Of a stretch of DNA of 64,000 nucleotides, positions 1 to 64,000 are shown piece by piece. The notes beneath the pieces were generated by a model. The model had not been told where the DNA came from, ran no database searches, and saw only the letters and a program-made list of their open reading frames with translations. How positions within the stretch are numbered: position 1 is the stretch's first letter; each line of letters opens with the position of its first letter. The translations under genes were made by a program, and so were the position numbers. This DNA is from Elusimicrobiota bacterium (lineage in GTDB: Bacteria > Elusimicrobiota > Endomicrobiia > Endomicrobiales > Endomicrobiaceae): the NCBI GenBank assembly GCA_017528425.1, contig JAFXOV010000021.1, positions 1 through 64,000 on the forward strand, read 5' to 3'.

Positions 1-166
1 AAATTTGTCAAGCGGAAAATTTATTCTGCAAATTTTCATTGAACAATTATTTTATCTTTATCAACTATTTTTAAAAGAGCTTTTTGCAATTCCGATTTGC
101 AATGGGCATACTTATACCACACTTTTAAAAATTTGTCAAGCCCTAAAATTGTCCTCGGCAATTTTG

Positions 167-198
167 GAAGATTTGAAGATTGGAGAATTGGAAGATTA
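167..198. repeat. octamer tandem repeat, unit about GAAGATTG (4 copies)
   Basis: Four consecutive 8-bp units are visible: GAAGATTT, GAAGATTG, GAGAATTG, GAAGATTA. The same octamer, in a different phase, recurs at 2421-2444. The block lies just upstream of the extended -10 promoter of the U32 gene. No function can be assigned. Confidence 0.75.
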
Positions 199-217
199 GA
201 AGTATAGTTGTAAAAAT

Positions 218-226
218 TGCTATAAT
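218..226 (+). promoter_or_regulatory. extended -10 promoter of U32 gene
   Basis: TGCTATAAT is a TGn extended -10 with a perfect TATAAT hexamer. The start codon of the U32 gene is only 9 nt beyond the hexamer, so the predicted transcript start lies within about 3 nt of the ATG and the mRNA would be nearly leaderless. There is no clear -35, as is common for extended -10 promoters. Confidence 0.6.
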
Positions 227-235
227 ATATATGTT

Positions 236-1483
236 ATGGAAAAATTTAAATCCGAACTATTATTACCAGCAGGATCTTTATCGAGATTAAAGACTGCAAT
301 ATTATACGGCGCAGATGCCGTTTATTCCGGTACACCGGACTTATCTTTAAGAGCAAGATCCTCTTTCCCGTTGGAACAACTTAAGGAAGGAATAGAGTTT
401 GTTCATAACAACAATAAAAAAATTTATTTAACTCTGAATTTATTTTCACATAATAAAGATGTAGACAAATTATCTGTATTTGTAAACACTATAAAAGAAT
501 TAAATCCTGACGGAATTATAATTTCCGATCCGGGAGTGTTTCAATATGTGCACGACAGAATCCCAAATATTCCGTTACACATATCTACACAAGCAAATGT
601 TTCCTCATATCTTACGGTAGACTTTTGGAAAAATATGGGAGCAACTCAATGCGTGTTATCAAGAGAAACTTCTTTTGAAGAAATAGTTGAAATAAAAAAA
701 AGATGTCCGGATATAAAATTAGAAATGTTTATACATGGTGCAATGTGTATCAGTTATTCCGGCAGATGTCTTATCTCGGCATTTATGGCTTCAAGAAGTG
801 CAAACCAGGGGGCGTGTGCTCATTCTTGCAGATGGAAATATAAAATGTATCTTGAGGAGGAAGAAAGACCCAATAATTTTTATCCGATAGAAGAAGATGA
901 TAAAGGGACATATTTTTTTAATTCCAAAGATTTATGTTTAATGCCGAAACTCGATAAAATTTTACAGGCAAAAATAGATTCTTTAAAAATCGAAGGCAGA
1001 ACAAAAACGGAATATTATGTTGCACAAACTGCAAGAATTTACAGAAAAGCAATTGACGATTATTACAAAAATCCCGAAAAATGGGACTATACAATATATA
1101 TGAAAGAACTTGAAACTTTACAAAACAGAAGATACACATTGGGCTTTTTCAACGGAATACCGGACGATTCTGCACAAGATTATAACGACACATCAAGTAA
1201 AAGCGATTACAGAAATTGCGGAGTCGTAAGAGAAATTAACGATAACAAAATAACGCTTGAATTAAGACACAAATTGTCAAAGGGTGACGAATTTGATTTG
1301 TTGTCCCCTTATCAATTTGAACCTTACAAAATAAAACTGGGAGACATTCAAATCGCAAACTCAAAAAAAGTTGTTGATACAATTTCCCCCGGTCAAGTTA
1401 ATCAGGCAATAGTTATTACTTTACCGGAACAAGATATAAAAATTTTCCCCAAATATACCATAGCCCGAATAAAAATCAAATGA
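236..1483 (+). CDS. peptidase U32 family protein (YegQ/RlhA type)
   Basis: The 415-aa protein belongs to the U32 'collagenase-like' family. Characterised bacterial members (TrhP/YegQ, RlhA) act in RNA hydroxylation rather than proteolysis. The N-terminus has the family's ELLLPAGSLSRLKTAILYGAD barrel start, and the U32 signature EMFIHGAMCISYSGRC spans residues 164-178, with His167, Cys171 and Cys178. More conserved cysteines follow (GACAHSCRW near 198). Length is close to YegQ (about 450). The ATG at 236 lacks a Shine-Dalgarno but sits 9 nt after a TATAAT. The last 4 nt overlap the next gene (ATGA), indicating translational coupling. The substrate RNA cannot be told from sequence. Confidence 0.9.
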   Translation: MEKFKSELLLPAGSLSRLKTAILYGADAVYSGTPDLSLRARSSFPLEQLKEGIEFVHNNNKKIYLTLNLFSHNKDVDKLSVFVNTIKELNPDGIIISDPGVFQYVHDRIPNIPLHISTQANVSSYLTVDFWKNMGATQCVLSRETSFEEIVEIKKRCPDIKLEMFIHGAMCISYSGRCLISAFMASRSANQGACAHSCRWKYKMYLEEEERPNNFYPIEEDDKGTYFFNSKDLCLMPKLDKILQAKIDSLKIEGRTKTEYYVAQTARIYRKAIDDYYKNPEKWDYTIYMKELETLQNRRYTLGFFNGIPDDSAQDYNDTSSKSDYRNCGVVREINDNKITLELRHKLSKGDEFDLLSPYQFEPYKIKLGDIQIANSKKVVDTISPGQVNQAIVITLPEQDIKIFPKYTIARIKIK

Positions 1484-1695
1484 AACAAATTTTGATGTTA
1501 TTATCTGCCGTTATCTTTATATTTATATGTGTAGAAGTTATGCTACAAACGAATTATTATGTTCTTTTATATTTCAATAAAAGATATAATAACGATGTTT
1601 CCGTAGCTCAAACAAAATACAAACTAAAAACGGTTGAAACTTTTATGAATATTAATGACTATATAAAAAATAAATCTATACGAATGGTAAACTAA
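1480..1695 (+). CDS. small single-span membrane protein, unknown
   Basis: This 71-aa protein has one strongly hydrophobic segment at residues 4-22, then a polar, Lys/Asn-rich tail of about 45 residues. It is not recognised as a member of any family. It starts inside the stop of the U32 gene (ATGA overlap) and its own stop abuts the Smr gene ATG, so it is locked into a coupled operon, which is the main reason for calling it real. The topology suggests an inner-membrane anchor with the tail in the periplasm. FtsL/DivIC-like small proteins have this shape, but no specific motif supports that. Confidence 0.65.
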   Translation: MKQILMLLSAVIFIFICVEVMLQTNYYVLLYFNKRYNNDVSVAQTKYKLKTVETFMNINDYIKNKSIRMVN

Positions 1696-1971
1696 ATGTC
1701 TTGTTTAAAACTTGATTTACACGATATTTTTAATAAAGGTAAAGAAATAGATAAATCTTTAAATGATATAATTCAACAAGCAGTAAATAAAAAAATAGAT
1801 ATTGTTGAAATAATCCCGGGCAAGGGAACGGGACAATTAAAAAAGAAAGTTACACGATTTTTAAATGAGCCGAATATAAAAAAATGTTACAGCAGATATA
1901 AAACCGATAACATAAATTTTGGTAAAATATACGTATATTTCAACCATAAAAAATTGGAGAAAACTAAATGA
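1696..1971 (+). CDS. stand-alone Smr-domain protein
   Basis: The 91-aa protein is a minimal Smr (small MutS-related) domain. The LDLHD motif is at residues 6-10 and the loop IIPGKGTGQLKKKV, matching the family HGKGTG element with His replaced by Pro, is near residues 39-52. Smr domains bind or nick nucleic acids, as in MutS2, SmrA and SmrB. There is no MutS2 ATPase here, so this is a free Smr unit. It starts directly after the preceding stop and its own end overlaps the next gene by 4 nt. The substrate is unknown; acting on RNA would fit the U32 neighbour, but that is inference. Confidence 0.85.
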   Translation: MSCLKLDLHDIFNKGKEIDKSLNDIIQQAVNKKIDIVEIIPGKGTGQLKKKVTRFLNEPNIKKCYSRYKTDNINFGKIYVYFNHKKLEKTK

Positions 1972-2426
1972 GAAATTTTATTATTGTGATTTTGATAAAT
2001 ATGTTTGCTTTGTTTATTGTGTCAGGAATTTTTAACGGATTTGAAATCTCAAGTTGGCAAGCCTTGGTTGTTTCTGCAATAATATTATCTTTAATAAACA
2101 TTTATTTAAAACCTATAATAAAAATTATAATGTTGCCTGTAAACTTTTTAACTTTGGGACTCTTTACATTATTTATAAATGCTTTTTTATTGATAATTGT
2201 AGAAGATATCGTAAAAGGTTTCTATATAAAAAATTTTGCAACCGCTTTTTTCGGTGCTTTAATGTTAAGTATAATTTATTTGATAGTTGAGAGATTTGTA
2301 ATAGTTAGAGATCAATCTTTCTACAACTCATCGAAAACTAAAGTTCATTATAAAGAGTCTTTAGACAACGAAAACGTTATAGATGTAGAAGGAAAATACG
2401 AAGACGATAAAACGGCGGAAGATTAG
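1968..2426 (+). CDS. DUF360/phage-holin-4-like membrane protein (YvlD type)
   Basis: The 152-aa protein has four hydrophobic segments (about 3-21, 28-50, 58-80 and 86-110). It carries the family pattern of a Pro/Leu-rich third helix (LPVNFLTLGLFTLFINAF), typical of the 'phage holin family 4' group (YvlD/DUF360). These are chromosomal inner-membrane proteins despite the name, linked to envelope stress in some bacteria; no phage genes are nearby. An acidic cytosolic tail of about 40 residues follows. The start overlaps the Smr stop (ATGA). Confidence 0.8.
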   Translation: MRNFIIVILINMFALFIVSGIFNGFEISSWQALVVSAIILSLINIYLKPIIKIIMLPVNFLTLGLFTLFINAFLLIIVEDIVKGFYIKNFATAFFGALMLSIIYLIVERFVIVRDQSFYNSSKTKVHYKESLDNENVIDVEGKYEDDKTAED

Positions 2427-2444
2427 GAGATTGGAAGATTGGAG
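2421..2444. repeat. octamer tandem repeat (GATTGGAA, 3 copies) ending in a ribosome site
   Basis: Units GATTAGGA, GATTGGAA and GATTGGAG are consecutive. The first contains the stop of the holin-like gene and the last supplies most of the GGAGG Shine-Dalgarno of the HD gene. It is the same unit, phase-shifted, as at 167-198. Confidence 0.7.
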
Positions 2445-2453
2445 GAAATATAA

Positions 2454-3644
2454 ATGATAACAAAACAACTTATTGAAAGAATTTTTTCTGCAGCAAATAT
2501 TTTAAGATGGAACGATCATATAAGACCGTTTGATTTTTTTGAAATAGATAAACAAGCTCACAAAATGATAATTGCATACATCATTGCAAAATTCGATGAG
2601 GAAGAAGGTAAACCAATAGATTGGCTTAAACTTATCGAAGGCGGAATATTTGAATTTTTTCACAGAACAATGCTTACCGATTTAAAACCGGAAGTTTACC
2701 ATGAAATAATGTCTAAAAAAGCAAAAGAGTTGAACAAGTGGGTATTAGAAAATCTTAATGAAGATGTTTCAAAAATCGGACCTGAATTTTCAAAAAGATT
2801 CGAACAATTTTTGTTTGATGACGAATATGCAAAATACGAAAAAAGGATACTTGCCGCTTCTCACGAATTTTCTACAAGATGGGAATTCGGAGTTATTTTC
2901 CCGTTAAACAAAATGCTTTACGGAATAGACAGGACAAAAGAAACGGTTGATGCTTGTGTAGCAAAATATCAGGAATTTGCGGGTGTAAAAAAGTTAATGA
3001 TGAACAAAAAATATTACGGATTTCTTGATATGTGCGGGCAATTGAGATTCCAACAAAGATGGGCACAATCTTTCAGACAACCGAAAACTTCCGTATTAGG
3101 GCACATGTTTATAGTTGCAATATTTGCGTATTTGTATTCTCTTAAAATGAATGTTTGCGAAAAGAGATGTTATAACAATTTCTTCTCTTCTTTATTTCAC
3201 GATTTACCGGAAATTTTAACCAAAGATATAATAAGTCCGGTAAAATCTTCCGTTGAAGGTCTTGAAGGTATAATAAAAGAATTTGAAAAGAAACAAATTG
3301 AAAACAGAATTTTACCGCTACTTCCGGAAACATGGCATTTTGAAATGAAATATTTTGTAGAAAACGAATTTGCCGACAGAGTTGTTGAAAACAATGAAAT
3401 TAAGTTTGTAGATACAATAGAAGAAAAATATAACAAAAACGAATTCGATGCTACCGACGGTAAACTTGTAGAAATGTGCGACAAACTTTCCGCTTATATA
3501 GAAGCTTCTTTAGCTTTAAGGTATGGTATTCATTCCGATATGTTAAACAAATCGAAAATGAAACTATACAACAAATTTGCAGATATAAAAATTGCAAACT
3601 TAACTTTTAAAGATGTTTTTGATTATTTCAAAGAAGAGAACTAA
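2454..3644 (+). CDS. HD-domain phosphohydrolase (YfbR/COG1896-like)
   Basis: The 396-aa protein has an HD metal-dependent phosphohydrolase core in its C-terminal half. His217 lies in SVLGHMFIVAIFAY, His249-Asp250 in LFHDLPEILTKDI, and a distal Asp in the EMCDKLSAYIEASL helix. This is the layout of YfbR/oxetanocin-A-like nucleotidases. The N-terminal half (HRTMLTDLKPEVYHEIM) is helical and probably an additional regulatory or pseudo-HD part. Start choice is clear: GGAGG 8 nt before the ATG. The stop overlaps that of the convergent PBP1A gene by 4 nt. A nucleotide monophosphate substrate is likely but not proven. Confidence 0.8.
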   Translation: MITKQLIERIFSAANILRWNDHIRPFDFFEIDKQAHKMIIAYIIAKFDEEEGKPIDWLKLIEGGIFEFFHRTMLTDLKPEVYHEIMSKKAKELNKWVLENLNEDVSKIGPEFSKRFEQFLFDDEYAKYEKRILAASHEFSTRWEFGVIFPLNKMLYGIDRTKETVDACVAKYQEFAGVKKLMMNKKYYGFLDMCGQLRFQQRWAQSFRQPKTSVLGHMFIVAIFAYLYSLKMNVCEKRCYNNFFSSLFHDLPEILTKDIISPVKSSVEGLEGIIKEFEKKQIENRILPLLPETWHFEMKYFVENEFADRVVENNEIKFVDTIEEKYNKNEFDATDGKLVEMCDKLSAYIEASLALRYGIHSDMLNKSKMKLYNKFADIKIANLTFKDVFDYFKEEN

Positions 3645-5749
3645 TAACCTTCGTTTTCTTCGTTATCTTCTGCTATAACTTTTTCATCGTATTGATTTTT
3701 TTGAGTACAATACATGGTAGGAACTGTTCCTTCCAAAAATGTTTCCAAGTAAGCGTTTGGTGTTTTACTTAAAGCAAGAAGACCTGTTTTAGGATCTATT
3801 AAAGCCCACTCTATCCCGGTACTCGGCTGCGTGAAATCAACAACCGGATAACCTTTTAAAGCTTCTTTCATAAAACTTGTCCATATCGGGCAAGCAAGGC
3901 TTCCGCCCGTAACTTTTGTTCCTAACGAAGTTCTGTCGTCATAACCCACCCAAACACCTGCAACAATTTGCGGTGTGTACCCGACAAACCAAGCATCGAC
4001 ACTGTCATTTGATGTTCCTGTTTTACCGGCACAAGGTCTGCCTAATTGTATGGCAGCATATCCGCTACCGTTTTTCACAACACCTTGCAATAAATTTGTC
4101 ATAACATAAGATGTTTGCGGCGATAATACTTCTTTTTCCACAGGCAAATTGTTTTCTAAAACTTTCCCGTCTTTATCTATAACTTTTGTTATAAAATAAG
4201 GTTCCGTTCTAACACCGCCTGAAGCCAGTGTTCCAAAAGCGGAAACCATTTCCTGTAATGTAACGTCGCTTGAACCGAGCGCCAAAGAAAAAGTATTTGT
4301 TAAAGGACTTTTTATACCCATTTTCCTTGCATAATCAATAACTGTTCCGGGGGTTACCTTATCTATAGTTTCAATCGCACAAGTATTTAAAGATCTTGCC
4401 AACGCTTCTCTTAATAAAACCTTTCCTCTGTACCTTCCGCCGTAATTTACAGGAGACCAAATTTTCATCGGATCTATAACTTCTTCTCTTGTCATTTTTT
4501 CCGCCAACACTTCAATATAAGAAACGTTTCTTGAAACTAAATTCCAAGTATTACCGTCGAATAAATACACCATTTGTTCGTCTTCTAATTGTGTTGCCGG
4601 TGTCATTCGTTTTGTATCTATTGCGGCAGTATATACAAAAGGTTTAAATGAAGATCCCGCCTGTCTTTTTGCCTGAACGGCTCTATTGAATTTTGTTTCT
4701 TTGAAATCTCTTCCGCCGACCATAACCCTAATAGCTCCGGTTTTGGGATCTATTGCCATTATGGCACCTTGAACTTTTTTGGGTTCAACCCCTTCTTTTT
4801 CAAAAGTGCTTAAATGGTCTCGATCGAATTTATCCAACGCTTCGGTTAAAGCTTTCTCCGCAGCTTCCTGCATTTTTATATCGAGGGTTGTATATATTGT
4901 TAAACCGCCTTTATGTAAAACATTCGTTCCGTATTTCGGCTCCAACAATATTCTTAAATACTCAACAAAATAATGTCCCGACGTTTGTTCTTGTGTATGT
5001 TTTTCGGTAGGAACAGGAACTTCGTTAGCTTCTTTTTCCTGTTCTTCGGTTATATATCCCAACTCTCTCATTCTCGATAAAACAAGAGCTCTTCTTTTTG
5101 TTGCTCTTTCGGGATTTCTTAACGGAGAATAATAGTTCGGAGCTTTCGGAAGAGCCGCAATCATTGCACATTCAGCTAAATTCAAATCTCTAACCGATTT
5201 ACCGAAATATATTCTTGATGCTGATTCTGCTCCGTATCCCCCCGCACCGAAATATATCTGATTTATATAAAGTTGCAAGATTTCTTCTTTTGTATATTGT
5301 CTTTCAAGTTGTATTGTAAGCAAAACTTCTTTTATTTTTCTTGTGAGAGTTCTTTCGGCAGTCAAAAATATTGTCTTTGACAATTGTTGTGTTATCGTAG
5401 AACCGCCTTGTGCAACTTTACCTTTCAAAAGATTTTTTACAAATGCTCTTAAAATACCTTTTGTTGATATTCCCCAATGCTCATAAAAATCGTTATCTTC
5501 CGTAGCCAAAAAAGCATTTTGTAAATCTACCGGAATATCTTTTAAAGGAACCAATACTCTTCTTTCAACAAAAAGTTCCGTAATAAGTCTTTCGTTTCTA
5601 TCAAAAATTCTTGTGACTATACTCGGGGTATAATTTTCAAGGTTAGATATAGACGGCAACTCATCTATAAGTTTTTTCGTATATAGTGAGCCGGCAACTA
5701 TTGATATTGAAAACAGTATTACTAATACTAATATTATTTTGAATTTCAT
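3641..5749 (-). CDS. mrcA: class A penicillin-binding protein 1A
   Basis: This 702-aa bifunctional peptidoglycan synthase has an N-terminal signal-anchor (residues 2-20). The glycosyltransferase GT51 domain shows TEDNDFYEH at 83-91 (catalytic Glu84) and GGSTITQQLSK, and a transpeptidase domain follows. The catalytic SxxK is Ser366-Ser-Phe-Lys369, SLNT gives the SxN element, and KTGTS begins at Lys576. All active-site elements are intact. The ATG at 5749 is preferred over a longer TTG frame because the latter would start inside the -10 of its own promoter and an AAAGG lies upstream of this ATG. It is transcribed divergently from the antiporter gene. Confidence 0.96.
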   Translation of the reverse strand: MKFKIILVLVILFSISIVAGSLYTKKLIDELPSISNLENYTPSIVTRIFDRNERLITELFVERRVLVPLKDIPVDLQNAFLATEDNDFYEHWGISTKGILRAFVKNLLKGKVAQGGSTITQQLSKTIFLTAERTLTRKIKEVLLTIQLERQYTKEEILQLYINQIYFGAGGYGAESASRIYFGKSVRDLNLAECAMIAALPKAPNYYSPLRNPERATKRRALVLSRMRELGYITEEQEKEANEVPVPTEKHTQEQTSGHYFVEYLRILLEPKYGTNVLHKGGLTIYTTLDIKMQEAAEKALTEALDKFDRDHLSTFEKEGVEPKKVQGAIMAIDPKTGAIRVMVGGRDFKETKFNRAVQAKRQAGSSFKPFVYTAAIDTKRMTPATQLEDEQMVYLFDGNTWNLVSRNVSYIEVLAEKMTREEVIDPMKIWSPVNYGGRYRGKVLLREALARSLNTCAIETIDKVTPGTVIDYARKMGIKSPLTNTFSLALGSSDVTLQEMVSAFGTLASGGVRTEPYFITKVIDKDGKVLENNLPVEKEVLSPQTSYVMTNLLQGVVKNGSGYAAIQLGRPCAGKTGTSNDSVDAWFVGYTPQIVAGVWVGYDDRTSLGTKVTGGSLACPIWTSFMKEALKGYPVVDFTQPSTGIEWALIDPKTGLLALSKTPNAYLETFLEGTVPTMYCTQKNQYDEKVIAEDNEENEGY

Positions 5750-5779
5750 AATTAAAAAACCTTTGCCTATCAAATAAGT

Positions 5780-5808
5780 ATTATACATAAGAAAACTAAA
5801 AACTACAA
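5780..5808 (-). promoter_or_regulatory. promoter of PBP1A gene
   Basis: On the minus strand TTGTAG (5808-5803), a 17-bp spacer and TATAAT (5785-5780) are visible. The TTCTTATGTATAATA core around the -10 is repeated at the gatC promoter. The -35 is only 9 bp from the -35 of the oppositely directed antiporter promoter, so one bound regulator could affect both. Confidence 0.7.
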
Positions 5809-5817
5809 TAATAGCTG

Positions 5818-5846
5818 TTGAATAGTTGAACTGCTTAATGTATAAT
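5818..5846 (+). promoter_or_regulatory. promoter of CPA2 antiporter gene
   Basis: TTGAAT (5818-5823), a 17-bp spacer and TATAAT (5841-5846) match the sigma-70 consensus well. The predicted transcript start is near 5853, giving a leader of about 20 nt that contains the GAGG ribosome site. Confidence 0.75.
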
Positions 5847-5872
5847 AATGTTTGAAAAATTATGAGGTTTTT

Positions 5873-7573
5873 ATGTCTAACGGAATAGGTTTATTATTCA
5901 CATTAACAAGCGGTTTAACCGTTGCTTTATTGCTGGGTTATATTGCTCACAGAATAAGATTATCGCCTCTTGTAGGATATCTAATTGCCGGAATTTTGGT
6001 AAGTCCTTATTCACCCGGAATAGTTGCCGATATGAGCATAGCACAACAATGTGCCGAAATCGGTATCGTTCTTTTGATGTTCGGTGTAGGAATGCACTTT
6101 AAGTTAGAAGACTTTGTTTCTGTAAAAAATATTGCCGTAGGTGCATTAATTCAAATAGCAAACTGTACAATTATTACAACACTTTTAATCAAACTTTTAG
6201 GATGGTCTTGGACTTCAGCCGTAATCCTTGGTATTTCTATATCGGTTGCAAGTACCGTTGTTTTAACAAGAGTATTTTCCGACAATAAACTATTACATAC
6301 ACCTACGGGTCATGCCGCAATAGGCTGGCTTATATTGGAAGATCTTTTTACAATTTTAGTATTGGTTTTGTTACCGGCTTTTCTGGGTAAAACGGCTTCA
6401 AATCACAACTTATTTTTAACATTTGTAATTACAGTTTCCAAACTTGCCGTTTTGGTTGTATTTGCTTTGATTGTCGGTAAAAAAGTTATTCCTTTTTTGT
6501 TGGAACATATATCAAAAACAGGCAACAGAGAACTTTTTATTTTGGCTGTTCTTGTTATTGCTTTGGGAATATCAGTTTGTGCGGCAGAATTTTTCGGAGC
6601 ATCTATGGCTTTGGGGGCATTCTTGGCCGGTATGGTTGTAGGGCAATCGGATTTCAGCTCAAGAGCAACTTCGGAAGCTCTTCCCATAAGCGATGTTTTT
6701 TCTGTTTTATTTTTTGTTTCCGTAGGAATGCTTTTTGATATTTCAACTTTAAAATCTTCATGGCCATTAATAATAATATTGTTATTTGTTGTTCTGTTTG
6801 TAAAACCTATAGGCGCAACTTTTATTATTAAACATTTAAAACAACCCGTAAAAAAAGCTATATCCATAGGTGTTGCTTTAGGTCAAATAGGAGAATTTTC
6901 TTTTATTTTAGCTTCACTTGCCGTATCCTACGGAATAATGTCTCACGATGCATACAATGCAATAATTTTTGTTTCGATTGTAACAATAACATTGAACACC
7001 ACAATTTATCGTTGGATACCTTCCGTAATAAAATTTTTACAGAAAAAAGGATACTTTAAAACATATTATACGATAACCGATGAAGTGGAAAACGAAACAA
7101 AAGATTTAAGACATGTTATAGTTATAGGTTATGGTCCGGTAGGTAAAACAGTAACCAAAATATTATTAAATAAACAATTAAATGTAACTGTCATCGAGAT
7201 GAATATTGATACCGTCAAAAAAATTAAGTCACGAAATATAAAAGAATTAAGAGCAATTTACGGAGATGCTTCTCAACGAGAAATTTTAATAATGTCGGCT
7301 ATTCAAACTGCAGAAGCAATAATTATTTCTACTCCGTTTGCTCCGGCTCAAGAAATAACCGAAATTGCAAAATCTTTGAATTCAAGAATAAAAATATTGG
7401 TTCATACAACTTATTCGCAAAATGCCAAAGATTTAAGAAAACAAGATTCAAATTTAATAGTTCGTTCCGGTGAAGGCTCTGTAGCTCTTGCACTTGCAAA
7501 AGAAGTATTTACGATTTACGGTTCAACTAATTTTGAAGAAGATATAGACAAGATATACAAAGAATTGCTCTAA
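5873..7573 (+). CDS. CPA2-family cation:proton antiporter with TrkA-N domain (KefB/YbaL type)
   Basis: The 566-aa inner-membrane protein has about 12 transmembrane segments in residues 1-385, with the Na+/H+ exchanger fold motifs (VGYLIAGILVSP, GIVLLMFGVGMHF, GASMALGAFLAGM). A cytosolic TrkA-N/RCK domain then begins HVIVIGYGPVGKTV, with the GxGxxG at Gly419-Gly424 for NAD(H) binding. It probably exchanges K+ or Na+ for H+ under nucleotide control. There is no TrkA-C domain. The ATG at 5873 has GAGG 5 nt upstream; an upstream in-frame TTG is rejected because it lies at the predicted transcript start. Confidence 0.9.
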   Translation: MSNGIGLLFTLTSGLTVALLLGYIAHRIRLSPLVGYLIAGILVSPYSPGIVADMSIAQQCAEIGIVLLMFGVGMHFKLEDFVSVKNIAVGALIQIANCTIITTLLIKLLGWSWTSAVILGISISVASTVVLTRVFSDNKLLHTPTGHAAIGWLILEDLFTILVLVLLPAFLGKTASNHNLFLTFVITVSKLAVLVVFALIVGKKVIPFLLEHISKTGNRELFILAVLVIALGISVCAAEFFGASMALGAFLAGMVVGQSDFSSRATSEALPISDVFSVLFFVSVGMLFDISTLKSSWPLIIILLFVVLFVKPIGATFIIKHLKQPVKKAISIGVALGQIGEFSFILASLAVSYGIMSHDAYNAIIFVSIVTITLNTTIYRWIPSVIKFLQKKGYFKTYYTITDEVENETKDLRHVIVIGYGPVGKTVTKILLNKQLNVTVIEMNIDTVKKIKSRNIKELRAIYGDASQREILIMSAIQTAEAIIISTPFAPAQEITEIAKSLNSRIKILVHTTYSQNAKDLRKQDSNLIVRSGEGSVALALAKEVFTIYGSTNFEEDIDKIYKELL

Positions 7574-7577
7574 AATT

Positions 7578-7586
7578 TGATATAAT
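7578..7586 (+). promoter_or_regulatory. extended -10 promoter of glmS
   Basis: TGATATAAT forms an extended -10 with a perfect hexamer at 7581-7586. No good -35 is seen. The leader would be about 28 nt with an AAGG ribosome site. The identical nonamer recurs before the GT2 and tail-collar genes. The 46-nt gap is too short for a glmS ribozyme. Confidence 0.65.
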
Positions 7587-7619
7587 AGACTAAATATTTA
7601 ATAAAAAAGGTAACATATC

Positions 7620-9449
7620 ATGTGTGGAATTGTAGGTTATATCGGTAAAAAAAATGCAGTCGATGTAATATATAACGGTTTGCAAAAGCTTGAATACAGA
7701 GGTTATGATTCTGCAGGTATTGCCGTTATAGAAAACGGAAAAATCGAAAGAAGAAGAAGTGTCGGCAAACTCGTAAACTTACAAAAAAATATAAAATCCA
7801 ACAAAATTTTCGGAAATATCGGCATAGGCCATACAAGGTGGGCAACACACGGAAAACCAAGCGAAGAAAATGCTCATCCTCACACCGATTGCAGCGGTAA
7901 AATAGTTGTAGTTCATAACGGAATAATAGAAAATTATGTTTCGTTAAAAAAACAATTACAAAAAGAAAAACACAAATTCGCTTCCGAAACAGACACCGAA
8001 GTTGTAGCACATTTAATAGAAAAATATTATAAAGGCGATTTACTTGCTGCAGTAAAGTCCGCATTAAAAAATATAGAGGGTGCTTATGCTCTTTGTGCAA
8101 TATCTTGTGAAGACAGTTCAAGAGTTGTCGTTGCAAGAAAAGATGCGCCATTGGTTATAGGTCTAGGCAAAGAAGAAAATTTTATTGCTTCCGATGTATC
8201 GGCATTATTGCAATATACAAAAGATGTTATTTTTCTTGAAAACGGTGATGTTGCCGAAATTAAAGAAAACTCGATAAAAATATTTGATACAAAAAACAAG
8301 AAAGTAACAAGAGCTCAGCAGAAAATTTTGTGGAATGCGATACAAGCGGAAAAATGCGGTTACAAACATTTCATGCTTAAAGAAATTAACGAACAAACTC
8401 AAACGACACAAGATACTTTCAGAGGCAGAATTTCCGATGAAGAAAACAAAATAATTTTGCAGTCTGTAAAACTTACGAAAGAAGAAATTTCAAATATATC
8501 AAGAATATGTATCGTTGCTTGCGGAACATCTTATCATGCGGGACTTACGGCAAAATTTTTATTTGAAAAATTAACCGGTATTCCTACAGAAGTAAATATT
8601 GCTTCCGAATTCAGATATGCAAATCCTGTTATAGATAACAAAGTTTTAACGATATTTATTTCACAATCCGGAGAAACGGCGGATACTCTCGCGGCATTAA
8701 GACTTGCAAAAGAGAAAAAATCTAAAACGGTCGCAATATGCAATGTTGTAGGATCAAGCGTAAGCAGAGAAGCAGACAACGTTTTATATACTCACTGCGG
8801 ACCTGAAATAGGAGTTGCTTCAACAAAAGCTTTTACCGGTCAACTTACAGCTCTTTATTTGCTAGTAATGTTTATAGCTTCAAAGAAACAAACAATATCT
8901 AAAAAGCAGTTAGCAAAATTCATTGTTAATTTGAGAGATGTACCGAAAAAAATATCCGAAACTTTAAAACTTTCAACCAAGATAAAAGAAATTGCAAAAA
9001 TGTTTCAAAACACAAAACAGTTTATATATTTGGCAAGAAATATAAATTATCCTATAGCACTTGAAGGGGCTTTGAAATTAAAAGAAATTTCATACATTTA
9101 TGCAGAAGGATATCCTGCCGGAGAAATGAAACACGGACCTATTGCTTTGATAGATGAAACAATGCCTGTAATGGTTATAGCAACAAAAAGTAAAGTTTAC
9201 GATAAAATATTAAGCAACATTGAAGAAGCTAAAGCAAGAGGAGCAAAGATAATTGCGATAGCAAATAAAGGTAATAAAGATATAGTTAAAAAATCCGATT
9301 ACCAAATTTTTGTTCCCGAAGTTGACGAAATTCTTTCACCTTTAATAAATGTTATACCTTTACAGTTTTTTGCATATTTTGTTTCGGTTATGAAAGGTTG
9401 CGATGTTGACCAACCGAGAAATTTAGCAAAATCCGTTACGGTAGAATAG
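7620..9449 (+). CDS. glmS: glutamine--fructose-6-phosphate aminotransferase (isomerizing)
   Basis: The 609-aa GlmS makes glucosamine-6-phosphate from fructose-6-phosphate and glutamine, the first step towards UDP-GlcNAc for peptidoglycan and lipid A. The N-terminus MCGIVGYIG gives the Ntn-amidotransferase nucleophile Cys2 after Met removal, and EYRGYDSAG and HTRWATHG are family signatures. Two SIS sugar-isomerase domains occupy about 290-430 and 460-600, and the C-terminal Lys lies in NLAKSVTVE. Length is canonical. An AAGG site precedes the ATG. It sits between the antiporter and his genes with its own promoter. Confidence 0.98.
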   Translation: MCGIVGYIGKKNAVDVIYNGLQKLEYRGYDSAGIAVIENGKIERRRSVGKLVNLQKNIKSNKIFGNIGIGHTRWATHGKPSEENAHPHTDCSGKIVVVHNGIIENYVSLKKQLQKEKHKFASETDTEVVAHLIEKYYKGDLLAAVKSALKNIEGAYALCAISCEDSSRVVVARKDAPLVIGLGKEENFIASDVSALLQYTKDVIFLENGDVAEIKENSIKIFDTKNKKVTRAQQKILWNAIQAEKCGYKHFMLKEINEQTQTTQDTFRGRISDEENKIILQSVKLTKEEISNISRICIVACGTSYHAGLTAKFLFEKLTGIPTEVNIASEFRYANPVIDNKVLTIFISQSGETADTLAALRLAKEKKSKTVAICNVVGSSVSREADNVLYTHCGPEIGVASTKAFTGQLTALYLLVMFIASKKQTISKKQLAKFIVNLRDVPKKISETLKLSTKIKEIAKMFQNTKQFIYLARNINYPIALEGALKLKEISYIYAEGYPAGEMKHGPIALIDETMPVMVIATKSKVYDKILSNIEEAKARGAKIIAIANKGNKDIVKKSDYQIFVPEVDEILSPLINVIPLQFFAYFVSVMKGCDVDQPRNLAKSVTVE

Positions 9450-9702
9450 AAGGTTTGATTGTTCTTTTAAAATTTCTTATTTTCAAGCAAAAAAGCCATT
9501 CGTTTGAAAAATTTAAAGCCGTGCTCCAACTTGATTTTTCCTAACAACCTAATGTAACGGAAAAATCTTCAAACACTATCGCACTAAAAAACTTTTTAAT
9601 GTTTATAGCTTTTTACTTTAAATTTTTCTGCACTCATAGACAGCTTTAATCATGCTTGTAAATAAAATTTTTAACAAGAACGTGTTTGAGGGAAAAGAGA
9701 GT
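9450..9702. other. 253-nt intergenic stretch, nothing recognised
   Basis: This is the longest gap on the left side. No clear terminator hairpin with a T-run, tRNA, riboswitch or his-leader peptide was recognised, and a promoter for hisH could not be placed with confidence. Confidence 0.4.
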
Positions 9703-10356
9703 ATGGTAAAAATAGCAATAATAGATTATGGTATGGGCAATTTAAGAAGTGTATCTAAAGCCGTTGAACTTTGCGGCGGTGATGTTGATATTATATCCGA
9801 TGCCGACAGCATAAAAAATTACAATTCAATAATATTGCCGGGAGTAGGTGCTTTCGAACCTGCAATAAAAATACTTAACCAAAAAGGTCTTGATGTTGCT
9901 ATAAAAGAACATATTTTAAATAAAAAAATGTTTTTGGGAATATGTTTAGGTTTTCAACTTTTATTTTCGGAAAGTTATGAAGACGGACTACACAAAGGTT
10001 TAAATATAGTTGAAGGTTCTGTAGAAAAATTTGTTCCCAAACAAAGTGAAAAATTAATAATTCCACATATGGGTTGGAACAAGATATATATTTCGAAAGC
10101 AAACGAAACGGCAAAAGATATGTTTAAAAATATTAATAATGAAAGTTATGTATATTTTGTTCATTCCTACTATTGCAAACCGACAAATAAAGAATATATC
10201 GCGACAACGACAAATCATTCAATAGATTTTTGTTCTTCAATCGCAAAAGATAATGTTTGGGGTTGCCAATTTCATCCGGAAAAAAGTTCTGAAATAGGAT
10301 TACAATTATTGAAGAATTTTGTTTCTAAATGTGAGGTTTCAAATGGTAGCAATTAG
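9703..10356 (+). CDS. hisH: imidazole glycerol phosphate synthase, glutaminase subunit
   Basis: The 217-aa HisH is a class I glutamine amidotransferase. The nucleophile is Cys81 in [10 protein letters not shown], and the His/Glu pair lies in the C-terminal [16 protein letters not shown] and the HisH-specific IPHMGWN are present. It supplies ammonia to HisF. The ATG at 9703 ([14 protein letters not shown]) is chosen because family homology begins there; a 17-codon upstream extension has no support. It overlaps hisF by 14 nt. No other histidine genes are in the window, so the rest of the pathway must be elsewhere or absent. Confidence 0.95.
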
Positions 10357-11092
10357 AGTTATTCCATGTTTAGATGTTAATGCCGGACGAGTTGTTAAAG
10401 GTACAAACTTTGTAGATTTAAGAGATGCCGGTGATCCTGTAGAAATAGCAAAAAGATACAATGTTGAAGGTGCTGATGAAGTTGTATTTTTGGATATTAC
10501 AGCTTCTTCCGATAAAAGAGCAATCACTTTAGATGTCGTAAAAAAAACAGCAGAACAAGTTTTTATTCCCCTCACCGTAGGCGGCGGAATAAGAACGGTT
10601 GATGATATGAGGACATTATTAAAAGCCGGAGCCGATAAAATATCGATAAATACAGCTGCGGTACTAAATCCTCAACTCATACATGACGGCAGCAGGAAAT
10701 TCGGTAATCAATGTATAGTTGTAGCAATAGATGCAAAAAAAGAAAATGACAGTTGGAAAGTATATACTCACGGCGGAAGAACAAGAACGGATTTAGATGT
10801 CATAAAATGGGCACAAAAGTGTGTCCAACTCGGAGCCGGTGAGATCCTTCTTACAAGTATGGATAAAGACGGAACAAAAGACGGTTACGATTTGGAACTT
10901 ATGGAACATGTAACAAAAGTTGTTGATGTTCCGGTAATAGCTTCCGGCGGAGCAGGTAAAAAAGAACATTTCGTTGATGTTTGCAAAAAAGGCGCATCTG
11001 CTGTTCTTGCAGCATCACTTTTTCATTTTAAACAGTTGGAAATTTCCGATTTAAAACAGTATATGAAACAAAACGGAATCGAAGTAAGATAA
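10343..11092 (+). CDS. hisF: imidazole glycerol phosphate synthase, cyclase subunit
   Basis: The 249-aa TIM-barrel HisF converts PRFAR plus ammonia to imidazole glycerol phosphate and [19 protein letters not shown] carries the first catalytic Asp and VVAIDAKK the second; phosphate loops include LTVGGGIRT and IASGGAG. The sequence is canonical HisF rather than the divergent paralogue used with WbpG-type sugar amidotransferases. The start at 10343 has GTGAGG 6 nt upstream and lies within hisH, indicating a tightly coupled pair. Confidence 0.96.
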
Positions 11093-11131
11093 AATTTTTG
11101 TAAAGAAGATCTCTTCTAAAAGAAACAATAA

Positions 11132-12319
11132 ATGGAATTATTTTTTAATTTTTTATTTTCAATATTAGAACACTTCAGTCAAGATGGATACAAAGTATTA
11201 TTATGTATATCTTTTGTATTTTTAGTTTATAAATATTGGTATTTATTTATAAAAGAAAAAATTCTATTGTTATCATTAATATTCGTTTTATATGGTTTTT
11301 TACTATCACTTTTTTGCAGTGATACGGAGAGTGCCGTTAAAGGAATGCTTGATTTGTCATACGGATGGGTTTTAGCGTTATTTTTAGGACACACTTTAAT
11401 AAACGAAAACAACAAAATAAAAGTTTTAAATGTAACATTTTTTGTATTTGCTTTTTTGGTATTTATAGGATTATTCTCTTATTTTGGTTTTTTACCTGAA
11501 AAATATTGGGGACTTAGATTCGCAGATGAAAATCAATTAAGAATATTTACTCACAGAGTACCGTTTGCTGCCAGATGTGAACTAATGTTAATGGTATCTA
11601 TTACATTGCTTTTATTTAAAAAGAATTTAAACAAAAGATATACTTTATTCCTTTCAATCGTTACGTTCTTTTTCTTATTAGGAATAATATTATCGGGATC
11701 TAGAATATATTATGGTGTAACAGGAATAATGTTATTTTTAATCTTAGGCTTTTATTATTATAAAACAAGAGCACTTAAAATTTGTTTAACAATTACAGCA
11801 ATTTTCATATTATCCATATTTATAGCTTATATTACAAATCCCGAATTGTCTCGCAGAATACATAAAACCTCAATAACGAAAGATATAAGTATATCTTCAA
11901 GAGTTAATATGCATAAATATGGAATCTCGGTATTTAAACAACATCCCATTTTTGGTGTTGGGCCCGCTCAAGCGACACTAATGGAAGAATTTTCTAAAGT
12001 TAAAATGGATAAACCTCATTGGCATTTACATTCCATATATTTAGAATTGTTGGCAAATTTCGGAATTGTCGGACTATTATTATTCTTAAGTATAGTATTT
12101 TCGATTTTAATAAGTTTAATAACAGAATATTTAAAAGATGGCTCGGCTTTAAAATTAGCTATGATCTTTGCCTGGTTTGCAGTATTAATCGGAGATTATG
12201 CAGATGCAGTACTTGAAAATGCTTTTATATCCTCTCTTTATTTTTGGTTAACAGGTATCGCTTTAGCAAAGCCAAAAGAAGAATCTTCCACCATAAAAAA
12301 AGAAACTCTATCTATATAA
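11132..12319 (+). CDS. O-antigen ligase/polymerase-like membrane protein (Wzy_C)
   Basis: The 395-aa protein has about 10-12 hydrophobic segments and the Wzy_C (PF04932-type) signature in the C-terminal half: SSRVNMHKYGISVFKQHPIFGVGP, then the periplasmic-loop HWHLHSIYLELLANFGIVG with the conserved His. Such proteins attach or polymerise surface glycans (WaaL, Wzy and relatives) using undecaprenyl-linked donors. Sequence alone does not separate ligase from polymerase. It lies 39 nt after hisF and its end overlaps the convergent GDYXXLXY gene by 8 nt. The ribosome site is weak. Confidence 0.8.
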   Translation: MELFFNFLFSILEHFSQDGYKVLLCISFVFLVYKYWYLFIKEKILLLSLIFVLYGFLLSLFCSDTESAVKGMLDLSYGWVLALFLGHTLINENNKIKVLNVTFFVFAFLVFIGLFSYFGFLPEKYWGLRFADENQLRIFTHRVPFAARCELMLMVSITLLLFKKNLNKRYTLFLSIVTFFFLLGIILSGSRIYYGVTGIMLFLILGFYYYKTRALKICLTITAIFILSIFIAYITNPELSRRIHKTSITKDISISSRVNMHKYGISVFKQHPIFGVGPAQATLMEEFSKVKMDKPHWHLHSIYLELLANFGIVGLLLFLSIVFSILISLITEYLKDGSALKLAMIFAWFAVLIGDYADAVLENAFISSLYFWLTGIALAKPKEESSTIKKETLSI

Positions 12320-12743
12320 TTTTCTGGTAAGGTTGACCGTCAACCAAAAGTTTTTTAGCTATGGGATGTTTCCCTTTTTTACAAGAATAAACCACTTCTA
12401 CTATCTTTTTATCTTCTTCTTTTACATTCCATGATTCCATTAATAACTTATCTAAATATTTTGCATGTTTTTCGGAAACATAAAACCTGTAAGAAGTTTT
12501 ACTTAAACTATCAATAAAATCCTGTTTGGTAATAAATTTATCATCAAACTGTGTTAAGTCTGTTTTGTCCCAATCTATTGTGTATCGTATATAATGTCCG
12601 GACAATAAATCTCTCGGATCATATCCCGATATTCTTACGGTTATTTCCGTTCCGGTATCTTTATCGTACCACAAAAAACAGTTCCATACGAACAAACATA
12701 TTACCGGAACCAGCAATATAAATAATAAAAGTTTATTTTTCAA
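12312..12743 (-). CDS. GDYXXLXY-domain membrane protein
   Basis: The 143-aa protein has one N-terminal transmembrane segment (residues 4-25) and the hallmark of the family, GYDPRDLLSGHYIRY, where the GDYxxLxY motif appears as SGHYIRYTIDW. Function of the family is unknown; it regularly follows a DUF2157 protein, as here. It starts with TTG at 12743, whose last two bases form part of the TGA stop of DUF2157 (TTGA overlap). An AGAGG 8 nt upstream supports this start, so translation is coupled. Confidence 0.85.
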   Translation of the reverse strand: MKNKLLLFILLVPVICLFVWNCFLWYDKDTGTEITVRISGYDPRDLLSGHYIRYTIDWDKTDLTQFDDKFITKQDFIDSLSKTSYRFYVSEKHAKYLDKLLMESWNVKEEDKKIVEVVYSCKKGKHPIAKKLLVDGQPYQKII

Positions 12744-13723
12744 TTTTTTGCCTCTATAGATTTTATGTAAGATAACACTTTTCTAAAAACATATATTGAA
12801 ACAAGCAACAAAATTCCGCCCATAATAAAACCTATACCTGTGAACAATAAATTTCCGTAAGCACTTACAAACAAATATATTATGTATATTTCTGCAAGTA
12901 TAGCAAAGTTTCTAAAATACTTTTCTTTTCTGAATTTAAAACATTTGTACATTTTGTAAGCCAACAACGAAAAAACAAAAATTATGTTAACAAAATTTCT
13001 ATCTAAAACCATAGCAAACACAGTCCAATACATTGTTATCAGTGTTATTATCGAAAAAGCTTTTATTATTACAAACTTTCCGTTAAACTTGTGATACATT
13101 TCAGTTGCAAATAAATACATACATTTTAATACGAAATACATTAAAATTAAAAATATTGAAATGTTGTATGCTTTTGGAAACGGTAAAAGAGTTGAAACAA
13201 AGTACGAATAAATATCGTGTAAATGTGTATAAAAACTTTCCGGTAAACTGTTAAATAACAAAAGTAACCACAAAATATTTATTAAAAATGTTTTGCTTAA
13301 AAATACAAAAGGTATAGCTAAAATCATCCAAAATCTTGCAAAAGAAAACCAACCGCCATCCAAATTATATACCTGTGCAATAAGACCTATGGTTCCGGCA
13401 ATCATAAAAAAAGATATTATCAAAAATACTTCCGATAAATTCTTTTTGTTATTTGTTATAAAATAATAATCTGCATATACCAATACTAAAAACAAAATAA
13501 AATCTACTGTTATTTTTATAAAATTCGGAATTAAGGACCAATTTGCACCTATTATTAAGATAATACCTAATGCAATAAGAAGCCCTGCTATAACAAAAAG
13601 TCGCTTCCATAACTTATTATTATCTGTGTTTGATTGATAATAACTGATTATATTTTCTACTTGTTGAGAAGTTATCAAACCTTCTTTATTAAGTTTTTCC
13701 AATTTTTTTTTAGATATTTTCAT
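12740..13723 (-). CDS. DUF2157 multi-pass membrane protein
   Basis: The 327-aa protein has a short N-terminal helical domain (KKLEKLNKEGLITSQQVENI, residues 5-24) and about 10 transmembrane segments. The DUF2157 signature surrounds the first span (LFVIAGLLIALGIILIIGANW) and IAQVYNLDG. Function is unknown; it pairs with the downstream GDYXXLXY protein. The ATG at 13723 is chosen because the alternative TTG 42 nt upstream has no homology support. No Shine-Dalgarno is visible; a TAAAAT close upstream could make it leaderless. Confidence 0.82.
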   Translation of the reverse strand: MKISKKKLEKLNKEGLITSQQVENIISYYQSNTDNNKLWKRLFVIAGLLIALGIILIIGANWSLIPNFIKITVDFILFLVLVYADYYFITNNKKNLSEVFLIISFFMIAGTIGLIAQVYNLDGGWFSFARFWMILAIPFVFLSKTFLINILWLLLLFNSLPESFYTHLHDIYSYFVSTLLPFPKAYNISIFLILMYFVLKCMYLFATEMYHKFNGKFVIIKAFSIITLITMYWTVFAMVLDRNFVNIIFVFSLLAYKMYKCFKFRKEKYFRNFAILAEIYIIYLFVSAYGNLLFTGIGFIMGGILLLVSIYVFRKVLSYIKSIEAKN

Positions 13724-13798
13724 GACAATTATTTTACTAAATTTAATATTACTTTTAAACGGCAACCAACAATTGCTAATTTACCTTGTAAATTCATA

Positions 13799-13827
13799 TT
13801 GATTTTTATATAAAATTATGCAATAAT
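13799..13827 (+). promoter_or_regulatory. putative promoter of small outer-membrane barrel gene
   Basis: TTGATT (13799-13804), a 17-bp spacer and AATAAT preceded by TGC (13819-13827) make a plausible promoter with an extended -10. The leader is about 30 nt and ends in a strong AAGGAG site. Confidence 0.5.
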
Positions 13828-13864
13828 TTTGGGGTAGTTAAATTTTATTTAAGGAGAAAAGTAA

Positions 13865-14440
13865 ATGAAAAAAGGGTTGTTGGCTTTGTTGTTGGCTGTA
13901 GCTCTGGTAGCACCTGTTTTTGCAGCAGACCAAGGTGCTATGGAGTTGGACATTAAAGCAGGTTTTAACCTTATGTCTAATGTAAAAATCGATGATTTTG
14001 ATTTTGACGAAAGTGTTGATCCAGCATTCACGGCAGGTGTAGATTTCTTCTACTATGTAATGCCGGAATTAGCAATCGGTGCAGGCGTTAGCTATGTTTT
14101 TAATTCTAAAATAGACAATACTGGTCCTAATAGCATAAAAGCAGGTTGGACAAATCTTTATGCACAGGCAAAATATGTATTTGATTTAGGTGACGATTTA
14201 TTTAACAACATTTATCCTTTAGCTCAAGTTGGTTATGGCATGTTAAGACTTGATCCTGATGCTTTGGAAGATTCAAACGGTTTGTATTGGGGTATCGGTG
14301 CAGGTACAACAATAAAAGAATGTGTTGTTCTTGAACTCCTTTATTCAAATAGTAATGCAACTACTAAAGATGAACCTGATACATCTGATTTAAAATATTC
14401 AACATTACAATTGAAAGTCGGTTATAAATTTAGTTTCTAA
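13865..14440 (+). CDS. small outer-membrane beta-barrel protein
   Basis: The 191-aa secreted protein has a classical signal peptide (MKKGLLALLLAVALVAPVFA, cleavage after residue 20). The mature protein alternates hydrophobic/aromatic strands with acidic loops (VDFFYYVMPELAIGAGVSYVF, ELLYSNSN, LQLKVGYKFSF) and ends in a terminal Phe, the BamA recognition feature. Size suggests an 8-stranded OmpA/OmpW-like barrel without a peptidoglycan-binding domain. A very strong AAGGAG site and a dedicated strong terminator suggest a monocistronic, abundant transcript. No specific ligand can be inferred. Confidence 0.8.
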   Translation: MKKGLLALLLAVALVAPVFAADQGAMELDIKAGFNLMSNVKIDDFDFDESVDPAFTAGVDFFYYVMPELAIGAGVSYVFNSKIDNTGPNSIKAGWTNLYAQAKYVFDLGDDLFNNIYPLAQVGYGMLRLDPDALEDSNGLYWGIGAGTTIKECVVLELLYSNSNATTKDEPDTSDLKYSTLQLKVGYKFSF

Positions 14441-14458
14441 TTTATAACTTGTTTATAT

Positions 14459-14496
14459 TAAAAAAGCGGGAAGATATTTTTCTTCCCGCTTTTTTA
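14459..14496. terminator. bidirectional intrinsic terminator
   Basis: A perfect 10-bp stem (AGCGGGAAGA at 14465-14474 with TCTTCCCGCT at 14481-14490) and a 6-nt loop are flanked by A- and T-tracts. It therefore terminates the barrel gene on plus and the phosphoesterase operon on minus; the latter's stop codon lies in the flanking tract. Confidence 0.95.
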
Positions 14497-15225
14497 TTTT
14501 TTTGTTATAAAATTATTTATATTTGAAGTGATTGTTACTTTGCCATCATCAATATCTACAATATGAAATCCGTAAACATTTATAACCATTGTATTATCGA
14601 TCCTTGTAATTTGTTCCGTCATCTGACCTTCAAAATGAACATGCCCGTGAAACCAAATTAAAGGATTAAACTTTTTAAGGAACTGCTTAAAACATAAAAA
14701 ACCTTTGTGACAAGTATCTTGTTTATCGTGTATTCCTGATATCGGAGCGTGAGAAATGACTATTATTTTTTTCTTTTTTCTTCTAAATATAAAATCTTTT
14801 ATTTGCTGGATTCTTATTTTTCTTGATACTTTACTTACAATTCTTGCCATTTCTTTTTCGGTGTACTGATAACCTTTCATATTGTATCTCATTGAACCTT
14901 CAAATCCTACCAAAATGTAATCTGCATAAATTTCCATTCTCGCATGTAAATTTATTCCACCCAAACTGAATTGTTGTTCATCATCATAAATTTTATCAAC
15001 AATTTTTTTAAAATAATCTTTTGATGTATCATTATTTAATGTAGGATGGTTACCTTCAACGAAGAAAAAATACTTTCTTACACTATCAACAATAAATTCC
15101 AAATAAGTTTTCGACAAATCTCCGCAAGATACAATAAAATCAATATTGTTTACGATATTAGGATTTCTAAATATAAAATCTTGAAGTTTTGCATCTTCTT
15201 TATCGGATACTGCAAGAATTTTCAT
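14494..15225 (-). CDS. calcineurin-like metallophosphoesterase
   Basis: The 243-aa protein carries the calcineurin-like metal-binding motifs: SD near residue 8, CGDLS, EGNHP, SHAPISG and GHVH. The first motif reads SDKED, lacking the usual DxH histidine, as in a recognised subset of this superfamily. The substrate (nucleotide, phosphoprotein or other) cannot be read. AAGGAT precedes the ATG. It ends at the strong bidirectional terminator and probably shares a transcript with the ParB-like gene and tRNA-Leu. Confidence 0.8.
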   Translation of the reverse strand: MKILAVSDKEDAKLQDFIFRNPNIVNNIDFIVSCGDLSKTYLEFIVDSVRKYFFFVEGNHPTLNNDTSKDYFKKIVDKIYDDEQQFSLGGINLHARMEIYADYILVGFEGSMRYNMKGYQYTEKEMARIVSKVSRKIRIQQIKDFIFRRKKKKIIVISHAPISGIHDKQDTCHKGFLCFKQFLKKFNPLIWFHGHVHFEGQMTEQITRIDNTMVINVYGFHIVDIDDGKVTITSNINNFITKK

Positions 15226-15245
15226 AACTTATCCTTATTATAATA

Positions 15246-16097
15246 TTACTTTACTAAATTTTTTATAATATCGGTAAATATCGAAGGAATAATATCAAGA
15301 AACTTTTTGTCTTTATATTTTGCCATAAAGTCATGTGCGGTAAAATCAAAACCAACATCGTGTCCCGCTTGCTGACTTAAGAAATATTTGTGTTTTTGTA
15401 TCCATACATATAAATCGGTATATGTTCTGTTTGCAAATTTAGATAATATTTTTTCCTCTTCCATTAGTTCTACCGCAGGCAAAAATCTTTCAGCATACCA
15501 TTTATAAGATACATACATTATTGATTTTTTTATAAGTTCACCATTATTATAGTTTTCTTTAAAATCAAGAATTTCCTGATTAAGAATTGCATAACTTTTC
15601 AACTCTGTAACTTTTAAAGGATGTATTAAAATTTTGTTGTTTAACATTGTCGCTTTTTGGAAAGCATTTTCTTCCAACTTTATTAAAAACTTTTTTGTGC
15701 TTTCGGAATCGAATGTATAATTTTTATCTTTAGATAACTCAAAATCGAACTTAATTTCAGTAACATCGGCATCTATATATTTTGCTTTGAACTCATTTTT
15801 TGCTACAGCAACTCTGTGATGACCGTCTATAATGAAATAGTTATCCAACATTTGGTAAACTTGTATCGGTTCCAAATTTATACCTTTTTCCATTAAAGAT
15901 TTTATGTACTCATATCTTGATGAACCGTCTGTTCTTTTAGGAAGAAGTGTTTCGGAAAAGTCCAAGTACCTTCCCAAACTTCCTATAATTTTGTCTATAG
16001 GAATTGCTTGTATTCCCTTTGATTTTAATGTATATACCGGCACATTCTTTTCTATTGCCGAAAAATCTACTAATATTCCGTCTTTATCGTTTGCCAT
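15246..16097 (-). CDS. ParB/Srx-fold N-terminal domain protein, unknown role
   Basis: The 283-aa protein has a ParB/sulfiredoxin-like N-terminal fold. IQAIPIDKIIGSLGRY starts it and YFIIDGHHRVAVAK (about residues 87-100) is the box II-like nucleotide-binding motif. The C-terminal half is helical and polar with no known domain. There is no HTH, ParA or parS-like partner nearby, so chromosome partitioning is unlikely. ParB-fold enzymes can bind CTP or ATP, but the partner here is unknown. A GAGG lies before the ATG, only 25 nt after the tRNA-Leu 3' end, so it is probably cotranscribed with the tRNA. Confidence 0.7.
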   Translation of the reverse strand: MANDKDGILVDFSAIEKNVPVYTLKSKGIQAIPIDKIIGSLGRYLDFSETLLPKRTDGSSRYEYIKSLMEKGINLEPIQVYQMLDNYFIIDGHHRVAVAKNEFKAKYIDADVTEIKFDFELSKDKNYTFDSESTKKFLIKLEENAFQKATMLNNKILIHPLKVTELKSYAILNQEILDFKENYNNGELIKKSIMYVSYKWYAERFLPAVELMEEEKILSKFANRTYTDLYVWIQKHKYFLSQQAGHDVGFDFTAHDFMAKYKDKKFLDIIPSIFTDIIKNLVK

Positions 16098-16122
16098 TTT
16101 TACCTCTACAAAATAAAAAATA

Positions 16123-16208
16123 TGGGTAGAGAGGGAATTGAACCCTCACGGCTCTTGCGAGCCTCAGGATTTTAAGTCCTGTGCGTCTGCCAGTTCCGCC
16201 ATCCACCC
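16123..16208 (-). tRNA. tRNA-Leu (anticodon UAA)
   Basis: The 86-nt gene has acceptor stem GGGTGGA/TCTACCC, D-arm GGCGGAACTGGCAGACGC, an anticodon loop CTTAAAA giving UAA, the long variable arm of class II tRNAs, and T-arm GGGTTCAATTCCC. CCA is not encoded. It is driven by a perfect consensus promoter about 47 bp upstream. Confidence 0.97.
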
Positions 16209-16254
16209 ATATTCACAACATTTATTTAAAACATACTTTCACTAATGTCCGGTT

Positions 16255-16283
16255 ATTATACAACTTTTTTGTACAACTGTCAA
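16255..16283 (-). promoter_or_regulatory. perfect sigma-70 consensus promoter for tRNA-Leu operon
   Basis: Minus-strand TTGACA (16283-16278), a 17-bp spacer and TATAAT (16260-16255) match the consensus at all 12 positions. The predicted start near 16248 leaves a leader of about 40 nt that RNase P would remove. It lies in the gatB-tRNA gap, so the tRNA does not depend on gatCAB transcription. Confidence 0.9.
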
Positions 16284-16302
16284 AGAAGTTGCAGGATAAT
16301 CC

Positions 16303-17772
16303 TTATTTGTTTAACAGTTCGGTTAAAGTTTTGTTTACCATCTGCGGATTGGCTTTACCTTTGGATTTTTTCATTACGGCACCAACCAAAGCACCTATGG
16401 CAGATTTTTTACCTGACTTATAATCCGCAACTATTTTTGCATTTTCATCTATAGCTTCCTGGCAAACTTTTACAATTTCGCCTGCATCCGATATTTGAAC
16501 AAGACCTTTTTCTTTAACTATTACTTCAGGATCTTTGTTATCTTTAAACATATCTTCAAATATTGTCTTTGCTATTTTACCTGATATTGTTCCTTTAGAA
16601 ATAAGTATAACAAGCTTTCCGATATTTTCAGGTGAAATAGGGGATTCTTTTATTGTTAATTTTGAGTTGTTTAGTTTACCTAACAATTCCGTAATAATCC
16701 AGTTAGCAACTGTTTTAGCGGCTGCAGCCGGTTCCTTTGCACCTTTGTTAGCAGTGTTAAGTGCGGTTTCATAATAGTCTGCAAGAGCTTTATCGGATAT
16801 TATTATGTTTGTATCATATTCTGAAAGGCCCAAATCATTTATAAGTCTTGCTTTTCTTGCTTCTGGTAATTCCGGAATATTTTTCTTAATGTTATCTATA
16901 AATTCATCATCCAAGTTTACAGGTACCAAATCAGGATCAGGGAAATATCTGTAATCATGAGCATTTTCTTTAGATCTCATGGATTTTGTTACTTTCTCGT
17001 TAGGATCCCAAGTTCTTGTTTCCTGTATAACTCTGCCGCCGGATTCTACAATTTCAATTTGTCTCTCAACTTCATAGGAAAGAGCTTCTTGAACACCTGA
17101 AATTGAGTTCATATTTTTAAGCTCGGCTTTTGTTCCGAACTCTTTTTGACCGAAAGGTCTTATACTGATATTTGCATCACATCTGAATTTACCTTCTTCC
17201 ATGTTACAGTCGGATGCTTCAACATATTCAATTAAGTTTTTAAGAGATTCCAAATAAGCTGCCGCTTCTTGCGGAGATCTCATATCAGGTTCGGAAACGA
17301 TTTCCATTAGAGGTACACCTGTTCTGTTATAATCTGCCAAAGAATAATCAAGTTGACGGGATCCTATATCATGTATAAGTTTTCCTGCATCTTCTTCCAA
17401 ATGGATTCTTGTTATACCGATACTTTTTGTTTTACCGTCAACGGTAATATTTATTTTACCATGTTCACAAAACGGAAGTTCGTATTGAGATATTTGATAG
17501 TTTTTAGGTAAATCAGGATAAAAATATTGTTTTCTTGCAAATACGGATTTTTTGTTTATTGTACAATCCAAAGCAAGACCTGTCCTTACTATAAGTTCTA
17601 CAGCATGTTTATTTAATACCGGTAACACCCCTGGTTGTCCTGTGCAAACAGGGCAAATGTTTGTGTTAGGTTGTGAATGAAAATCCGTAGAACAATTACA
17701 GAAAATTTTCGTTTTTGTTTTTATTTGTGAGTGAACTTCAAGTCCTATAATTACTTCATATTTGTTATTCAT
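16303..17772 (-). CDS. gatB: Asp-tRNA(Asn)/Glu-tRNA(Gln) amidotransferase subunit B
   Basis: The 489-aa GatB has the N-terminal kinase-like domain with [12 protein letters not shown], the Cys pairs CNC and CPVCTGQPG (zinc site), LEEDAGKL and [16 protein letters not shown]. The helical YqeY/C-terminal tRNA-binding domain ends in [15 protein letters not shown]. It phosphorylates mischarged Glu-tRNA(Gln)/Asp-tRNA(Asn) before amidation with ammonia from GatA. It is the last gene of gatC-gatA-gatB. The presence of the complex suggests that Gln- and/or Asn-tRNA are made indirectly. Confidence 0.98.
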
Positions 17773-17792
17773 TTTTCTATATCCTCATACAA

Positions 17793-19256
17793 TTATATTT
17801 TTGGAAACTCTTTATGCCAAGCCGTAGCTTGTTCATAAGCATAAGCCGTTTTAAACATTGTTTGTTCATCAAACGGTTTAGCAAGTAATTGCATACCTAT
17901 AGGAATACCTTTTTGTGAAAAACCGCAAGGTAAACTCATGCCCGGTATAGCAGCTAAATTACAACTTATTGTAAATATATCCGACAAATACATTTGTAAA
18001 GGATCCGAGCTCTTTTCACCTATCTTAAATGCAGGTGTAGGAGCCGAAGGAGTAAGAATGATATCAACTTTTTCGAAAGCTTTTTCGAAATCTTGTTTAA
18101 TCAATGTTCTTACTTTTTGAGATTTTCCGTACAATGCATCATAATAACCTGCTGAAAGTGCATAAGTTCCAAGCATTATTCTTCTTTTAACTTCCGCACC
18201 GAAACCTTGTCCTCTTGATTTTTGGTATTCATCCAACAAGTTATTGCAATCTGCTCTGAAGCCGTATCTTACACCATCATATCTTGCAAGGTTAGCGGAT
18301 GCTTCGGAACAACAAATAATATAATAAACAGCAACTGCATAATCCGTGTGAGGTAAAGAAATTTCCACAAATTCTGCGCCTAAATTCTTATAAACTTCTA
18401 TTGATTTATCCAACGATGCTTTAACATCTGCATCTAAACCGTCTATGAAATATTCTTTAGGAAGTCCGATTTTTAAACCTTTAACTCCGTCTTTAATTGT
18501 AGAAAGATAGTTTGGTACGTCTATATTTATTGATGTTGAATCTTTTGTGTCGTGTCCCGCAATAACATTCAATAATAATGCACTGTCTTCAACCGTTTTA
18601 GACATAGGACCTATTTGGTCAAGAGAAGAAGCAAATGCTACGGCACCGAATCTGCTTACTCTGCCGTAAGTAGGTTTTACACCAACGATTCCGCAACAAC
18701 TTGCAGGTTGTCTTATAGAACCGCCGGTATCTGTTCCTAATGCTAAAGGAGCTGTCATTGCGCCTACTGCGGAAGCACTGCCGCCTGAAGAACCTCCGGG
18801 AATATGTTCCGTGTTCCAAGGATTCCTTGTAGTAAAAAATGCGGAATTTTCCGTTGATGAACCCATTGCAAATTCATCGAGGTTTGCTTTACCTACAAAT
18901 ACTGCACCTGCATCTTTTAATTTTGTAATAACCGTTGCATCGTAAGGTGCAATATAGTTTTCCAAAATTTTTGATGATGCGGTCATTCTGATATCTTTTA
19001 TTAAAATGTTATCTTTAATTGCTATAGGTACGCCTTCCAAAACACCTACATTTTCACCTTTAGCTATTTTATCATCGGATTGTTGTGCCTGCTTTAATGC
19101 ATAATCTTCACATACCGAAACATATGCTTTTATTTTAGGATCTACTTCTTTTATTCTTCCAAGAAAAGCTTTTGTTACTTCAACACTTGAAAGTTCTTTG
19201 CTTTTAATTTTTGCTGCAAGCTCTGTTGCAGTCATTTTTATTATATCACTATTCAT
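17793..19256 (-). CDS. gatA: Asp-tRNA(Asn)/Glu-tRNA(Gln) amidotransferase subunit A
   Basis: The 487-aa GatA is an amidase-signature enzyme that hydrolyses glutamine for the transamidase. The catalytic Lys lies in [10 protein letters not shown], the cis-Ser in the Gly/Ser-rich PGGSSGGSA, and the nucleophile Ser in [12 protein letters not shown]. The ATG at 19256 ([13 protein letters not shown]) is preceded by AAGGAAGG; a longer frame would run into the heptamer repeat between gatC and gatA and is rejected. The 50-nt gap from gatC is filled by that repeat. Confidence 0.98.
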
Positions 19257-19269
19257 TGTTCCTTCCTTA

Positions 19270-19304
19270 ATTGTAAATTGTACATTGTACATTATACATT
19301 GTTG
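19270..19304. repeat. heptamer tandem repeat (ATTGTAC type, 5 units) between gatC and gatA
   Basis: Five consecutive 7-bp units are visible: ATTGTAA, ATTGTAC, ATTGTAC, ATTATAC, ATTGTTG. They fill the gatC-gatA spacer just before the gatA ribosome site. Adjacent units form TGTACA-type palindromes. Copy-number change would alter the spacing but not a reading frame. Confidence 0.85.
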
Positions 19305-19306
19305 TT

Positions 19307-19609
19307 TTAGTCTTCTAATTCCATAACTTTCTTAACTTTAAAAAAGTCGCCATCCTGCTCGGGTGCATTTTTAAACAATGCATCTATTGTTTCTTGAGAA
19401 CTTTTAACTACAACATCTTCTCTCCAAACATTTTCACTTGTCCCGCCGTGGCTTGTAGGTGCGATTGTTGAAGTATCAACTTCCTTTATTTTGTCGATAT
19501 AACCCAAAATAGAGCCAAGTTGTTTAACCAAGTTTTCTTTTTCCTTCTCTTCAAATTCCAATCTTGCAAGAGAAGCAACATAATCAACATCTTTTTTTGT
19601 TAATTCCAT
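19307..19609 (-). CDS. gatC: Asp-tRNA(Asn)/Glu-tRNA(Gln) amidotransferase subunit C
   Basis: The 100-aa GatC stabilises the GatA-GatB heterodimer. It has the family pattern: [14 protein letters not shown] near the N-terminus, a central helix ending [11 protein letters not shown], then [16 protein letters not shown] and the C-terminal [12 protein letters not shown]. The ATG at 19609 is preceded by AGGAGC with 5-nt spacing; an upstream extension of 7 codons is unsupported. It is the first gene of the gatCAB operon with its own promoter. Confidence 0.95.
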
Positions 19610-19643
19610 ATTTGCTCCTAAAAAAAACAATAATTTATCTTAA

Positions 19644-19674
19644 TATTATACATAAGAAAAAATTGCTAAGCAAT
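19644..19674 (-). promoter_or_regulatory. gatC promoter overlapped by an inverted repeat with T-run
   Basis: Minus-strand TTGCTT (19672-19667), a 17-bp spacer and TATAAT (19649-19644) form a promoter. Its -35 lies in the inverted repeat AATTGC-TTA-GCAATT (19674-19660), which is followed on the minus strand by a T-run. The element could act as a weak terminator for the upstream PorV-TPR operon, as an operator, or both. Confidence 0.6.
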
Positions 19675-19732
19675 TTATTGTAACTAAATTTCTGCGAAAC
19701 GGCATATTATTTGATTAAATGATACCGAAGTA

Positions 19733-21508
19733 CTATTTGTCGTTCAAATGTTTAAGAGCATTGATTGCTCTTTGGTGGTTAGGATTTAATCTTAATGTAA
19801 GCTCAAACATTTTTTCCGCTTCGTAATGTTTTCCCTTAGCATAAAGGATTAACCCTTCTTTATATTTTTCGTCAGCCAACTTTTCATCTATTAAAACTTC
19901 TTCTTCTTTTTGTTCTTGTATATTTTTCTGTTCCGGTTTTGCAGTGTTTTTTAAAGTTTTCGTTATTTCTTTTACGGATTTATCTATATATTCTTTTGCC
20001 GACGAATAATAATTAAATGATGTGTTCGTATATTGTGATGTTTTTAGAAAACTTTGTAACTTTTCCATTTGTTTAATACATTCAACCCACTGTTTATTTT
20101 TATATAAAATTATTCCGTTTTTAAGTAAAGTGTTTGCCTCATATTCAAACTGCTTTTTCTTCTGTTCTTCCATTGTATTGGTTACTATTTCGTTAACTTT
20201 ATTATAATATTCCGTGACTTCTTTATTTTTATTATCGAATTGAAGATATTTCATCCACTCTTTTAAACATTGATCGTAGTTACCTTCGTAATAGTTTTTA
20301 TATCCGGACCAATATGCATACTCGTCAAAAGAACTTTCATAACTTGAAGAAGCTTTGTCTTTCATCAATTTTTTTATTTTATTGCAATAAATGTTCGGAG
20401 AATCATAACCGGGGTAATCTATTATAATTTTTTGCAATAAGTCCGTTGAATACAAGTATTGTTTTTTATTATAAAATTCTTTTGCTTTATCGAACATTTC
20501 TTGTGCTTGTTGTTGAGAAAGTTTATCTTGGTTTAAAGCTGCCTGTGCTTCTTTTTCAAATTCGTTTTTAGATTTTTGTTTTTTACCCCATCTGTATGCC
20601 AACGAAAATCTGTTTATTAAATCCAACTCGTTAAAATCTATGGAATAGTTTACCGTAAAGGCTGAAATATTTATACCGAAACCGGCAGTAATATGTTCGG
20701 GATAATAACCGCACCTTATTGCATATTTTTCTATAAATTTATATTCAATACCGGCAAAAAGTTCATTATAAGAATCTTCATTTTTCAAATCTAAAGATAA
20801 AGTTATTGTATCTTTCGTTTCAAATCTGTATATTACCGGTATTTCCATTAAAGTCGATATTCTGAATATATACTGAAAATCTTCTTTATATTCGTCAAGT
20901 TTTATTCCTGTACCAAAAATATTTTGCACGGATAGTCCGACACCGAACTTTGCCTGAGTATATTTTATATCGACATTATAAAAATATTTTGATAAACCTA
21001 TATCCATTGCAAATCCGCCATCCTTTTTTGCATATAAGTCATAATAAATATATTTTAAATTCACACCTATTGATGTATCTATCGGTTTTATTGTTGTTGC
21101 TGCCGCAAGAATATATGCCCATTGGTTTGTTTGAACTGTTTTTGGACTGTCAAAAGGATCTTTTCTTATTTCAATGTCTCCGCTTGCCAAATCTATAGCA
21201 GAAAAACCTAAAAACAAATTATCAAATAATCTGTAATTAATAGCTCCGGCATTATATGATGTTCCGTCAAACAAATTGTATCTTGATAAAGCCACATTAT
21301 TATAATCAAAATAAGATAAGAGTGATGCATTATGATATATTATTGAGGGATCATCTAAAGAATTCAGTGCAGTTTCCCCTTGAGAAAAGGCGGAAACAGA
21401 CGGTCCGTGAGAAAGAAAATTTTTTCTTGTTCCCGTAGCATATATATTTTGAAAAACAAATATTGATATTATTAAAACTAAAATTATTTTATTATTAATA
21501 ATCTGCAT
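19733..21508 (-). CDS. PorV/UPF0164-like outer-membrane protein with TPR C-terminus
   Basis: The 591-aa protein has a signal peptide (about 1-24), then a PorV/PorQ/UPF0164-type barrel over about 30-310, recognisable from SVSAFSQGETALNSLDDPSIIYHNAS and repeated aromatic beta strands. A charged hinge (KKQKSKNEFEKEAQAALNQ) and a C-terminal TPR region of about 270 residues follow, including KYKEGLILYAKGKHYEAEK. It may be an outer-membrane protein with a periplasmic scaffold. It overlaps the upstream FlgD-Ig gene by 25 nt, which suggests the two work together, as PorV does with T9SS-type cargo; that role is inference. Confidence 0.75.
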   Translation of the reverse strand: MQIINNKIILVLIISIFVFQNIYATGTRKNFLSHGPSVSAFSQGETALNSLDDPSIIYHNASLLSYFDYNNVALSRYNLFDGTSYNAGAINYRLFDNLFLGFSAIDLASGDIEIRKDPFDSPKTVQTNQWAYILAAATTIKPIDTSIGVNLKYIYYDLYAKKDGGFAMDIGLSKYFYNVDIKYTQAKFGVGLSVQNIFGTGIKLDEYKEDFQYIFRISTLMEIPVIYRFETKDTITLSLDLKNEDSYNELFAGIEYKFIEKYAIRCGYYPEHITAGFGINISAFTVNYSIDFNELDLINRFSLAYRWGKKQKSKNEFEKEAQAALNQDKLSQQQAQEMFDKAKEFYNKKQYLYSTDLLQKIIIDYPGYDSPNIYCNKIKKLMKDKASSSYESSFDEYAYWSGYKNYYEGNYDQCLKEWMKYLQFDNKNKEVTEYYNKVNEIVTNTMEEQKKKQFEYEANTLLKNGIILYKNKQWVECIKQMEKLQSFLKTSQYTNTSFNYYSSAKEYIDKSVKEITKTLKNTAKPEQKNIQEQKEEEVLIDEKLADEKYKEGLILYAKGKHYEAEKMFELTLRLNPNHQRAINALKHLNDK

Positions 21509-22656
21509 CTTTCGGTTTTACTTCCGCCGTTTGAATATTTTTTCTTCACTACACACAAATATGTCCCGTTATACAAAACATTACCGTTATCATCTTTACC
21601 GTTATAAACAAATTCGTTATTACCTTGTGAAAGGTTTTCTTTTACCGCATGATATATTTTGTCACCATATTCTGAATATATGTCAATTTCCGCCGTTCCG
21701 TCTTGCTGCATTTCAAAAAATATTCTCGTAGTTTGACCTTTTTGAGGATTAAACGGATTGGGAGCATTATAAACTTTCTTTATTTCACCTAATGTAACAA
21801 AATCAAAAGTTATTGGATTTAACATCTTTACCCCATACTGATTTTCAACCTCAACTTTCCAATAATATCTTGTTCTTGGAGAAAGATTTTCGGCAACATA
21901 AAAATTATCTGTAGCCAAATCGTATTGCTGCATGGAATTTTCGCCCGTTCCCAAAAACAAAGTATATTTTAATATATCGCTTTCAACACCTTTTGAAACA
22001 GACCAACTGAAATTTAAAGTTGTGTTTGGATTTCCTTTACCGTCCTCCAAATTAGGATTTAAATTTATAAAGGAGTGCGGTCTTTCACTTACAACAAAAA
22101 GTTTTGCGGGAGATATATATTCATTGGGATAATTTTCGTTATCGGCAACAACATAATATTCATAAGTACCGTAATCTAACGGCAATTCTAAACCGAATAA
22201 GTTGTTACCGGCTGAGCTAAAACTTTTTTCAATCCATGGGTCGGACGAACTTTGTTTCCTGTAATATAGTTTTGGATATCCTTCAGATATTTCGTTACCG
22301 TATTTATCATCATATTTGACTTGCAAATCAACATCGCTTTCACTTTTTATGCTGATTATATCTTTTATTTCATTTGATGCTATTAAAATGTTATAAGTAG
22401 TTGGTATGTAATCAAACAGTGTAAAATAAGATTGTTCTACCTGCTTTTCTTCCTGTGGATTTCCTTCTTCATATTTCAGTTCGGAAAGGCCGACATAATC
22501 TATATATGAATCAACATTCAGCCAGGCATTTTGTTGAGCAAACTCTGCAACTTTTTGTTCTATTTCGACTTCTTTTTCATCAACTGACATACTGCCGGCA
22601 TATATATTTGAAACAAATATTATTAGTGCTAGAATTATTAAACGAAAAAACTTCAT
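21484..22656 (-). CDS. secreted protein with FlgD-Ig/T9SS-CTD-like C-terminal domain
   Basis: The 390-aa protein has a signal peptide (MKFFRLIILALIIFVSNIYA), a polar N-terminal third, Ig/FN3-like beta domains in the middle (NFSWSVSK, RYYWKVEVEN), and a C-terminal FlgD-Ig-like module. That module starts YNAPNPFNPQKG and shows the strand pattern GTAEIDIYSEYGDKIY ... NGTYLCVVKKK. Such domains resemble type-A sorting domains of type IX secretion cargo. The ATG at 22656 is chosen because a longer frame would run backwards through tRNA-Pro. No ribosome site is visible: the start is only 15 nt beyond the tRNA 3' end. Confidence 0.75.
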   Translation of the reverse strand: MKFFRLIILALIIFVSNIYAGSMSVDEKEVEIEQKVAEFAQQNAWLNVDSYIDYVGLSELKYEEGNPQEEKQVEQSYFTLFDYIPTTYNILIASNEIKDIISIKSESDVDLQVKYDDKYGNEISEGYPKLYYRKQSSSDPWIEKSFSSAGNNLFGLELPLDYGTYEYYVVADNENYPNEYISPAKLFVVSERPHSFINLNPNLEDGKGNPNTTLNFSWSVSKGVESDILKYTLFLGTGENSMQQYDLATDNFYVAENLSPRTRYYWKVEVENQYGVKMLNPITFDFVTLGEIKKVYNAPNPFNPQKGQTTRIFFEMQQDGTAEIDIYSEYGDKIYHAVKENLSQGNNEFVYNGKDDNGNVLYNGTYLCVVKKKYSNGGSKTERCRLLIIK

Positions 22657-22670
22657 ATATATAAAAAAAG

Positions 22671-22744
22671 TCGGGGTGACTGGACTTGAACCAGCGACCT
22701 CTCCCACCCGAAGGGAGCGCACTAGCCAACTGTGCTACACCCCG
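22671..22744 (-). tRNA. tRNA-Pro (anticodon CGG)
   Basis: The 74-nt gene has acceptor stem CGGGGTG/CACCCCG, D-arm with AGCACAGTTGGCTAGTGC, anticodon arm CTCCC-TTCGGGT-GGGAG (anticodon CGG) and T-arm CTGGTTCAAGTCCAG. CCA is not encoded. It lies between merR and the FlgD-Ig gene on the same strand, so it is probably released from a polycistronic mRNA by RNase P and 3' processing. Confidence 0.96.
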
Positions 22745-22749
22745 ACCAA

Positions 22750-23091
22750 CTATTCCAGAATATCCAAAATTTCTTTTAATTCCTGTTTTATTTCTTCAAG
22801 AATCTTTGAATCGGAAACACTATGCTGTACAACATTAGACATATTTTTTCTTCTTCTGTCAACAGTAAGGCACTTTTTAACGCCTTCTATTGTGTACTTC
22901 TTATTATACAATAAATCTTTAATTTTTTTAATAAGCTCCACATCCAACGGAGAATACTTTCTTATTCCGGAATGTCTTTCAGGTTTTAACTGTTTAAATT
23001 CCGTTTCCCAATACCTTAATGTATGAGCGGGAATATCCGTTCTTTCGGAAACTTCACTTATGTTTAAATACTTTTTATCGGGTTCAAGCAT
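22750..23091 (-). CDS. MerR-family transcriptional regulator
   Basis: The 113-aa protein has an N-terminal MerR winged HTH (LNISEVSERTDIPAHTLRYWETEFKQLKPER, about residues 9-39) with the typical RYWE motif. The GIRKYSPLDVELIKKIKDLLY wing/helix follows, then a short coiled-coil dimerisation tail. There is no Cys-rich effector domain, so it is a minimal type. Its start overlaps the HU gene by 8 nt and it ends 5 nt before tRNA-Pro. The order HU/IHF-merR-tRNA-Pro is also known in Deltaproteobacteria. Confidence 0.88.
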   Translation of the reverse strand: MLEPDKKYLNISEVSERTDIPAHTLRYWETEFKQLKPERHSGIRKYSPLDVELIKKIKDLLYNKKYTIEGVKKCLTVDRRRKNMSNVVQHSVSDSKILEEIKQELKEILDILE

Positions 23092-23347
23092 TGAATATCT
23101 CTTTAGATTGTTTAAATTTTATTTTCTTTTTCGGCTCTATAAGTATCGATTCGCCGGTTTTTGGATTTCTGCCTTTTTTGGTTTGCGTAACCAACAAATT
23201 AAAACTGCCAAAGCCGGTTATAACAACTTTTTCCCCGTTTATTATAGCATTCAACATTTCTTCAAACAACTTGTTTACAACTATTGCCGCTTCTTTCTTT
23301 GACGGCATCAAAAGAGAAATTTTTTCTATTAAATCATTTTTTGTCAT
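23084..23347 (-). CDS. HU/IHF-family DNA-binding protein
   Basis: The 87-aa protein is a complete HU/IHF protomer. It has N-terminal helices (MTKNDLIEKISLLMPSKKEA), the GEKVVITGFGSFNL beta sheet, and the DNA-bending arm TKKGRNPKTGESILIEPKKK, with the GRNPxTG signature and the intercalating Pro. The tail is KIKFKQSKEIFNA. It bends DNA and shapes the nucleoid. IHF and HU cannot be separated by sequence alone, although the MerR neighbour is typical of IHF-alpha loci. It lies 14 nt after gpsA. Confidence 0.93.
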   Translation of the reverse strand: MTKNDLIEKISLLMPSKKEAAIVVNKLFEEMLNAIINGEKVVITGFGSFNLLVTQTKKGRNPKTGESILIEPKKKIKFKQSKEIFNA

Positions 23348-23361
23348 TTTATTTTTATTCC

Positions 23362-24354
23362 TTATTCCGCTTTGGGACTTCTCGTCATTAAATCGTACAC
23401 TGCTTTTTTTGCATCTTTGTTGTTGAATAAAACATCATAAACCTGATTTATTATCGGCAAATCCACATTTAATTTTTTACCTAACTGGTAAGCACTCATA
23501 CATGTTTTTACACCTTCGGCGACCATCTTCAATTCTTTTTCCGCTTGTTCCAATGTTTTACCTTTTGCCAACATTTCACCGAGATTTCTGTTTCTTGAAT
23601 GTTTGGAAAAACATGTAACCATTAAATCGCCCACGCCGGAAAGGCCGTAAAAAGTTTTTTCTTTCCCGCCTAAAGCAACACCTAAATTTATAAGTTCTAT
23701 CAACCCTCTTGAAATTATTGCTGCTTTTGTATTGTCACCGAAATTCAAACCGTCTATTATTCCTCCGGCAACGGCAAACACATTTTTAAGAGAAGCACCC
23801 AATTCTACACCTACAATATCGGGTTGAGTGTATACTCTGAAATAATCGTTCATAAACAAATCTCTGACTTTTATTGCAAGAGTTTCATCTTTTGATGCCG
23901 ATGTTACAGCCGTAGGTATTTGTTTTGATACTTCTTCCGCATGGCTCGGTCCGGACAATGCAACAATTTTATCTTTTGTATCGGGATAAATTTCTTCTAT
24001 TATCTGAGACACTCTTAACAACGTTTCGTTTTCTATACCCTTTGTTGCACTGATTATAAGTTTTTTACCCAAATCTATATTTAATTTTTTTATAGACATC
24101 ACTGTAGATCTTAAAAAATGAGACGGCACAACAAATAAAACCGCTTCCGTTTCTTTAACAACGTTTAAGTCGCTTGAGATCACAACCGTTTCGGGAATGG
24201 TTGCTCCGCCTATAAACGGAATAACTCTTTCCTTATCCAATTTTTCCGCAGCCTGTTTATTTATTTCCCAAAGATAAACCTGATGTCCGTTGTTTTCCAA
24301 CAAACATGCAAGTGTTGTTCCCCAAGAACCGGCACCTAAAACTGAAATTTTCAT
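23362..24354 (-). CDS. gpsA: NAD(P)H-dependent glycerol-3-phosphate dehydrogenase
   Basis: The 330-aa GpsA reduces dihydroxyacetone phosphate to sn-glycerol-3-phosphate for phospholipid synthesis. The Rossmann motif is MKISVLGAGSWGTTLA at the N-terminus. ISATKGIEN, SGPSHAEEV, LGASLKNVFAVAGG (catalytic Lys) and GLSGVGDLMVTC are family signatures. Length is canonical. It lies 13 nt downstream of plsY, which uses its product, so the two form a glycerolipid unit. Confidence 0.97.
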   Translation of the reverse strand: MKISVLGAGSWGTTLACLLENNGHQVYLWEINKQAAEKLDKERVIPFIGGATIPETVVISSDLNVVKETEAVLFVVPSHFLRSTVMSIKKLNIDLGKKLIISATKGIENETLLRVSQIIEEIYPDTKDKIVALSGPSHAEEVSKQIPTAVTSASKDETLAIKVRDLFMNDYFRVYTQPDIVGVELGASLKNVFAVAGGIIDGLNFGDNTKAAIISRGLIELINLGVALGGKEKTFYGLSGVGDLMVTCFSKHSRNRNLGEMLAKGKTLEQAEKELKMVAEGVKTCMSAYQLGKKLNVDLPIINQVYDVLFNNKDAKKAVYDLMTRSPKAE

Positions 24355-24367
24355 TTTTTACCCTCTA

Positions 24368-24973
24368 TTATTTTGTAGCTTTAGTCCCATAAATCTTGCT
24401 TTCCGTTCCGTTTAAAAGTCTTTTTATGTTACCGATATGACGGACTATAACTAAAATTGAAATTATACTTGCAAAAATTACTATCTCACGCATTGAATTC
24501 AAGAAATATAAACTTACAGGCAACATAACCGCTGCCATTATCGATGCAAGAGAAACATATCTAAACATTGCCAATACCATAACAAACACTAAAAAGCAAA
24601 TCAATATCGCCAACGGATTCAAAGCCAAAAACACCCCGCAACCCGTTGCTACGCCTTTACCGCCTTTAAAATTTAAGAATACGGTAAATATATGTCCGAT
24701 TATTGTAATAAATGCAACGGATATTATCAACAAACTGGAATCGGGATTTAATACCATTGTACAATATACTGGAATAAAACCTTTCAACAAATCCAATATC
24801 AATGTTAAAACACCTAACGGTTTACTTATTGATCTGTAAACATTTGTCGCACCTGTATTTCCGGAACCTATAGTTCTTATATCAACTTTTCCGAATACTT
24901 TTGCAATTATATATCCGAAAGGTATTGCTCCGCACAAGTACGCAAATAATAAATATAAAATTATTTTTAGCAT
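24368..24973 (-). CDS. plsY: glycerol-3-phosphate acyltransferase PlsY
   Basis: The 201-aa inner-membrane enzyme transfers acyl groups from acyl-phosphate to glycerol-3-phosphate. It has about five hydrophobic segments and the PlsY motifs YLCGAIPFGYIIAK, IGSGNTGATNVYR, FLNFKGGKGVATGCG and a C-terminal RHIGNIKRLLNGTESK. It starts 2 nt after the stop of der and precedes gpsA, consistent with cotranscription. Confidence 0.97.
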   Translation of the reverse strand: MLKIILYLLFAYLCGAIPFGYIIAKVFGKVDIRTIGSGNTGATNVYRSISKPLGVLTLILDLLKGFIPVYCTMVLNPDSSLLIISVAFITIIGHIFTVFLNFKGGKGVATGCGVFLALNPLAILICFLVFVMVLAMFRYVSLASIMAAVMLPVSLYFLNSMREIVIFASIISILVIVRHIGNIKRLLNGTESKIYGTKATK

Positions 24974-24975
24974 TT

Positions 24976-26298
24976 TTATTCTTTAAATTTTTCCTTTGAA
25001 ATTTCCCTGAATTTTAAAATTATTGGAGTTCCTTTAAAGGAAAATCTTTCTCTCAATATGTTTTCCAAATATCTCTTATATGAAAAATGAACCAGCTCCA
25101 AATCGTTTACCGCAATTCTGAATGTCGGAGGCTTGGATACAGGTTGTTCTATATCTTTTATTTTTAAAACTTTACCTTTTCTTGTAAAAGGAGTTTTGTC
25201 CGTGGCATATCTTATAGCTTCGTTAAGTTCTTCCTGCGGAACCATTTTCGAATATTCTTTATAAATCGTTGGTGCAAGTTTGAATATTCTGTCTACTCTT
25301 TGTCTTGTCTTGGCTGAAATAAATATAATGTCCGCCCAATCTAAAAATTTTAACTTTTCTTCCAATTGTTGTTGAAATAACCTTATTCTGTCTTCTTTAT
25401 CTTCTATTAAATCCCACTTATTTACAGCTATTATACAAGGTTTCTTCTTTTCTATAATCATACCCAAAATTTTTGCTTCCGTTTCACCTATACCCTGTTC
25501 GGCATCGGCAACAAGAACGGCAATATCAGCTTCATCAAGAGCATAGTTTGTGCTAAGCGTGGAAAGATATTCCAAGTCATCTTTTTGTTTATTACCTCTG
25601 TGAAGTCCTGCGGTATCTATCAACAAATAATCCGTATCTTCATAAGTTGCATGAACAGAAAGAGAGTCTCTTGTTGTTCCCGGAATATTATGGACTATAC
25701 ACCTGTTTTGTTGTGTTATGGAATTGACCAAAGAAGATTTACCGACATTAGGTTTACCGACAAAAATTATTTTTAATAAATTGTCTTGTTTTTCAACAAC
25801 ATCGTTATCGCCTATCATATCACATATCATTTCCAATAGTTCAACCATATTTCTGCCGTGCGTTGATGATACGGAAACAATATTCTCAAAACCTAACTGA
25901 TAAAACTCGTAACTTTTAACTTCTTCGGCAAAAGTATCTATTTTATTTACAACCAATACCACCGGTTTTTTGCTTGCTCTGACGGATTTTGCAATTACGG
26001 GTTCAAACGGATGAATACCGGATTTACCGTCAACCACAAACAAAATTATGTCGGCACTTTCTATTGCCAAATTAAGTTGTTGGCTCATAGATTCGGAAAA
26101 TTCGGAAATTTCCGTACTCCAACCTGCAGTATCGGTAACAATAAAATGTTTATCTTTCCAAGTTACTTCGTAATCGTTTCTGTCTCTTGTAGTTCCGGCA
26201 ATATTGTGAACTATAGCTTTCTTTTTACCGATAAATCTATTAAACAATGTTGACTTGCCTACATTAGGCCTGCCGACAATCGCAACTTTCTTATACAT
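24976..26298 (-). CDS. der: ribosome-associated GTPase Der (EngA)
   Basis: The 440-aa Der has two tandem G domains needed for 50S ribosome assembly. Each has a full set of motifs: GRPNVGKSTLFN / DTAGW / NKID in the first, and GKPNVGKSSLVN / DTAGL / NKWD in the second. The C-terminal KH-like domain ends near KGTPIILKFREISKEK. The ATG at 26298 is preferred to the TTG immediately upstream because AGAGG sits 5 nt before it. It heads der-plsY-gpsA-HU-merR and may be read from the 453-aa gene upstream (32-nt gap). Confidence 0.97.
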   Translation of the reverse strand: MYKKVAIVGRPNVGKSTLFNRFIGKKKAIVHNIAGTTRDRNDYEVTWKDKHFIVTDTAGWSTEISEFSESMSQQLNLAIESADIILFVVDGKSGIHPFEPVIAKSVRASKKPVVLVVNKIDTFAEEVKSYEFYQLGFENIVSVSSTHGRNMVELLEMICDMIGDNDVVEKQDNLLKIIFVGKPNVGKSSLVNSITQQNRCIVHNIPGTTRDSLSVHATYEDTDYLLIDTAGLHRGNKQKDDLEYLSTLSTNYALDEADIAVLVADAEQGIGETEAKILGMIIEKKKPCIIAVNKWDLIEDKEDRIRLFQQQLEEKLKFLDWADIIFISAKTRQRVDRIFKLAPTIYKEYSKMVPQEELNEAIRYATDKTPFTRKGKVLKIKDIEQPVSKPPTFRIAVNDLELVHFSYKRYLENILRERFSFKGTPIILKFREISKEKFKE

Positions 26299-26330
26299 CA
26301 AAACCTCTTACAAATTAAAATCGATTTTTT

Positions 26331-27692
26331 TTATTTCTTGTTTTCTTGATTTTTATTTAATATATCTTCATAAGCTTCAAATCTTGTAATTTCACTAAAA
26401 GGTTTTACTTTTGTAGAAACCTTTACTACTTGCTCCTTCATAAGTCCCGTATGTTTTACATTAAATGCCGTCAAAACTCTTTGGACATTACCGTTTTCAT
26501 CTTCCTCTACGGAAAACAAAGGATCTATTACAAAGTTATTCGGAGTTTCATGTAACATTTTTGCTTGTTCAAGGTCAATATCCGAAATATCATATATTAT
26601 GTTAGACATAACGGGTTGTTCCTTCGTATAAAGATATATTATTTTTATAATAAAATATTCCGCATCTTCTTTAATAGGGCCTAAAGAAAGAATTTTTGCT
26701 TTGTCAGCATTTTCGTCGGCAAATCTTTCCGTTTGAAAAAACTTCAAATATTCTATTTTAGGTTTAATTATTGAAACCGCTGTTTCGGATATTTTCGTTT
26801 TCGTATCCGAAACTTTACTTTCTTCCATCGTCTTGTCGAAGTTATCTAATAAACCTTTCGTTTCCTGTTTTACTTTAAATGCTTCTTGTAAAGCTTGATC
26901 TATCGACATATTATTTTTAAATACGTTAACTTCACTTACTACGGTACTGCTTGTAACATTTTCCGGTTTTTCGGTTTTTATTTTACTTTCAGATGCAGAT
27001 GTTACTTTTGTTTCACTTTTAGCGACACTTTTTTCTTTTGATTTTTCCTTTGCTTCTTTTTTTGCTTTTTTATCAGCTTCTTTCTTTGCTTTCTTGTCTG
27101 CTTTTTTATCTGCTTTCTTATCTTTTTTATTTTCAGCAGGTTTAGTTTCGGCAGGCGGTGTATCCAAAATTTCACTTACTGTAGGTGTAACTGTTTTTTT
27201 CGATATTTCTTCTTTGTTTATCTTCTCTGCTTTTGGTGTCGGTTCAACTTTTTCTGCTTTTTCTTTTGTTTGAACTTCCTGCCAAACATTATCAACCGCT
27301 TCTGCGTTTTTCTTTTCAAGTTCTTTTGCTTTTTTTAACTCATCTAAATAAATTTTCGCATCATCTGCATCCATTTGAACAAACAATCTAATGTAAACAC
27401 ATTGCACACGACCTTTTTTAAAAAATACTTTTTTATTTTTAACGTCAATATTTGTTTTTGATTCGACAAATTCCTTGTATTCATCTTTTGATAATTTATA
27501 AGGTCTCAATTTGATACCGGAACTTTCGATACCTTCTCTTATTAATTTATCAGTTAACGACGATATTATCTCATCCTGTGATTTGTTTGACGGAATATCT
27601 TCAGATCCTTCCGCTTTATAACTTTTTACTTGAGCAAAACAAATACTACCGACAAACAAAAACATTACCACAAAACTAATAATTTTTTTCAT
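26331..27692 (-). CDS. secreted Lys/Ala/Glu-rich protein, unknown
   Basis: The 453-aa protein has a signal peptide (MKKIISFVVMFLFVGSICFA) and a folded N-terminal region to about 135. A low-complexity charged segment near 190-225 is built from repeats of DKKADKKA and KKEADKKAKKEAKEK. Another apparently folded C-terminal region follows (about 310-440) with beta-rich hydrophobic stretches such as EYFIIKIIYLYTKEQPVMSNIIYDI. It is not recognised as a known family. The basic linker could span the periplasm or bind peptidoglycan, as charged linkers do in other envelope proteins; this is inference. AGAGGGG precedes the ATG. Confidence 0.7.
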   Translation of the reverse strand: MKKIISFVVMFLFVGSICFAQVKSYKAEGSEDIPSNKSQDEIISSLTDKLIREGIESSGIKLRPYKLSKDEYKEFVESKTNIDVKNKKVFFKKGRVQCVYIRLFVQMDADDAKIYLDELKKAKELEKKNAEAVDNVWQEVQTKEKAEKVEPTPKAEKINKEEISKKTVTPTVSEILDTPPAETKPAENKKDKKADKKADKKAKKEADKKAKKEAKEKSKEKSVAKSETKVTSASESKIKTEKPENVTSSTVVSEVNVFKNNMSIDQALQEAFKVKQETKGLLDNFDKTMEESKVSDTKTKISETAVSIIKPKIEYLKFFQTERFADENADKAKILSLGPIKEDAEYFIIKIIYLYTKEQPVMSNIIYDISDIDLEQAKMLHETPNNFVIDPLFSVEEDENGNVQRVLTAFNVKHTGLMKEQVVKVSTKVKPFSEITRFEAYEDILNKNQENKK

Positions 27693-27779
27693 TTTTGCCC
27701 CTCTTTTCTACAGAATGTTTTAACTCTTGTATATTTTACCAAATTTGATAATTTCTTTAAAGATAATACTTTAATAATA

Positions 27780-27788
27780 TGATATAAT
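27780..27788 (+). promoter_or_regulatory. extended -10 promoter of GT2 gene
   Basis: TGATATAAT, identical to the glmS element, lies 42 nt before the GT2 ATG. No clear -35 is present. It lies in the divergent gap shared with the 453-aa gene. Confidence 0.6.
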
Positions 27789-27830
27789 AATTCAAAATAT
27801 TTGTTAAATTTTTAATCAAAGTGAACAACA

Positions 27831-28808
27831 ATGAAAAAAATATCAATAATAGTTCCTGTATACAATGTAGAAAAATATTTGGCCCAATGTTTGGATAGCA
27901 TACTAAACCAAACATTTAAAGATTTTGAATGTATTTGTGTAAATGACGGTTCTACCGATAATTCTCTGAAAATTTTGCAGGAATATGCACAAAAGGATAA
28001 AAGATTTAAAATAATAACCCAAGAAAACAAAGGCTTATCCGGTGCAAGGAATACCGGTATAAGAAATACAAATACAAAGTATATAACATTTATAGATTCC
28101 GATGATTGGGTAACAGAAAACTATCTGGAAGTACTATATAATGAATTAGCAGAAACAAATGCGGATATCGTAAGAGCAAGTTACAAATTTTATTATCAAA
28201 AAGAGAATTTATATAAATCCGCAAGAATAAGAAAAATACATAAAATAAATTATAATACCAACATTGAAAGATTATACAAAGGATATGCCGGTGCTTTTGT
28301 TTGGGCAAAGATATACAAGACTTCTTTAATAAAAGATAATGATATTTGGTTTTATGAAGGCAGAAATGCCGAGGATTGTCCTTTTACTGCAATGTTATAT
28401 CTTTATTCTCCAAACATTAAGTTTATTGATAGTGAACTATACTTTTACAGAAAACATAGCTTGAGTATAACCGGCAATTTTGAAAAAACCGCGACCGATG
28501 ACTTCTTTAATTTTATTACACTGACAAAAGATTTACAAAAAAGAAATTTTAATGAACAGGAAATAAAAGAATTTTGTATAGATATATTCTTATATAAGCT
28601 CGGTAAATTGGGCAAAAATATTTCAAAGCAAACATCTCAACAAATTTATTCAGTTTCGTTGGAACATATAAAATTTTTAAAAGAAATTTCTGCAGATTTA
28701 AAATTTATTTATAGGTCCAAGGTAAAATTTTCAATGTTTTTATTAAAAGTTTTTAATATATTTTCTTTTAAAATCTTTAGAATATTAAAAAATTTTTCGA
28801 AAAATTAA
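27831..28808 (+). CDS. family 2 glycosyltransferase
   Basis: The 325-aa GT-A enzyme opens with ISIIVPVYNVEKYLAQCLDS. It has the nucleotide-sugar motifs VNDGSTDNS, NKGLSGARNTGI and the metal-binding FIDSDDW (DxD-like), then an acceptor region with DCPFTAMLYL. The basic, aromatic C-terminus (about 285-325) could be an amphipathic membrane contact. It probably adds a sugar to a surface polysaccharide; the sugar cannot be inferred. It is the only intact glycan gene in this patch and its stop abuts that of the broken Stealth gene. Confidence 0.88.
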   Translation: MKKISIIVPVYNVEKYLAQCLDSILNQTFKDFECICVNDGSTDNSLKILQEYAQKDKRFKIITQENKGLSGARNTGIRNTNTKYITFIDSDDWVTENYLEVLYNELAETNADIVRASYKFYYQKENLYKSARIRKIHKINYNTNIERLYKGYAGAFVWAKIYKTSLIKDNDIWFYEGRNAEDCPFTAMLYLYSPNIKFIDSELYFYRKHSLSITGNFEKTATDDFFNFITLTKDLQKRNFNEQEIKEFCIDIFLYKLGKLGKNISKQTSQQIYSVSLEHIKFLKEISADLKFIYRSKVKFSMFLLKVFNIFSFKIFRILKNFSKN

Positions 28809-29762
28809 TTACACTTCAAACGAGGATTTTTCAGGGAACAAACTTTCCAGAAAAGCAACACCTCTGTCAATGGAATCATCGTCAGCCACTTCATTATCGT
28901 TTAAACAAAACAGTTTTATGTTTTTTTGAATTTTATATTTCTTTTCTTCATACCCCAACATTTTTGAATCTTTAAATATTTTAAAGAAGACTTTTGAAAT
29001 ACATCTCAAAGAGTTAGGAATTTTATATATCCATTGATTTTTAAGGACGGCATGTCCGATGTACAAAGAATAAAAGCTCCATATCATTTTACTTACTGTA
29101 TCGGGTTGCCTAAACCTATAATTTGTAACTATATCGAATTCTTTTTTAAAAAGTTCTATACATTTTTGTGCATCCGGTTTATAAAAAGCATCAATATTAT
29201 GATGTTCAAAAAAATTCATTTTTTTATTAAACTTGGAATAAAAGATTTCAGAAGTAAATTTAAGTATCCTATCATAACACTTTTCAATCTTCTTTTCAGG
29301 ATGATAGTTTGGTTTAAATCTTACAATGGGATATCCGTTTTTATTAAAGAATGTCTTTTCCGATACAGTTTTTACAATATACATATCATCATTCGAATAC
29401 AAAAAACGGTCAGACAGGTTTGGTATATTTACAATACAAGCTTCAATAGCAGGTGAACTAAAAGTAGGTAATGCATTTTGCGGCATTATTTGAGAATGTG
29501 TGACTAATTTGATTTTAGGATTGTTTATATTTAACCATTTTGGAATTTGACCATTAGTAACCAAATGGACATATCTTATAAATTTTGCATTTTTTTAGAC
29601 ACTTCTAAGCAAATATTTTAACTCATCATTATTTCTAAATCTGGCAGATATTGTTCCTTCCCGAATCTTGTTTTCATCTTGCATATTTTTATATTTGTTT
29701 AATATTTTTATATGCTCGCTATCATTTCCGTCAACCCATAAAACAACTAAATCTATATCCAT
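28809..29762 (-). pseudogene. Stealth-family sugar-phosphate transferase, interrupted by in-frame TAA
   Basis: A 318-codon frame runs from the ATG at 29762 to the stop at 28809. Its start LVVLWVDGNDSEH is Stealth region CR1. Then come FRNNDELKYLLRSV, a TAA at 29597-29595 (codon 56), and the frame continues KNAKFIRYVHLVTNGQIPKW into CR2 (LPTFSSPAIEA, DRFLYSNDDMYI) and later regions (FFEHHNIDAFYKPD). Homologues usually have Glu at the TAA position, so a single GAA-to-TAA change explains the break. Intact Stealth proteins transfer sugar-1-phosphates in capsule-like polysaccharides. A recent nonsense mutation is most likely; sequencing error or restart at a downstream TTG is possible. A restart product would lack CR1. 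Confidence 0.85.
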
Positions 29763-29841
29763 TTACTATTGTCCCTAAACAAAAATTTGTTTCTTGGTTC
29801 TTGTGGCAATAATACCAAATTCAAACAAACTCTTCAAACTT

Positions 29842-30782
29842 CTATTCAAACCATTTATTATACTTAAAAGAATATGAAACAACTTTATCGAAAGATAAAA
29901 CTTTTTCTTCTAATTTTTTATAAACATCAGAATCTTTTTCAACATTTGTTTCCAATATGGTTTGTCTGTTATGTCTCATGGTATTGCCTCCTTCAACAAT
30001 AGCAATATTGTTACCTTCACAAATAAATGCACAATGACTTGCATGTTCATCTAAAGCATTTGTTCCTAAAACTGTAAATTTTAAATCTTTACCTAACATG
30101 TGTGCCAATGTAGGGATAATATCCAGATGAGATACAGTATATTCTATTTTTTGCGGTTTAAATATTTTAGGAGCATATATTATAAAAGGAATATGAAATT
30201 TATCTTTCAATGTATTCCCCTTTTCTATACCATTAGGAACATGATCGGCAACAAAGATAAAAATTGTATCATCAAACCAATCGTTTTGTTTTGCTTTTTC
30301 GATTAATTGTCCTATTGAGTAATCAGCATAGTATAACGAATTCAAATATTTATTTTCTTCCGTTGTTCTGGGATATTTTTCAAACTCATCGGTAGTTTGA
30401 GTAAACGGAATATGTGTTGAACCGGTAAAACCTAATATAAAAAATGGAGTACTTTTTTTTAGTTGTACAATTTTTTCATTCATAAACATACAGAAAACAT
30501 AATACATATAACAGATATCAAAAATTTATAATATTTTATGGATTTTATAGGAACAAACATCATAACAAAAGGAAGACAATAAAATATTGTCATGATTGAT
30601 AAATCAAATTTTATTGAATACAAAAAAGATTTTAATATTTGAATATTCGTTAATGTAAATATACTGCTATACTTTAACAACAAATAAATTCTACCGATAT
30701 CAAAAGAAATCAAAGTAATTAAAATCACCGATACTGTGAAAAATATTTTTGTTTTAAAATCTTGATGAAGGATCTTCCCCAT
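29842..30782 (-). pseudogene. LTA-synthase/sulfatase-type phosphotransferase, internally deleted remnant
   Basis: Two overlapping minus-strand frames give the ends of one protein. Frame 30782-30480 (100 aa) encodes membrane helices typical of LTA-synthase-like N-termini (YSIKFDLSIMTIFYCLPF). Frame 30507-29842 encodes the C-terminal half of the alkaline-phosphatase-like domain (PFFILGFTGSTHIPF, IFVADHVPNG, VSHLDIIPTLAHML). The usual protein is about 600 aa. The missing middle includes the catalytic Thr/metal region, and the junction is out of frame. The product cannot be active. A short independent CDS for the C-terminal part is possible but would lack the nucleophile. Confidence 0.75.
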
Positions 30783-30783
30783 T

Positions 30784-31623
30784 TTAATTCGTTCTCATAA
30801 TATAACACAATGCATAATATGGTGGCATGTTGTTATGTGGCTGTGAACCACCGGTTTCTAATATGGAAAAAGGGGTGTTACCAGATCCAGATATATTTAT
30901 ATCGCCACCACCACTTCCACCGCCACCGCCACTGAAGGTTCTATTTATTTCATGTTTATGTTTCGGCATTTCATTTATTGTTAATGTATGTTCTTCTTCT
31001 CCGCCGGTTGCATCTACCGCATATCTGTTCCCCGCCCCTAAAACAAATCTGTTTCTTAAGTCCGGTGTACCATTTGTCCCGTCGCATAAAACCCATCCTG
31101 AAGGTATATCATTTACGGAACCGGACCAAATTATTATTGCTCCTTTAGGCACCATAAAATATTCCGTAGTTCCTATAATTTCTTTTGCACCGTTAGAATC
31201 CACAACAAACTTTTTATCATTACCTACGGTTACAGAAAATTCGGAATTTTCCGTAACGGTTGCAGATTCGGTTGTATTTGAATGTAATGAATATGGAACA
31301 GCCGTAAGCTTTTCTCTCGGTTCCAATTTTTTGTTCTCTATTTCAATTTCAAGATAACAGTCTTTTTGCCTCCAATCTATATCGGGATTTAAAACTACGG
31401 AAAAGACCCCGCTTGAAACCACAACGGATTTATTTCCCGATTCCCATTTTGCTGTTCCGCCGACAAGTTGATTATAAATTTTAAAATTCATAATTTTTGT
31501 AGCATTAACTTCGGTTCTATATTCTTTAAGTTTTCCGTTGTATCTTATTTCGTTAGGAACATCCGCAACAGCCAACTGAGCAACAAAAATAAAAGATATC
31601 ACAATTAAAAATTTCTTTAACAT
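30784..31623 (-). CDS. secreted tail-collar / microcystin-dependent-like protein
   Basis: The 279-aa protein has a signal peptide (MLKKFLIVISFIFVAQLAVA), an N-terminal region common in Elusimicrobia-type surface proteins (EIRYNGKLKEYRTEVNA ... REKLTAVPYSLHS), and a C-terminal phage Tail_Collar-like domain. The latter shows MVPKGAIIIWSGS, IPSGWVLCDGTNGTPDLRNRFVLGAG, MPKHKHE, a Gly-rich loop and HNNMPPYYALCYIMRTN. Unlike phage fibres it is exported and has no tail genes nearby, so a surface fibre or adhesin role is likely. GGAG precedes the ATG. Its stop nearly abuts the start of the broken sulfatase gene. Confidence 0.82.
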   Translation of the reverse strand: MLKKFLIVISFIFVAQLAVADVPNEIRYNGKLKEYRTEVNATKIMNFKIYNQLVGGTAKWESGNKSVVVSSGVFSVVLNPDIDWRQKDCYLEIEIENKKLEPREKLTAVPYSLHSNTTESATVTENSEFSVTVGNDKKFVVDSNGAKEIIGTTEYFMVPKGAIIIWSGSVNDIPSGWVLCDGTNGTPDLRNRFVLGAGNRYAVDATGGEEEHTLTINEMPKHKHEINRTFSGGGGGSGGGDINISGSGNTPFSILETGGSQPHNNMPPYYALCYIMRTN

Positions 31624-31693
31624 AAAAACTCCAAATAGAAAATTAATATTTCAATAAAAACAATTATTTATTAAATAATATAACATTTTTAAA

Positions 31694-31702
31694 ATTATAT
31701 CA
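31694..31702 (-). promoter_or_regulatory. extended -10 promoter of tail-collar gene
   Basis: Minus-strand TGATATAAT (31702-31694) is the third copy of this nonamer in the window. It lies about 70 nt before the ATG at 31623. An A/T-rich hairpin (AACAAA/TTTGTT followed by T7) just upstream could end the MATE transcript, but its stem is weak. Confidence 0.5.
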
Positions 31703-31737
31703 TAAAAAAACAACAAAAAATTTTGTTCTATAAAAAG

Positions 31738-33132
31738 CTATTCCAACTCTCTAAAAAACTTTATTTTTTTGTGTAATTTTGAAGAAATCAATAATGTTTG
31801 GTTATATTTATGAAAATAATGATGAAGAAGAATTGCAGATATTAAACATGCAAAAAAGTCCGCAAAAGTTGTTGCTAAAAAAACACCGTCCAGCCCGAAA
31901 AACAAAGGCAAAATCAAAACAAACGGTATCAGTAACAAAACCTGTCTTGTTAAACTTAATATTGTAGCTTGAACAGGTTTATTTATTGCCTGGAAATATG
32001 TACTGCCGAATATATGTAAAGATATTATCGGTAACATAAAATTAACAAATCTCAATCCTCTTGCAGCCATTTTTATAAGTTCGGTATTTGTGGAGTTAAA
32101 AAGTTTTACCACAGGCACAGCAAAAATTTCGGTTATTAAAAACCCTATTATTAATACTACACTGCTCCACCTTATTGCCATTTTGGTAGTTTGTATTGCA
32201 TTAGAAAAATGCTTGGCACCATAGTTATAACCGATTAAAGGTTGTGTACCCTGAGAGATTCCCAAAATAGTAAAAATTATCATAGAGTTTACAGACATTA
32301 CTATACCGATAGCAGCAAGAGCAATATCTCCGCCGTAATGAACTAAAGACCTGTTTAAAATAAAATTTAGTAAACTTGAAGATATTTGGAACACGAACTG
32401 AGAAATGCCTATCGCACTCATTGCCAATATAATATCTAATTTTAAAACAAGATTTTTTATTCTGACTTTGTAAGGACTTTTTTTACTTAAGAAGAAATAT
32501 AGTATCCAACAGGAACTAAACACCTGCCCAAAAACACTTGCCCATGCAACACCTTTCATTCCCCAATGGAAATAATAAACAAATAATATACCTACAAGAA
32601 TATTAACCAAATTACCGACTATTTGAGTTACAAGTGCTGTTTTCGGATATCCGCTCGATCTTATAAAATGGTTCATACCGGCACCGATACCCCAAATGGT
32701 AAAACCTATCATGGCAATATCCATATATTCTTTTGCATAAGGTAACACATCGGAACTTGCACCAACAAGAATAAGTGCTTTTTCTAAAAATATATATAGA
32801 AAAACAGATACTCCTACAGAAACTAACGTAAGCATAACAAGAGTATTTCCCATAATATTTTCGGCTTTATCAATATCTTTTTTACCTAAATAAATGGAAA
32901 AAAGTGCATTACCGCCAACACCCATAAATGCACTGAAAGCCATATACAAAATTACTAAAGGAAACGTAACCGTTATACCTGCAATTCCCAAATGGCCTAC
33001 ATCGTTTCCTATAAGCAACCTTGCAATGATGTTATACAAAGCTCCGGCTACCATACCTGCAACGGCAGGCGCCGAAAACTTGAACAAAAGTTTCGATAAA
33101 CTTGTTGATAAAAAAGGATTCTTTGATTTCAT
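31738..33132 (-). CDS. MATE-family efflux transporter
   Basis: The 464-aa inner-membrane protein has about 12 transmembrane segments in two homologous halves. It starts with the MATE-type LLFKFSAPAVAGMVAGALYNI and IGNDVGHLGIAGITVTFP, and repeats the pattern near 240-310 (ILGISQGTQPLIGYNYGA). This resembles the MepA/DinF-like branch that uses Na+ or H+ gradients to expel cationic compounds. The substrate is unknown. There is no obvious Shine-Dalgarno before the ATG; it lies 22 nt after argC and may depend on that transcript. Confidence 0.9.
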   Translation of the reverse strand: MKSKNPFLSTSLSKLLFKFSAPAVAGMVAGALYNIIARLLIGNDVGHLGIAGITVTFPLVILYMAFSAFMGVGGNALFSIYLGKKDIDKAENIMGNTLVMLTLVSVGVSVFLYIFLEKALILVGASSDVLPYAKEYMDIAMIGFTIWGIGAGMNHFIRSSGYPKTALVTQIVGNLVNILVGILFVYYFHWGMKGVAWASVFGQVFSSCWILYFFLSKKSPYKVRIKNLVLKLDIILAMSAIGISQFVFQISSSLLNFILNRSLVHYGGDIALAAIGIVMSVNSMIIFTILGISQGTQPLIGYNYGAKHFSNAIQTTKMAIRWSSVVLIIGFLITEIFAVPVVKLFNSTNTELIKMAARGLRFVNFMLPIISLHIFGSTYFQAINKPVQATILSLTRQVLLLIPFVLILPLFFGLDGVFLATTFADFFACLISAILLHHYFHKYNQTLLISSKLHKKIKFFRELE

Positions 33133-33154
33133 TTTTAGTTATGGAAATCGGATT

Positions 33155-34183
33155 TTAAAGTGTTTCCAATCCTTCCGTTTCCGGTAACCCGAACATTATG
33201 TTCATATTTTGAACAGCTTGTCCTGATGCACCTTTAGTTAAATTGTCTTGAACGGAAATTACTATAAGTTTGTTTGTTCTTTCATCTATGCAAATTCCTA
33301 TATCAAGATAATTAGTTTCAACAACATTCTTAATTGAAGGAAGTTTACCTTCATCCAATACTCTTACAAATTTTCTTCCTTCATAAAACTTTTTATACAT
33401 TTCTATTATTTCACCAACGGAAACTTTCTTTGCCAAATCCATATAAATACAAGACAACATTCCTCTTTCCATAGGAATAATTTGAGGAGTAAACGTTATT
33501 GTTACCGGCTTACCGAACATATTTGATAATTCCTGTTCTATTTCGGGAATGTGTCTGTGTTTTCCGCCGACTTTATATGCTCTTGCGGTAGGTGCTTCGG
33601 TTTCATAATAGGCTTTTACACCTTTTCTTCCGGAACCGGAAACTCCACTTTTGGAATCTATTATTATTCCTTCGGATTTTACCAACCCGTTTTTTATCGC
33701 CGGAGCAGATCCCAACAAAATAGTTGTAGGATAGCATCCCGGATTTGCAATAAGTTTTGCGGATTTTATTTCGTCTTTATATATTTCACTCAAACCGTAA
33801 ACGGCATCTTTTATATATTCTTTACCGGTATGTTTTACACCGTACCATTTTTCGTAAGTTTCAAAATCTTTTATTCTGAAATCTGCCGATAAATCTATAA
33901 CTTTTTTCCCTGCTTTTATTAAATCGGGAACAACTTCAAAAGCAACCGCATGCGGTAAAGCTAAAAACACAACATCTGTTTCATTTTTTATTTGTTCTAT
34001 ATTTAACGGATAACACTTTAAATTTAAATCTGCATATTTGGGATAAATATCTTTTAAATCTCTAAGTTCCGATGTCGCTCTTCCTGCAAGAACAGTTATT
34101 TTAACATCTTTATGTTTAGATAATATTCTCAATAATTCTTCTCCAGTATATCCTGTAATACCAATTATTCCAACTCTGATCAT
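33155..34183 (-). CDS. argC: N-acetyl-gamma-glutamyl-phosphate reductase
   Basis: The 342-aa ArgC reduces N-acetylglutamyl phosphate in arginine/ornithine synthesis. The Rossmann start is [18 protein letters not shown], the catalytic Cys150 lies in [12 protein letters not shown], and [12 protein letters not shown] gives the family His. The length is that of the type 1 enzyme. The ATG at 34183 is preferred over the GTG 9 nt upstream because AAGGAA is too close to the latter. No other arg genes are adjacent. Confidence 0.96.
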
Positions 34184-34261
34184 TTTAAACACTTCCTTTT
34201 TTATTATTTATATTTTTATATCCCGATAATTTTACAAAATTTTAAATTGTTTTTATACAAT

Positions 34262-34301
34262 AAAAAATCAACGGTTGATATTTCGGCCAACCGTTGATTT
34301 T
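34262..34301 (-). terminator. intrinsic terminator of the giant gene
   Basis: A perfect 12-bp stem (AATCAACGGTTG with CAACCGTTGATT) and a 10-nt loop are followed on the minus strand by a T6 tract. It lies 16 nt past the stop of the giant gene. Confidence 0.93.
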
Positions 34302-34316
34302 GAATTTCGTTCCAAA

Positions 34317-37300
34317 CTATGCAGCCGCCAAGATACTTCTTACTGTTTGTGCGGAAATATCTAATTGTTTTGTAACTACCAATTTATCTCTCAAGCTATC
34401 ATCCAACAATATGTTAACATTCATAAGATTTGTCTTTGCATTTTCTATCTCATCTTTAGCTTTTATTTCTTTTATTGCAGTTTTATTTGCTATTATTGTC
34501 TTTCTAACATCTTTATTTAATTCTGTTCTTATTGCATCAAACAATTGTTCAACAGTTTGATTTGTGTCCGGTCTTGCATTTAACAACTCATCTAATTTTA
34601 ATTCTGCATCCGCCATAACAAGTTGTATAGCTTTTATTCTAACATACTGTCTGTACTCTTTATATTCTTTTTTCAAGAATTTATCTCTCAATTTTACTTG
34701 ATCTTCTGTTTCAAAAGCAGACTGGCCCAAAACAAAACTGTCTACTATTTGATTTACAGCTCCTCTTATTGTACCAATTGCTTCAAAGTAGTTTCCCCCT
34801 TCAAGTTCAGTTTTTAATCTCATTTGTATTACAGGCGGTAATTGTTGATACATTTCATATAATTTAGCTTTTTCTTGTGATAATTCCTCTCCCGCCTCTA
34901 CATCTTCAATTGCATTCTGCAAATCTTTCATCATTTTTTCTAATTTTGTTGTATCTGATGTTGTTAAGATTGATTTAATTGTGCCACCTTCTCTTAAATT
35001 TTCCAATAATCTTTCTCTTACATTTTTTATCTCTTCTCCAAATTCTTTACCGAAATTATAATCACTTACCGCAGCGGTTTCTTCGGTTATTCTCTGTTCC
35101 GGACTTTTCGGCTTTAATAATTCATTCATTGTTCCGAACATATTTTTAAATATATTTGCTAATCTTTCTCTTAAATTTTCTAATCTGGTTCCTTCATTAT
35201 CGGTACATAATATATTTGCAAGGTTTCCGGTAGATAACATATTAGATAATATAGCTTCTATTTCTTCGGTACTTTTATCTTTTATTACATCTCCATATCC
35301 GATAGCATATTTTTCTGTCATTTCTGCTACTTGATCTACATTTATTATCGGTATTATTCCGTTATCGGTGTATATTCTATTAGCATCAATTCCTTTCGCA
35401 GTTGCCATATTTACATACATTTGAGTTTCTATATGTAATATCCCTTCACTATTATTTGCCGCTAATTCTTCTAATTTGCTTAAGTCTCCTCTTTCTGCTT
35501 CGTCAAGAATTGCTCCATCCAATTTAAAATCATCACTTTCAAAAGCGTCTCTTATTTCTTCAAAGTTTCCTCTTAGTATAAACCTAAAACCATCCGCTCT
35601 TAATCCAGCAATTTCAGATCCATATTTTTCTAACTGACTTGCATTTATTATTATTGTTGTTGCAAATTGTTTGTTACATTTTGATGCAAGATTTCGACCG
35701 ATCTTTTTCATACCCGACAAATCTAAACTTACTTCTACTTCCGCTCTTTGCATCCCGTTTATAGCTGCATTTGCAATTCTGTCTTGAATATTTGCTAATG
35801 ATTGTTTTACTTTTTCATCATCTGAACCAGGAATTATATCACCTCTTTCCGCAAAAGATATTACTTGTTCATTCGAAAACTCTAAATTTTTTCTTCCTTC
35901 ACTATATGCTGCCGCTATCAACTCTTTTATTTTTTCTCTACTTAAATCTATACCCTGTTTTGAATATACAAGTAATTCATTGGCACTTGAATCAAAAGTC
36001 ATTCTGATTTTAGCTTGTTCGTTTATTAATAATCCGCCTCTTTGTCTTGCTTCTTGTTCCGTTATTATTCTTAATTTAACTATATTTATCCCTGCACTTT
36101 TTGCTCTTTCTCTCAATGCTTCATCAACATCTACATCTACTATTATATTCTTTCCTTTCATATCCATAGCTTTATTGGTATCGAATATTTCGCCTATTGT
36201 ATCCATTATCAGCTGTATAGGATTTACACTTGCTTTTACTAAATCAATTAAATATTGATATTGCATTTCCTCTGTTGTACTTTCCTGCTGAACACTTACA
36301 TTACTATTTTCTACAGGCATAACTATTCCCATCTCAATAAATATATCGACAAGTTCTGAGCCTGAAATAAAATCATGAGTTTTTCCTACAATTTCTTTTT
36401 GAATATCTTTTGATGCAGAACTATCAGTTAATTTAACCAAATTTAACAGAAACTCTAAATTACTTTTATCATATGGATCTATCATATTTATAATCATTTT
36501 TTCGAACGGTAATATAATGCTATCTGTTTTTAAAATTTCAAATAAGCTATGAACATACTTTTTTAATTCATCTTTATAATCCGATGATAACGAAGGATTT
36601 CCTTCTATTAATGCTTCTATCATTTCTTCCTTAGTATTAGTATTAATTTCTTTATTTTCTATATTTAACACCAACTTAGCATTATTATTAGAAAAATTTA
36701 TTTCAATTTCTTTATCGCTTAATTTTTTAATATTTGATATTATTAACCCTTCACCAATAGGAATATCATTCGCAGAATATACATAAGGTTTCTTATTTAA
36801 TCTATTTTTTTCTATTCTTATTATCCTTAATCTACCATCAACTATACCTATCATTACAATTGTTTTTTCTGTTCCTCTACTTCCGATTAAAAACTTTGCA
36901 TCGAGGCCACTATCTTTTTTAATTTCCATTATTTTCTGTCTTGTAACAACATCAAATTTATAAAGTTCATCATAAAACATATCATTATAAAATATAAATC
37001 TATTATTCTCGAAACCTATACAATATTTTATTCCTACAGAATTTGTGCCAGCATCTTTAGTTCCCAATATATTATTGTGTTCGTCTACTCTTACTTTAAA
37101 GAACAACTCTCCTTCTTTAATTTTAGAATCCAACTCTGAAAATTGTACTCTTTTAACTGTTGTAGCATATTTGATTTCTGCTGTATAATTATCTTCATAT
37201 TTTTTGCTATCTATTACAAAAAAAGTTTCTATTCTTTTTTCATTCATATTAATAACTACCACATAGATTTTGTTATTAATGTTTTTTATATATAAAGTAT

Positions 37301-40300
37301 TACTTTCTCTTTCCGAACATAAATCCCAATCATTTATTATAGTACCAATTAAATTTTCTGATGAGCTATCCATTAAAAAATCCAATGTTATTGCAGAATT
37401 AAAAGCTACATTTGCGTCTTCATACCTATCTATATATTCTTCATTACCATTCATCAATATAGAATGACCATCACATATATGCAACCAATCATCAAAAGAA
37501 AACTTGATTCCCGTAGGAAAATTTTGATCAGATTCATTGTTTTTAGTTATACGTATAGTTTTATCTGTCGTAAAATCATCACCAAACTTTTTCTTCCAAG
37601 ACATATATGCATATATAACGGCATACATTTTCATTTGATTTTCTCTTTCTCTTTGTTTATCTTCATCAGAAACATCAGCAAACACATAATCATGAATTAC
37701 ACGACTATCTTCTGCCGTAAAACTGCCATCAAGTTTGAACAATTTAGTCAAAGAAGCCAAAACATCTTCCGGTAAATCTTTGGTTCCATTAAATAACTCT
37801 TCTAAAACATTACTCTGATTTGAATCTGTAACAGAAAAATGTTTATTAGTTTTTTTAGAGATTTTTGCAGATATTATTTCAATATCAGCATTTGACAAAG
37901 AAACATTCACTCTTTCTAACATTCTTTTTATTTTATCTGATACTGACACTTCATTTTCTTGCGTTGTTTGTTCAACCTGCGGAACTGTTTGTTGTACTTG
38001 TTTAAACAAGGATATTATCTCTTGTCTAATGCTTTGTTGTACACTTTCGTCTCTCAACTTTTGAATTTTTCTTTGTTTAGATAATTCTATTGCACCCAAA
38101 TTTTCAAGAATCTGTTCTATTTCATATGATTTATATTTGCTTCTTATTAAAAAATTTGTTAATTCATAAAAACTATCTCCTGCAACATCTCTCATTAAAT
38201 TAAAGAATGCTTTTTCGTCATTCGCGCTTACAGACGAAGCAAGCCATCTTTTTTTTGTCTCATAAAATACAGGCGCAAAGTGTTGAGCATCAATTCCTAA
38301 ATATTCTAATTGTTCTTGTAAATCTTTTTGTTTTAATCCAAAATCATAAATTGGTTGAATTAGAGCTTGATTCCGCCCTGTATCAAGAAGTCTTAACAAT
38401 TCAGTTTGCCATAAGTCTATTCTTGCTTCCGAAACGCCACTCATTCTTTTTATATTTTCTATAACAGAATCTATACTAAAATCTATACCGGAATTTTCTA
38501 TAATAGAATCTATAATCGAAGATTCTATCTCTTCTGGCAAAACAGTTTCACCTTTAATACCATTTTTCTTAGCAAAATCTTTAGCTACTATACTAATAAC
38601 TTCTCCCAAAATAAAATATTTTTGTTCGGGAGTGAATTCTTGTTGAGTCGTTTGTGTTTCTTGCTGTTGCTGTTGAGTTTGTTCAACCTGCGGAGCTGTT
38701 TGTTGTGATTCCGGTTGTGAAACAGTAGTTTTTCTTTCTCTTTTTTCCCTTTCTTCTAATAGTCTTTGTGTATTATCATTTTGGGAAACACTTATTGAGT
38801 AAAAACTCGTATCTCCATTTCCTATTTCCTTTTGTATTAAACCAGAGACTATACCATCGGCTGCATCTTTTCGAATATTAGACAGGCCGACATGCATACC
38901 ACTTATTTCCCCAATTGCGGCAAAGCTTAATATCTCTTCAGAGGTTTTCTGCCCTCTATTAAGTGTATTATATACTGAAAAACCTGGCGTTACACTTTTT
39001 TTATTACATCTTAAATATATTGGTTTTGAAAGATCTCCTAAATTACCATGGACAACAGCATTTTTTATAAACTCACGCATTATTATATTTCCATAAAATT
39101 GAACGCCGGAATTTCCTGAAAAAGAATAAAACCATGTTTTATCCAATAGACTGACTAATTGCCTTCCGAATTGGAAATATAATGCAATTTTCTGCATTTT
39201 TGTTAAATTTTCCACATTATAAGCTCTTGAAAAAGGATATATTATCAATAATGTATCTTCTTCTCCGTTTTTCATTAATTTTTTTATTTTCTTTTCATTT
39301 ATATCTTTACCATCTGTATCTACACCTGCATCCAAGAAAACAGTTTCAATATTTTCATCTTTAACACTTATACCTTCTTCTGTCTGCAAAGCTTTTTTTA
39401 ACGTTTCCAATTGTGTTCTAATTTCAGGATCTTTAGGTTTTTCTCTACCATATTCATCTTTTGTTACTTCTATAGATTCACCACTTAAATCTGATACTAT
39501 TCTAGGCATTTCCTCTTGCTTAACAGCACTTACAAGAGTTCCTGCATCGTTACTTTGAATAGTAAGATTATGTCTGGAAACTTTTATTTTCAAATCAAGA
39601 AAATCTTCTATACTTTCGATTGTTGTATATCGTGATGATTCCAATGTAAAAGCATCCTCGCCTTCAGACTCCACATAAATGACTAATTTTCTACCTTTTA
39701 TACCAATATCTATATAATCTTTTGTCTCTTCATCCTCATTTGTTAAACCTGCTAATTTTGCCGTTACAGAATAAATTTTTCCGTTTTTCTCTATCAAAAT
39801 CGTAGCCGGTTTTTCTTCATCATTTCTAAATACTACTTTATCTTTTGATTTTGATTTAACTTGCTCTTGGTGTATTTTCTGGACACCAAGATTCCACATA
39901 AGGTGGGTTATGAATTCTGTAGCAAAAAGGGTAGGTATTCCAAGAAATCCTGCAAAAGGACTAAGGGTTACAGCCAATACAGTACCTGCTCCTACACCCA
40001 GCCCAATACTTAATGCTCTTATTACCCATATAGCAATTATCTGTGCCATAGTAGGATTTTCATGTTCTTCAATAAAACTTTCAATTTCTATATTTTTTCC
40101 AAACACAGTTGTATTTATTGGAAATATTTTCCAAAAATCCAACATCTCATACCATACACCTAATACTGTTCCTTTGAAACTGGACCTATCTATACCTTTA
40201 TCTTCTAAATATTTTTTTGTCTTTTCTGTTTGTAATTCTACATAGTAAGATTTACCTGAATGCCTGTTCCTAATTACATCCGCAAGCCTACTAAGAAAAT

Positions 40301-43300
40301 TACTCGGTAATATCGTAGCAACAGATAATAATCTCTTTTGTTCTTTGCTTATTTTTGGTATATTTTTTTGAGTCTGTACTGTATTACTTTCAACTTCTTT
40401 CGCTTCTGTAATAAATTCTTCAAACAAAACTTGTACCTCATCATCAACCATAAATATTGTGTGGTTAGAACTTTCTATTTCAGCATAAAAAATATCTTTA
40501 AGTGTTATTTCCGTTGCATCATCATGTTCTTCAAGATAACTGTTAATTGCATATTCCAAATTACCGGTACCGGAAGACAAAGAATAACCGAAAAGCATTT
40601 CTTTACCCGCTTCGGTGACAATCTGTGGACAAAAGTTTATATTTCTTCTTGACAATTCTTTCTTTATCATTTCAGCTGTCACATAAGAATGACAACAAGA
40701 CAAATCTATAGTTATGTGTTCTATCGTATTTTTTATATACTCATCACCTTCCCCTTTCATATTTTTTATTGCTTTTTCTATGGAATCTGCAATTTTTTTA
40801 TCTACTCTAACGGAACCAAACTCTGAATATGCCCATATTCCATCTGCACCATGTCCGTTCAATACTAACAATAAATTTTCACTTTCTCCTTCCTTATATC
40901 TAAAATTAGGAATTTCATTAAAAAAGGCATCTACTTTTCTTCTTAGTTTAAATTCTCTTATTGGACTAAAATTAGAAAGAGATTTTTGCATATCCGTAAG
41001 TTCTTCACGTTTATATTCATCTCCGGCAATATAAATTCCAGCAAATAATTGAAGAACTGTCGTGACAACAGGGAAAACCATCGGCAAATATAAGAAACTA
41101 AATGCAGGGAAAATTAAGGATAGAGCGAATAGTCCTAAAACTCCTATTGCGACAGGTATTCCAAGTTTATCTAATTTTTCAAAAAATTTGTTAAGTTTTT
41201 TTCTTCCGGCATAAAAATCTTCTTCACCTGTTTCCTCATAGACAGCCAACATCTGTTCAATTTCTTTTTCAATTTCCGCTTCATTAATTTCCTCTCCGTT
41301 CTCTTTCATTTCATTAGTAAGTATAACTCTTAACATGTCTCTATAAGCTTTGGATGTAAATCTGTAACCTTCAGTCCCCATTCTTATATCAGCTCTTTCA
41401 TTGTGATTGGCAATCGCTACTCTTGTATATTTGCCAATAAACTTTTTTTCGCCGGACTTTTCAAGAATTCGCGACATTATATCTATTGCTTTTGGTATAA
41501 GAGTTTCTAAATTCTCATTAACAAACTCTTCCGTAAGCCCCGTTGCTGAAATAAATCTACACATTTTTATGGCAGTTCTGTACTGTATTGAAACAGATAA
41601 GTCTTCGTATTCTTTCTGAAATTCGGGAGAAAGAAAAATTTTCAATGCCAACGCATTGTTTTCTAAAGAAAAATGGTAAATGGTTTTTTTTGACAAATCG
41701 TTCAACAAATCAATTAATTTGGAATAACTGCTATCATCCATTTCTATATCTGTAGAAAGCAGTTCCAAAAATAGCATTGCAGAAGCTATATCTGTTACTC
41801 TAAAGTTTTTTTCTTTTAAAAAATTTAAAGTATCCTTATTAATTTCATTAAGTGAACGAATTGTTGATGATAATTCATTGTCATAATATCCACTTGCATT
41901 TAAAAGAGGCTCTATATTTTTTGCCAAATATTTAACTGTTTCTTCATCAAAATCTTTCGTTAAAGGGAGAAGTTTTCTTGCTAATTTTTTCCTCATACTC
42001 CAACTAACCATTTCTCCGCCGGAAAATTCACTAACAAAAATATCTCCGTATTTATATCCGGAAATTATAGATTTTGCACGCATTTTTTTTATATTCTTTA
42101 GAGAAAAACTACGTCTCTTTAAGAAATCCATTTCATCTATCTCGCCTTTCAAGTATTTTTTCAAATTATTTATTATATACCTGTTTGTTTTTTTTGCGGT
42201 AAAAGCTCCCTGTAACATGTATCCAATTTCTCTACCTGAAAAATCTTCATTTTCAATATCAATATTTTCTTCTTTTACAAATTCATCCAAGATTTTACAT
42301 ATTTTATATATTCTATTAACCAAATCCTTATCATCTTCTAAAATGTTGATATCTGAATCTGCAAACCAAAGATCTCCAAAGGAAAATTTTGCAGATCCGT
42401 TGGTACGAAACCACTTCATCAATATTCTTGCTCTATCTATATTTTCTTGAAGCTGATTAATATTTATTTTCTCTTCAAAATAAGGTTTAAATATACTTAT
42501 TGCAATATTAGGACGCATTCCATTAGTTATGAAATAATATAAATCATTGTGAATAAAATTTATATCCAAATCTCTTTTAGATACTTTTTTGAGTTCCATC
42601 AATACTTTAAGGTAATCTCTAAGATAATATTTATGAATATTTGATAATTGTTCTTTTATATCATCGGATAACTTTCCGGTTAATTTTTCTATTTCTTCTA
42701 TTACTTTATCAATATCCTCATAGTCAATTTCTATGTTCTGCGTTTGTTGAGCCATATATTGTTCTTGAGATGATAATACTGTTGATATTGTTTCCGGTAA
42801 TTTATCACTTGAAAAATATTTATCAGAAATTGTTTTCTTTCCTATATCCAAAAAATCATATGCCCCAACAACAAATTCAACAGAATCGGCAATAACTTTT
42901 TTCATCTTTTCAAGTTCACTTTTACTGTATTTTTTAAAGTATTCCATTGCTCTAAGTTCATCGACATCTTTAGTCATAATATCATAAATTACCAATATTT
43001 CTCGTTTTGTTATCGCATTTCCTTGTGCCGTTATTGCATTATCATTTATTTTGTTCTGCATCGCCATTATATCCTTGGGGAAGAACATTAAATTTCTCGG
43101 CAAAAAGAAATAAACTTTTTTCCCTGTTCGATTACAATCCAACAAAACTTCGGGAATGTATTCTTCAGGTACATAGCCATTGGCAGATTTAGATTTTCCG
43201 GAATCAAAAAGAAGTTTTCTGGCACCATCAAACCAATCACATAAATTCATTCCATATTCAGAATCAATAAAAGCTCTTAAGAAATCATATCTTTCTTCTG

Positions 43301-46300
43301 TCTTTCCATCCGGCATTGTTTTACTGAAAAAAGAATCATCTTGTATTGTTTGTATAACTGAACGTAACCCAAAAACATACCCATTATATCTATTAAAACG
43401 TTTATCTTCATTATCATATTTTTTTCTTGTTACATTTGCTTTTCTTCCCTCTGTCCATGCATCATATACAGTTTTGTATTTCACCAAATTGCTAAATTGT
43501 TCAAGCTTGCTATATTCTTCACTCGTTTTGTATTCTTCGTATTCTTTTTTATATGCATCATACCACTCAGTAACTTTATTGTATATATCCGTAAAACTTA
43601 TAAGACCGCAAAAAACGTTAAGATATTCATACCCTTCACTTGCCTTATATTCTTCATACCATTTATCCAAATTATTTTTTTCAGTTCTTTCTTCGGGATT
43701 TAAAAACGTTTTACTCATCAACTCATGAAGTCTTTGAAGATTTTCATACTCTTTACTTTCCTTGTATTTCTCGTACCATTCTATTTCTTTATCATTAAAA
43801 TGAGATTTATCCATAAGTTCATCAAGAAGTTCAAGTTTATCGTATAGTTCTTTTTTATTATATTCTCCATACCACAACATAGCCGTATGTAATAAAGATG
43901 CATCATCTGCTTTCCAAGAATCCCATACTTCTTTTACTTCTTCATCTAAATTCAAAAATTTTAGAATACCTTTTAATTCCGGATACTTTACATATGAAAT
44001 ATCTATATCATAAAAATAATGAAGTATATTTGTGACCGTCAATGTTGTTATTATGGCAGGAATTACAACCGCTATTGTGAGTGGATTGATTAAGCTTATT
44101 ATGGCAGGTACAATTCCAAAACCTATCCCTATCGATAGAGCCCTTATTCTCCAAACAACAGCTGTTGCAATTTTCCTTTGTAAAGGAGTTTGAGGGCGGT
44201 GTGCCGCAACAAAATTCGGCATCCAAAAAGCAAATGTTTCAATATTTACACCTATTGCTTTACCTAATCTGGTGTTTTTAAAATTTTCCCCGGCTTTGTC
44301 CTTATATATCCTTCTTATTATTTCTGTGTTACCAAGTCTGTCCAAGAAAGCTTTTGTTCTATCAAGAAGGAGTTCCATATATATCATATTCCCTTTCTTC
44401 GCTAACCATCTTTGTACAAGAACAGTGCGTTCATGTTCTTCGTATCTATCAAGATATTCTGTTATCTCCATTTCTTTCGTACCATAAGTAATTTCATCCG
44501 AAGAAAGGTCTAACATCTCAAAAACTTTCTGCCTTAAATTATCAAACAAATTTTCCATCTCTTCATTCGTTACAGCAAAGACAGTATAATTTGCAGAGGC
44601 TCTTTCTGCATTATGAAAATCAGCCAAAGTTAATCCTTTTTCTTTTCGCTCTTCAAATTCGCTTTTGTGTGTCAAAATATATTCTATTAAAGATACTTCC
44701 TTGTTACTCAATGTTACATTTGAGCTTCCGCTAACAAGATCTGTCGAACTAATTGAAACAGGAGAACTCTTCATATCTATAAATTTGCCTTTCAAACTTT
44801 CATAACCGGCATCAGTTACTATATTAGGAAAAGATGGTTTTAGATTTTCTTCTTCTAATCGTTTTTTCAATTGTTCTATTATATTTATTGAAGAAAAATA
44901 TGACCAACAAGTAGCCAAATCCAATGTTATTTCACTTAAATCCAAATTCACATCTTTTCTCTTTGCATCTACTAAAGCTTCAACTATATCTTCTACCTTT
45001 AAATTGTGTTCACCTGTAGATAAATGTGTTGGTTGTCCATGCCCGGAATACATTGCATACATATTTTTTAATCCGTATCTGGCTTTATTTTCAGGATAAA
45101 ATCTAATAGTATCCAACCATCCATTTATGGTAACTTTATCATCAGAATAATCTCCCGTACATTTAAAATAATCTCTTTTAGGATTAATTCCCAACAATTT
45201 AAAAATTGATTCCCAACCTTCATTAGTACATTCTTCTTCCATACCTAAAAGGCAATAAAAGCCTGTTTCATTCGTTACGGTATTTCGTGATTGTAGTTGT
45301 TCTACTCCTTTATAATATATATCCATCAACATTGGGAGTATTTTATCTATTTGTTGTTCAGTTAAATCAGCAGCCTTATCACCTATTGTGTAATAAAGCA
45401 ATCTTCCAATCTTCATTGCATCTTCATAATCCGTCATTTTGGTTTTTGTTCGTTTATTATCTTGAAAATATTTATTCAACAATATTTTAAAAGTTAAATC
45501 ATTTGCCTCTGTAGATATATCATCAATTCTTCTCTCGGAAAGTTCCCTTGCTAACGGCAATAAAATTTTATTAAGATTTTCGTCTGAAACATTCAAGTCT
45601 CTTGCAATACGTACAAAAGAGCCTATTATCGCCGATTTATTAACCCTATTACTACTAATAGGTGCTCGTTGAAAAATATCATATAACTCTTCCCATCTTG
45701 TTCTAGCCGGTGTTCTATCCGTCTGTTTTGCTGCTATCTTAGAACTTTTTTTAGCTTTAACTCTCGTTTTCTTACCATCTTTTGTTGTTTCAAATACACT
45801 TTCGTCTTGAGAACTTTCATCATATACGCTCTCTAATTTTACATTTTCTTGTATGGTTAAATTTCCATCCTCATCTATTACCGCAAAAACCCCTCTTTTA
45901 TCACTTTTAGTATCAAATATCTCAATCATAACCAGATTTTTGCCATCTTCCGATTTTACATTTGAAATAACATCTCCGTAGTATAAATCATTAAAAGAAA
46001 CATCTGATCTGAATTTTCTAAAAAACTCTGTTACTCTATCCTGCTCTTCTAAAATTTTGCTAAATCCAAAAACCCTCATTCCTTGATCGAACGGCATAAC
46101 ATATAAATTTCCATCAACATAAAAAGAAAAGCTATTGTCCGTAGGTTCCAACATCAGATATCCATTTCTTGTCGCTTCATATTCGTCTTGTAAACGACTC
46201 ATCTCTTTTTTTTCTACTTTATCTCTGTTTATATGGTGTGTCCACTCATGAACAATAGTTGATAATACTTGTCTGTCAAGATTAAATGTTTCATCTTCAT

Positions 46301-49300
46301 TATAATTAACGGGAATTATTATAAAATCTTTTCTCTGTCCGTTAATTTCAACCGTATGCGCACAAGCACTTCCCAAGAAATATTCATCATCAGAATCTGT
46401 CTTCATAAAAATTACTTCAGGAACATTATCATAATCACTGGGCAAATTTAAAAAAGACAATGCTTTACCAATATCACTTCTAAGAAAATCTCTAACTCCT
46501 TGAGAACTTGAAACGGTAAGAGATGTTTCCAAATATTTTTTTGACTCCGGTGCAAACATTGTATTATTTCTTTTAAAACTGTTATAAAGTTGTTCAAAAG
46601 CCTCAGGGGAAGATAAAATTTGTTCCATATTTGGAGTTGAATATTGTATTTCAGTTGAAGCTTGTTCCACTTGAGTTATAGCTTCTTGCGGTGCTATAGA
46701 TTCTGCCGTTGAATGTTGTAAATATCCGGGAATAATAGCGGATAACAATAATGTCCCAATTAAAAATATGCCCGCAATTATAAGCCTTATTTTTCCTTGC
46801 TTTCCTTTTTGTTCTTGTTGCGTTGCAGGTGTTTCATCTTGTTTTTTTTCTTCGGGTTGTTCCACACTTGCTTGTTGATCCGCTTGTTTCTGAGAAGCTT
46901 GTTCTTCTGTTATTTCCGTTTGCTCCTTTTCTATCTGTTGTTGTTCCTGTCCTTCAAAACTGAAATATTCTTCCAATAGTTTATCTATTTGTTTTTCATG
47001 TTGTCTATAAAATTCCGGATTTTTCTTTTGAGGATATATTCTCATAAATTCAGCTATTGACATTGCATACGGTTTACCATCTATTCCTTTAACAACAATA
47101 TCATATGGTAATACAGTATCCCTACCTTCGTCCGTATCAATTATAATCATCGAGCCTTCTGCTTTTTTCGACTCTTCTTTTTCCTTCACTTCTCCAAAAG
47201 AAACTGTTACACTAACTTCTTTTTTTGTAGCATTGAATATTTGTCTTACTCTTTTATCCTCACTTACTTCCGTTCTATAAATTCTTTCAAACTTTTCCCT
47301 TTTCATAAAACTTACAGATCCGGTTGCACTTATAACAAACATAGGATTTACGGAGATATTATCTGTTCTTGCTGAAAGAGTTGAATTATCCGGTTCCACA
47401 TCATATATTCTTATACTAAAGTGGTTATCTTTATCATATTTAGATTTCAAAACATAATATCTGTTACCTTGTTCATCATATTTTTCTTCTCCTTTTTTAA
47501 CGCCTTCTAAATATCCGTGATCTTTTGCATATTCTAAATCAAATGCCTGCACATCAACTTCCGCACTTGTTACCGAACCTCTCCAAATTAAATCATCCGC
47601 CGTTAATGCCGGTCTTATAAAATTTTTTATTATTTCAAATATTTTTTTCGCTGCATTTTTCCCTTTTTCTCTTAATTGCTCATTAACCTTTTCTTTCTCA
47701 GCTGTCATATCTACATCCGCATCTTCCATATCAATAACATGAATTCTTAACTTTTCTAAATCATCTCTTCCTTTTACACCTTTTTCAAAGAATATACCCA
47801 ATAATTCTTTAACTTCCGGAGATAATTCTTTAGATCTTAATAAATCATATAGTTCTCTTTTTGATGCACTAACTTTACTATCATCAAAAATTACATCAAT
47901 TACTTCTCCTTTTTTATTTCTAACAACATCTTTAATTACACCTTCTTCTATTAAATCAACCAAGAATAAAAGATATTCAACTGAATTATTTATCGCTCTT
48001 TTTTCTGTTATTGCAGGAGATTGATTATCTCGTGCCAATATTCTGCTATTTATTAAAAATATCTCATTTTTTTCACGATATGCATTTAATAAATCATTTT
48101 CTATAGATACTGCTCTACCACCGACAATAATTGCAAAATTCGGAACATTTTTTATTTTTGCAACAGCCTCGGAATAAACTTTCCCGTTTTCGGCAACAAA
48201 CTTAAATGCATTCATAAACTCCATTAAATTTGTTCCGTTTTCCAACAAATCCTGTTTATCCATTTTTCCAAGTAAATCTTTTATATCTTCAAATGTTTGC
48301 TTATTCGGAAATTCGTCAGGCTCGACATACTCTAAGTAATCAGTTGCTGTAACATAAACCATTAAAGCATCATACATTTGAGACAAGACTGTTGCTGTAG
48401 CATCTATGCTACCTTTACTTGCTGTCGGGCTCGACAATATACCAAATCTTTCCTTTCCAAGAGTCTTTGATATTTCTTCCATCAAAGGTGCTAATACAGA
48501 TATTGTTATCCTGTCATAATCACCTTGCGGTGCAGAATAACCTACCAAAGAGAAGAACATTTCAACTTTGGCAAATGCTTTTTCTATTTCTCTTCTTACT
48601 TGTTCAGAAGATTTTATTTCCGAAATATTCCACAATTGTTTTAATAAATCTAACTGCTCTTTTAGTTCTTTTTCACTACATTCTTCTAATTCTTTATCAT
48701 CATATTTAGATAGTGCTTCTAATATTCGTTTATACTTATCACTCCTGCTTTTTAATAACTGTATATGATGTTCGGATAATTTAGGCAATGCTTTTATTTG
48801 ATTAATTATCTTGCTTTTTATTTCCTGTTCTCTTTTTTGTGCACGTTGTCTTTTGTTCTTTTCTCGTTTTTGTATACGTTGTCTTTTGGATTCTATTTTG
48901 TTTTTTGTTTTTCTCAATGCTCTTCTGATACCTACTGCAGCCTTTTGCACAACTGTACCACTCTCCATCGTACGCATTTCTTCTTCGGCATTTTTTAATA
49001 TTTCCTTTATGGAATCGACTTGCCCATATTTTAAAGCGTCTCTTAATTCATCCAAATCAACAAATTTCGCCAAATCAACACCGACTTTTTCACCACTTAT
49101 TTTCTCTAAAAATTTCACAAAATCATTATCATCGGATTCCAAGAATTTGCTCTCTTCAATATTTCTCTTTATATTTCTCATCTGTTCGGATATTTCTTGG
49201 GCTGTTTTTTCTTCTTCAGCCGTTAAACTCATTGTATCTATCTGGGCTACACTATTCGGAAAAAGTTCTTTTGCTATATCAACACCGAAAGCCATAACTG

Positions 49301-50927
49301 CAGCTTTTACTCTAATTTCTTCGGAATATGCGGAAAACGGTAACGTTGCCAATGTTTGGAAAGAAATTTTACTTTGTTCTTTTGCTATTTCATAATATGT
49401 TTCTTCTGCGAGTTTTACTCCGTCTGTAACATTCGGAGTTATAACGATATAACTTACTCCGTGATTTTTTAATATCTCTGTTACCGTTTGAGAATGGAAA
49501 CCTCCGGTTATTACAACATCTACTTCTTTTACACCTTTCATATTGTCTATTATTTTGTTTACTTCACCTTTGGCTTCCACTTCGTTTTCAAGTTTACCCA
49601 ACACACTTTCTTTCGTAAACATATTGTCGGTAAAATATATGTTTCTGTCGGTATTTATTTTATAGAATTTATCAGCTTCGGCTATATATTCATCCAACAT
49701 GCTTAATACTTTATTATCTACGTACTTATTCCATAATTGTCTAAATGTATCTATATTTTCTTTATAATATTCATAGTCGCTTGCCGTAATTTTACTGCTT
49801 ACATAATCTCTTAAATATCTTTCAAAATTTGTTAAAAAAACGACTTCCATTTGTACTTTCGTTTCGGAAAATTTCGTATTTATTTCTTCAGTCAATCTTT
49901 TTTCTTCGTCTATTAATTCCAACGGATTTATTTTTTGACTGAATTCTATATAACCGAAATAGTTATCCAAATTAGGGAAATTTACCGTTAAATCCAATCC
50001 CAATTCTCTGCTTATTCTTACGATATATCCGTACAATTTATCTATCTTTGAAAAATTTTCTGTATTATCAACCAACATTTGGTATGCGGAATTTGCTAAA
50101 TTTTCTCTCAACAACAAAATTAAGTTTTGTAATTCGTTGGTTATTTTCGAATAATCTAAAGTTTTCTGCATTTCCAAAAGAGACATATAAGTAAATGTGT
50201 TTTCGTATTTACTTAAATCTATTCCCAATTTATCTATATGTTTGGATAACAAAGCATAATATTTCTGAGGTGTTATTGTTCCTTCTCTGTAATTTTTTGA
50301 AAGTTCTTCTAATTTATACTGCCTTTTTGTGTAATATTGTTTTTTTACTTCGGCCAAAGATTCGCTAATTGCATTTAATATTACATTTATCTTTTCTTGA
50401 TTTTCTACTATCTCACCGAATCTCTTTAAATTTTCCAAGTACGGAATTTTTTCTTCCAATCCGCTTATTATTTCCGTCTTCCCGCTTACTAAGCTGTAAT
50501 ATTCCGCACCTGTCAATCTTCCCGTATCCAACATCTTTTTCAAAATTTCAACTTTCTTGGATGGTTCTATTCTGTCACTTATCCATTTCGTACTTAGTTG
50601 TCCGTATACACCTTCCAAATAAACATTTTTTACTCCGAAACTTTTATCGAATATTTCTATTATGTTACTGATGTTTTCTTGAACTTTCGGATGGCAATGC
50701 AAATCTTGTATGTTTATTATTACTCTGTCGGTTCCTGCATAATGTGCACTTGTTATTTGACCATAGTTATAGGGCAACATGAAATCTTTAAATATTTGTT
50801 TATATTTTATTGTGGCCTCTTCGTTTGTCATGGCATTGGCAACCGTAGGCGCAACAACAAAAGACCAAACCAAACAAATTGTAGTTATGATACTTATAAA
50901 CTTTTTAAATTTCATTAAAATTTTCAT
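34317..50927 (-). CDS. giant 5,536-aa multidomain membrane protein (caspase-like, zincin, GHKL modules)
   Basis: One uninterrupted frame. In order: signal peptide 1-32 (cut after TVANA); ChaN/TraB-like domain about 35-560 (QDLHCHP 74-80, GGFH 475-478); a basic coiled region near 690-760; a Q/E-rich linker and transmembrane span about 1377-1400; zincin motif HEWTHH 1560-1565; caspase/C11-like domain with His1963 (SGHG) and Cys2007 (ATCWSY); hairpin 2262-2308; W-Y repeats 2346-2493; hairpin 3255-3300; a second caspase-like domain with His3359 (NGHG) and Cys3412 (SCCHSY); hairpin 3632-3680; GHKL ATPase-like domain about 3900-4060 (N-box EFIKNAVVHG, GMHVGL at 4010); Q-rich linkers near 4085 and 4315; long helical C-terminus. 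The ATG at 50927 has GGAGG; a longer frame enters the upstream hairpin. Domain names are motif-based; the overall function is unknown. Confidence 0.9.
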   Translation of the reverse strand: MKILMKFKKFISIITTICLVWSFVVAPTVANAMTNEEATIKYKQIFKDFMLPYNYGQITSAHYAGTDRVIINIQDLHCHPKVQENISNIIEIFDKSFGVKNVYLEGVYGQLSTKWISDRIEPSKKVEILKKMLDTGRLTGAEYYSLVSGKTEIISGLEEKIPYLENLKRFGEIVENQEKINVILNAISESLAEVKKQYYTKRQYKLEELSKNYREGTITPQKYYALLSKHIDKLGIDLSKYENTFTYMSLLEMQKTLDYSKITNELQNLILLLRENLANSAYQMLVDNTENFSKIDKLYGYIVRISRELGLDLTVNFPNLDNYFGYIEFSQKINPLELIDEEKRLTEEINTKFSETKVQMEVVFLTNFERYLRDYVSSKITASDYEYYKENIDTFRQLWNKYVDNKVLSMLDEYIAEADKFYKINTDRNIYFTDNMFTKESVLGKLENEVEAKGEVNKIIDNMKGVKEVDVVITGGFHSQTVTEILKNHGVSYIVITPNVTDGVKLAEETYYEIAKEQSKISFQTLATLPFSAYSEEIRVKAAVMAFGVDIAKELFPNSVAQIDTMSLTAEEEKTAQEISEQMRNIKRNIEESKFLESDDNDFVKFLEKISGEKVGVDLAKFVDLDELRDALKYGQVDSIKEILKNAEEEMRTMESGTVVQKAAVGIRRALRKTKNKIESKRQRIQKREKNKRQRAQKREQEIKSKIINQIKALPKLSEHHIQLLKSRSDKYKRILEALSKYDDKELEECSEKELKEQLDLLKQLWNISEIKSSEQVRREIEKAFAKVEMFFSLVGYSAPQGDYDRITISVLAPLMEEISKTLGKERFGILSSPTASKGSIDATATVLSQMYDALMVYVTATDYLEYVEPDEFPNKQTFEDIKDLLGKMDKQDLLENGTNLMEFMNAFKFVAENGKVYSEAVAKIKNVPNFAIIVGGRAVSIENDLLNAYREKNEIFLINSRILARDNQSPAITEKRAINNSVEYLLFLVDLIEEGVIKDVVRNKKGEVIDVIFDDSKVSASKRELYDLLRSKELSPEVKELLGIFFEKGVKGRDDLEKLRIHVIDMEDADVDMTAEKEKVNEQLREKGKNAAKKIFEIIKNFIRPALTADDLIWRGSVTSAEVDVQAFDLEYAKDHGYLEGVKKGEEKYDEQGNRYYVLKSKYDKDNHFSIRIYDVEPDNSTLSARTDNISVNPMFVISATGSVSFMKREKFERIYRTEVSEDKRVRQIFNATKKEVSVTVSFGEVKEKEESKKAEGSMIIIDTDEGRDTVLPYDIVVKGIDGKPYAMSIAEFMRIYPQKKNPEFYRQHEKQIDKLLEEYFSFEGQEQQQIEKEQTEITEEQASQKQADQQASVEQPEEKKQDETPATQQEQKGKQGKIRLIIAGIFLIGTLLLSAIIPGYLQHSTAESIAPQEAITQVEQASTEIQYSTPNMEQILSSPEAFEQLYNSFKRNNTMFAPESKKYLETSLTVSSSQGVRDFLRSDIGKALSFLNLPSDYDNVPEVIFMKTDSDDEYFLGSACAHTVEINGQRKDFIIIPVNYNEDETFNLDRQVLSTIVHEWTHHINRDKVEKKEMSRLQDEYEATRNGYLMLEPTDNSFSFYVDGNLYVMPFDQGMRVFGFSKILEEQDRVTEFFRKFRSDVSFNDLYYGDVISNVKSEDGKNLVMIEIFDTKSDKRGVFAVIDEDGNLTIQENVKLESVYDESSQDESVFETTKDGKKTRVKAKKSSKIAAKQTDRTPARTRWEELYDIFQRAPISSNRVNKSAIIGSFVRIARDLNVSDENLNKILLPLARELSERRIDDISTEANDLTFKILLNKYFQDNKRTKTKMTDYEDAMKIGRLLYYTIGDKAADLTEQQIDKILPMLMDIYYKGVEQLQSRNTVTNETGFYCLLGMEEECTNEGWESIFKLLGINPKRDYFKCTGDYSDDKVTINGWLDTIRFYPENKARYGLKNMYAMYSGHGQPTHLSTGEHNLKVEDIVEALVDAKRKDVNLDLSEITLDLATCWSYFSSINIIEQLKKRLEEENLKPSFPNIVTDAGYESLKGKFIDMKSSPVSISSTDLVSGSSNVTLSNKEVSLIEYILTHKSEFEERKEKGLTLADFHNAERASANYTVFAVTNEEMENLFDNLRQKVFEMLDLSSDEITYGTKEMEITEYLDRYEEHERTVLVQRWLAKKGNMIYMELLLDRTKAFLDRLGNTEIIRRIYKDKAGENFKNTRLGKAIGVNIETFAFWMPNFVAAHRPQTPLQRKIATAVVWRIRALSIGIGFGIVPAIISLINPLTIAVVIPAIITTLTVTNILHYFYDIDISYVKYPELKGILKFLNLDEEVKEVWDSWKADDASLLHTAMLWYGEYNKKELYDKLELLDELMDKSHFNDKEIEWYEKYKESKEYENLQRLHELMSKTFLNPEERTEKNNLDKWYEEYKASEGYEYLNVFCGLISFTDIYNKVTEWYDAYKKEYEEYKTSEEYSKLEQFSNLVKYKTVYDAWTEGRKANVTRKKYDNEDKRFNRYNGYVFGLRSVIQTIQDDSFFSKTMPDGKTEERYDFLRAFIDSEYGMNLCDWFDGARKLLFDSGKSKSANGYVPEEYIPEVLLDCNRTGKKVYFFLPRNLMFFPKDIMAMQNKINDNAITAQGNAITKREILVIYDIMTKDVDELRAMEYFKKYSKSELEKMKKVIADSVEFVVGAYDFLDIGKKTISDKYFSSDKLPETISTVLSSQEQYMAQQTQNIEIDYEDIDKVIEEIEKLTGKLSDDIKEQLSNIHKYYLRDYLKVLMELKKVSKRDLDINFIHNDLYYFITNGMRPNIAISIFKPYFEEKININQLQENIDRARILMKWFRTNGSAKFSFGDLWFADSDINILEDDKDLVNRIYKICKILDEFVKEENIDIENEDFSGREIGYMLQGAFTAKKTNRYIINNLKKYLKGEIDEMDFLKRRSFSLKNIKKMRAKSIISGYKYGDIFVSEFSGGEMVSWSMRKKLARKLLPLTKDFDEETVKYLAKNIEPLLNASGYYDNELSSTIRSLNEINKDTLNFLKEKNFRVTDIASAMLFLELLSTDIEMDDSSYSKLIDLLNDLSKKTIYHFSLENNALALKIFLSPEFQKEYEDLSVSIQYRTAIKMCRFISATGLTEEFVNENLETLIPKAIDIMSRILEKSGEKKFIGKYTRVAIANHNERADIRMGTEGYRFTSKAYRDMLRVILTNEMKENGEEINEAEIEKEIEQMLAVYEETGEEDFYAGRKKLNKFFEKLDKLGIPVAIGVLGLFALSLIFPAFSFLYLPMVFPVVTTVLQLFAGIYIAGDEYKREELTDMQKSLSNFSPIREFKLRRKVDAFFNEIPNFRYKEGESENLLLVLNGHGADGIWAYSEFGSVRVDKKIADSIEKAIKNMKGEGDEYIKNTIEHITIDLSCCHSYVTAEMIKKELSRRNINFCPQIVTEAGKEMLFGYSLSSGTGNLEYAINSYLEEHDDATEITLKDIFYAEIESSNHTIFMVDDEVQVLFEEFITEAKEVESNTVQTQKNIPKISKEQKRLLSVATILPSNFLSRLADVIRNRHSGKSYYVELQTEKTKKYLEDKGIDRSSFKGTVLGVWYEMLDFWKIFPINTTVFGKNIEIESFIEEHENPTMAQIIAIWVIRALSIGLGVGAGTVLAVTLSPFAGFLGIPTLFATEFITHLMWNLGVQKIHQEQVKSKSKDKVVFRNDEEKPATILIEKNGKIYSVTAKLAGLTNEDEETKDYIDIGIKGRKLVIYVESEGEDAFTLESSRYTTIESIEDFLDLKIKVSRHNLTIQSNDAGTLVSAVKQEEMPRIVSDLSGESIEVTKDEYGREKPKDPEIRTQLETLKKALQTEEGISVKDENIETVFLDAGVDTDGKDINEKKIKKLMKNGEEDTLLIIYPFSRAYNVENLTKMQKIALYFQFGRQLVSLLDKTWFYSFSGNSGVQFYGNIIMREFIKNAVVHGNLGDLSKPIYLRCNKKSVTPGFSVYNTLNRGQKTSEEILSFAAIGEISGMHVGLSNIRKDAADGIVSGLIQKEIGNGDTSFYSISVSQNDNTQRLLEEREKRERKTTVSQPESQQTAPQVEQTQQQQQETQTTQQEFTPEQKYFILGEVISIVAKDFAKKNGIKGETVLPEEIESSIIDSIIENSGIDFSIDSVIENIKRMSGVSEARIDLWQTELLRLLDTGRNQALIQPIYDFGLKQKDLQEQLEYLGIDAQHFAPVFYETKKRWLASSVSANDEKAFFNLMRDVAGDSFYELTNFLIRSKYKSYEIEQILENLGAIELSKQRKIQKLRDESVQQSIRQEIISLFKQVQQTVPQVEQTTQENEVSVSDKIKRMLERVNVSLSNADIEIISAKISKKTNKHFSVTDSNQSNVLEELFNGTKDLPEDVLASLTKLFKLDGSFTAEDSRVIHDYVFADVSDEDKQRERENQMKMYAVIYAYMSWKKKFGDDFTTDKTIRITKNNESDQNFPTGIKFSFDDWLHICDGHSILMNGNEEYIDRYEDANVAFNSAITLDFLMDSSSENLIGTIINDWDLCSERESNTLYIKNINNKIYVVVINMNEKRIETFFVIDSKKYEDNYTAEIKYATTVKRVQFSELDSKIKEGELFFKVRVDEHNNILGTKDAGTNSVGIKYCIGFENNRFIFYNDMFYDELYKFDVVTRQKIMEIKKDSGLDAKFLIGSRGTEKTIVMIGIVDGRLRIIRIEKNRLNKKPYVYSANDIPIGEGLIISNIKKLSDKEIEINFSNNNAKLVLNIENKEINTNTKEEMIEALIEGNPSLSSDYKDELKKYVHSLFEILKTDSIILPFEKMIINMIDPYDKSNLEFLLNLVKLTDSSASKDIQKEIVGKTHDFISGSELVDIFIEMGIVMPVENSNVSVQQESTTEEMQYQYLIDLVKASVNPIQLIMDTIGEIFDTNKAMDMKGKNIIVDVDVDEALRERAKSAGINIVKLRIITEQEARQRGGLLINEQAKIRMTFDSSANELLVYSKQGIDLSREKIKELIAAAYSEGRKNLEFSNEQVISFAERGDIIPGSDDEKVKQSLANIQDRIANAAINGMQRAEVEVSLDLSGMKKIGRNLASKCNKQFATTIIINASQLEKYGSEIAGLRADGFRFILRGNFEEIRDAFESDDFKLDGAILDEAERGDLSKLEELAANNSEGILHIETQMYVNMATAKGIDANRIYTDNGIIPIINVDQVAEMTEKYAIGYGDVIKDKSTEEIEAILSNMLSTGNLANILCTDNEGTRLENLRERLANIFKNMFGTMNELLKPKSPEQRITEETAAVSDYNFGKEFGEEIKNVRERLLENLREGGTIKSILTTSDTTKLEKMMKDLQNAIEDVEAGEELSQEKAKLYEMYQQLPPVIQMRLKTELEGGNYFEAIGTIRGAVNQIVDSFVLGQSAFETEDQVKLRDKFLKKEYKEYRQYVRIKAIQLVMADAELKLDELLNARPDTNQTVEQLFDAIRTELNKDVRKTIIANKTAIKEIKAKDEIENAKTNLMNVNILLDDSLRDKLVVTKQLDISAQTVRSILAAA
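43451..43892 (-). repeat. degenerate W-Y-E-x-Y protein repeats inside the giant gene
   Basis: Residues about 2346-2493 hold four to five imperfect units of roughly 32-38 residues. Each begins W-Y-[GED]-x-Y-[NK] (WYGEYNKKELY, WYEKYKESKEY, WYEEYKASEGY, WYDAYKKEY) followed by a Leu-rich helix. The charged, helical character suggests a spacer or rod. The block sits immediately after the first membrane hairpin. Confidence 0.75.
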
Positions 50928-50938
50928 ATTGCCTCCAA

Positions 50939-50974
50939 TAAAAAAAGCTTGTATTGTTTTTATACAATACAAGC
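50939..50974 (-). terminator. terminator-like hairpin directly before the giant gene's ribosome site
   Basis: Minus-strand stem GCTTGTATTG/CAATACAAGC (10 bp, 8-nt loop) is followed by a T7 tract and then, within 3 nt, the GGAGG of the giant gene. The hairpin contains the last codons and stop of the 166-aa gene. It is a classical intrinsic terminator shape placed where it would limit transcription into the giant gene. Confidence 0.8.
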
Positions 50975-51460
50975 CCTTTCTATATACATTTTATTATAAT
51001 CAACTGATATAGATCTCGGTAAAACATTAAATAATATTTTGGTTAATAACAGCAGAAAGACACTTAATAACCAAAATGGTATTTTCAACGGATATTCTAT
51101 TACCTTGCTCAAATAATTTGTTATGAATAAAATATCGTTGTTAACATTGTTAAAATTAAGGCCGGAACTTAATATAGTTTTATACACTATCGATGGAATC
51201 AGGAATTCGGTTATTTTATTAAAATCTTTTTTATCGGTATCTTTCTTACTGTTTTGTTGTTTGTTCCCGTTCATCTTTTGTGAAAGCATATTTGCTAATA
51301 TATCATCGGAAAAAGTTTTCACGGCAAAAAAATGTTCAACTATGCTCGACTTAACAAGATTAGAACATTTGATGTTTGTTATAGTCAAAGACATAAAATT
51401 GAACATCAAAAAAAGCATAACAAAAAGAGAGAATGCTTTATTTTTTAAAGACACTTTCAT
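50960..51460 (-). CDS. 166-aa membrane protein preceding the giant gene, unknown
   Basis: The protein has an N-terminal signal-anchor-like segment (residues 9-29, FSLFVMLFLMFNFMSLTITNI), a polar middle (Lys/Asn/Gln-rich near 65-80) and a second strong hydrophobic segment near 128-150 (IPFWLLSVFLLLLTKILF). No family is recognised. It has a TTGAAA-17-TATAAT promoter only 6 nt from the ATG and no Shine-Dalgarno, so it is probably read from a leaderless mRNA. Its end lies in the terminator-like hairpin before the giant gene, making it a likely operon partner or accessory of that protein. Confidence 0.65.
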   Translation of the reverse strand: MKVSLKNKAFSLFVMLFLMFNFMSLTITNIKCSNLVKSSIVEHFFAVKTFSDDILANMLSQKMNGNKQQNSKKDTDKKDFNKITEFLIPSIVYKTILSSGLNFNNVNNDILFITNYLSKVIEYPLKIPFWLLSVFLLLLTKILFNVLPRSISVDYNKMYIERACIV

Positions 51461-51466
51461 ATGATA

Positions 51467-51495
51467 ATTATAGTCTATATTATTTGATTTTTCAA
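51467..51495 (-). promoter_or_regulatory. promoter of the 166-aa/giant gene unit
   Basis: Minus-strand TTGAAA (51495-51490), a 17-bp spacer and TATAAT (51472-51467) are visible. Only 6 nt separate the -10 from the ATG at 51460, so the transcript should start at or next to the start codon. This is the best promoter visible upstream of the giant gene. Confidence 0.8.
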
Positions 51496-51530
51496 TAAAA
51501 AGATGTAAAAAAATTGTAAATTGTTTTTGT

Positions 51531-52241
51531 TTAGATTTCTAAGGAATGATCTTCTTTTGTTGATTCTGTCGGTTCTATTAAAACAATAAATTCACCTAAA
51601 ATGTCTCTTTTAGACATATTTTCGATAACCTCTTTTATTGTTCCTCTGATAAACTCTTCGAATTTTTTTGTAAGTTCTCTGGCTAAAACTACTTTTGTGT
51701 TTTCACCAAAAACTTCTTTACAAACTTCCAATGTTTTTAAAATTCTGTGAGGCGATTCATAAAAAACAATTGTTTTTTGAATACTTTTTGCTTGTTCCAA
51801 TTCTTTTTTCATCTTACCTGTTTTTTTCTTTAAAAAGCCTAAAAAAACAAAAGAATCTGTTGTAAGTCCCGAACCGACCAAAGCAGTTATCAAAGCACAT
51901 GCTCCAGGTAACGGAACAACATTTATGTTTTTATCTATTGCTTCTTTTATAAGATAATATCCGGGATCGGAAATAGCAGGCGTTCCGCAATCGGAAACAA
52001 GTGCAATATTTTTACCGTTTTCCAACATCGATATTATTTGAGGTATTCTTTTTAATTGGTTCTGTGTATAAAAACTGACAAGCGGTTTAGATATTTTCAA
52101 ATGAGATAATAACTTAATGGTTTGTCTCGTATCTTCGCAAACTATAGTATCAACTTCCTGCAATATTCTTATTGCTCTTAAAGTTATATCTTCTAAATTT
52201 CCTATAGGTGTTGGCACTACGAATAAAGTGGCATTGCTCAT
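51531..52241 (-). CDS. rsmI: 16S rRNA (cytidine-1402 2'-O)-methyltransferase
   Basis: The 236-aa RsmI uses SAM to methylate C1402 of 16S rRNA. The tetrapyrrole-methylase fold signatures are LFVVPTPIGNLEDITLRAIRIL at the N-terminus, CEDTRQT, LVSDCGTPAISDPG and PLPGACALITAL. FYESPHRI and LARELTKKFEEF follow. Length is slightly shorter than in E. coli because the extreme C-terminal extension is missing. It starts 1 nt after the HD-GYP gene and ends the GH57 operon. Confidence 0.96.
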   Translation of the reverse strand: MSNATLFVVPTPIGNLEDITLRAIRILQEVDTIVCEDTRQTIKLLSHLKISKPLVSFYTQNQLKRIPQIISMLENGKNIALVSDCGTPAISDPGYYLIKEAIDKNINVVPLPGACALITALVGSGLTTDSFVFLGFLKKKTGKMKKELEQAKSIQKTIVFYESPHRILKTLEVCKEVFGENTKVVLARELTKKFEEFIRGTIKEVIENMSKRDILGEFIVLIEPTESTKEDHSLEI

Positions 52242-52242
52242 A

Positions 52243-53487
52243 TCAATCTATAAGTTTTTCTTCCTTCAAAATATTTATAAATATATCTACTATCTTGGGA
52301 TCAAACTGTTTACCTGCACCTTCCTTTAACTCTTTAACTGCAGTTTTTATAGGCATTGCTTTTCTGTAAGGGCGATCTGAAGTCATTGCATCGTAAGCAT
52401 CTATCACGGCAACTATTCTTGCTCCCAACGGAATTTCTTCTTTTGCAAGACCTTCCGGATAACCGGAACCGTCATACCATTCCTGATGATACAATACCAT
52501 CGGTGCAACGGGAGATAAAAATTTAACGGGAGACAAAATTTTATTGCCTATTACCGGATGAGTTCTTAACATTTTCATTTCTTGTTCCGTTAACTTTTCT
52601 TTCTTCAACAATATATTGTCCGCAATTCCTATTTTACCGATATCGTGCATAAGTGCGGCATATTCTATATTTCTTACAATGGTATATGGTAAATTCATTT
52701 TAACGGCTATTGCTTTAGCATACTTTCTTGCTCTATCGGCGTGGTCGTAAGTGTATGCATCTTTTGCATCTATTGCTCTTGCCAAAGTTTGAACCATTTC
52801 AAAATAAAAAGATTGCAAATTATTAAACAGTTCAATATTATCCAATCTCATTGCTGCCTGGTCGGCCAAAATCGTAATCAATTTTAAATCTCTGTCGGTA
52901 AATTGTTTCTTATTTTTCGGGGAATTTATATTTAATACACCTATAACTTTACTCTTAACTTTTAAAGGAACGGATATAAAAGATTTTGAAGTATATCTTT
53001 CTTCGTCATTAGGTCTTAAGAATCTGACATCGGTTTCTATATTTTCAACGAAGATATATTTTCCGGTACTTACAACTCGACCTGCAATACCTTCACCGAT
53101 TTTCATCTTTGTTTCTTTTCTTATTTTTTCGGATAACCCCTTAGCGGAAATAATATACAATTCATTGTCGGAATTTATGAGCATTAACGATGCCAAATTG
53201 GAATGAAGAATAGAACAAGCGGTATCTACAACTGTTTGCGCAACTTCTTCTTTAGATAAAAGACCTGTAGCCGTAACCCCGAATTCATGGATACTTGCCA
53301 ACATCATTATAAGATTATCTATATCCATCGTATGAACTTGAAGTCTTTCTTCGGCATAATTTATTTGATATCTTAATTTACTTACTTTATATTGCAGTCT
53401 TTTGTTTTTTAAAAACATATAGACTATCAATACAAAAGCAATACTAAAACCTATAGTTATTAAAATATTTGTTGTGGTTAATAACAT
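52243..53487 (-). CDS. membrane-anchored GAF + HD-GYP signalling protein
   Basis: The 414-aa protein has one N-terminal transmembrane segment (about 7-26), a coiled linker, a GAF domain (about 75-215: LINSDNELYIISAKGLS, IGEGIAGRVV, FISVPLKVKSKVIGVLNI) and a C-terminal HD-GYP domain. The HD pair is His281-Asp282 in LMHDIGKIG, and the GYP element reads YHQEWYDGSGYPEGL, so the usual HHE is altered to HQE. HD-GYP proteins typically degrade cyclic-di-GMP; activity cannot be confirmed given the substitution. It abuts both neighbours by 1 nt, linking signalling to the glucan genes. Confidence 0.9.
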   Translation of the reverse strand: MLLTTTNILITIGFSIAFVLIVYMFLKNKRLQYKVSKLRYQINYAEERLQVHTMDIDNLIMMLASIHEFGVTATGLLSKEEVAQTVVDTACSILHSNLASLMLINSDNELYIISAKGLSEKIRKETKMKIGEGIAGRVVSTGKYIFVENIETDVRFLRPNDEERYTSKSFISVPLKVKSKVIGVLNINSPKNKKQFTDRDLKLITILADQAAMRLDNIELFNNLQSFYFEMVQTLARAIDAKDAYTYDHADRARKYAKAIAVKMNLPYTIVRNIEYAALMHDIGKIGIADNILLKKEKLTEQEMKMLRTHPVIGNKILSPVKFLSPVAPMVLYHQEWYDGSGYPEGLAKEEIPLGARIVAVIDAYDAMTSDRPYRKAMPIKTAVKELKEGAGKQFDPKIVDIFINILKEEKLID

Positions 53488-53488
53488 T

Positions 53489-55078
53489 TTACTTGTTTAT
53501 ATATACCTTGTAATCAATGTCAGAAAAGATATTGTTTGTATATTCTAAGTTAGAAAGGAAACTTTCGTCAACAGAATTATTTTTTATTTGATTATATAAT
53601 GTTGTGAAATTATATATATGTTCCTTCGTTCTCTTTTCTGCATATTCTACCATTGTTCCCGTAGTCATAATAAACGCCCAATCCGAAGATTGTGCCAACA
53701 ACAATTCTCTTGCAGCTTGATTTAGTGCTCTTAATTTTATCCCATCAGCAGATTGGTTTGAGGTTGCAATTTCCACCATCCTGTCTGCTGCCATATTCAA
53801 ATGTTTATATATCCAATCGTTTTTAGGATTCAACCAAACTTTATAATATCCCTCATCTCCCCAAGATGAAGGTGACGGCTGACAAACCTGATTTACAGGG
53901 AATTTATCTAAATATTGAACAGGAGTCATAGGCTTAAACGAAGCATTTGACTCTTGCATAGTTCTAAATATATGATTTATAAAGTTAGGACCTTCAAACC
54001 ACCAATGTCCGAAAAGTTCGGCATCATACATTGATACAACCAATGGTTCTTTTTGCATAATACCTTGCAAATGTTCTATTTGTTTTGTTCTGTTAAACAC
54101 AAAATTTTCCGCATGCATTTTTGCCTTGTTATTTGCCCATTCAGGATTATAAGGTTGTTTTTCGTTTAAAGGGACTTTACCGGTTATTCTGCAATATTTT
54201 ACACCTATATTTCTTCTTACTCCGTCGGAATGCAAATATGGTCTTATGTAGTCATAATCCAAATCGTACGCCAAATCTCTGTAAAATTCTCTGTAGTCTA
54301 CATCTCCGGGATAACCGCACTCCGCACTCCATACCTGATGTGCCGTTTCCATATCCCTACTGAAAGCAGCCACTCCGTTCTTGCAATATATCGGAGCAAA
54401 AACTCCGTACTTAGGTCTTGGAGTTGCATATAATATTCCATGCGACTCTAAAAAGAAAAATCTTATTTGTGCTTCTTTTAAAAATTTTTCTACACCATAA
54501 GTATAAGCACATTCCGCAAGCCATATACCGTTAGGTTTTCTTCCGAAATGTTTTTCATAGTCCTTAACCGCAACCTGTATTTGTGCCCGTTGAGCTGTTT
54601 CGTTTGTCATTAAAGGTAAAAATCCGTGAGTAGCACAACAAGTAATAATTTCAAGTTTGCCGGCATCTTGAAGATTTTTAAAACCGGTCAAAATGTTACC
54701 GTGATATTTCTCCCAAATTCTTCTGCAATTTTTAAAATTTTGTTCATACATCAAAGCAACGGAATGATATTCGGGTAAATTTATGGTTCTTATAACTTCT
54801 TTTTCGGATAGTTCTATAAGTTTATTTAGTTTTGCATAATATCTTGATTGCAATAAAGGATCCGCCAACATATTTGCAAGAGACGGGGTAATCGTCATGG
54901 TTACCGCAAAATTAATATTGTCTCTTATAAAATTTTCAAAAACTGATAAAAGCGGAATGTATGTTTCTGTTATGGCCTCATACAACCAATCCTCTTCCAA
55001 AAAATCAGGATAGTTTGGATGGCGAACGAAAGGCAAATGAGCATGTAATTGAAGACACCAATAACCTTTATTATTCAT
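53489..55078 (-). CDS. GH57 (DUF1957) 1,4-alpha-glucan branching enzyme-like
   Basis: The 529-aa cytosolic enzyme belongs to the GH57/DUF1957 branching-enzyme group (TK1436-like). It opens GYWCLQLHAHLPFVRHP, has HGFLPL, and shows the catalytic nucleophile Glu189 in GIWLAECAYTYG and the acid/base Asp352 in MYDAELFGHWWFEGP. The C-terminal helical domain contains SSWGDEGYYKVWLN and QSSDWAFIMTTGTM, typical of the family. It probably introduces alpha-1,6 branches in glycogen-like storage polymer. The DUF4912 gene lies 24 nt upstream and HD-GYP 1 nt downstream; this pairing is common in Elusimicrobia-like and thermophilic bacteria. Confidence 0.92.
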   Translation of the reverse strand: MNNKGYWCLQLHAHLPFVRHPNYPDFLEEDWLYEAITETYIPLLSVFENFIRDNINFAVTMTITPSLANMLADPLLQSRYYAKLNKLIELSEKEVIRTINLPEYHSVALMYEQNFKNCRRIWEKYHGNILTGFKNLQDAGKLEIITCCATHGFLPLMTNETAQRAQIQVAVKDYEKHFGRKPNGIWLAECAYTYGVEKFLKEAQIRFFFLESHGILYATPRPKYGVFAPIYCKNGVAAFSRDMETAHQVWSAECGYPGDVDYREFYRDLAYDLDYDYIRPYLHSDGVRRNIGVKYCRITGKVPLNEKQPYNPEWANNKAKMHAENFVFNRTKQIEHLQGIMQKEPLVVSMYDAELFGHWWFEGPNFINHIFRTMQESNASFKPMTPVQYLDKFPVNQVCQPSPSSWGDEGYYKVWLNPKNDWIYKHLNMAADRMVEIATSNQSADGIKLRALNQAARELLLAQSSDWAFIMTTGTMVEYAEKRTKEHIYNFTTLYNQIKNNSVDESFLSNLEYTNNIFSDIDYKVYINK

Positions 55079-55102
55079 TAATATTCCGAACTGCTAAAAT
55101 TT

Positions 55103-55996
55103 TTATTTAGTATCTTTTTTTACTTCAAAAGTGATGTTTTTCTTCATCGTTCCATCACTTGAAACAGCTTCTATCGTATATTTATCTTCACCGTTCGGCA
55201 AATAAAATCTTACTGAAAAAGAACCATCCGCAGATAATCTTATCGGTTGTCCCTTCAATGTTAAAGTTGCATCCGGTTCTGTTGCTCCGTTGATAATAAT
55301 TTCGGTATCTGCTCTTAACCAAAAACTCTTTTCTTTATTTTCACTCATTTGGGTATTTTCAGGTGTGTATGACGGATGAGTTTTAAATGAGCTTGAACTG
55401 CTGCTTATATGAGAATGAGAACTTGGCAAAGAAATCGATACAATTTCTTCCCATCTTTCTCTCATGAGTTTTGCTATATCGAAAGAACTCATTCCAACTT
55501 GATTTACGCCGGAAATCTTTAACAATTTTTCAAATTCGATTTGTAACAATGCCCATTGTTCGTCGGTAATATTGGATACTCCGTATCTTGGCATACTGAC
55601 TTTATTGGATCTTGCAACGGAAATAAATTTTCCGTCTTTTGTTAAATAACCTAAATCGGCACACCAACATCTGTTGAATTCACCTACATTTATGTACCAA
55701 CTGTTTGATTTAGGAGTAACAAAAACATCAAAATACCTGTTAGCATTACTGCCGTCAAAACTTATGTCTGTTGTATCATAAACTCTTATAACCAATTTGG
55801 AATCCGCAAATACAGATTCGCCGTATTGTTGTTTTAATTTATCAATATATTCGTTTGAAATTGACCAATATGCAAAAATACAAATAGGGTCTCTCGGTAA
55901 AATCGTAATTTTTGTATCACCGTAATCTAACGGTAAACCGGTTTTATTTACCGGTTTTTCTTGGTTACCTATTTTTGAACTTAATTTTTCAGACAT
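55103..55996 (-). CDS. DUF4912 protein with C-terminal Ig-like module
   Basis: The 297-aa protein has an N-terminal DUF4912 domain (about 22-180: ITILPRDPICIFAYWSIS, LVIRVYDTTDISFDG, WYINVGEFNRCWCADLGY). A Ser-rich low-complexity linker (SHSHISSSSSSFKTH) and a beta-rich C-terminal module of glucodextranase/Ig type (GATEPDATLTLKGQPIRLSADG) follow. There is no signal peptide, so it is probably cytosolic. It heads the GH57 operon and may bind glucan for the branching enzyme; this is inference from context. Confidence 0.85.
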   Translation of the reverse strand: MSEKLSSKIGNQEKPVNKTGLPLDYGDTKITILPRDPICIFAYWSISNEYIDKLKQQYGESVFADSKLVIRVYDTTDISFDGSNANRYFDVFVTPKSNSWYINVGEFNRCWCADLGYLTKDGKFISVARSNKVSMPRYGVSNITDEQWALLQIEFEKLLKISGVNQVGMSSFDIAKLMRERWEEIVSISLPSSHSHISSSSSSFKTHPSYTPENTQMSENKEKSFWLRADTEIIINGATEPDATLTLKGQPIRLSADGSFSVRFYLPNGEDKYTIEAVSSDGTMKKNITFEVKKDTK

Positions 55997-56160
55997 AATA
56001 ATACCTTCTTTTAGAGTTTATAATATATATTTAAATTATTTTATAAATAATATACAAAATAGTCAATACAGATTTCAGAGAATTCTATATTTTGACACAT
56101 ATTGAAAAAAAAATAATAATTTGATATATTCTTTTAATCAGTTTGATTGGAGGATTTAAA
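55997..56160. other. divergent gap between DUF4912 and rpmB
   Basis: This A/T-rich gap separates oppositely directed genes. It holds the rpmB promoter; no other element is recognised. A promoter for the DUF4912 operon must also lie here but could not be placed. Confidence 0.4.
56102..56130 (+). promoter_or_regulatory. promoter of rpmB
   Basis: TTGAAA (56102-56107), a 17-bp spacer and TATATT with an upstream TGA (56122-56130) are visible. A second, overlapping candidate is the perfect TTGACA at 56092 with AATAAT 17 bp later. Confidence 0.6.
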
Positions 56161-56352
56161 ATGTCTTACAAATGTTATGTATGCGGAAAAGGTTCTTCTT
56201 CCGGAAATACGGTTAGCCACTCTAATAAAGCTACAAAAAGATTATTTAGACCTAACCTTCAGGAATTAAGAATAGTAGTTAACGGCAAAAAGACAAAGGA
56301 ATATGTTTGCACATCTTGCATTCGTTCCGGTAAAATACAAAAAGCCATATAA
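56161..56352 (+). CDS. rpmB: 50S ribosomal protein L28
   Basis: The 63-aa L28 starts [21 protein letters not shown], contains [12 protein letters not shown], and ends in [15 protein letters not shown]. Cys5/Cys8 and Cys50/Cys53 make it the zinc-ribbon (C+) form. The ATG at 56161 has GGAGG 7 nt upstream; a 6-codon upstream extension is unsupported. It stands alone between two minus-strand operons with its own promoter and terminator. Confidence 0.96.
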
Positions 56353-56370
56353 CGAAATTTATCTTTTTAA

Positions 56371-56412
56371 TAAAAAAATACAACTCTCAATTTTTTGAGA
56401 GTTGTGTTTTTT
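56371..56412. terminator. bidirectional intrinsic terminator of rpmB and the rel operon
   Basis: Stem ACAACTCTCAA (56380-56390) pairs with TTGAGAGTTGT (56395-56405) around a TTTT loop. It is flanked by an A-tract on the left and a T-tract on the right, so it works for rpmB and for the convergent rel operon. Confidence 0.9.
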
Positions 56413-56426
56413 ATTTGTAAAAAAAA

Positions 56427-57887
56427 CTATTTCTTTTTATGCTCTCTTAGATATTTCCTTATTCTGCTTCTGGCTTGAGCCGTTATCGCTATTGATAACC
56501 AGTTTTCCGTAGGCCTTATATTTTTTCTGACCAACGCTTCGCATCTTTGACCGGTTTTCAATTTGTAATCCAAAGGAACAATTTTACCGTCAACTTTTAC
56601 ACCCATACATCTGTCGCCGATATCACTGTGAACGGCATAAGCAAAATCCAATGCGGTTGCACCTTCGGGCAATTTTATTGCATCTCCCTTGGGAGTGGTA
56701 ACATATATTTGATCAAAATTACATTCCGTTTTTATTGCCGTTAAAAATTCATTTGAATCTTTTACATCTTTTTGAGATTCCAAAATATGTTTAATAAATT
56801 CCAAATGATGTTCCATATTTATATCTGTTTGTTTTAAATTTGCAGCTCCGTTTTTATTGAAAGCTTCTTTATATCTCCAGTGTGCTGCGATACCGTATTC
56901 TGCTCTTCTGTGCATTTCTTCCGTTCTTATTTGTATTTCAACTATAACATTTTGATCGGAATTTATTGTTATATGTAAAGATTGATACATATTTGCTTTA
57001 GGAACAGCAATGTAATCGGTGAACGAATTTTCCAATATATTAAATTCGGATTGAACAACACTCAATATTGCGTAACAATGTTCTTTGGTATCCGTAATAA
57101 CTCTTAGACCGAATAAATCTTGTATTGCAGAAAAAGGTTTTTCCTGCCTTTGCATTTTTCTGTAAATACCATATAAGTTTTTAGGTCTTGCAAGAATTCT
57201 GTATTCAATGTTTAGCGGATCTATTTTTTCTTGTATTTGTTTTTCAACAATCTCGAGATTTTTTAAATTACTCTCGGATCTTGCTTCCCATTTACTCTTT
57301 ATTTCATGATATTTTGTAGGCTGCAAAACTTCAAAAATCAAATCTTCCAATTCGCTTTTCCACTTATATATACCGAGTCTGTGTGCGAAAGGAGTGTACA
57401 AAGTTAAAGTTTCAATTGATATTTCTTTTTGTTTGTCGGGAGGAAGATATTTTATTGTTCTCATATTATGAAGACGATCTGCAAGTTTTATTATAATAAC
57501 TCTTGTATCTTTAACAACCGCGAGAAGCATCTTTCTCCAGTTTTCAGCTTGTTCGGTAATATTATCATTAAATTTATATGAATTGATTTTCGTTACACCT
57601 TCTACTAAGGTTGTAATTTCTTCACCGAATTCTTCTTTCAATTCTTCTCTTACAACCAAAGTATCTTCTAAAACATCGTGCAATAAAGCCGCACATATCG
57701 TTGCTTCATCCAATTTTAATTCGGTAAGAATTTTAGCAGTATTGAAACAATGGTTGATATAAGGTTCCCCACTTGCTCTTGTTTGACAATAATGTGCATT
57801 AGAAGCAAAGTTGTATGCTTTTTCTATCAAAGCCAAATTTGCATTTGGTAAATATTCTTTTACTAAATTCTTTAATTCTTCTATCAT
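56427..57887 (-). CDS. rel: short RelA/SpoT-type (p)ppGpp synthetase/hydrolase
   Basis: The 486-aa protein has an intact HD hydrolase domain (His70-Asp71 in LLHDVLEDT; ADRLHNMRTIKYL) and a synthetase domain. The latter shows RPKNLYGIYRKM, DLFGLRVITD, MYQSLH and VEIQIRTEEMHRRAEYGIAAHW; the usual RxKxxYSI reads YGI. A TGS domain ends in EALVRKNIRPTENW. It stops after an AH/RIS-like start (SRIRKYLREHKKK). The helical, zinc-finger and ACT regions of full-length Rel/SpoT (about 700 aa) are absent. It is bifunctional by motif, controlling (p)ppGpp. The gene abuts a PorV-like gene by 1 nt and ends at the shared terminator. Confidence 0.92.
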   Translation of the reverse strand: MIEELKNLVKEYLPNANLALIEKAYNFASNAHYCQTRASGEPYINHCFNTAKILTELKLDEATICAALLHDVLEDTLVVREELKEEFGEEITTLVEGVTKINSYKFNDNITEQAENWRKMLLAVVKDTRVIIIKLADRLHNMRTIKYLPPDKQKEISIETLTLYTPFAHRLGIYKWKSELEDLIFEVLQPTKYHEIKSKWEARSESNLKNLEIVEKQIQEKIDPLNIEYRILARPKNLYGIYRKMQRQEKPFSAIQDLFGLRVITDTKEHCYAILSVVQSEFNILENSFTDYIAVPKANMYQSLHITINSDQNVIVEIQIRTEEMHRRAEYGIAAHWRYKEAFNKNGAANLKQTDINMEHHLEFIKHILESQKDVKDSNEFLTAIKTECNFDQIYVTTPKGDAIKLPEGATALDFAYAVHSDIGDRCMGVKVDGKIVPLDYKLKTGQRCEALVRKNIRPTENWLSIAITAQARSRIRKYLREHKKK

Positions 57888-57888
57888 A

Positions 57889-58875
57889 TTACATTAATAT
57901 CCTTACGGAAACACTATATTGAGAAACTTTTTCTTCTTCTATTTTATATGTTTCTCCTGCCAGTGATATGGATACAATTGAAATATTTATTCCGGCACCA
58001 TAAGTATATTTTATATCTTTTGTTTCAGTAATAGACGGGCCTTGTGCACCTGCTCTTAATACTAAGTATCTTCCTATATATTGCTCAGCACCTATGGAAT
58101 AAAAATTATCGTTTTCTATATTTCCAAATCTATAAAATTTCTTATTCCAATCAACAAGCAAATTAAATGTTCCCATAATATAGCCGACACCTGTTCTTAT
58201 TCCGAATGGTAGTTGATCAAAATCATAATTTTCCCACCACATAATACCAAAGATATTTTCAAAATTAACACCTACATACATATTTCCTTTGAGCGGAGCC
58301 ATAATACCTATATCCATAGTAAAACCGTTACCGGAAGATGTTTGTGCAAAAGGTGTTCCGTCCATAACAGAACTTTCTGCTAATGTTCCATACAAATAAG
58401 ATAAATTTAATCCGAAAGAAACACCTTTTTCATTTACGTTTGCCGCTGAAATAGTAATAGCTTTTATATGTTCCGATTTTTTATAAAAATCCGAACCGTC
58501 ACGTTCTTCTACATCATGAGAAGAAAAAGTTCTCCAAGATATTGCCCCTTGTTTTTGGTTGACAACAAAAGATGTAAAACCTAAATCTATCGGATTATAG
58601 TAAACCATATCGTTTTTGTCTAAATCAGTATTTCTTATTATAGAAGCAGTAGCTTCCACTTGTATAGCTTCACTGCCATTAAACCCTAAACTTGCGGAAT
58701 TATAAAATACTCCTTCCAAACTGTTTGGCATAGCTGCACCGGAATAACCCATAGCAAAGCTTCTGGCACTCAGCCCTGTAGAATCATAAGAATTCGGCAT
58801 AGTTGGAGGTTTCTTTGCAAAAACAATGTTAGCCGATATAAAAATTAAACTTAATGTCAATAAAAATTTTTTCAT
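57889..58875 (-). CDS. PorV/UPF0164-like outer-membrane barrel
   Basis: The 328-aa protein has a signal peptide (about 1-20, MKKFLLTLSLIFISANIVFA) followed by the PorV/UPF0164 opening TGLSARSFAMGYSGAAMPNSLEGVFYNSASLGF. It continues as a full barrel of alternating strands and ends YSVSVRILM. It is the same fold as the N-terminal part of the 591-aa protein but without TPRs. In type IX secretion PorV carries cargo at the outer membrane; no other T9SS core gene is in the window. It lies between msbA and rel in one operon. Confidence 0.8.
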   Translation of the reverse strand: MKKFLLTLSLIFISANIVFAKKPPTMPNSYDSTGLSARSFAMGYSGAAMPNSLEGVFYNSASLGFNGSEAIQVEATASIIRNTDLDKNDMVYYNPIDLGFTSFVVNQKQGAISWRTFSSHDVEERDGSDFYKKSEHIKAITISAANVNEKGVSFGLNLSYLYGTLAESSVMDGTPFAQTSSGNGFTMDIGIMAPLKGNMYVGVNFENIFGIMWWENYDFDQLPFGIRTGVGYIMGTFNLLVDWNKKFYRFGNIENDNFYSIGAEQYIGRYLVLRAGAQGPSITETKDIKYTYGAGINISIVSISLAGETYKIEEEKVSQYSVSVRILM

Positions 58876-58883
58876 AGTATTAC

Positions 58884-60605
58884 CTATTTTAAATTATATA
58901 ATTTTGCATACATTCCGTTTTTATCAAGTAACTCTTGATGTTTGCCGACTTCTGCAATGGTTCCTTTATCTATAACCACTATTTTATCGGCATTTTTAAC
59001 CGTAGAAAGTCTGTGAGCAATCAAAACAACTGTTCTGTTTTTCATCAATGTTTCTATTGCTTCCTGAACGAGTTTTTCCGATTCACTATCTAATGCTGAT
59101 GTCGCTTCATCAAGAATAAGTATAGGTGGATTTTTCAGCATAGCTCTTGCAATAGCAATTCTCTGTTTTTCTCCACCGGAAAGTTTAATACCTCTTTCAC
59201 CGATTAAAGTATTGTATCCTTCAGGCATTTTAGAAATAAATTTATGTGCGTTTGCTGCTTTTGCCGCCATTTCTATTTCTTCATCGGTAGCATCAAGTTT
59301 TCCGTAAGCTATATTATATCTTACGGTATCATTAAATAAAAAAACATCCTGAGAAACAACACCTATTTTATCTCTTAAAGATTCTAATGTTATATTTTTT
59401 ATATCTGTACCATCTACCAAAATTGCACCGGATTTCACGTCGTAAAATCTTAAAAGCAGGTTAGCAATTGTGCTTTTACCCGATCCGGAAGAACCTACAA
59501 AAGCAACAGTCTGTCCTTTTCCTATATCAATATTTATATCTTTTAAAATCGGTTTATCTTGTTCATATTCAAAAGAAACATTTTTGTAAATAATACTGTT
59601 TGAAAAAGTATCTATGTTTTTTGCATCCGGAGCATTTAAAATATCAATTTTTTCATCCAATATTTCAAACACTCTTTCCGAAGCAGATACAGATTGTTGT
59701 ATAGTTGAATTAAGTTGTGCAAAATTTTTAATAGGCTGATACATTTGTTGAACAGCCAATATAAATGCAGTAAAATCTCCCAGTGTCCATACTCCGTTAA
59801 TTACGTCTTTACCGCCAAACCACAAAACAACTGCAACACCTGTCATAGATAAAACTTCCATTACCGGTGTAGTTCTTGCATCAACTCTGACTATTCTTTG
59901 TTGAACATTGTAATAATCTTTATTATTAACGGCAAATCTTTTTTCTTCATGTTTTTCTCTGCAAAAAGATTTTATAACCGAAAAACCGCTTAACATTTCC
60001 TGTAACGATGTATAAATTTCGGATATTTGAACCATACTCTCTTTAGATGCTTTTCTCAATTTTCTGGCAAACTGAGCAAGAGGTATTCCCAATATAGGTA
60101 AAACTACCACTATAAAGAAAGCATATTTCCAATGAAGATAAAACAATCCGCCTATCATTCCGATTATTATCAAACCATCTCTTATAACCGTAGGAGGAAC
60201 TTTTAATAGTGCACTTTGTAATGCCCCGATATCGTTTGTAACTCTGGACATTACTTTAGAAGATGTATGTGTAACATAAAAATTGTGAGATAAAGAAATT
60301 AACTTTGTGTATAGTTCTTGTCTTAAATCTTTTATTGCATTTTGTGCAACATAATTTAAAAAATAAGTCTTACCATAATCTGCAAATCCTTTTACAATAT
60401 ATATTAACGGCATCGCTATACATAAACTTACCAACATTGTTTTTGCTTTTACCGGATCATCATTAACAAAAACACCATCCATTATGATTTTAGACAAATA
60501 TACAAGTAAAGCTGCAACACCAGAATATATTGTCATTGAAATCATGGCAAGAACAAACCTTCCTTTATAAGGCATCGCATATTTTATCAGTCTTTTATAA
60601 TCCAT
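58884..60605 (-). CDS. msbA: MsbA-like lipid ABC exporter (permease-ATPase fusion)
   Basis: The 573-aa half-transporter has six transmembrane segments in about 1-300 and a C-terminal ABC ATPase. Walker A GSSGSGKST is at 371-379, the signature is LSGGEKQRIAIARA, Walker B ILILDEATSALD, and the H-loop VLIAHRLSTV. It probably flips lipid A-core across the inner membrane; the direct overlap with lpxB by 11 nt supports MsbA over a generic drug exporter. The second of two adjacent ATGs (60605) is chosen because GGAGG lies 6 nt before it. Confidence 0.92.
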   Translation of the reverse strand: MDYKRLIKYAMPYKGRFVLAMISMTIYSGVAALLVYLSKIIMDGVFVNDDPVKAKTMLVSLCIAMPLIYIVKGFADYGKTYFLNYVAQNAIKDLRQELYTKLISLSHNFYVTHTSSKVMSRVTNDIGALQSALLKVPPTVIRDGLIIIGMIGGLFYLHWKYAFFIVVVLPILGIPLAQFARKLRKASKESMVQISEIYTSLQEMLSGFSVIKSFCREKHEEKRFAVNNKDYYNVQQRIVRVDARTTPVMEVLSMTGVAVVLWFGGKDVINGVWTLGDFTAFILAVQQMYQPIKNFAQLNSTIQQSVSASERVFEILDEKIDILNAPDAKNIDTFSNSIIYKNVSFEYEQDKPILKDINIDIGKGQTVAFVGSSGSGKSTIANLLLRFYDVKSGAILVDGTDIKNITLESLRDKIGVVSQDVFLFNDTVRYNIAYGKLDATDEEIEMAAKAANAHKFISKMPEGYNTLIGERGIKLSGGEKQRIAIARAMLKNPPILILDEATSALDSESEKLVQEAIETLMKNRTVVLIAHRLSTVKNADKIVVIDKGTIAEVGKHQELLDKNGMYAKLYNLK

Positions 60606-61689
60606 CATCGTCCTCCACAATTCTTTTTGCTACCCTGTCGTAAACTCCTTCCGGACCTAACTGTTGTCTGAAATTTAATAATTCTTTTTTAATAGAAACA
60701 TATTTTTCTTTTTTTAAAATATTTAAAATATTGTTTGCTAAATTTTTGGCTGTAGCTTTATGTTGTATGCACTCGGGAATCAATTCTTTATTCAACAAGA
60801 TGTTTGCCAATGTGATATATTTAACTTGAACTATCAATCTTGCAAGTAAGTAGTTTGCCCAAGACAACTTATACATAACTACCATAGGAATCCCCATTAA
60901 TGCATTTTCCAAACTTACAGTACCCGACGGACATAGAGCTATATCTATTTTTCCCCTTTCTACAAAATCGTTCCCGTTTTTAACTGTTATATCATCGGGA
61001 ATATTTTGTTCAAAATTATCAACGGAGAACAAAACGAATTTCGCATTAATTTTTTCTTTTAATATTTTTACCGTATCCAATATTATCGGCAAATGCCTTT
61101 TAATTGTATTTTTTCTACTACCTGCAAAAAGGCCAATGGTCACAATTTCTTTAGTTTGCTCTTCCGCAGCATCATTTATATTCGGGACTAAATCAACTAA
61201 CGGGTTACCTTCAAAATAAACTTTTACATTTCCCTTTTCGTACATTTCTTTTTCAAAAGGAAGTATAGGAAATGCAATACTGACATACTTTGCGATATTT
61301 TTTATTCTGTATTTTCTCGAAGCCCAAACCTGAGGAGTAACAAAATAATAAACAGGTATTTTCAACTCATGAGCAAGTTTTGCGACATGAATATTAAAGC
61401 CATAGTAATCAACCAAAATAACTTTGTTTATCTTATTATCCGTAAGATATTTTTTTACGGTTTTAAATATTTCTTTTAAAAAGAAAACTTGTTTTATAGG
61501 AAAAAAACCGAAACCGTTTATGTTTACGATATCTTTAATAAAATCATCCGCAACAGTTTTTAGTTGATTTCCTCCAATGGCATAAACTTTACAGTCACGA
61601 TTATTTTTTATTGATTTTATTAAATTTGCCGCATGAATATCTCCCGAAATATCACCGGCAGAAATAAAGATTTTTTCATTAGTATTCAT
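60595..61689 (-). CDS. lpxB: lipid-A-disaccharide synthase
   Basis: The 364-aa GT19 enzyme joins UDP-diacylglucosamine and lipid X to form the lipid A disaccharide. It shows IFISAGDISGDIHAANLI at the N-terminus, YYFVTPQVWASRKYRI, GNPLVD, and ALCPSGTVSLENALMGIPMVVMYK in the C-terminal Rossmann half. It is strong evidence for an LPS-bearing outer membrane. The gene starts 8 nt after a TATAAT, with no ribosome site, suggesting a leaderless mRNA, and leads lpxB-msbA-porV-rel. Confidence 0.95.
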   Translation of the reverse strand: MNTNEKIFISAGDISGDIHAANLIKSIKNNRDCKVYAIGGNQLKTVADDFIKDIVNINGFGFFPIKQVFFLKEIFKTVKKYLTDNKINKVILVDYYGFNIHVAKLAHELKIPVYYFVTPQVWASRKYRIKNIAKYVSIAFPILPFEKEMYEKGNVKVYFEGNPLVDLVPNINDAAEEQTKEIVTIGLFAGSRKNTIKRHLPIILDTVKILKEKINAKFVLFSVDNFEQNIPDDITVKNGNDFVERGKIDIALCPSGTVSLENALMGIPMVVMYKLSWANYLLARLIVQVKYITLANILLNKELIPECIQHKATAKNLANNILNILKKEKYVSIKKELLNFRQQLGPEGVYDRVAKRIVEDDDGL

Positions 61690-61697
61690 ATCTTAAA

Positions 61698-61726
61698 ATT
61701 ATATTGAAAAACAAGATAAATTTCAA
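61698..61726 (-). promoter_or_regulatory. promoter of the lpxB operon
   Basis: Minus-strand TTGAAA (61726-61721), a 17-bp spacer and TATAAT (61703-61698) form a near-consensus promoter. Only 8 nt lie between the -10 and the ATG at 61689, so the start site should fall at or within 2 nt of the ATG. Confidence 0.8.
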
Positions 61727-61782
61727 TAAAAACATTGATTTTTTTTGCAAATTATTTTCAGAATTGATGTTTATACGAAATG

Positions 61783-63930
61783 TTAATCGACAAACAATAT
61801 ATCTTCAAGTTCTTTTAGTTGAAAAACAACTTTCTGATCTTGCGGTATTTTTAATAATAAATCTTCTTTTAATTGTGTATATTTCCCGGTTTTATCCAAT
61901 TCCATTGCCTTGGTATAATCTTTTAAAGCTTGTTCGTACATATTCAACTTTTCTTCCAACATACCTCTTTTTGCATAAACAAAAGCATTTTCATATATTT
62001 CCAAAGACTTATCATAATCCTTTATCGCATCTTTATAATTACCGAACATAACTTTTATGTTGCCTTTATCCGCCATAGCCAAATCATTTTTCAATATTTT
62101 TTCATATAAACTTGCTCTCAGTATATAATATATTCTTTTCTCTCTCAATGATAAAGCTTTGGTACAATATTCAATAGCTTTATCATTGTCACCTTTCTTT
62201 TCCATAAGTTTGGCAAGAGCATAATATGTATCATCTTTGTTTGCATCTATTTGTAAAGATTTATTAAAACTTTTTAGAGCATCATCATCCTTATTCATTT
62301 CCATTTGTGTGTTACCTATCCATAAATAAGCTTGTGCGGATTGTTTTATTTTTAATGCCTTATTAAAATCTGCCATTGCTTCTTTATAATCCTGATTTTT
62401 AAGTTTTAACTCACCTCTTGCGATATAAACTTCGGCATTTTGTTTCATTTCCAACGATTTTGTAAATTCTTGTATAGCAACAGCATTTTGATATGAACCC
62501 GCAATAGCACTAAAATAACCTTTGTCTGCCTGTGCCAAATCTTTTCTGTTGATTAATAAATACAAATCAGATCTCTTCAAATAAAACTTCTTTAAATTTT
62601 GTTTTGCTATAAAACCGACGTTTTCTTTTTCCATATCTATTGCGATTGTATAATTTAAAATCGATTTCATATATTCTTTTTGTTTTTCATAAATTTCCGC
62701 AGCCAGCACATACATTTCTGCCTTCGGAGATATTTTTAATGCTTTTTCCACGTCTTTCAATGCTTCCTTATACATTCCGACTTTATATTCTGCTTTAGCC
62801 GTTAATTCCCATAATCTAACATCATTAAACTGAGAAACAACACTCATTTTTTCCAATATTATATTTTTATAATTTCCTAACTCATAAAAGCAGTTCCACC
62901 TGTTTACTATAGCTTCCAAATTTTGTTCCAACTTGAGTGCCTTATTATAAAATTCTATAGCTTGCTCATATTTTTTTGAAGCAAAATATATTTCTGCTAT
63001 TTCAAAATATACCTCTGCACTTTTTGCTATTTTTAGTGCAGCGTTAAAATCATCTATAGCTTTGTTATACTGCTTCATTTTAGCTTTTACCTTACCTCTT
63101 TCCAAAAAAGCTTCCGATGTTTTTTTCAATTCGATAGAGCTTGTAAAATCGTTTATTGCTCCCGTATTGTCGCCATCTTTACTTTTTAATAAACCCAACT
63201 TGTAATATATATCGTAAGTTTGTTTATTTCTTAAAACTTCCGTTAATTTCTTTATTGCCGAATCATAATTTTCGTTTATAGCATCAATAGCAGCGCTGTC
63301 TTCATCAACCAAATCAAATTTCTTCATGACTTTATACAATTCATATCTGTAAGTGTAGTATTCCAAATTATCGTTATCCATCTCTATTGCCGTTGTATAA
63401 TCATGTAAAGCATTGTAGTTTTGTTTTATACTTTGATAAGCAATTCCTCTTCTTGAATAAAACAAAGCATTCGGTGAAACTTTTATTGCATTTGTAGTAT
63501 TTCCTATCGCAGCTCGGTAATTACCTTTTTTAAAATTCGCGCAAGCTAAAAGTGCATGAACATAAGCGGAATTTTCTATTGCTAAGGCAGCATTAAAATC
63601 TTTAATTGCATCATCATATTGCTCATATAAAAGTTCGGCTTTTCCTCTTGATATATATGCACGAGAAGAAATTTCTATATCCAAAGCAGAAGTATAATCA
63701 CCGATAGAGCCGTTATAATTATCCAACAAAAATTTAGCGTCCCCTCTTTCCAAAAACAAATCGGGATCTTCCTTGTCGGATTTTAAAACTTTAGTATATT
63801 CAATTACCGCTTTATAGTAATCACCGTCTCTTACCAATTTCCTTGCATTAGAGATTATCTCCTCGTCATCGGCAAAGACGATTGTTACCAAAAACATAAA
63901 AGAAAATAATAATAAAATTTTCTTTAACAT
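61783..63930 (-). CDS. exported protein made of TPR repeats
   Basis: The 715-aa protein has a signal peptide (MLKKILLLFSFMFLVTIVFA) and is otherwise almost entirely tetratricopeptide repeats of about 34 residues. Examples are YNGSIGDYTSALDIE, YDDAIKDFNAALAIE, YNKAIDDFNAALKIA and YEQALKDYTKAMELD. At least 15 units can be counted, several separated by insertions that share a KKFDLVDEDSAAI/NDLAMADKGNI-like segment. It is probably a periplasmic scaffold for protein assembly. The ATG at 63930 is chosen because the signal peptide starts there. It ends about 90 nt before the lpxB start and is not overlapped by it. Confidence 0.85.
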   Translation of the reverse strand: MLKKILLLFSFMFLVTIVFADDEEIISNARKLVRDGDYYKAVIEYTKVLKSDKEDPDLFLERGDAKFLLDNYNGSIGDYTSALDIEISSRAYISRGKAELLYEQYDDAIKDFNAALAIENSAYVHALLACANFKKGNYRAAIGNTTNAIKVSPNALFYSRRGIAYQSIKQNYNALHDYTTAIEMDNDNLEYYTYRYELYKVMKKFDLVDEDSAAIDAINENYDSAIKKLTEVLRNKQTYDIYYKLGLLKSKDGDNTGAINDFTSSIELKKTSEAFLERGKVKAKMKQYNKAIDDFNAALKIAKSAEVYFEIAEIYFASKKYEQAIEFYNKALKLEQNLEAIVNRWNCFYELGNYKNIILEKMSVVSQFNDVRLWELTAKAEYKVGMYKEALKDVEKALKISPKAEMYVLAAEIYEKQKEYMKSILNYTIAIDMEKENVGFIAKQNLKKFYLKRSDLYLLINRKDLAQADKGYFSAIAGSYQNAVAIQEFTKSLEMKQNAEVYIARGELKLKNQDYKEAMADFNKALKIKQSAQAYLWIGNTQMEMNKDDDALKSFNKSLQIDANKDDTYYALAKLMEKKGDNDKAIEYCTKALSLREKRIYYILRASLYEKILKNDLAMADKGNIKVMFGNYKDAIKDYDKSLEIYENAFVYAKRGMLEEKLNMYEQALKDYTKAMELDKTGKYTQLKEDLLLKIPQDQKVVFQLKELEDILFVD

Positions 63931-63934
63931 AAAT

Positions 63935-64000
63935 TTATAACACCTTAAAATATTTTGAAACAAAATCTTTAAAACTGCACTCGTACTTTTTTACATCATA
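63935..64000 (-). CDS. possible C-terminus of a gene running off the right edge
   Basis: Minus-strand codons from 64000 stay open for 21 residues (YDVKKYECSFKDFVSKYFKV then L) and stop with TAA at 63937-63935. That is 4 nt before the TPR gene ATG, and the AAGG that could serve that gene lies inside these codons. The spacing is typical of an operon, but 66 nt is too short to exclude a chance open frame. No family is recognised. Confidence 0.35.
   Translation of the reverse strand, partial: YDVKKYECSFKDFVSKYFKVL

Follow-up and report, generated by a model that had tools for sequence, protein, structure and literature searches.

A Stealth-family gene with one internal stop codon in an Elusimicrobiota genome, probably a recently inactivated pseudogene

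Does a gene whose frame is open along its whole length except for one codon still specify an enzyme, or has it been lost? This question is raised by a Stealth-family gene in the window, by which we mean the whole 64,000-nucleotide stretch of DNA that was analyzed (contig JAFXOV010000021.1). The Stealth proteins act as phosphotransferases in the building of surface polysaccharides, as described in the excerpt of PMC10668966 used here. The initial annotation had left three explanations for the interruption side by side, namely, a very recent loss, phase-like on/off variation, and an assembly error. The gene and its stop are as follows.

28809..29762, minus strand: Stealth-family gene (sugar-phosphate transferase) with one internal stop, assigned from Pfam CR1, CR2, and CR4 and from relatives
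29595..29597, minus strand: in-frame TAA at codon 56, within CR2, seen in the translation, at a homologue column that is mostly Glu

When the 318 codons from 29762 to 28809 on the minus strand are translated, the only stop other than the terminal TAA is the TAA of codon 56 (29597-29595); the peptides quoted in the initial annotation are correct, as is its statement that the frame is open apart from codon 56. A frame of 317 codons with a single internal stop and without a frameshift does not arise by chance, since 5000 first-order Markov sequences built from the gene itself contained a mean of 27 stops over that length, with a minimum of 11 (0/5000 with one or none). The remaining five frames of the same interval hold 11 to 50 stops each. 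The GC content at the three codon positions is 0.38/0.22/0.26 before the stop versus 0.34/0.26/0.24 after it.

With X in place of the internal stop, profile searches recovered CR1 (PF17101, 34.3 bits against a cut-off of 27.2, residues 1-27), CR2 (PF11380, 134.9 bits against 39.4, residues 41-145, a range that includes the stop), and CR4 (PF17103, 28.9 bits against 27.4), the last with CLND at 286-289, a form of the CR4 motif CLND/CIND. CR2 is the most conserved region of the family, with a length of ∼100 residues. The protein aligns with CpsY of Mycobacterium tuberculosis (8J2N) across residues 2-315 (E value of 2.4e-27) and with the catalytic domain of GNPTAB (7S6N; E value of 9.6e-34). It differs from the known Stealth proteins (Pfam CR1-CR4, CpsY, and GNPTAB) in the stop at codon 56 and in the Pfam CR3 profile, which went unreported at an E value of 0.001 both here and in three relatives. 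Residues E107, N124, D126, and R218 align with CpsY E305, N322, D324, and R419, the last being the essential arginine of CR3, and all four activity residues are therefore kept. In the excerpt of the CpsY study, changes at these four positions lowered activity or the residues were called essential, and activity was removed by deletion of spacer S1 and also by deletion of residues 257-260 (PMC10668966). Across 11 full-length homologues, 58 columns are conserved in 80% or more of the sequences; the present gene retains 54 of these, and the internal stop is one of the four lost. We infer from these likenesses that the gene encodes a sugar-1-phosphate transferase, with a predicted role and substrate to match.

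The CR2 alignment runs through codon 56 without a gap and with both flanks fitting, in agreement with what had been read from the letters alone. The stop column is occupied by Glu in 16 of 20 homologues, with Ala in two, Asp in one, and Phe in one, a count that includes L029, a weak match scoring under the Pfam cut-off; CpsY, whose structure is known, has Asn there. Because Glu is found in 16/20 homologues, a single substitution is the simplest account of the TAA, and both the predominance of Glu and the sufficiency of one base change had been put forward in the initial annotation. CR2 matches number 17, in 16 of the 294 genomes of the phylum, and the stop is present only in this one. The mark of a pseudogene, a stop inside a frame that is conserved among homologues, is thus found here. 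The region upstream of the stop, through CR1, is present in all 14 aligned homologues, with D4 and V6 invariant. Homologues that start naturally downstream of the stop would have spoken against an interrupted gene; since all 14 reach upstream, the gene does not normally start 3′ of codon 56, and none with a natural start beyond it is known.

The neighbors of the Stealth gene add to the picture of this locus.

27831..28808, plus strand: intact glycosyltransferase family 2 gene of 325 aa, directly abutting the Stealth gene tail-to-tail
27813..29809, no strand: ∼2-kb segment (glycosyltransferase and Stealth gene), absent in G006 and G002, borders approximate
29842..30782, minus strand: membrane sulfatase/LTA-synthase-like remnant upstream of the Stealth gene, with a net 988-bp frameshifting deletion
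30480..30508, minus strand: sulfatase deletion junction, alignable to either side of the lost segment, where the two gene pieces overlap

The ∼2-kb segment is missing in two congeners: 38 bases separate the counterparts of window positions 27812 and 29810 in G006, and 67 bases separate those of 27812 and 29840 in G002. A third genome, G003, has different genes on the segment side of the locus. Target-site repeats and mobile-element ends were looked for at the segment, and nothing convincing was found. Parts of contig C34, which belongs to the same genome and holds many glycosyltransferase matches, resemble the glycosyltransferase gene with a DNA identity of up to 74%.

The adjoining sulfatase gene has its full length of 1929 bp (642 aa) in both G003 and G006 and measures 941 bp here, the net deletion of 988 bp having caused a frameshift; of the 301-position sulfatase profile, only positions 153-300 are left. 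The present genome has four other sulfatase genes, which cover almost the entire profile. The G002 orthologue (L102) carries a different lesion of ∼58 bp, also frameshifting. A patch of 96.5% identity joins positions 665-951 of L102 to window positions 29840-30126, where the neighboring region is at ∼85%, and this suggests that sequence was exchanged recently at the 3′ end of the sulfatase gene. As judged from sequence, two adjoining putative surface genes, the Stealth gene and the sulfatase gene, are broken amid gene turnover.

Two further reading frames of the surroundings were noted. A secreted-looking protein (window 30784-31623 and L100 111-947) with weak tail-collar/baseplate-like matches below the cut-off adjoins the sulfatase gene here and in G003, whereas in G006 it is found on the opposite side at a distance of ∼10 kb. 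Further along, window positions 34317-50972 form an open frame of 5551 codons for a giant protein, the counterparts of which in G003 (L099) and G006 (L100) are either truncated where the stretch examined ends or shorter in themselves, with the same C-terminal ending. An internal stop flagged in a decarboxylase gene of G006 was found to lie just upstream of the start of that gene and is trivial.

A Stealth match is found in only 3 of the 11 genomes of the genus, the present one counted, and the gene therefore appears to be dispensable in the genus. The closest relative found is that of G013, which belongs to the same family and another genus, with 56-57% identity, while those of the congeners G008 and G001 reach 47% and 37%, respectively; a closer Stealth gene in another genus than in congeners fits horizontal exchange. 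Unlike the present copy, the G013 gene is intact and sits in an apparent polysaccharide cluster, its ORFs judged by eye. When an empty site was looked for at the G008 gene, congener matches started at 8835-8915 of L079, just past the Stealth gene, with no match on the other side. The G001 homologue (L081 1309-2256) keeps CR2, an open frame, and 40 of 65 conserved columns, and both its CR1 motif and its NDD motif are altered, so that it may be inactive or altered despite its open frame.

We conclude that the Stealth gene of the window is probably a pseudogene recently inactivated by a nonsense mutation. An intact sugar-1-phosphate transferase gene would have entered the locus together with its glycosyltransferase neighbor, or would have stayed while the congeners lost both. 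A single nonsense substitution would then have halted translation after 55 residues, in CR2 and before the four activity residues. The predicted product is a 55-residue peptide without activity, and the cell is predicted to be without the sugar-phosphate transfer of this enzyme onto surface glycan. A further frame lies downstream of the stop.

28809..29564, minus strand: 251-aa open frame after the stop, from a TTG at codon 67, a mechanical ORF call

No active product is predicted because translation ends before the activity residues and a restart at this TTG would be without CR1 and the start of CR2. We infer that the stop exists in the living population and that no full-length protein is made.

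If the loss is real, it would also be recent, since the remainder of the gene contains no second stop even though 152 of its 2844 possible single-base changes would create one. With equal rates assumed and indels ignored, this implies fewer than ∼55 neutral substitutions (∼6% of the gene) since inactivation, at 95%. Relative-rate counts of window-unique and G013-unique changes gave 37/22, 24/16, 31/13, and 19/9 with four outgroups, with a chi-square above 3.84 in only one of the four comparisons, a hint of relaxed constraint or faster change here than in G013. Of the three explanations first offered, very recent loss is the one best supported, by the single stop, the absence of indels, the catalytic residues kept, and the broken neighbor. 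The interruption looks like ordinary gene loss with no new mechanism. A likeness can be seen to pneumococcal cps loci with aliD remnants, in that both are surface-glycan loci in which intact, stop-carrying, and remnant genes are found together, and the aliD remnants, as presented in the excerpt of PMC5111408 used here, differ in being another gene, in another phylum, with several stops rather than one.

The gene could instead be intact in the organism and the draft base wrong or drawn from a minority, through a consensus or assembly artefact or a strain mixture. We regard this as unlikely, though not lightly so: the genome is a draft of 64 contigs (2.08 Mb) with 4.69% contamination, and the functional look of the rest of the gene would fit an error in a live gene too. 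Against it, none of the 64 other domain matches examined in the genome (29 to PF00535, 29 to PF00005, and 6 to PF00884) has an internal stop, and the large deletion in the neighboring sulfatase gene is something that a base-call error cannot yield, even if a misjoin could. An exact-match scan around the stop against viral contigs found nothing.

Phase variation often acts on genes for surface polysaccharides, and an A7 tract starts one base into the stop codon, so that the gene might be thought a contingency locus that is switched on and off reversibly. The TAA, however, begins 5′ of this tract, the sole A tract there, and a ribosome would reach the stop before a longer or shorter tract could bring it back into frame; slippage therefore cannot undo the interruption. 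Near the gene, the search for switch-like repeats found no long, well-matched flanking inverted repeat, the longest arms being 38 nt at 71%. As for a silent second copy that could serve as a recombination source, the genome has one CR2 match only, and a 43-bp match on contig C43 lies in surroundings (L084) where tblastn found no Stealth gene. The earlier proposal of phase-like variation thus fares poorly, and we consider reversible switching very improbable.

Hardly more credible is a two-piece or restarted enzyme, in which the 251-aa downstream frame would itself be functional. This frame exists and includes the catalytic residues, but it is without CR1 and the start of CR2, it also lacks the parts that match S1 and 257-260, both of which CpsY needed for activity in the excerpted account (PMC10668966), and the upstream part is the one shared by every aligned homologue. 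Least probable of all is suppression or recoding of the stop to give a full-length protein, for although the frame past the stop remains open with a composition similar to that before it, the other 16 of the 17 CR2 matches contain no stop and so mark no conserved recoding site, the Stealth gene itself ends in TAA, and neither code reassignment nor a suppressor tRNA is borne out by the 42 distinct ARAGORN tRNA genes (43 Rfam tRNA matches), none of which has a stop-reading anticodon.

Recent inactivation by a nonsense mutation is therefore the reading with which we proceed. What is new is its setting, with the segment missing in two congeners and the adjoining sulfatase gene broken. In the literature searches, no title or abstract opening pointed to an interrupted Stealth gene from this phylum, a result that does not prove absence. 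It is conceivable, if rather improbable, that the species is losing one cell-surface glycan pathway in a concerted way, selection (such as that exerted on the polymer by phages or the host) having disabled both a newly acquired Stealth/glycosyltransferase segment and the LTA-synthase-like sulfatase beside it, with intact and broken forms coexisting in the same populations.

If the inactivation is real, the locus would be a place where surface-glycan genes come and go in a gut lineage that has been little studied, where the Stealth/glycosyltransferase pair is present or absent and where the functions of the Stealth gene and the adjacent sulfatase have been lost, and the interruption would offer a simple marker for strain surveys.

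Follow-up and report, generated by a model that had tools for sequence, protein, structure and literature searches.

The giant gene in the stretch of DNA analysed here (the window, 64,000 nucleotides of a contig from a rumen bacterium of the Elusimicrobiota) encodes one member of a protein family with 18 loci in its own genome. Common to these loci are a signal peptide and an N-terminal head domain of about 510 residues, and nearly all of the proteins end exactly in a short C-terminal tag. The giant is thus not an isolated protein; head and tag had gone unnoticed in the initial annotation. The bodies between head and tag are exchangeable cassettes, some of them apparently captured from neighbouring housekeeping genes. 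We regard as evenly balanced the proposal that the giants are signal-peptide-bearing envelope proteins with a common head, a sorting or processing tag and variable enzymatic cargo.

Giant proteins are known as a class in this phylum. The giant ORFs of Omnitrophota and Elusimicrobiota were described as very large, largely unannotated frames of uncultured bacteria with transmembrane helices (PMC10066038; PMC11573180), and huge proteins have already been counted as enriched in Elusimicrobiota (West-Roberts et al. 2023, as summarized in PMC12057145). These sources (PMC10066038; PMC11573180; and, at second hand via PMC12057145, West-Roberts et al. 2023) describe the known giants as having little conservation or no known function. 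They have been counted, yet they are unexplained because their bodies offer few recognisable domains. In contrast to the giants reported so far, the proteins described here are united as one family by the head domain, the tag and defined cassettes. Neither the head-domain family nor the tag was found described in the open-access papers searched. With a common head and an exact C-terminus, many giants that look unrelated can be treated as one family that carries a testable address label, which is a first handle on what giant proteins do for such bacteria. In the small genome studied here the family takes up about 9%. Should the tag prove to be a sorting signal, it would imply a new route of secretion or display.

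The giant gene

The frame lies on the minus strand, from an ATG at 50927 to a stop codon at 34317-34319, and encodes 5,536 amino acids. A GGAGG ribosome site is found 5' of the ATG at 50932-50936. An alternative TTG start would give a protein of 5,551 residues; the ATG is preferred because this TTG falls within a hairpin. The N-terminus reads as a signal peptide, with four Lys, a 15-residue hydropathy of 2.39 and an ANA/M site, and a K-rich hydrophobic start of this kind is present in all paralogs examined. A stem-loop of -18.5 kcal/mol (z -5.2) follows 3' of the stop codon. The long frame, signal peptide, good ribosome site and terminator of the initial annotation were thus all confirmed, and its motifs were found as quoted: HEWTHH (1560), SGHG (1961) with ATCWSY (2005), NGHG (3357) with SCCHSY (3410), EFIKNAVVHG (3952) and GMHVGL (4010). 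The numbers 1963/2007 and 3359/3412 given there are the positions of the His and Cys themselves. The several membrane hairpins that it had proposed were seen as hydrophobic segments at about 2260-2293, 3255-3301 and 3630-3668, in addition to a segment at 1382-1400. The features of the locus are as follows.

34317..50927, minus strand: giant gene, 5,536 aa (frame reading; purifying selection)
50936..50985, minus strand: strong hairpin and U-run directly 5' of the ribosome site (-22.7 kcal/mol, z -8.6)
50932..50936, minus strand: ribosome-binding site GGAGG (direct reading)
50832..50927, minus strand: predicted signal peptide, residues 1-32, MKILMKFKKFISIITTICLVWSFVVAPTVANA (sequence; similar start in all paralogs examined)
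49293..50828, minus strand: N-terminal head domain, residues ~34-545 (18 own-genome loci, alignment, AlphaFold2 pLDDT 87.6)
46728..46784, minus strand: single hydrophobic (transmembrane) segment, residues 1382-1400 (hydropathy 2.55, flanking charges)
45849..46598, minus strand: zincin-like domain, residues 1444-1693, HEWTH 1560, DE..A downstream (HExxH invariant in 14 homologues)
45234..45581, minus strand: helical module before C13-like domain 1, residues 1783-1898 (module HMM, 31 distinct copies)
44511..45182, minus strand: C13-like (caspase-type) domain 1, residues 1916-2139, His1963/Cys2007 (H and C invariant in 32)
44028..44408, minus strand: membrane-hairpin module 1, residues 2174-2300 (module HMM)
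41394..41735, minus strand: helical module before C13-like domain 2, residues 3065-3178 (module HMM)
41025..41165, minus strand: transmembrane hairpin, residues 3255-3301 (hydropathy)
40389..40991, minus strand: C13-like domain 2, residues 3313-3513, His3359/Cys3412 (alignment, profiles, AlphaFold2 and Foldseek)
39903..40271, minus strand: membrane-hairpin module 2, residues 3553-3675 (module HMM)
39369..39830, minus strand: beta-rich module, residues 3700-3853 (module HMM, AlphaFold2 model)
38829..39341, minus strand: GHKL-like domain, residues 3863-4033 (HATPase_c_2 in homologues, Foldseek SpoIIAB)
37011..37841, minus strand: module common to the giant and paralog C25, residues 4363-4639 (36% identity, E 1e-53)
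34320..36332, minus strand: conserved C-terminal tail domain, residues 4866-5536 (HMM, 11 distinct family members)
34320..34352, minus strand: C-terminal tag, last 11 residues, SAQTVRSILAAA-COOH (tag alignment, scan)
34262..34302, minus strand: intrinsic terminator (sequence, folding)

The hairpin and U-run at 50936-50985 are either the terminator of the upstream gene or a leader/attenuator.

The giant gene evolves under purifying selection. In comparison with the ortholog in Ca. R. ovillum, dN/dS was between 0.06 and 0.45 across the domains tested, with 0.06 in the N-domain, 0.19 in the zincin, 0.12 in C13-like domain 1 and 0.45 in the tail. A pseudogene or a random ORF was rejected on these values, all of them below 0.5. 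The low dN/dS, together with the invariance of a His/Cys dyad in 32 modules and of HExxH in 14 sequences, shows that the frame is not due to chance. In the same comparison dS was uneven along the gene (0.17 in the zincin, 0.64 in the N-domain and 0.81 in the tail), as would be expected if segments were exchanged. The orthologs within the genus have lengths of 3722, 4420, 5536 and at least 8068 aa.

The head domain

Residues 1-600 of the giant match 18 loci of its own genome, most of which head frames of 1,000-7,700 aa. Altogether the family amounts to about 64,000 aa, or 9.2% of the 2.08-Mb genome. The residues D75, H77, Q83, E105, E142, R428, G475, G476, H478 and P498 are invariant in the head domain, and its AlphaFold2 model had a pLDDT of 87.6. 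Pfam, hhalign and fold searches did not assign the domain to a known family. Pfam gave nothing above cut-off, the best being TraB with an E of 0.048 in one member; the PF01963 and PF05139 profiles recovered no head-domain locus; and hhalign against YbaP or an EreA-like protein stayed at a probability below 2%. The best globular fold match of the model was EreC (probability 0.30), and two EreA-like structures followed at 0.08, all with E above 0.1. The H, E, R and GG-F-H motifs of the head domain resemble those of the erythromycin esterase (EreA/EreC), TraB/TIKI and ChaN superfamily. However, in view of the negative profile tests we rejected an assignment of the head domain to TraB/TIKI/EreA/ChaN and consider the likeness a motif look-alike with a weak fold hint.

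The initial annotation had placed the giant beside the giant proteins of Omnitrophota. By its closest named relatives, however, the genome belongs to Candidatus Ruminimicrobiellum (Endomicrobiaceae, Elusimicrobiota) and not to Omnitrophota, and its near relatives are MAGs from sheep, goat and yak. The head domain was present in 67 of the 295 Elusimicrobiota genomes searched. Six genomes of other families had 21 to 65 matches each, with frames of up to 13,472 aa. In genus g8, which belongs to the same family and has mostly small genomes, the domain was often absent, as if it had been lost with genome reduction. Copies interrupted by internal stops also occur in this genus and in G010. A phage origin was also considered for the head domain and was rejected, as no relative was found among viral contigs.

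The C-terminal tag

Seventeen of the 18 own-genome family proteins end exactly in the tag, the exception being the 488-aa protein of C45. The tag has about ten residues with the pattern phi-xx-phi-[K/R/N..]-x-[I/M/L]-L-x-[A/S/C]-A-COOH. Leu occupies position -4 in 16 of the 17 tagged proteins and Ala is the last residue in 15. At E 0.05, the 192 residues ahead of the last eight sort the 17 proteins into 14 clusters that share no detectable homology with one another, and therefore the tag was not merely inherited with the adjoining sequence. In a pooled set with complete head-domain proteins from several genera of the order, an L.[ASC][ASG] end was found in 30 of the 34, versus 8 of 708 other closed frames, and several of these eight were fragments of the giant family.

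The occurrence of the tag in the whole genome was judged by a scan for a DNA pattern of tag plus stop codon rather than by listing protein C-termini. The scan found 31 sites, versus 16 for a reversed control pattern. Ten of the 31 close a frame of 505 aa or more, and every one of these frames belongs to the family, in one case once contigs C58 and C11 had been joined; of the remainder, twenty were inspected, and the frames that they close are no longer than 51 aa. The tag is also missing from two giants of the same genome that have the C13-like module described below but no head domain. A related family of the class ends similarly (IKRLLSAG, IKKILGAV), and more distant families have different C-termini, often QA. 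Such an end (...QA) is frequent in the distant head-domain giants L294-L307 (families f17-f23) and is possibly a second type of tag.

Conserved C-terminal sorting signals on Sec-exported and otherwise unrelated proteins are known from the T9SS CTD, LPXTG, PEP-CTERM and GlyGly-CTERM systems. Their proteins combine a signal peptide with a C-terminal signal, as the giant family does. The tag of the giants differs from these signals in that it is a bare amphipathic end of about ten residues, L-x-A/S-A-COOH, without their motifs, and in that the head domain accompanies it in each protein that carries it.

Predicted enzymatic domains of the window giant

No Pfam family was above cut-off on the giant protein itself, so alignments were built from its relatives. 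In these alignments the His of GHG and the Cys of the predicted dyad (alignment positions 64 and 108, His1963 and Cys2007 in the giant) are invariant in all 32 modules. Pfam Peptidase_C13 (PF01650) matched 10 of the 32 module homologues, with a best E of 3.1e-6. The two domains of the giant had no PF01650 match on their own, and a longer paralog frame scored 18.4 for C13 against a cut-off of 22.8. Among PDB profiles, the module matched GPI-anchor transamidase with an E of 9.7e-6, followed weakly by metacaspase and legumain. An AlphaFold2 model of residues 3290-4060 had a mean pLDDT of 74 and about 90 in both domain cores. In the fold search of this model, in which no E-value was below 0.1, the best peptidase match was a local one to caspase-8 (probability 0.91, E 0.18). 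The structure prediction and fold search proposed with the initial annotation thus gave caspase-8 and SpoIIAB as the most probable matches of this segment.

These alignments, profiles and the model support the presence of two clan-CD, C13-like cysteine-peptidase domains with a predicted catalytic function, in agreement with the two caspase-like domains that had been proposed. The GHG...C dyad and the order of the blocks are those of peptidase family C13 (legumain, GPI-anchor transamidase), which belongs to clan CD with the caspases and metacaspases. Unlike the members of that family, the predicted module of the giants is always embedded in giant frames; it was found in 14 of the 66 genomes of the order that were searched. 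We considered the module as a general reader of the tag and rejected it, because it is limited to these 14 genomes and most tagged paralogs lack it.

In 14 sequences of the zincin-like domain, the H, E and H of HExxH are invariant and a downstream D/E..A is nearly so. Weak profile matches were to M48/BepA/HtpX and M78. The HExxH pattern supports the zincin that had been suggested earlier, and the downstream acidic residue is predicted to act as a ligand.

The GHKL-type domain had been described as part of an ATP-sensing machine. Across 19 aligned sequences it keeps an N-box (E..KNA.VHGN, EFIKNAVVHGN in the giant) and, in most of them, a G2-like box (G.H.GL, GMHVGL in the giant). The G1 box DxGxG is absent and reads VYN, with a nearly invariant Asn. 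HATPase_c_2 matched 6 of the 19 homologues (best E 0.004), and the likeness to SpoIIAB was weak by sequence. Foldseek of the 3290-4060 model gave SpoIIAB with a probability of 0.77 and a TM to target of about 0.5, and RsbW and UsfX were lower. Motifs and model together support a putative degenerate SpoIIAB/RsbW-like GHKL domain. It shares the N-box, the G2-like box and the fold with the anti-sigma kinases of the SpoIIAB/RsbW type, and differs from them in that it lacks the DxGxG aspartate and adjoins a membrane hairpin inside a giant protein. The domain as such was therefore borne out by its N-box and fold, whereas ATP sensing is doubtful because the DxGxG aspartate is missing.

Cassettes and paralog cargo

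Custom HMMs showed that the cassettes (helical module, C13-like, hairpin, beta and GHKL) vary in order and number among the family. The cargo of the paralogs includes PGI plus phosphoglucomutase, two PPDK_N domains with or without PEP-utilizers, UDPGP and a LMW phosphatase, and further CBM48/amylase, an MFS transporter, HD, metallophosphatase, cytidine deaminase, ABC1 kinase and M48. The deaminase matches are to dCMP_cyt_deam and, weakly, to MafB19-deam. In the module that paralog C25 has in common with the giant, C25 has a match to PBECR3, a BECR-type nuclease, which is below cut-off (E 1.3e-4). A member of 1,025 aa (L034, G000:C19:23000-27400) pairs a head domain with a body of the MFS transporter type, and its C-terminus is still the tag (MLSCA).

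The PGI giant L022 (C18:11482-12993) is immediately preceded by a stand-alone PGI gene (G000:C18:5069-6532), and the same pairing occurs in R. ovillum and R. bubulum. The PGI giant is apparently a housekeeping gene captured into a giant. In well-studied PGI enzymes the Glu of GEPGTNGQH is the catalytic base. The diverged PGI domain of the giants keeps most motif blocks, but Thr replaces this Glu, and its activity is therefore uncertain.

In the flanking genes scanned there were no secretion genes; all were housekeeping genes (argC-like, MATE, TP methylase, GH57, RelA/SpoT), and dedicated neighbouring secretion genes were rejected on this basis. At 30784-31623 on the minus strand, the window encodes a protein that matches the phage tail collar and the baseplate Gp10 C-terminal domains below threshold.

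Possible function of the giants

In the proposal that we prefer to the others, the signal peptide would export the giant chain, and the head domain and the C-terminal tag would probably act together in its export, sorting or anchoring at the envelope. The middle would be variable cargo, swapped between genes as cassettes. In the window giant this cargo would consist of peptidases, namely a zincin and two C13-like domains, which sit among membrane hairpins and would be coupled with the degenerate GHKL domain, and we infer that proteolysis is probably regulated or displayed at the envelope on contact with other rumen cells. It is possible, although we are inclined to doubt it, that the family uses an undescribed Elusimicrobiota sorting route, in which a dedicated envelope machinery reads the tag, alone or along with the head, and thereby takes dozens of otherwise unrelated giants through export, anchoring or processing. 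If this is true, any captured enzyme, even a glycolytic one, could be displayed as cargo.

Against the preferred proposal stand the lack of secretion genes in the flanks scanned and the deviating C-termini of more distant families. The segment 1382-1400, moreover, has positive charges next to its N-side, so that this side would be cytoplasmic by the positive-inside rule, which counts against an export topology. The PGI, PGM, PPDK and UDPGP domains of the paralogs are cytoplasmic enzyme types that use phosphate or ATP and would be odd as exported cargo. Both the charges and these domains, and also the GHKL domain, would suit cytoplasmic or inner-membrane-tethered multi-enzyme scaffolds, in which the hydrophobic anchor stays uncleaved and the bodies face the cytoplasm. 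However, all paralogs examined have signal-peptide-like starts with plausible cleavage sites, the separate full-length PGI gene means that the giant is not the sole PGI of the cell, and the giant copies carry Thr for Glu, so we think scaffolds unlikely. It is also improbable, in our opinion, that the giants are weapons secreted as a polymorphic effector or toxin-like system, with head and tag as delivery signals and middles that act on protist hosts, prey or competitors. The peptidase, deaminase, M48, phosphatase and kinase-like cargo, the sub-threshold BECR-type nuclease and the rapid exchange of modules would agree with such a system, as would the ciliate association proposed for Ruminimicrobiellum (PMC11257099). 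Yet much of the cargo belongs to ordinary metabolism (PGI, PGM, PPDK, amylase, MFS transporter), and it is internal, with a C-terminus that is conserved rather than polymorphic; nor was any immunity gene noticed at the window locus.

The giants may instead be polyproteins that process themselves, the C13-like and zincin domains cutting them or their relatives into parts and the tag being removed or transamidated as by the eukaryotic C13-type transamidases. One chain holds two peptidase types, and in the profile searches the cysteine-peptidase domain came closest to a GPI-anchor transamidase. We consider this rather doubtful, since no cleavage sites were identified and the C13-like module is missing from most tagged paralogs and from most genomes of the order. 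Targets of ClpX and Tsp/Prc end in [A/S]A, as the tag does, and it could accordingly be a degradation signal (ssrA/ClpX-like or a Tsp/Prc-like C-degron) by which the amount of the costly giants is kept in check. But the Leu of the tag is at -4 and not at -3 as in the LAA of ssrA, position -3 is variable, and the conserved hydrophobic/basic pattern reaches back to -11, which makes a degron quite unlikely.

Fragmented and interrupted copies

Shared repeats showed that contig C58 and the start of contig C11 each hold half of a single giant, about 10,400 aa long, whose intact counterpart in R. ovillum is a frame of 10,563 aa that ends in KGILAAA. The repeats inside the gene break the assembly at these contig ends (L021 in C58, L227 in C11), and for this reason the lengths of giant genes in MAGs are probably underestimated. 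The second-largest giant of the genome (a 7,667-aa frame; G000:C4:23456-25369) has an in-frame TAA inside its head domain, which may be the mark of a pseudogene, an assembly error or recoding. Head-domain copies with internal stops were also seen at G064:C20:16880-18739 (5 stops) and G010:C96:9711-11630 (10 stops).

What the first reader, a model, noticed from the sequence alone, without database searches (positions are those of the whole stretch)
38748..39230. GHKL (histidine-kinase/anti-sigma type) ATPase-like domain buried at residue ~4,000
MREFIKNAVVHGN matches the N-box (Glu3952, Asn3956, His3960). SVYNTLNRG sits at the G1 position, GMHVGLSNI at the G2 (GxGL-like) position, and GDTSFYSISV matches the terminal GTxFxI strand. 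No HisKA dimerisation domain precedes it. An ATP-binding module in the same chain as protease-like domains suggests nucleotide gating and argues that this part of the protein is cytosolic.
Basis: partly seen in the sequence, partly recalled or inferred. Interest (0 to 1): 0.7.

Follow-up and report, generated by a model that had tools for sequence, protein, structure and literature searches.

The report
Anti-sigma-kinase-like domain in giant proteins
A 5,551-residue protein of a rumen bacterium carries a domain folded like the ATP-binding switch kinases that control bacterial sigma factors; it recurs, with an altered nucleotide-contact residue, in other giant proteins, often in the same chain as protease-like domains, so it is probably a ligand-sensing switch in giant proteins whose role is unknown.

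Summary
Residues about 3874-4068 of a 5,551-aa ORF (38769-39353, minus strand) form a GHKL (Bergerat) domain. Pfam does not see it, but AlphaFold2 gives a confident model (pLDDT 87, pTM 0.84) whose best solved relatives are the anti-sigma kinases SpoIIAB/RsbW (Z 9.1), and a family profile reaches stand-alone RsbW-type proteins of Omnitrophota. It is a recurrent module: 63 matches in 46 ORFs of 946-8,068 aa in 21 of 340 Elusimicrobiota genomes, plus Omnitrophota giant ORFs. The N-box (ExxKNAxxHGN) is the best conserved part, but the adenine-contact Asp of G1 is Asn in 39 of 43 Endomicrobiaceae-set copies (Asp in 19 of 23 Omnitrophota giant copies), and GxGxG is mostly GxHxG. Nucleotide binding is plausible but unproven. 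Of 20 module-bearing ORFs of 3,500 aa or more, 17 also carry a caspase/legumain-fold His-Cys domain. 'Cytosolic' is not supported: most of these proteins start with a signal-peptide-like segment, and in 6 of 20 no membrane segment lies between it and the first GHKL copy. Best reading: a divergent RsbW-type ligand-gated switch or dimerisation module, not a histidine kinase.

The parts
34317..50972 (-). giant ORF, 5551 aa from TTG; probable start ATG at codon 16
50832..50927 (-). signal-peptide-like N-terminus (hydrophobic segment after basic residues, AxA-type end; the reading as a signal peptide is recalled knowledge)
49293..50795 (-). N-terminal region of about 500 aa (..INIQDLHCHP..) shared by many Endomicrobiaceae giant ORFs; no named family
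44502..45404 (-). caspase/legumain-fold module 1 (SGHG...DLATC His-Cys pair)
40377..41087 (-). caspase/legumain-fold module 2 (NGHG...DLSCC), homologous to module 1
39393..39875 (-). region of about 160 aa, beta-rich by eye, directly before the GHKL module; in tandem copies of relatives it repeats with the GHKL module
38769..39353 (-). GHKL (Bergerat-fold) module, residues about 3874-4068
39042..39080 (-). N-box MREFIKNAVVHGN (E3967, K3970, N3971, H3975, G3976, N3977)
38952..38978 (-). G1 position SVYNTLNRG; N4002 stands where canonical relatives have Asp
38874..38900 (-). G2 position GMHVGLSNI (GxHxG instead of GxGxG)
38787..38816 (-). last strand-hairpin region GDTSFYSISV

Best explanation
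It is a divergent GHKL module of the RsbW/SpoIIAB (anti-sigma kinase) type that became a recurrent building block of giant proteins in Endomicrobiaceae and Omnitrophota. Shown: predicted fold, homology, recurrence, tandem copies, purifying selection, conserved pocket motifs, and frequent presence in one chain with caspase/legumain-fold domains. Inferred: the pocket still binds a small ligand, most likely a Mg-nucleotide held mainly through the N-box and the glycines, with base recognition altered by Asp-to-Asn; binding orders the lid and changes domain pairing along the chain, so the module acts as a ligand-gated switch or dimerisation element for neighbouring modules, including the peptidase-like ones. 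It is not a histidine kinase and not part of an ordinary anti-sigma partner switch.
For: Fold: AF2 pLDDT 87, pTM 0.84; Foldseek ranks 2-6 are SpoIIAB, prob 0.82-0.92; VIA Z 9.1 to 1til_E over 124 residues, and 45 of 50 rows are by title anti-sigma kinases, histidine kinases, CheA, bacteriophytochrome or PDK/BCK. Sequence: 14 of 33 members hit HATPase_c_2 (E<=1, best 0.0041), next families 2 of 33; the A3 profile finds Omnitrophota ORFs of 128-180 aa, 3 of 3 scanned being HATPase_c_2 at 1e-24 to 1e-29, and two giant-ORF copies (L127, L132) pass its cut-off. Recurrence: 63 matches, 46 ORFs, 21 of 340 genomes. Pocket conservation. Selection. Co-occurrence with the caspase-like module: 18 of 41 ORFs, 17 of 20 at 3,500 aa or more. 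No HATPase_c_2 and no STAS match in the own genome.
Against: Foldseek gives no match at E<=0.001; hhalign against 26 GHKL sequences of the phylum gives only 2.1% probability, though in register. G1 Asp and the middle G2 Gly are gone, which could mean that nothing is bound. The caspase-like module was not found in the other 23 of 41 module-bearing ORFs (some on short contigs, most in other genera), so coupling is not general. A signal-peptide-like start may put the module where ATP is scarce.
Confidence: 0.55

Rival explanations
1. Pseudo-GHKL: the fold is kept as a scaffold or protein-protein interface, probably outside the cytoplasm, and binds no nucleotide.
For: G1 Asp is Asn in 39 of 43 copies and the middle G2 glycine is kept in only 9 of 43; signal-peptide-like N-termini, with no TM-like segment before the first GHKL copy in 6 of 20; tandem copies.
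Against: N-box E 40, N 41, G 41 of 43, and E, N, H, G 23 of 23 in Omnitrophota giant copies; these pocket residues are the least variable columns, which a mere scaffold would not need.
Confidence: 0.25
2. Active Ser/Thr protein kinase like RsbW/SpoIIAB or CapK, phosphorylating another module of the same chain or a partner.
For: Closest fold is SpoIIAB; N-box Glu and Asn kept; RsbW-like kinases act outside sigma control too: CapK phosphorylates a STAS repressor (PMC13373217, passages).
Against: No STAS domain found in the genome (controls ring in 10 of 14) and no STAS in the protein by Pfam; G1 changed; possible export.
Confidence: 0.15
3. Catalytic domain of a histidine kinase fused into a giant protein.
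For: Histidine kinases are in the same fold list at Z 5-6.5; giant Omnitrophota proteins with histidine-kinase and receiver domains are in print (PMC12419801, passages).
Against: SpoIIAB/RsbW-type rows rank above them (Z 8-9); no HisKA, HATPase_c or receiver found in the protein; the weaker Omnitrophota profile matches are mostly RsbW-size ORFs.
Confidence: 0.04
4. Chance resemblance of motifs in a long uncharacterised protein.
For: Pfam finds nothing in the window copy.
Against: Conserved family, confident fold, purifying selection.
Confidence: 0.01

Closest known systems
SpoIIAB / RsbW anti-sigma factor kinases (Pfam HATPase_c_2)
   Same: Fold (Z 9.1 to 1til_E), N-box ExxxNAxxHG, profile homology through Omnitrophota stand-alone proteins
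   Different: About 35 extra residues in front (alignment starts at model residue 36); G1 Asp to Asn; GxGxG to GxHxG; sits in giant ORFs; no STAS partner found
CapK (HTH-STAS-GHKL kinase)
   Same: RsbW-like GHKL domain in a larger protein (PMC13373217, passages)
   Different: CapK has its own STAS and HTH domains and a STAS substrate; none detected here
Sacsin (4,579-aa eukaryotic protein; Hsp90-like repeats are recalled; PMC3629688 seen only in a search listing)
   Same: GHKL-type modules repeated within one giant chain
   Different: Sacsin's are Hsp90-like by recall; the module here is RsbW-like; no homology tested
Giant proteins of Omnitrophota and Elusimicrobiota (PMC10066038, PMC11573180, PMC12057145, passages; West-Roberts et al. 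preprint seen only as a reference)
   Same: Same kind of protein and lineages; multiple TM segments
   Different: The passages read mention adhesion or carbohydrate modules and few annotated domains; an RsbW-type module in one chain with caspase/legumain folds is not mentioned in them
Clan CD cysteine peptidases (legumain, caspases)
   Same: The companion module has the fold (Z 13.9) and a conserved His-Cys pair
   Different: No Pfam match; activity untested

Membership tests
GHKL superfamily | Bergerat alpha/beta sandwich | tested here: met
   predicted structure:
GHKL superfamily | N-box with Glu and Asn | tested here: met
GHKL superfamily | G1 box DxGxG | tested here: not met
   VYNTL in the window; N in 39 of 43 copies, D in 19 of 23 Omnitrophota giant copies; the canonical row L122 has D and G in these columns
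GHKL superfamily | G2 box GxGxG | tested here: not met
   GMHVG in the window; middle position H 24, G 9 of 43; outer G 42 and 35 of 43
GHKL superfamily | ATP binding or hydrolysis | not testable with these tools
   needs purified protein
RsbW/SpoIIAB anti-sigma kinase (HATPase_c_2) | Score over Pfam's cut-off | tested here: not met
   window copy: no family; relatives L127 and L132 pass
RsbW/SpoIIAB anti-sigma kinase (HATPase_c_2) | STAS-domain partner in the genome | tested here: not met
   0 STAS matches in G000; controls ring in 10 of 14
Sensor histidine kinase | Dimerisation domain with phospho-accepting His before the ATPase domain | tested here: not met
   No HisKA family at E<=1 in any quarter of the protein; a very divergent one could be missed
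Clan CD cysteine peptidase (companion module) | Caspase/legumain fold | tested here: met
   predicted structure:
Clan CD cysteine peptidase (companion module) | Catalytic His and Cys | tested here: met
   HG and Cys present in 14 of 14 aligned copies by inspection; H nearly invariant and C invariant in A4
Clan CD cysteine peptidase (companion module) | Peptidase activity | not testable with these tools
   needs assay

The most novel reading that the evidence does not exclude
The module is an exported GHKL domain whose base-recognition residue was changed from Asp to Asn in Endomicrobiaceae, so that it no longer reads bacterial cytosolic ATP but another purine ligand (guanine-type, or a nucleotide met outside the cell or inside a ciliate or flagellate host), and on binding it switches caspase/legumain-fold domains in the same giant chain: a GHKL-gated giant protease acting at the cell surface or in a host.
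Probability: 0.12. Interest if true: 0.88.

Novelty: new variant of a known kind. Interest (0 to 1): 0.6.

Why it matters
Giant proteins of Elusimicrobiota and Omnitrophota have few annotated domains and no known mechanism. A recognisable switch fold that recurs in them, in tandem and in one chain with caspase/legumain-fold domains, gives a concrete handle: a domain of about 200 residues that can be made and tested for ligands on its own. The near-fixed Asp-to-Asn difference between the two lineages is a natural experiment on GHKL base recognition, and the N-termini raise the unusual possibility of a GHKL domain outside the cytoplasm.

Tried and rejected
Direct look-ups led nowhere: Pfam, NCBIfam and PADLOC scans of the four quarters of the protein found no credible family, and PDB sequence searches found nothing credible for the window copy or for the A3 profile. 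Profile-profile comparison with 26 GHKL sequences of the phylum was weak (2.1%; reversed 0.2%, 30 shuffles at most 0.6%). A single-sequence scan of genome contigs found no relative; an alignment was needed. A scan of viral contigs found none.

Rejected: chance motif; histidine kinase; ordinary anti-sigma partner switch. A Tiki/ChaN-like reading of the N-terminal region came from memory and was not supported by Pfam or PDB sequence searches. Topology from hydropathy alone is crude: in the window protein basic residues lie before the TM-like segment at residues 1397-1415, which disagrees with a cleaved signal peptide, so I do not assign a side there.

Rows dropped before counts: two fragmentary copies and L091 were left out of A3; identical copies were counted once; 5 of 46 module-bearing ORFs (genomes G226, G331, G332) were outside the 61 genomes used for co-occurrence. 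In one search, 24 of 27 ORFs with a GHKL copy had a closed N-terminus; 20 of these had a hydrophobic peak starting within the first 40 residues; start codons were not checked.

Literature: searches did not show a paper describing this module; only openly licensed PMC papers are held, so this is weak evidence of absence. Motif names and the roles of the N-box, G1 Asp and G2 glycines, and the signal-peptide reading, are recalled knowledge.

Full report
Setting. The window lies in an unnamed 2.08-Mb genome (G000:C31). The finding sits in a minus-strand ORF of 5,551 codons, 34317-50972. Its neighbours are an argC-like gene on one side and, on the other, a 166-aa ORF without a Pfam match and then tetrapyrrole-methylase, GAF-HD and GH57 genes: ordinary genes with no obvious partner. 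A relative in the same genus (G003) has a contig of 145,336 bases, the length of DJWX01000004.1, a Candidatus Ruminimicrobiellum ovillum contig; so the genus is most likely Ruminimicrobiellum (Elusimicrobiota, Endomicrobiaceae, rumen; taxonomy in PMC11257099, passages).

The observation. Neither Pfam nor a PDB sequence search recognises the window copy. A whole-genome search with the domain, however, found matches in 16 of 61 genomes (own and relatives), all in ORFs of more than 1,000 aa. Iteration gave 34 copies, and 30 were aligned. A profile over the phylum (alignment A3, 33 copies) finds 63 matches in 46 ORFs in 21 of 340 genomes: 20 genomes of the window's family plus one other, G226. ORF lengths run from 946 to 8,068 aa, median 3,719. 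The own genome has five copies in four giant ORFs. Copies are often tandem, up to five in one ORF counting a fragment, and in the genus they repeat together with a preceding region of about 130-160 residues. Pairwise dN/dS is 0.10-0.27 in all 8 pairs tested.

The fold. AlphaFold2 on A3 gives pLDDT 87.0 and pTM 0.84, with the order beta-alpha-beta-alpha-alpha(N-box)-beta-beta-alpha-alpha-beta-beta. Foldseek's ranks 2-6 are SpoIIAB (prob 0.82-0.92), although none of 611 matches reaches E<=0.001. VIA-align gives Z 9.1 (rmsd 3.5, 124 residues) to SpoIIAB 1til_E, then other SpoIIAB chains, RsbW and other anti-sigma factors at Z 8-9, and histidine kinases at Z 5-6.5; by title 45 of 50 rows are anti-sigma kinases, histidine kinases, CheA, bacteriophytochrome or mitochondrial PDK/BCK kinases. 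The tool's background for models without a clear match is a best Z of 7-8, so the Z alone is modest; the uniformity of the list is the stronger point.

Homology. Among the 33 A3 members, 14 hit HATPase_c_2 at E<=1 (best 0.0041) and the next families have 2. In 384 genomes of the Omnitrophota phylum the profile matches 83: the best matches lie in long ORFs, weaker ones in ORFs up to 42,913 aa, and by my count 53 of the 90 listed matches lie in ORFs of 128-180 aa. I fetched 13 of these 53 short ORFs and scanned three with Pfam; all three are HATPase_c_2 at 1e-24 to 1e-29. Giant-ORF copies L127 (3.1e-8, Omnitrophota) and L132 (2.4e-6, G226) pass its cut-off. In a quick tree of 80 rows the 13 short ORFs form one side of a branch (SH-aLRT 99.8), and one clade of the 43 Endomicrobiaceae-set copies is not rejected (p-AU 0.887); many branches are long and 40 of 77 inner branches are weak. 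Against this, hhalign with 26 GHKL sequences of the phylum gave only 2.1%. Together: a distinct branch of the RsbW type.

The pocket. In 43 distinct Endomicrobiaceae-set copies (including one locus labelled Gastranaerophilales, L075) the N-box residues are E 40, K 38, N 41, H 34, G 41, N 38; in 23 Omnitrophota giant copies E, N, H and G are 23 of 23. At the G1 position the Endomicrobiaceae set has N in 39 of 43 and the Omnitrophota giant copies D in 19 of 23. At G2 the outer glycines are 42 and 35 of 43 and the middle one is H 24, G 9. The canonical stand-alone L122 shows D, G and GxGxG in the same columns. The ten least variable of 176 columns all lie in the N-box, the following Pro, G1 or G2. 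That is what a working pocket would show, but the residue that (recalled) reads adenine has changed. I therefore rate nucleotide or other ligand binding as likely and ATP binding as open.

Companions in the chain. Two homologous modules (44502-45404, 40377-41087) have HG and Cys in 14 of 14 aligned copies. AlphaFold2 on 10 copies (A4) gives pLDDT 83 and pTM 0.83; Foldseek's top matches are legumain and caspase-7 (32 matches at E<=0.001) and VIA gives Z 13.9 to legumain. So they are caspase/legumain-fold domains, though Pfam does not see them. Among 41 GHKL-bearing ORFs in the 61 genomes, 18 carry this module; among those of 3,500 aa or more, 17 of 20. In 18 of 18 at least one caspase-like copy lies N-terminal to a GHKL copy. 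This supports a linked architecture in the genus and near relatives; it does not show gating. No caspase-like match was found in the termite Endomicrobium genomes G024 and G033 or in the five closed Omnitrophota ORFs.

Location. The protein begins with a signal-peptide-like segment. Of 24 GHKL ORFs with a closed N-terminus, 20 have a hydrophobic peak starting within the first 40 residues; in 6 of these 20 (L081, L084, L088, L138, L139, L149) no TM-like peak lies between it and the first GHKL copy, and L089 looks the same with a sub-threshold peak. If these signals work, those copies are outside the cytoplasm. In the window protein five TM-like peaks lie between.

Mechanism. GHKL domains work by closing a lid over a nucleotide and changing how domains pair (recalled). 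The kept N-box and glycines and the lost base contact fit a switch with altered ligand recognition. An ordinary partner switch is unlikely: no HATPase_c_2 protein and no STAS domain were found in the genome. Kinase action on a partner cannot be excluded; CapK shows that RsbW-like domains serve outside sigma control (PMC13373217, passages).

What is known. Huge proteins are reported as enriched in Elusimicrobiota and Omnitrophica with little annotation (PMC11573180, passages), giant ORFs in Omnitrophota are discussed as symbiosis or adhesion factors (PMC10066038, passages), and giant Omnitrophota proteins with histidine-kinase/receiver domains are mentioned (PMC12419801, passages). The passages read do not mention an RsbW-type module in one chain with caspase/legumain folds; the searches named under Tried and rejected did not show one. 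Verdict: real, a new variant of a known fold in an interesting setting, function inferred.

Noticed in passing
window 49293-50795 (-), residues about 60-560: N-terminal region with INIQDLHCHP...VYLEG is shared by giant ORFs across Endomicrobiaceae (16-23 of the fetched loci per 200-aa slice) and matches no named family.
   Followed up: partly
window 45813-46475 (-), residues about 1500-1720: A HEWTHH sequence of the HExxH kind suggests a zinc metallopeptidase-like domain; Pfam sees nothing.
   Followed up: partly
window residues about 2150-2320 and 3490-3680 of the giant ORF: Each caspase-like module is followed by a similar region with a TM-like stretch (..RALSIG..), duplicated within the protein.
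   Followed up: no
window 35673-36275 (-), residues about 4900-5100: Another region near the C-terminus recurs in 8 fetched loci; unidentified.
   Followed up: no
L128 (G422:C2:372544-373893): An Omnitrophota open frame of 42,913 aa holds a weak copy of the module (E 6.7e-4).
   Followed up: partly
L075 (JAQVCB010000087.1): A contig labelled Candidatus Gastranaerophilales carries a copy of the module in a 3,508-aa ORF; transfer or mis-binning, not tested.
   Followed up: no
L131: In an Omnitrophota giant ORF the GHKL copy is followed by a Fis-type HTH_8 region (E 3.1e-16).
   Followed up: no
window 16123-16208 and 22671-22744 (-): Two tRNA genes; ordinary.
   Followed up: no
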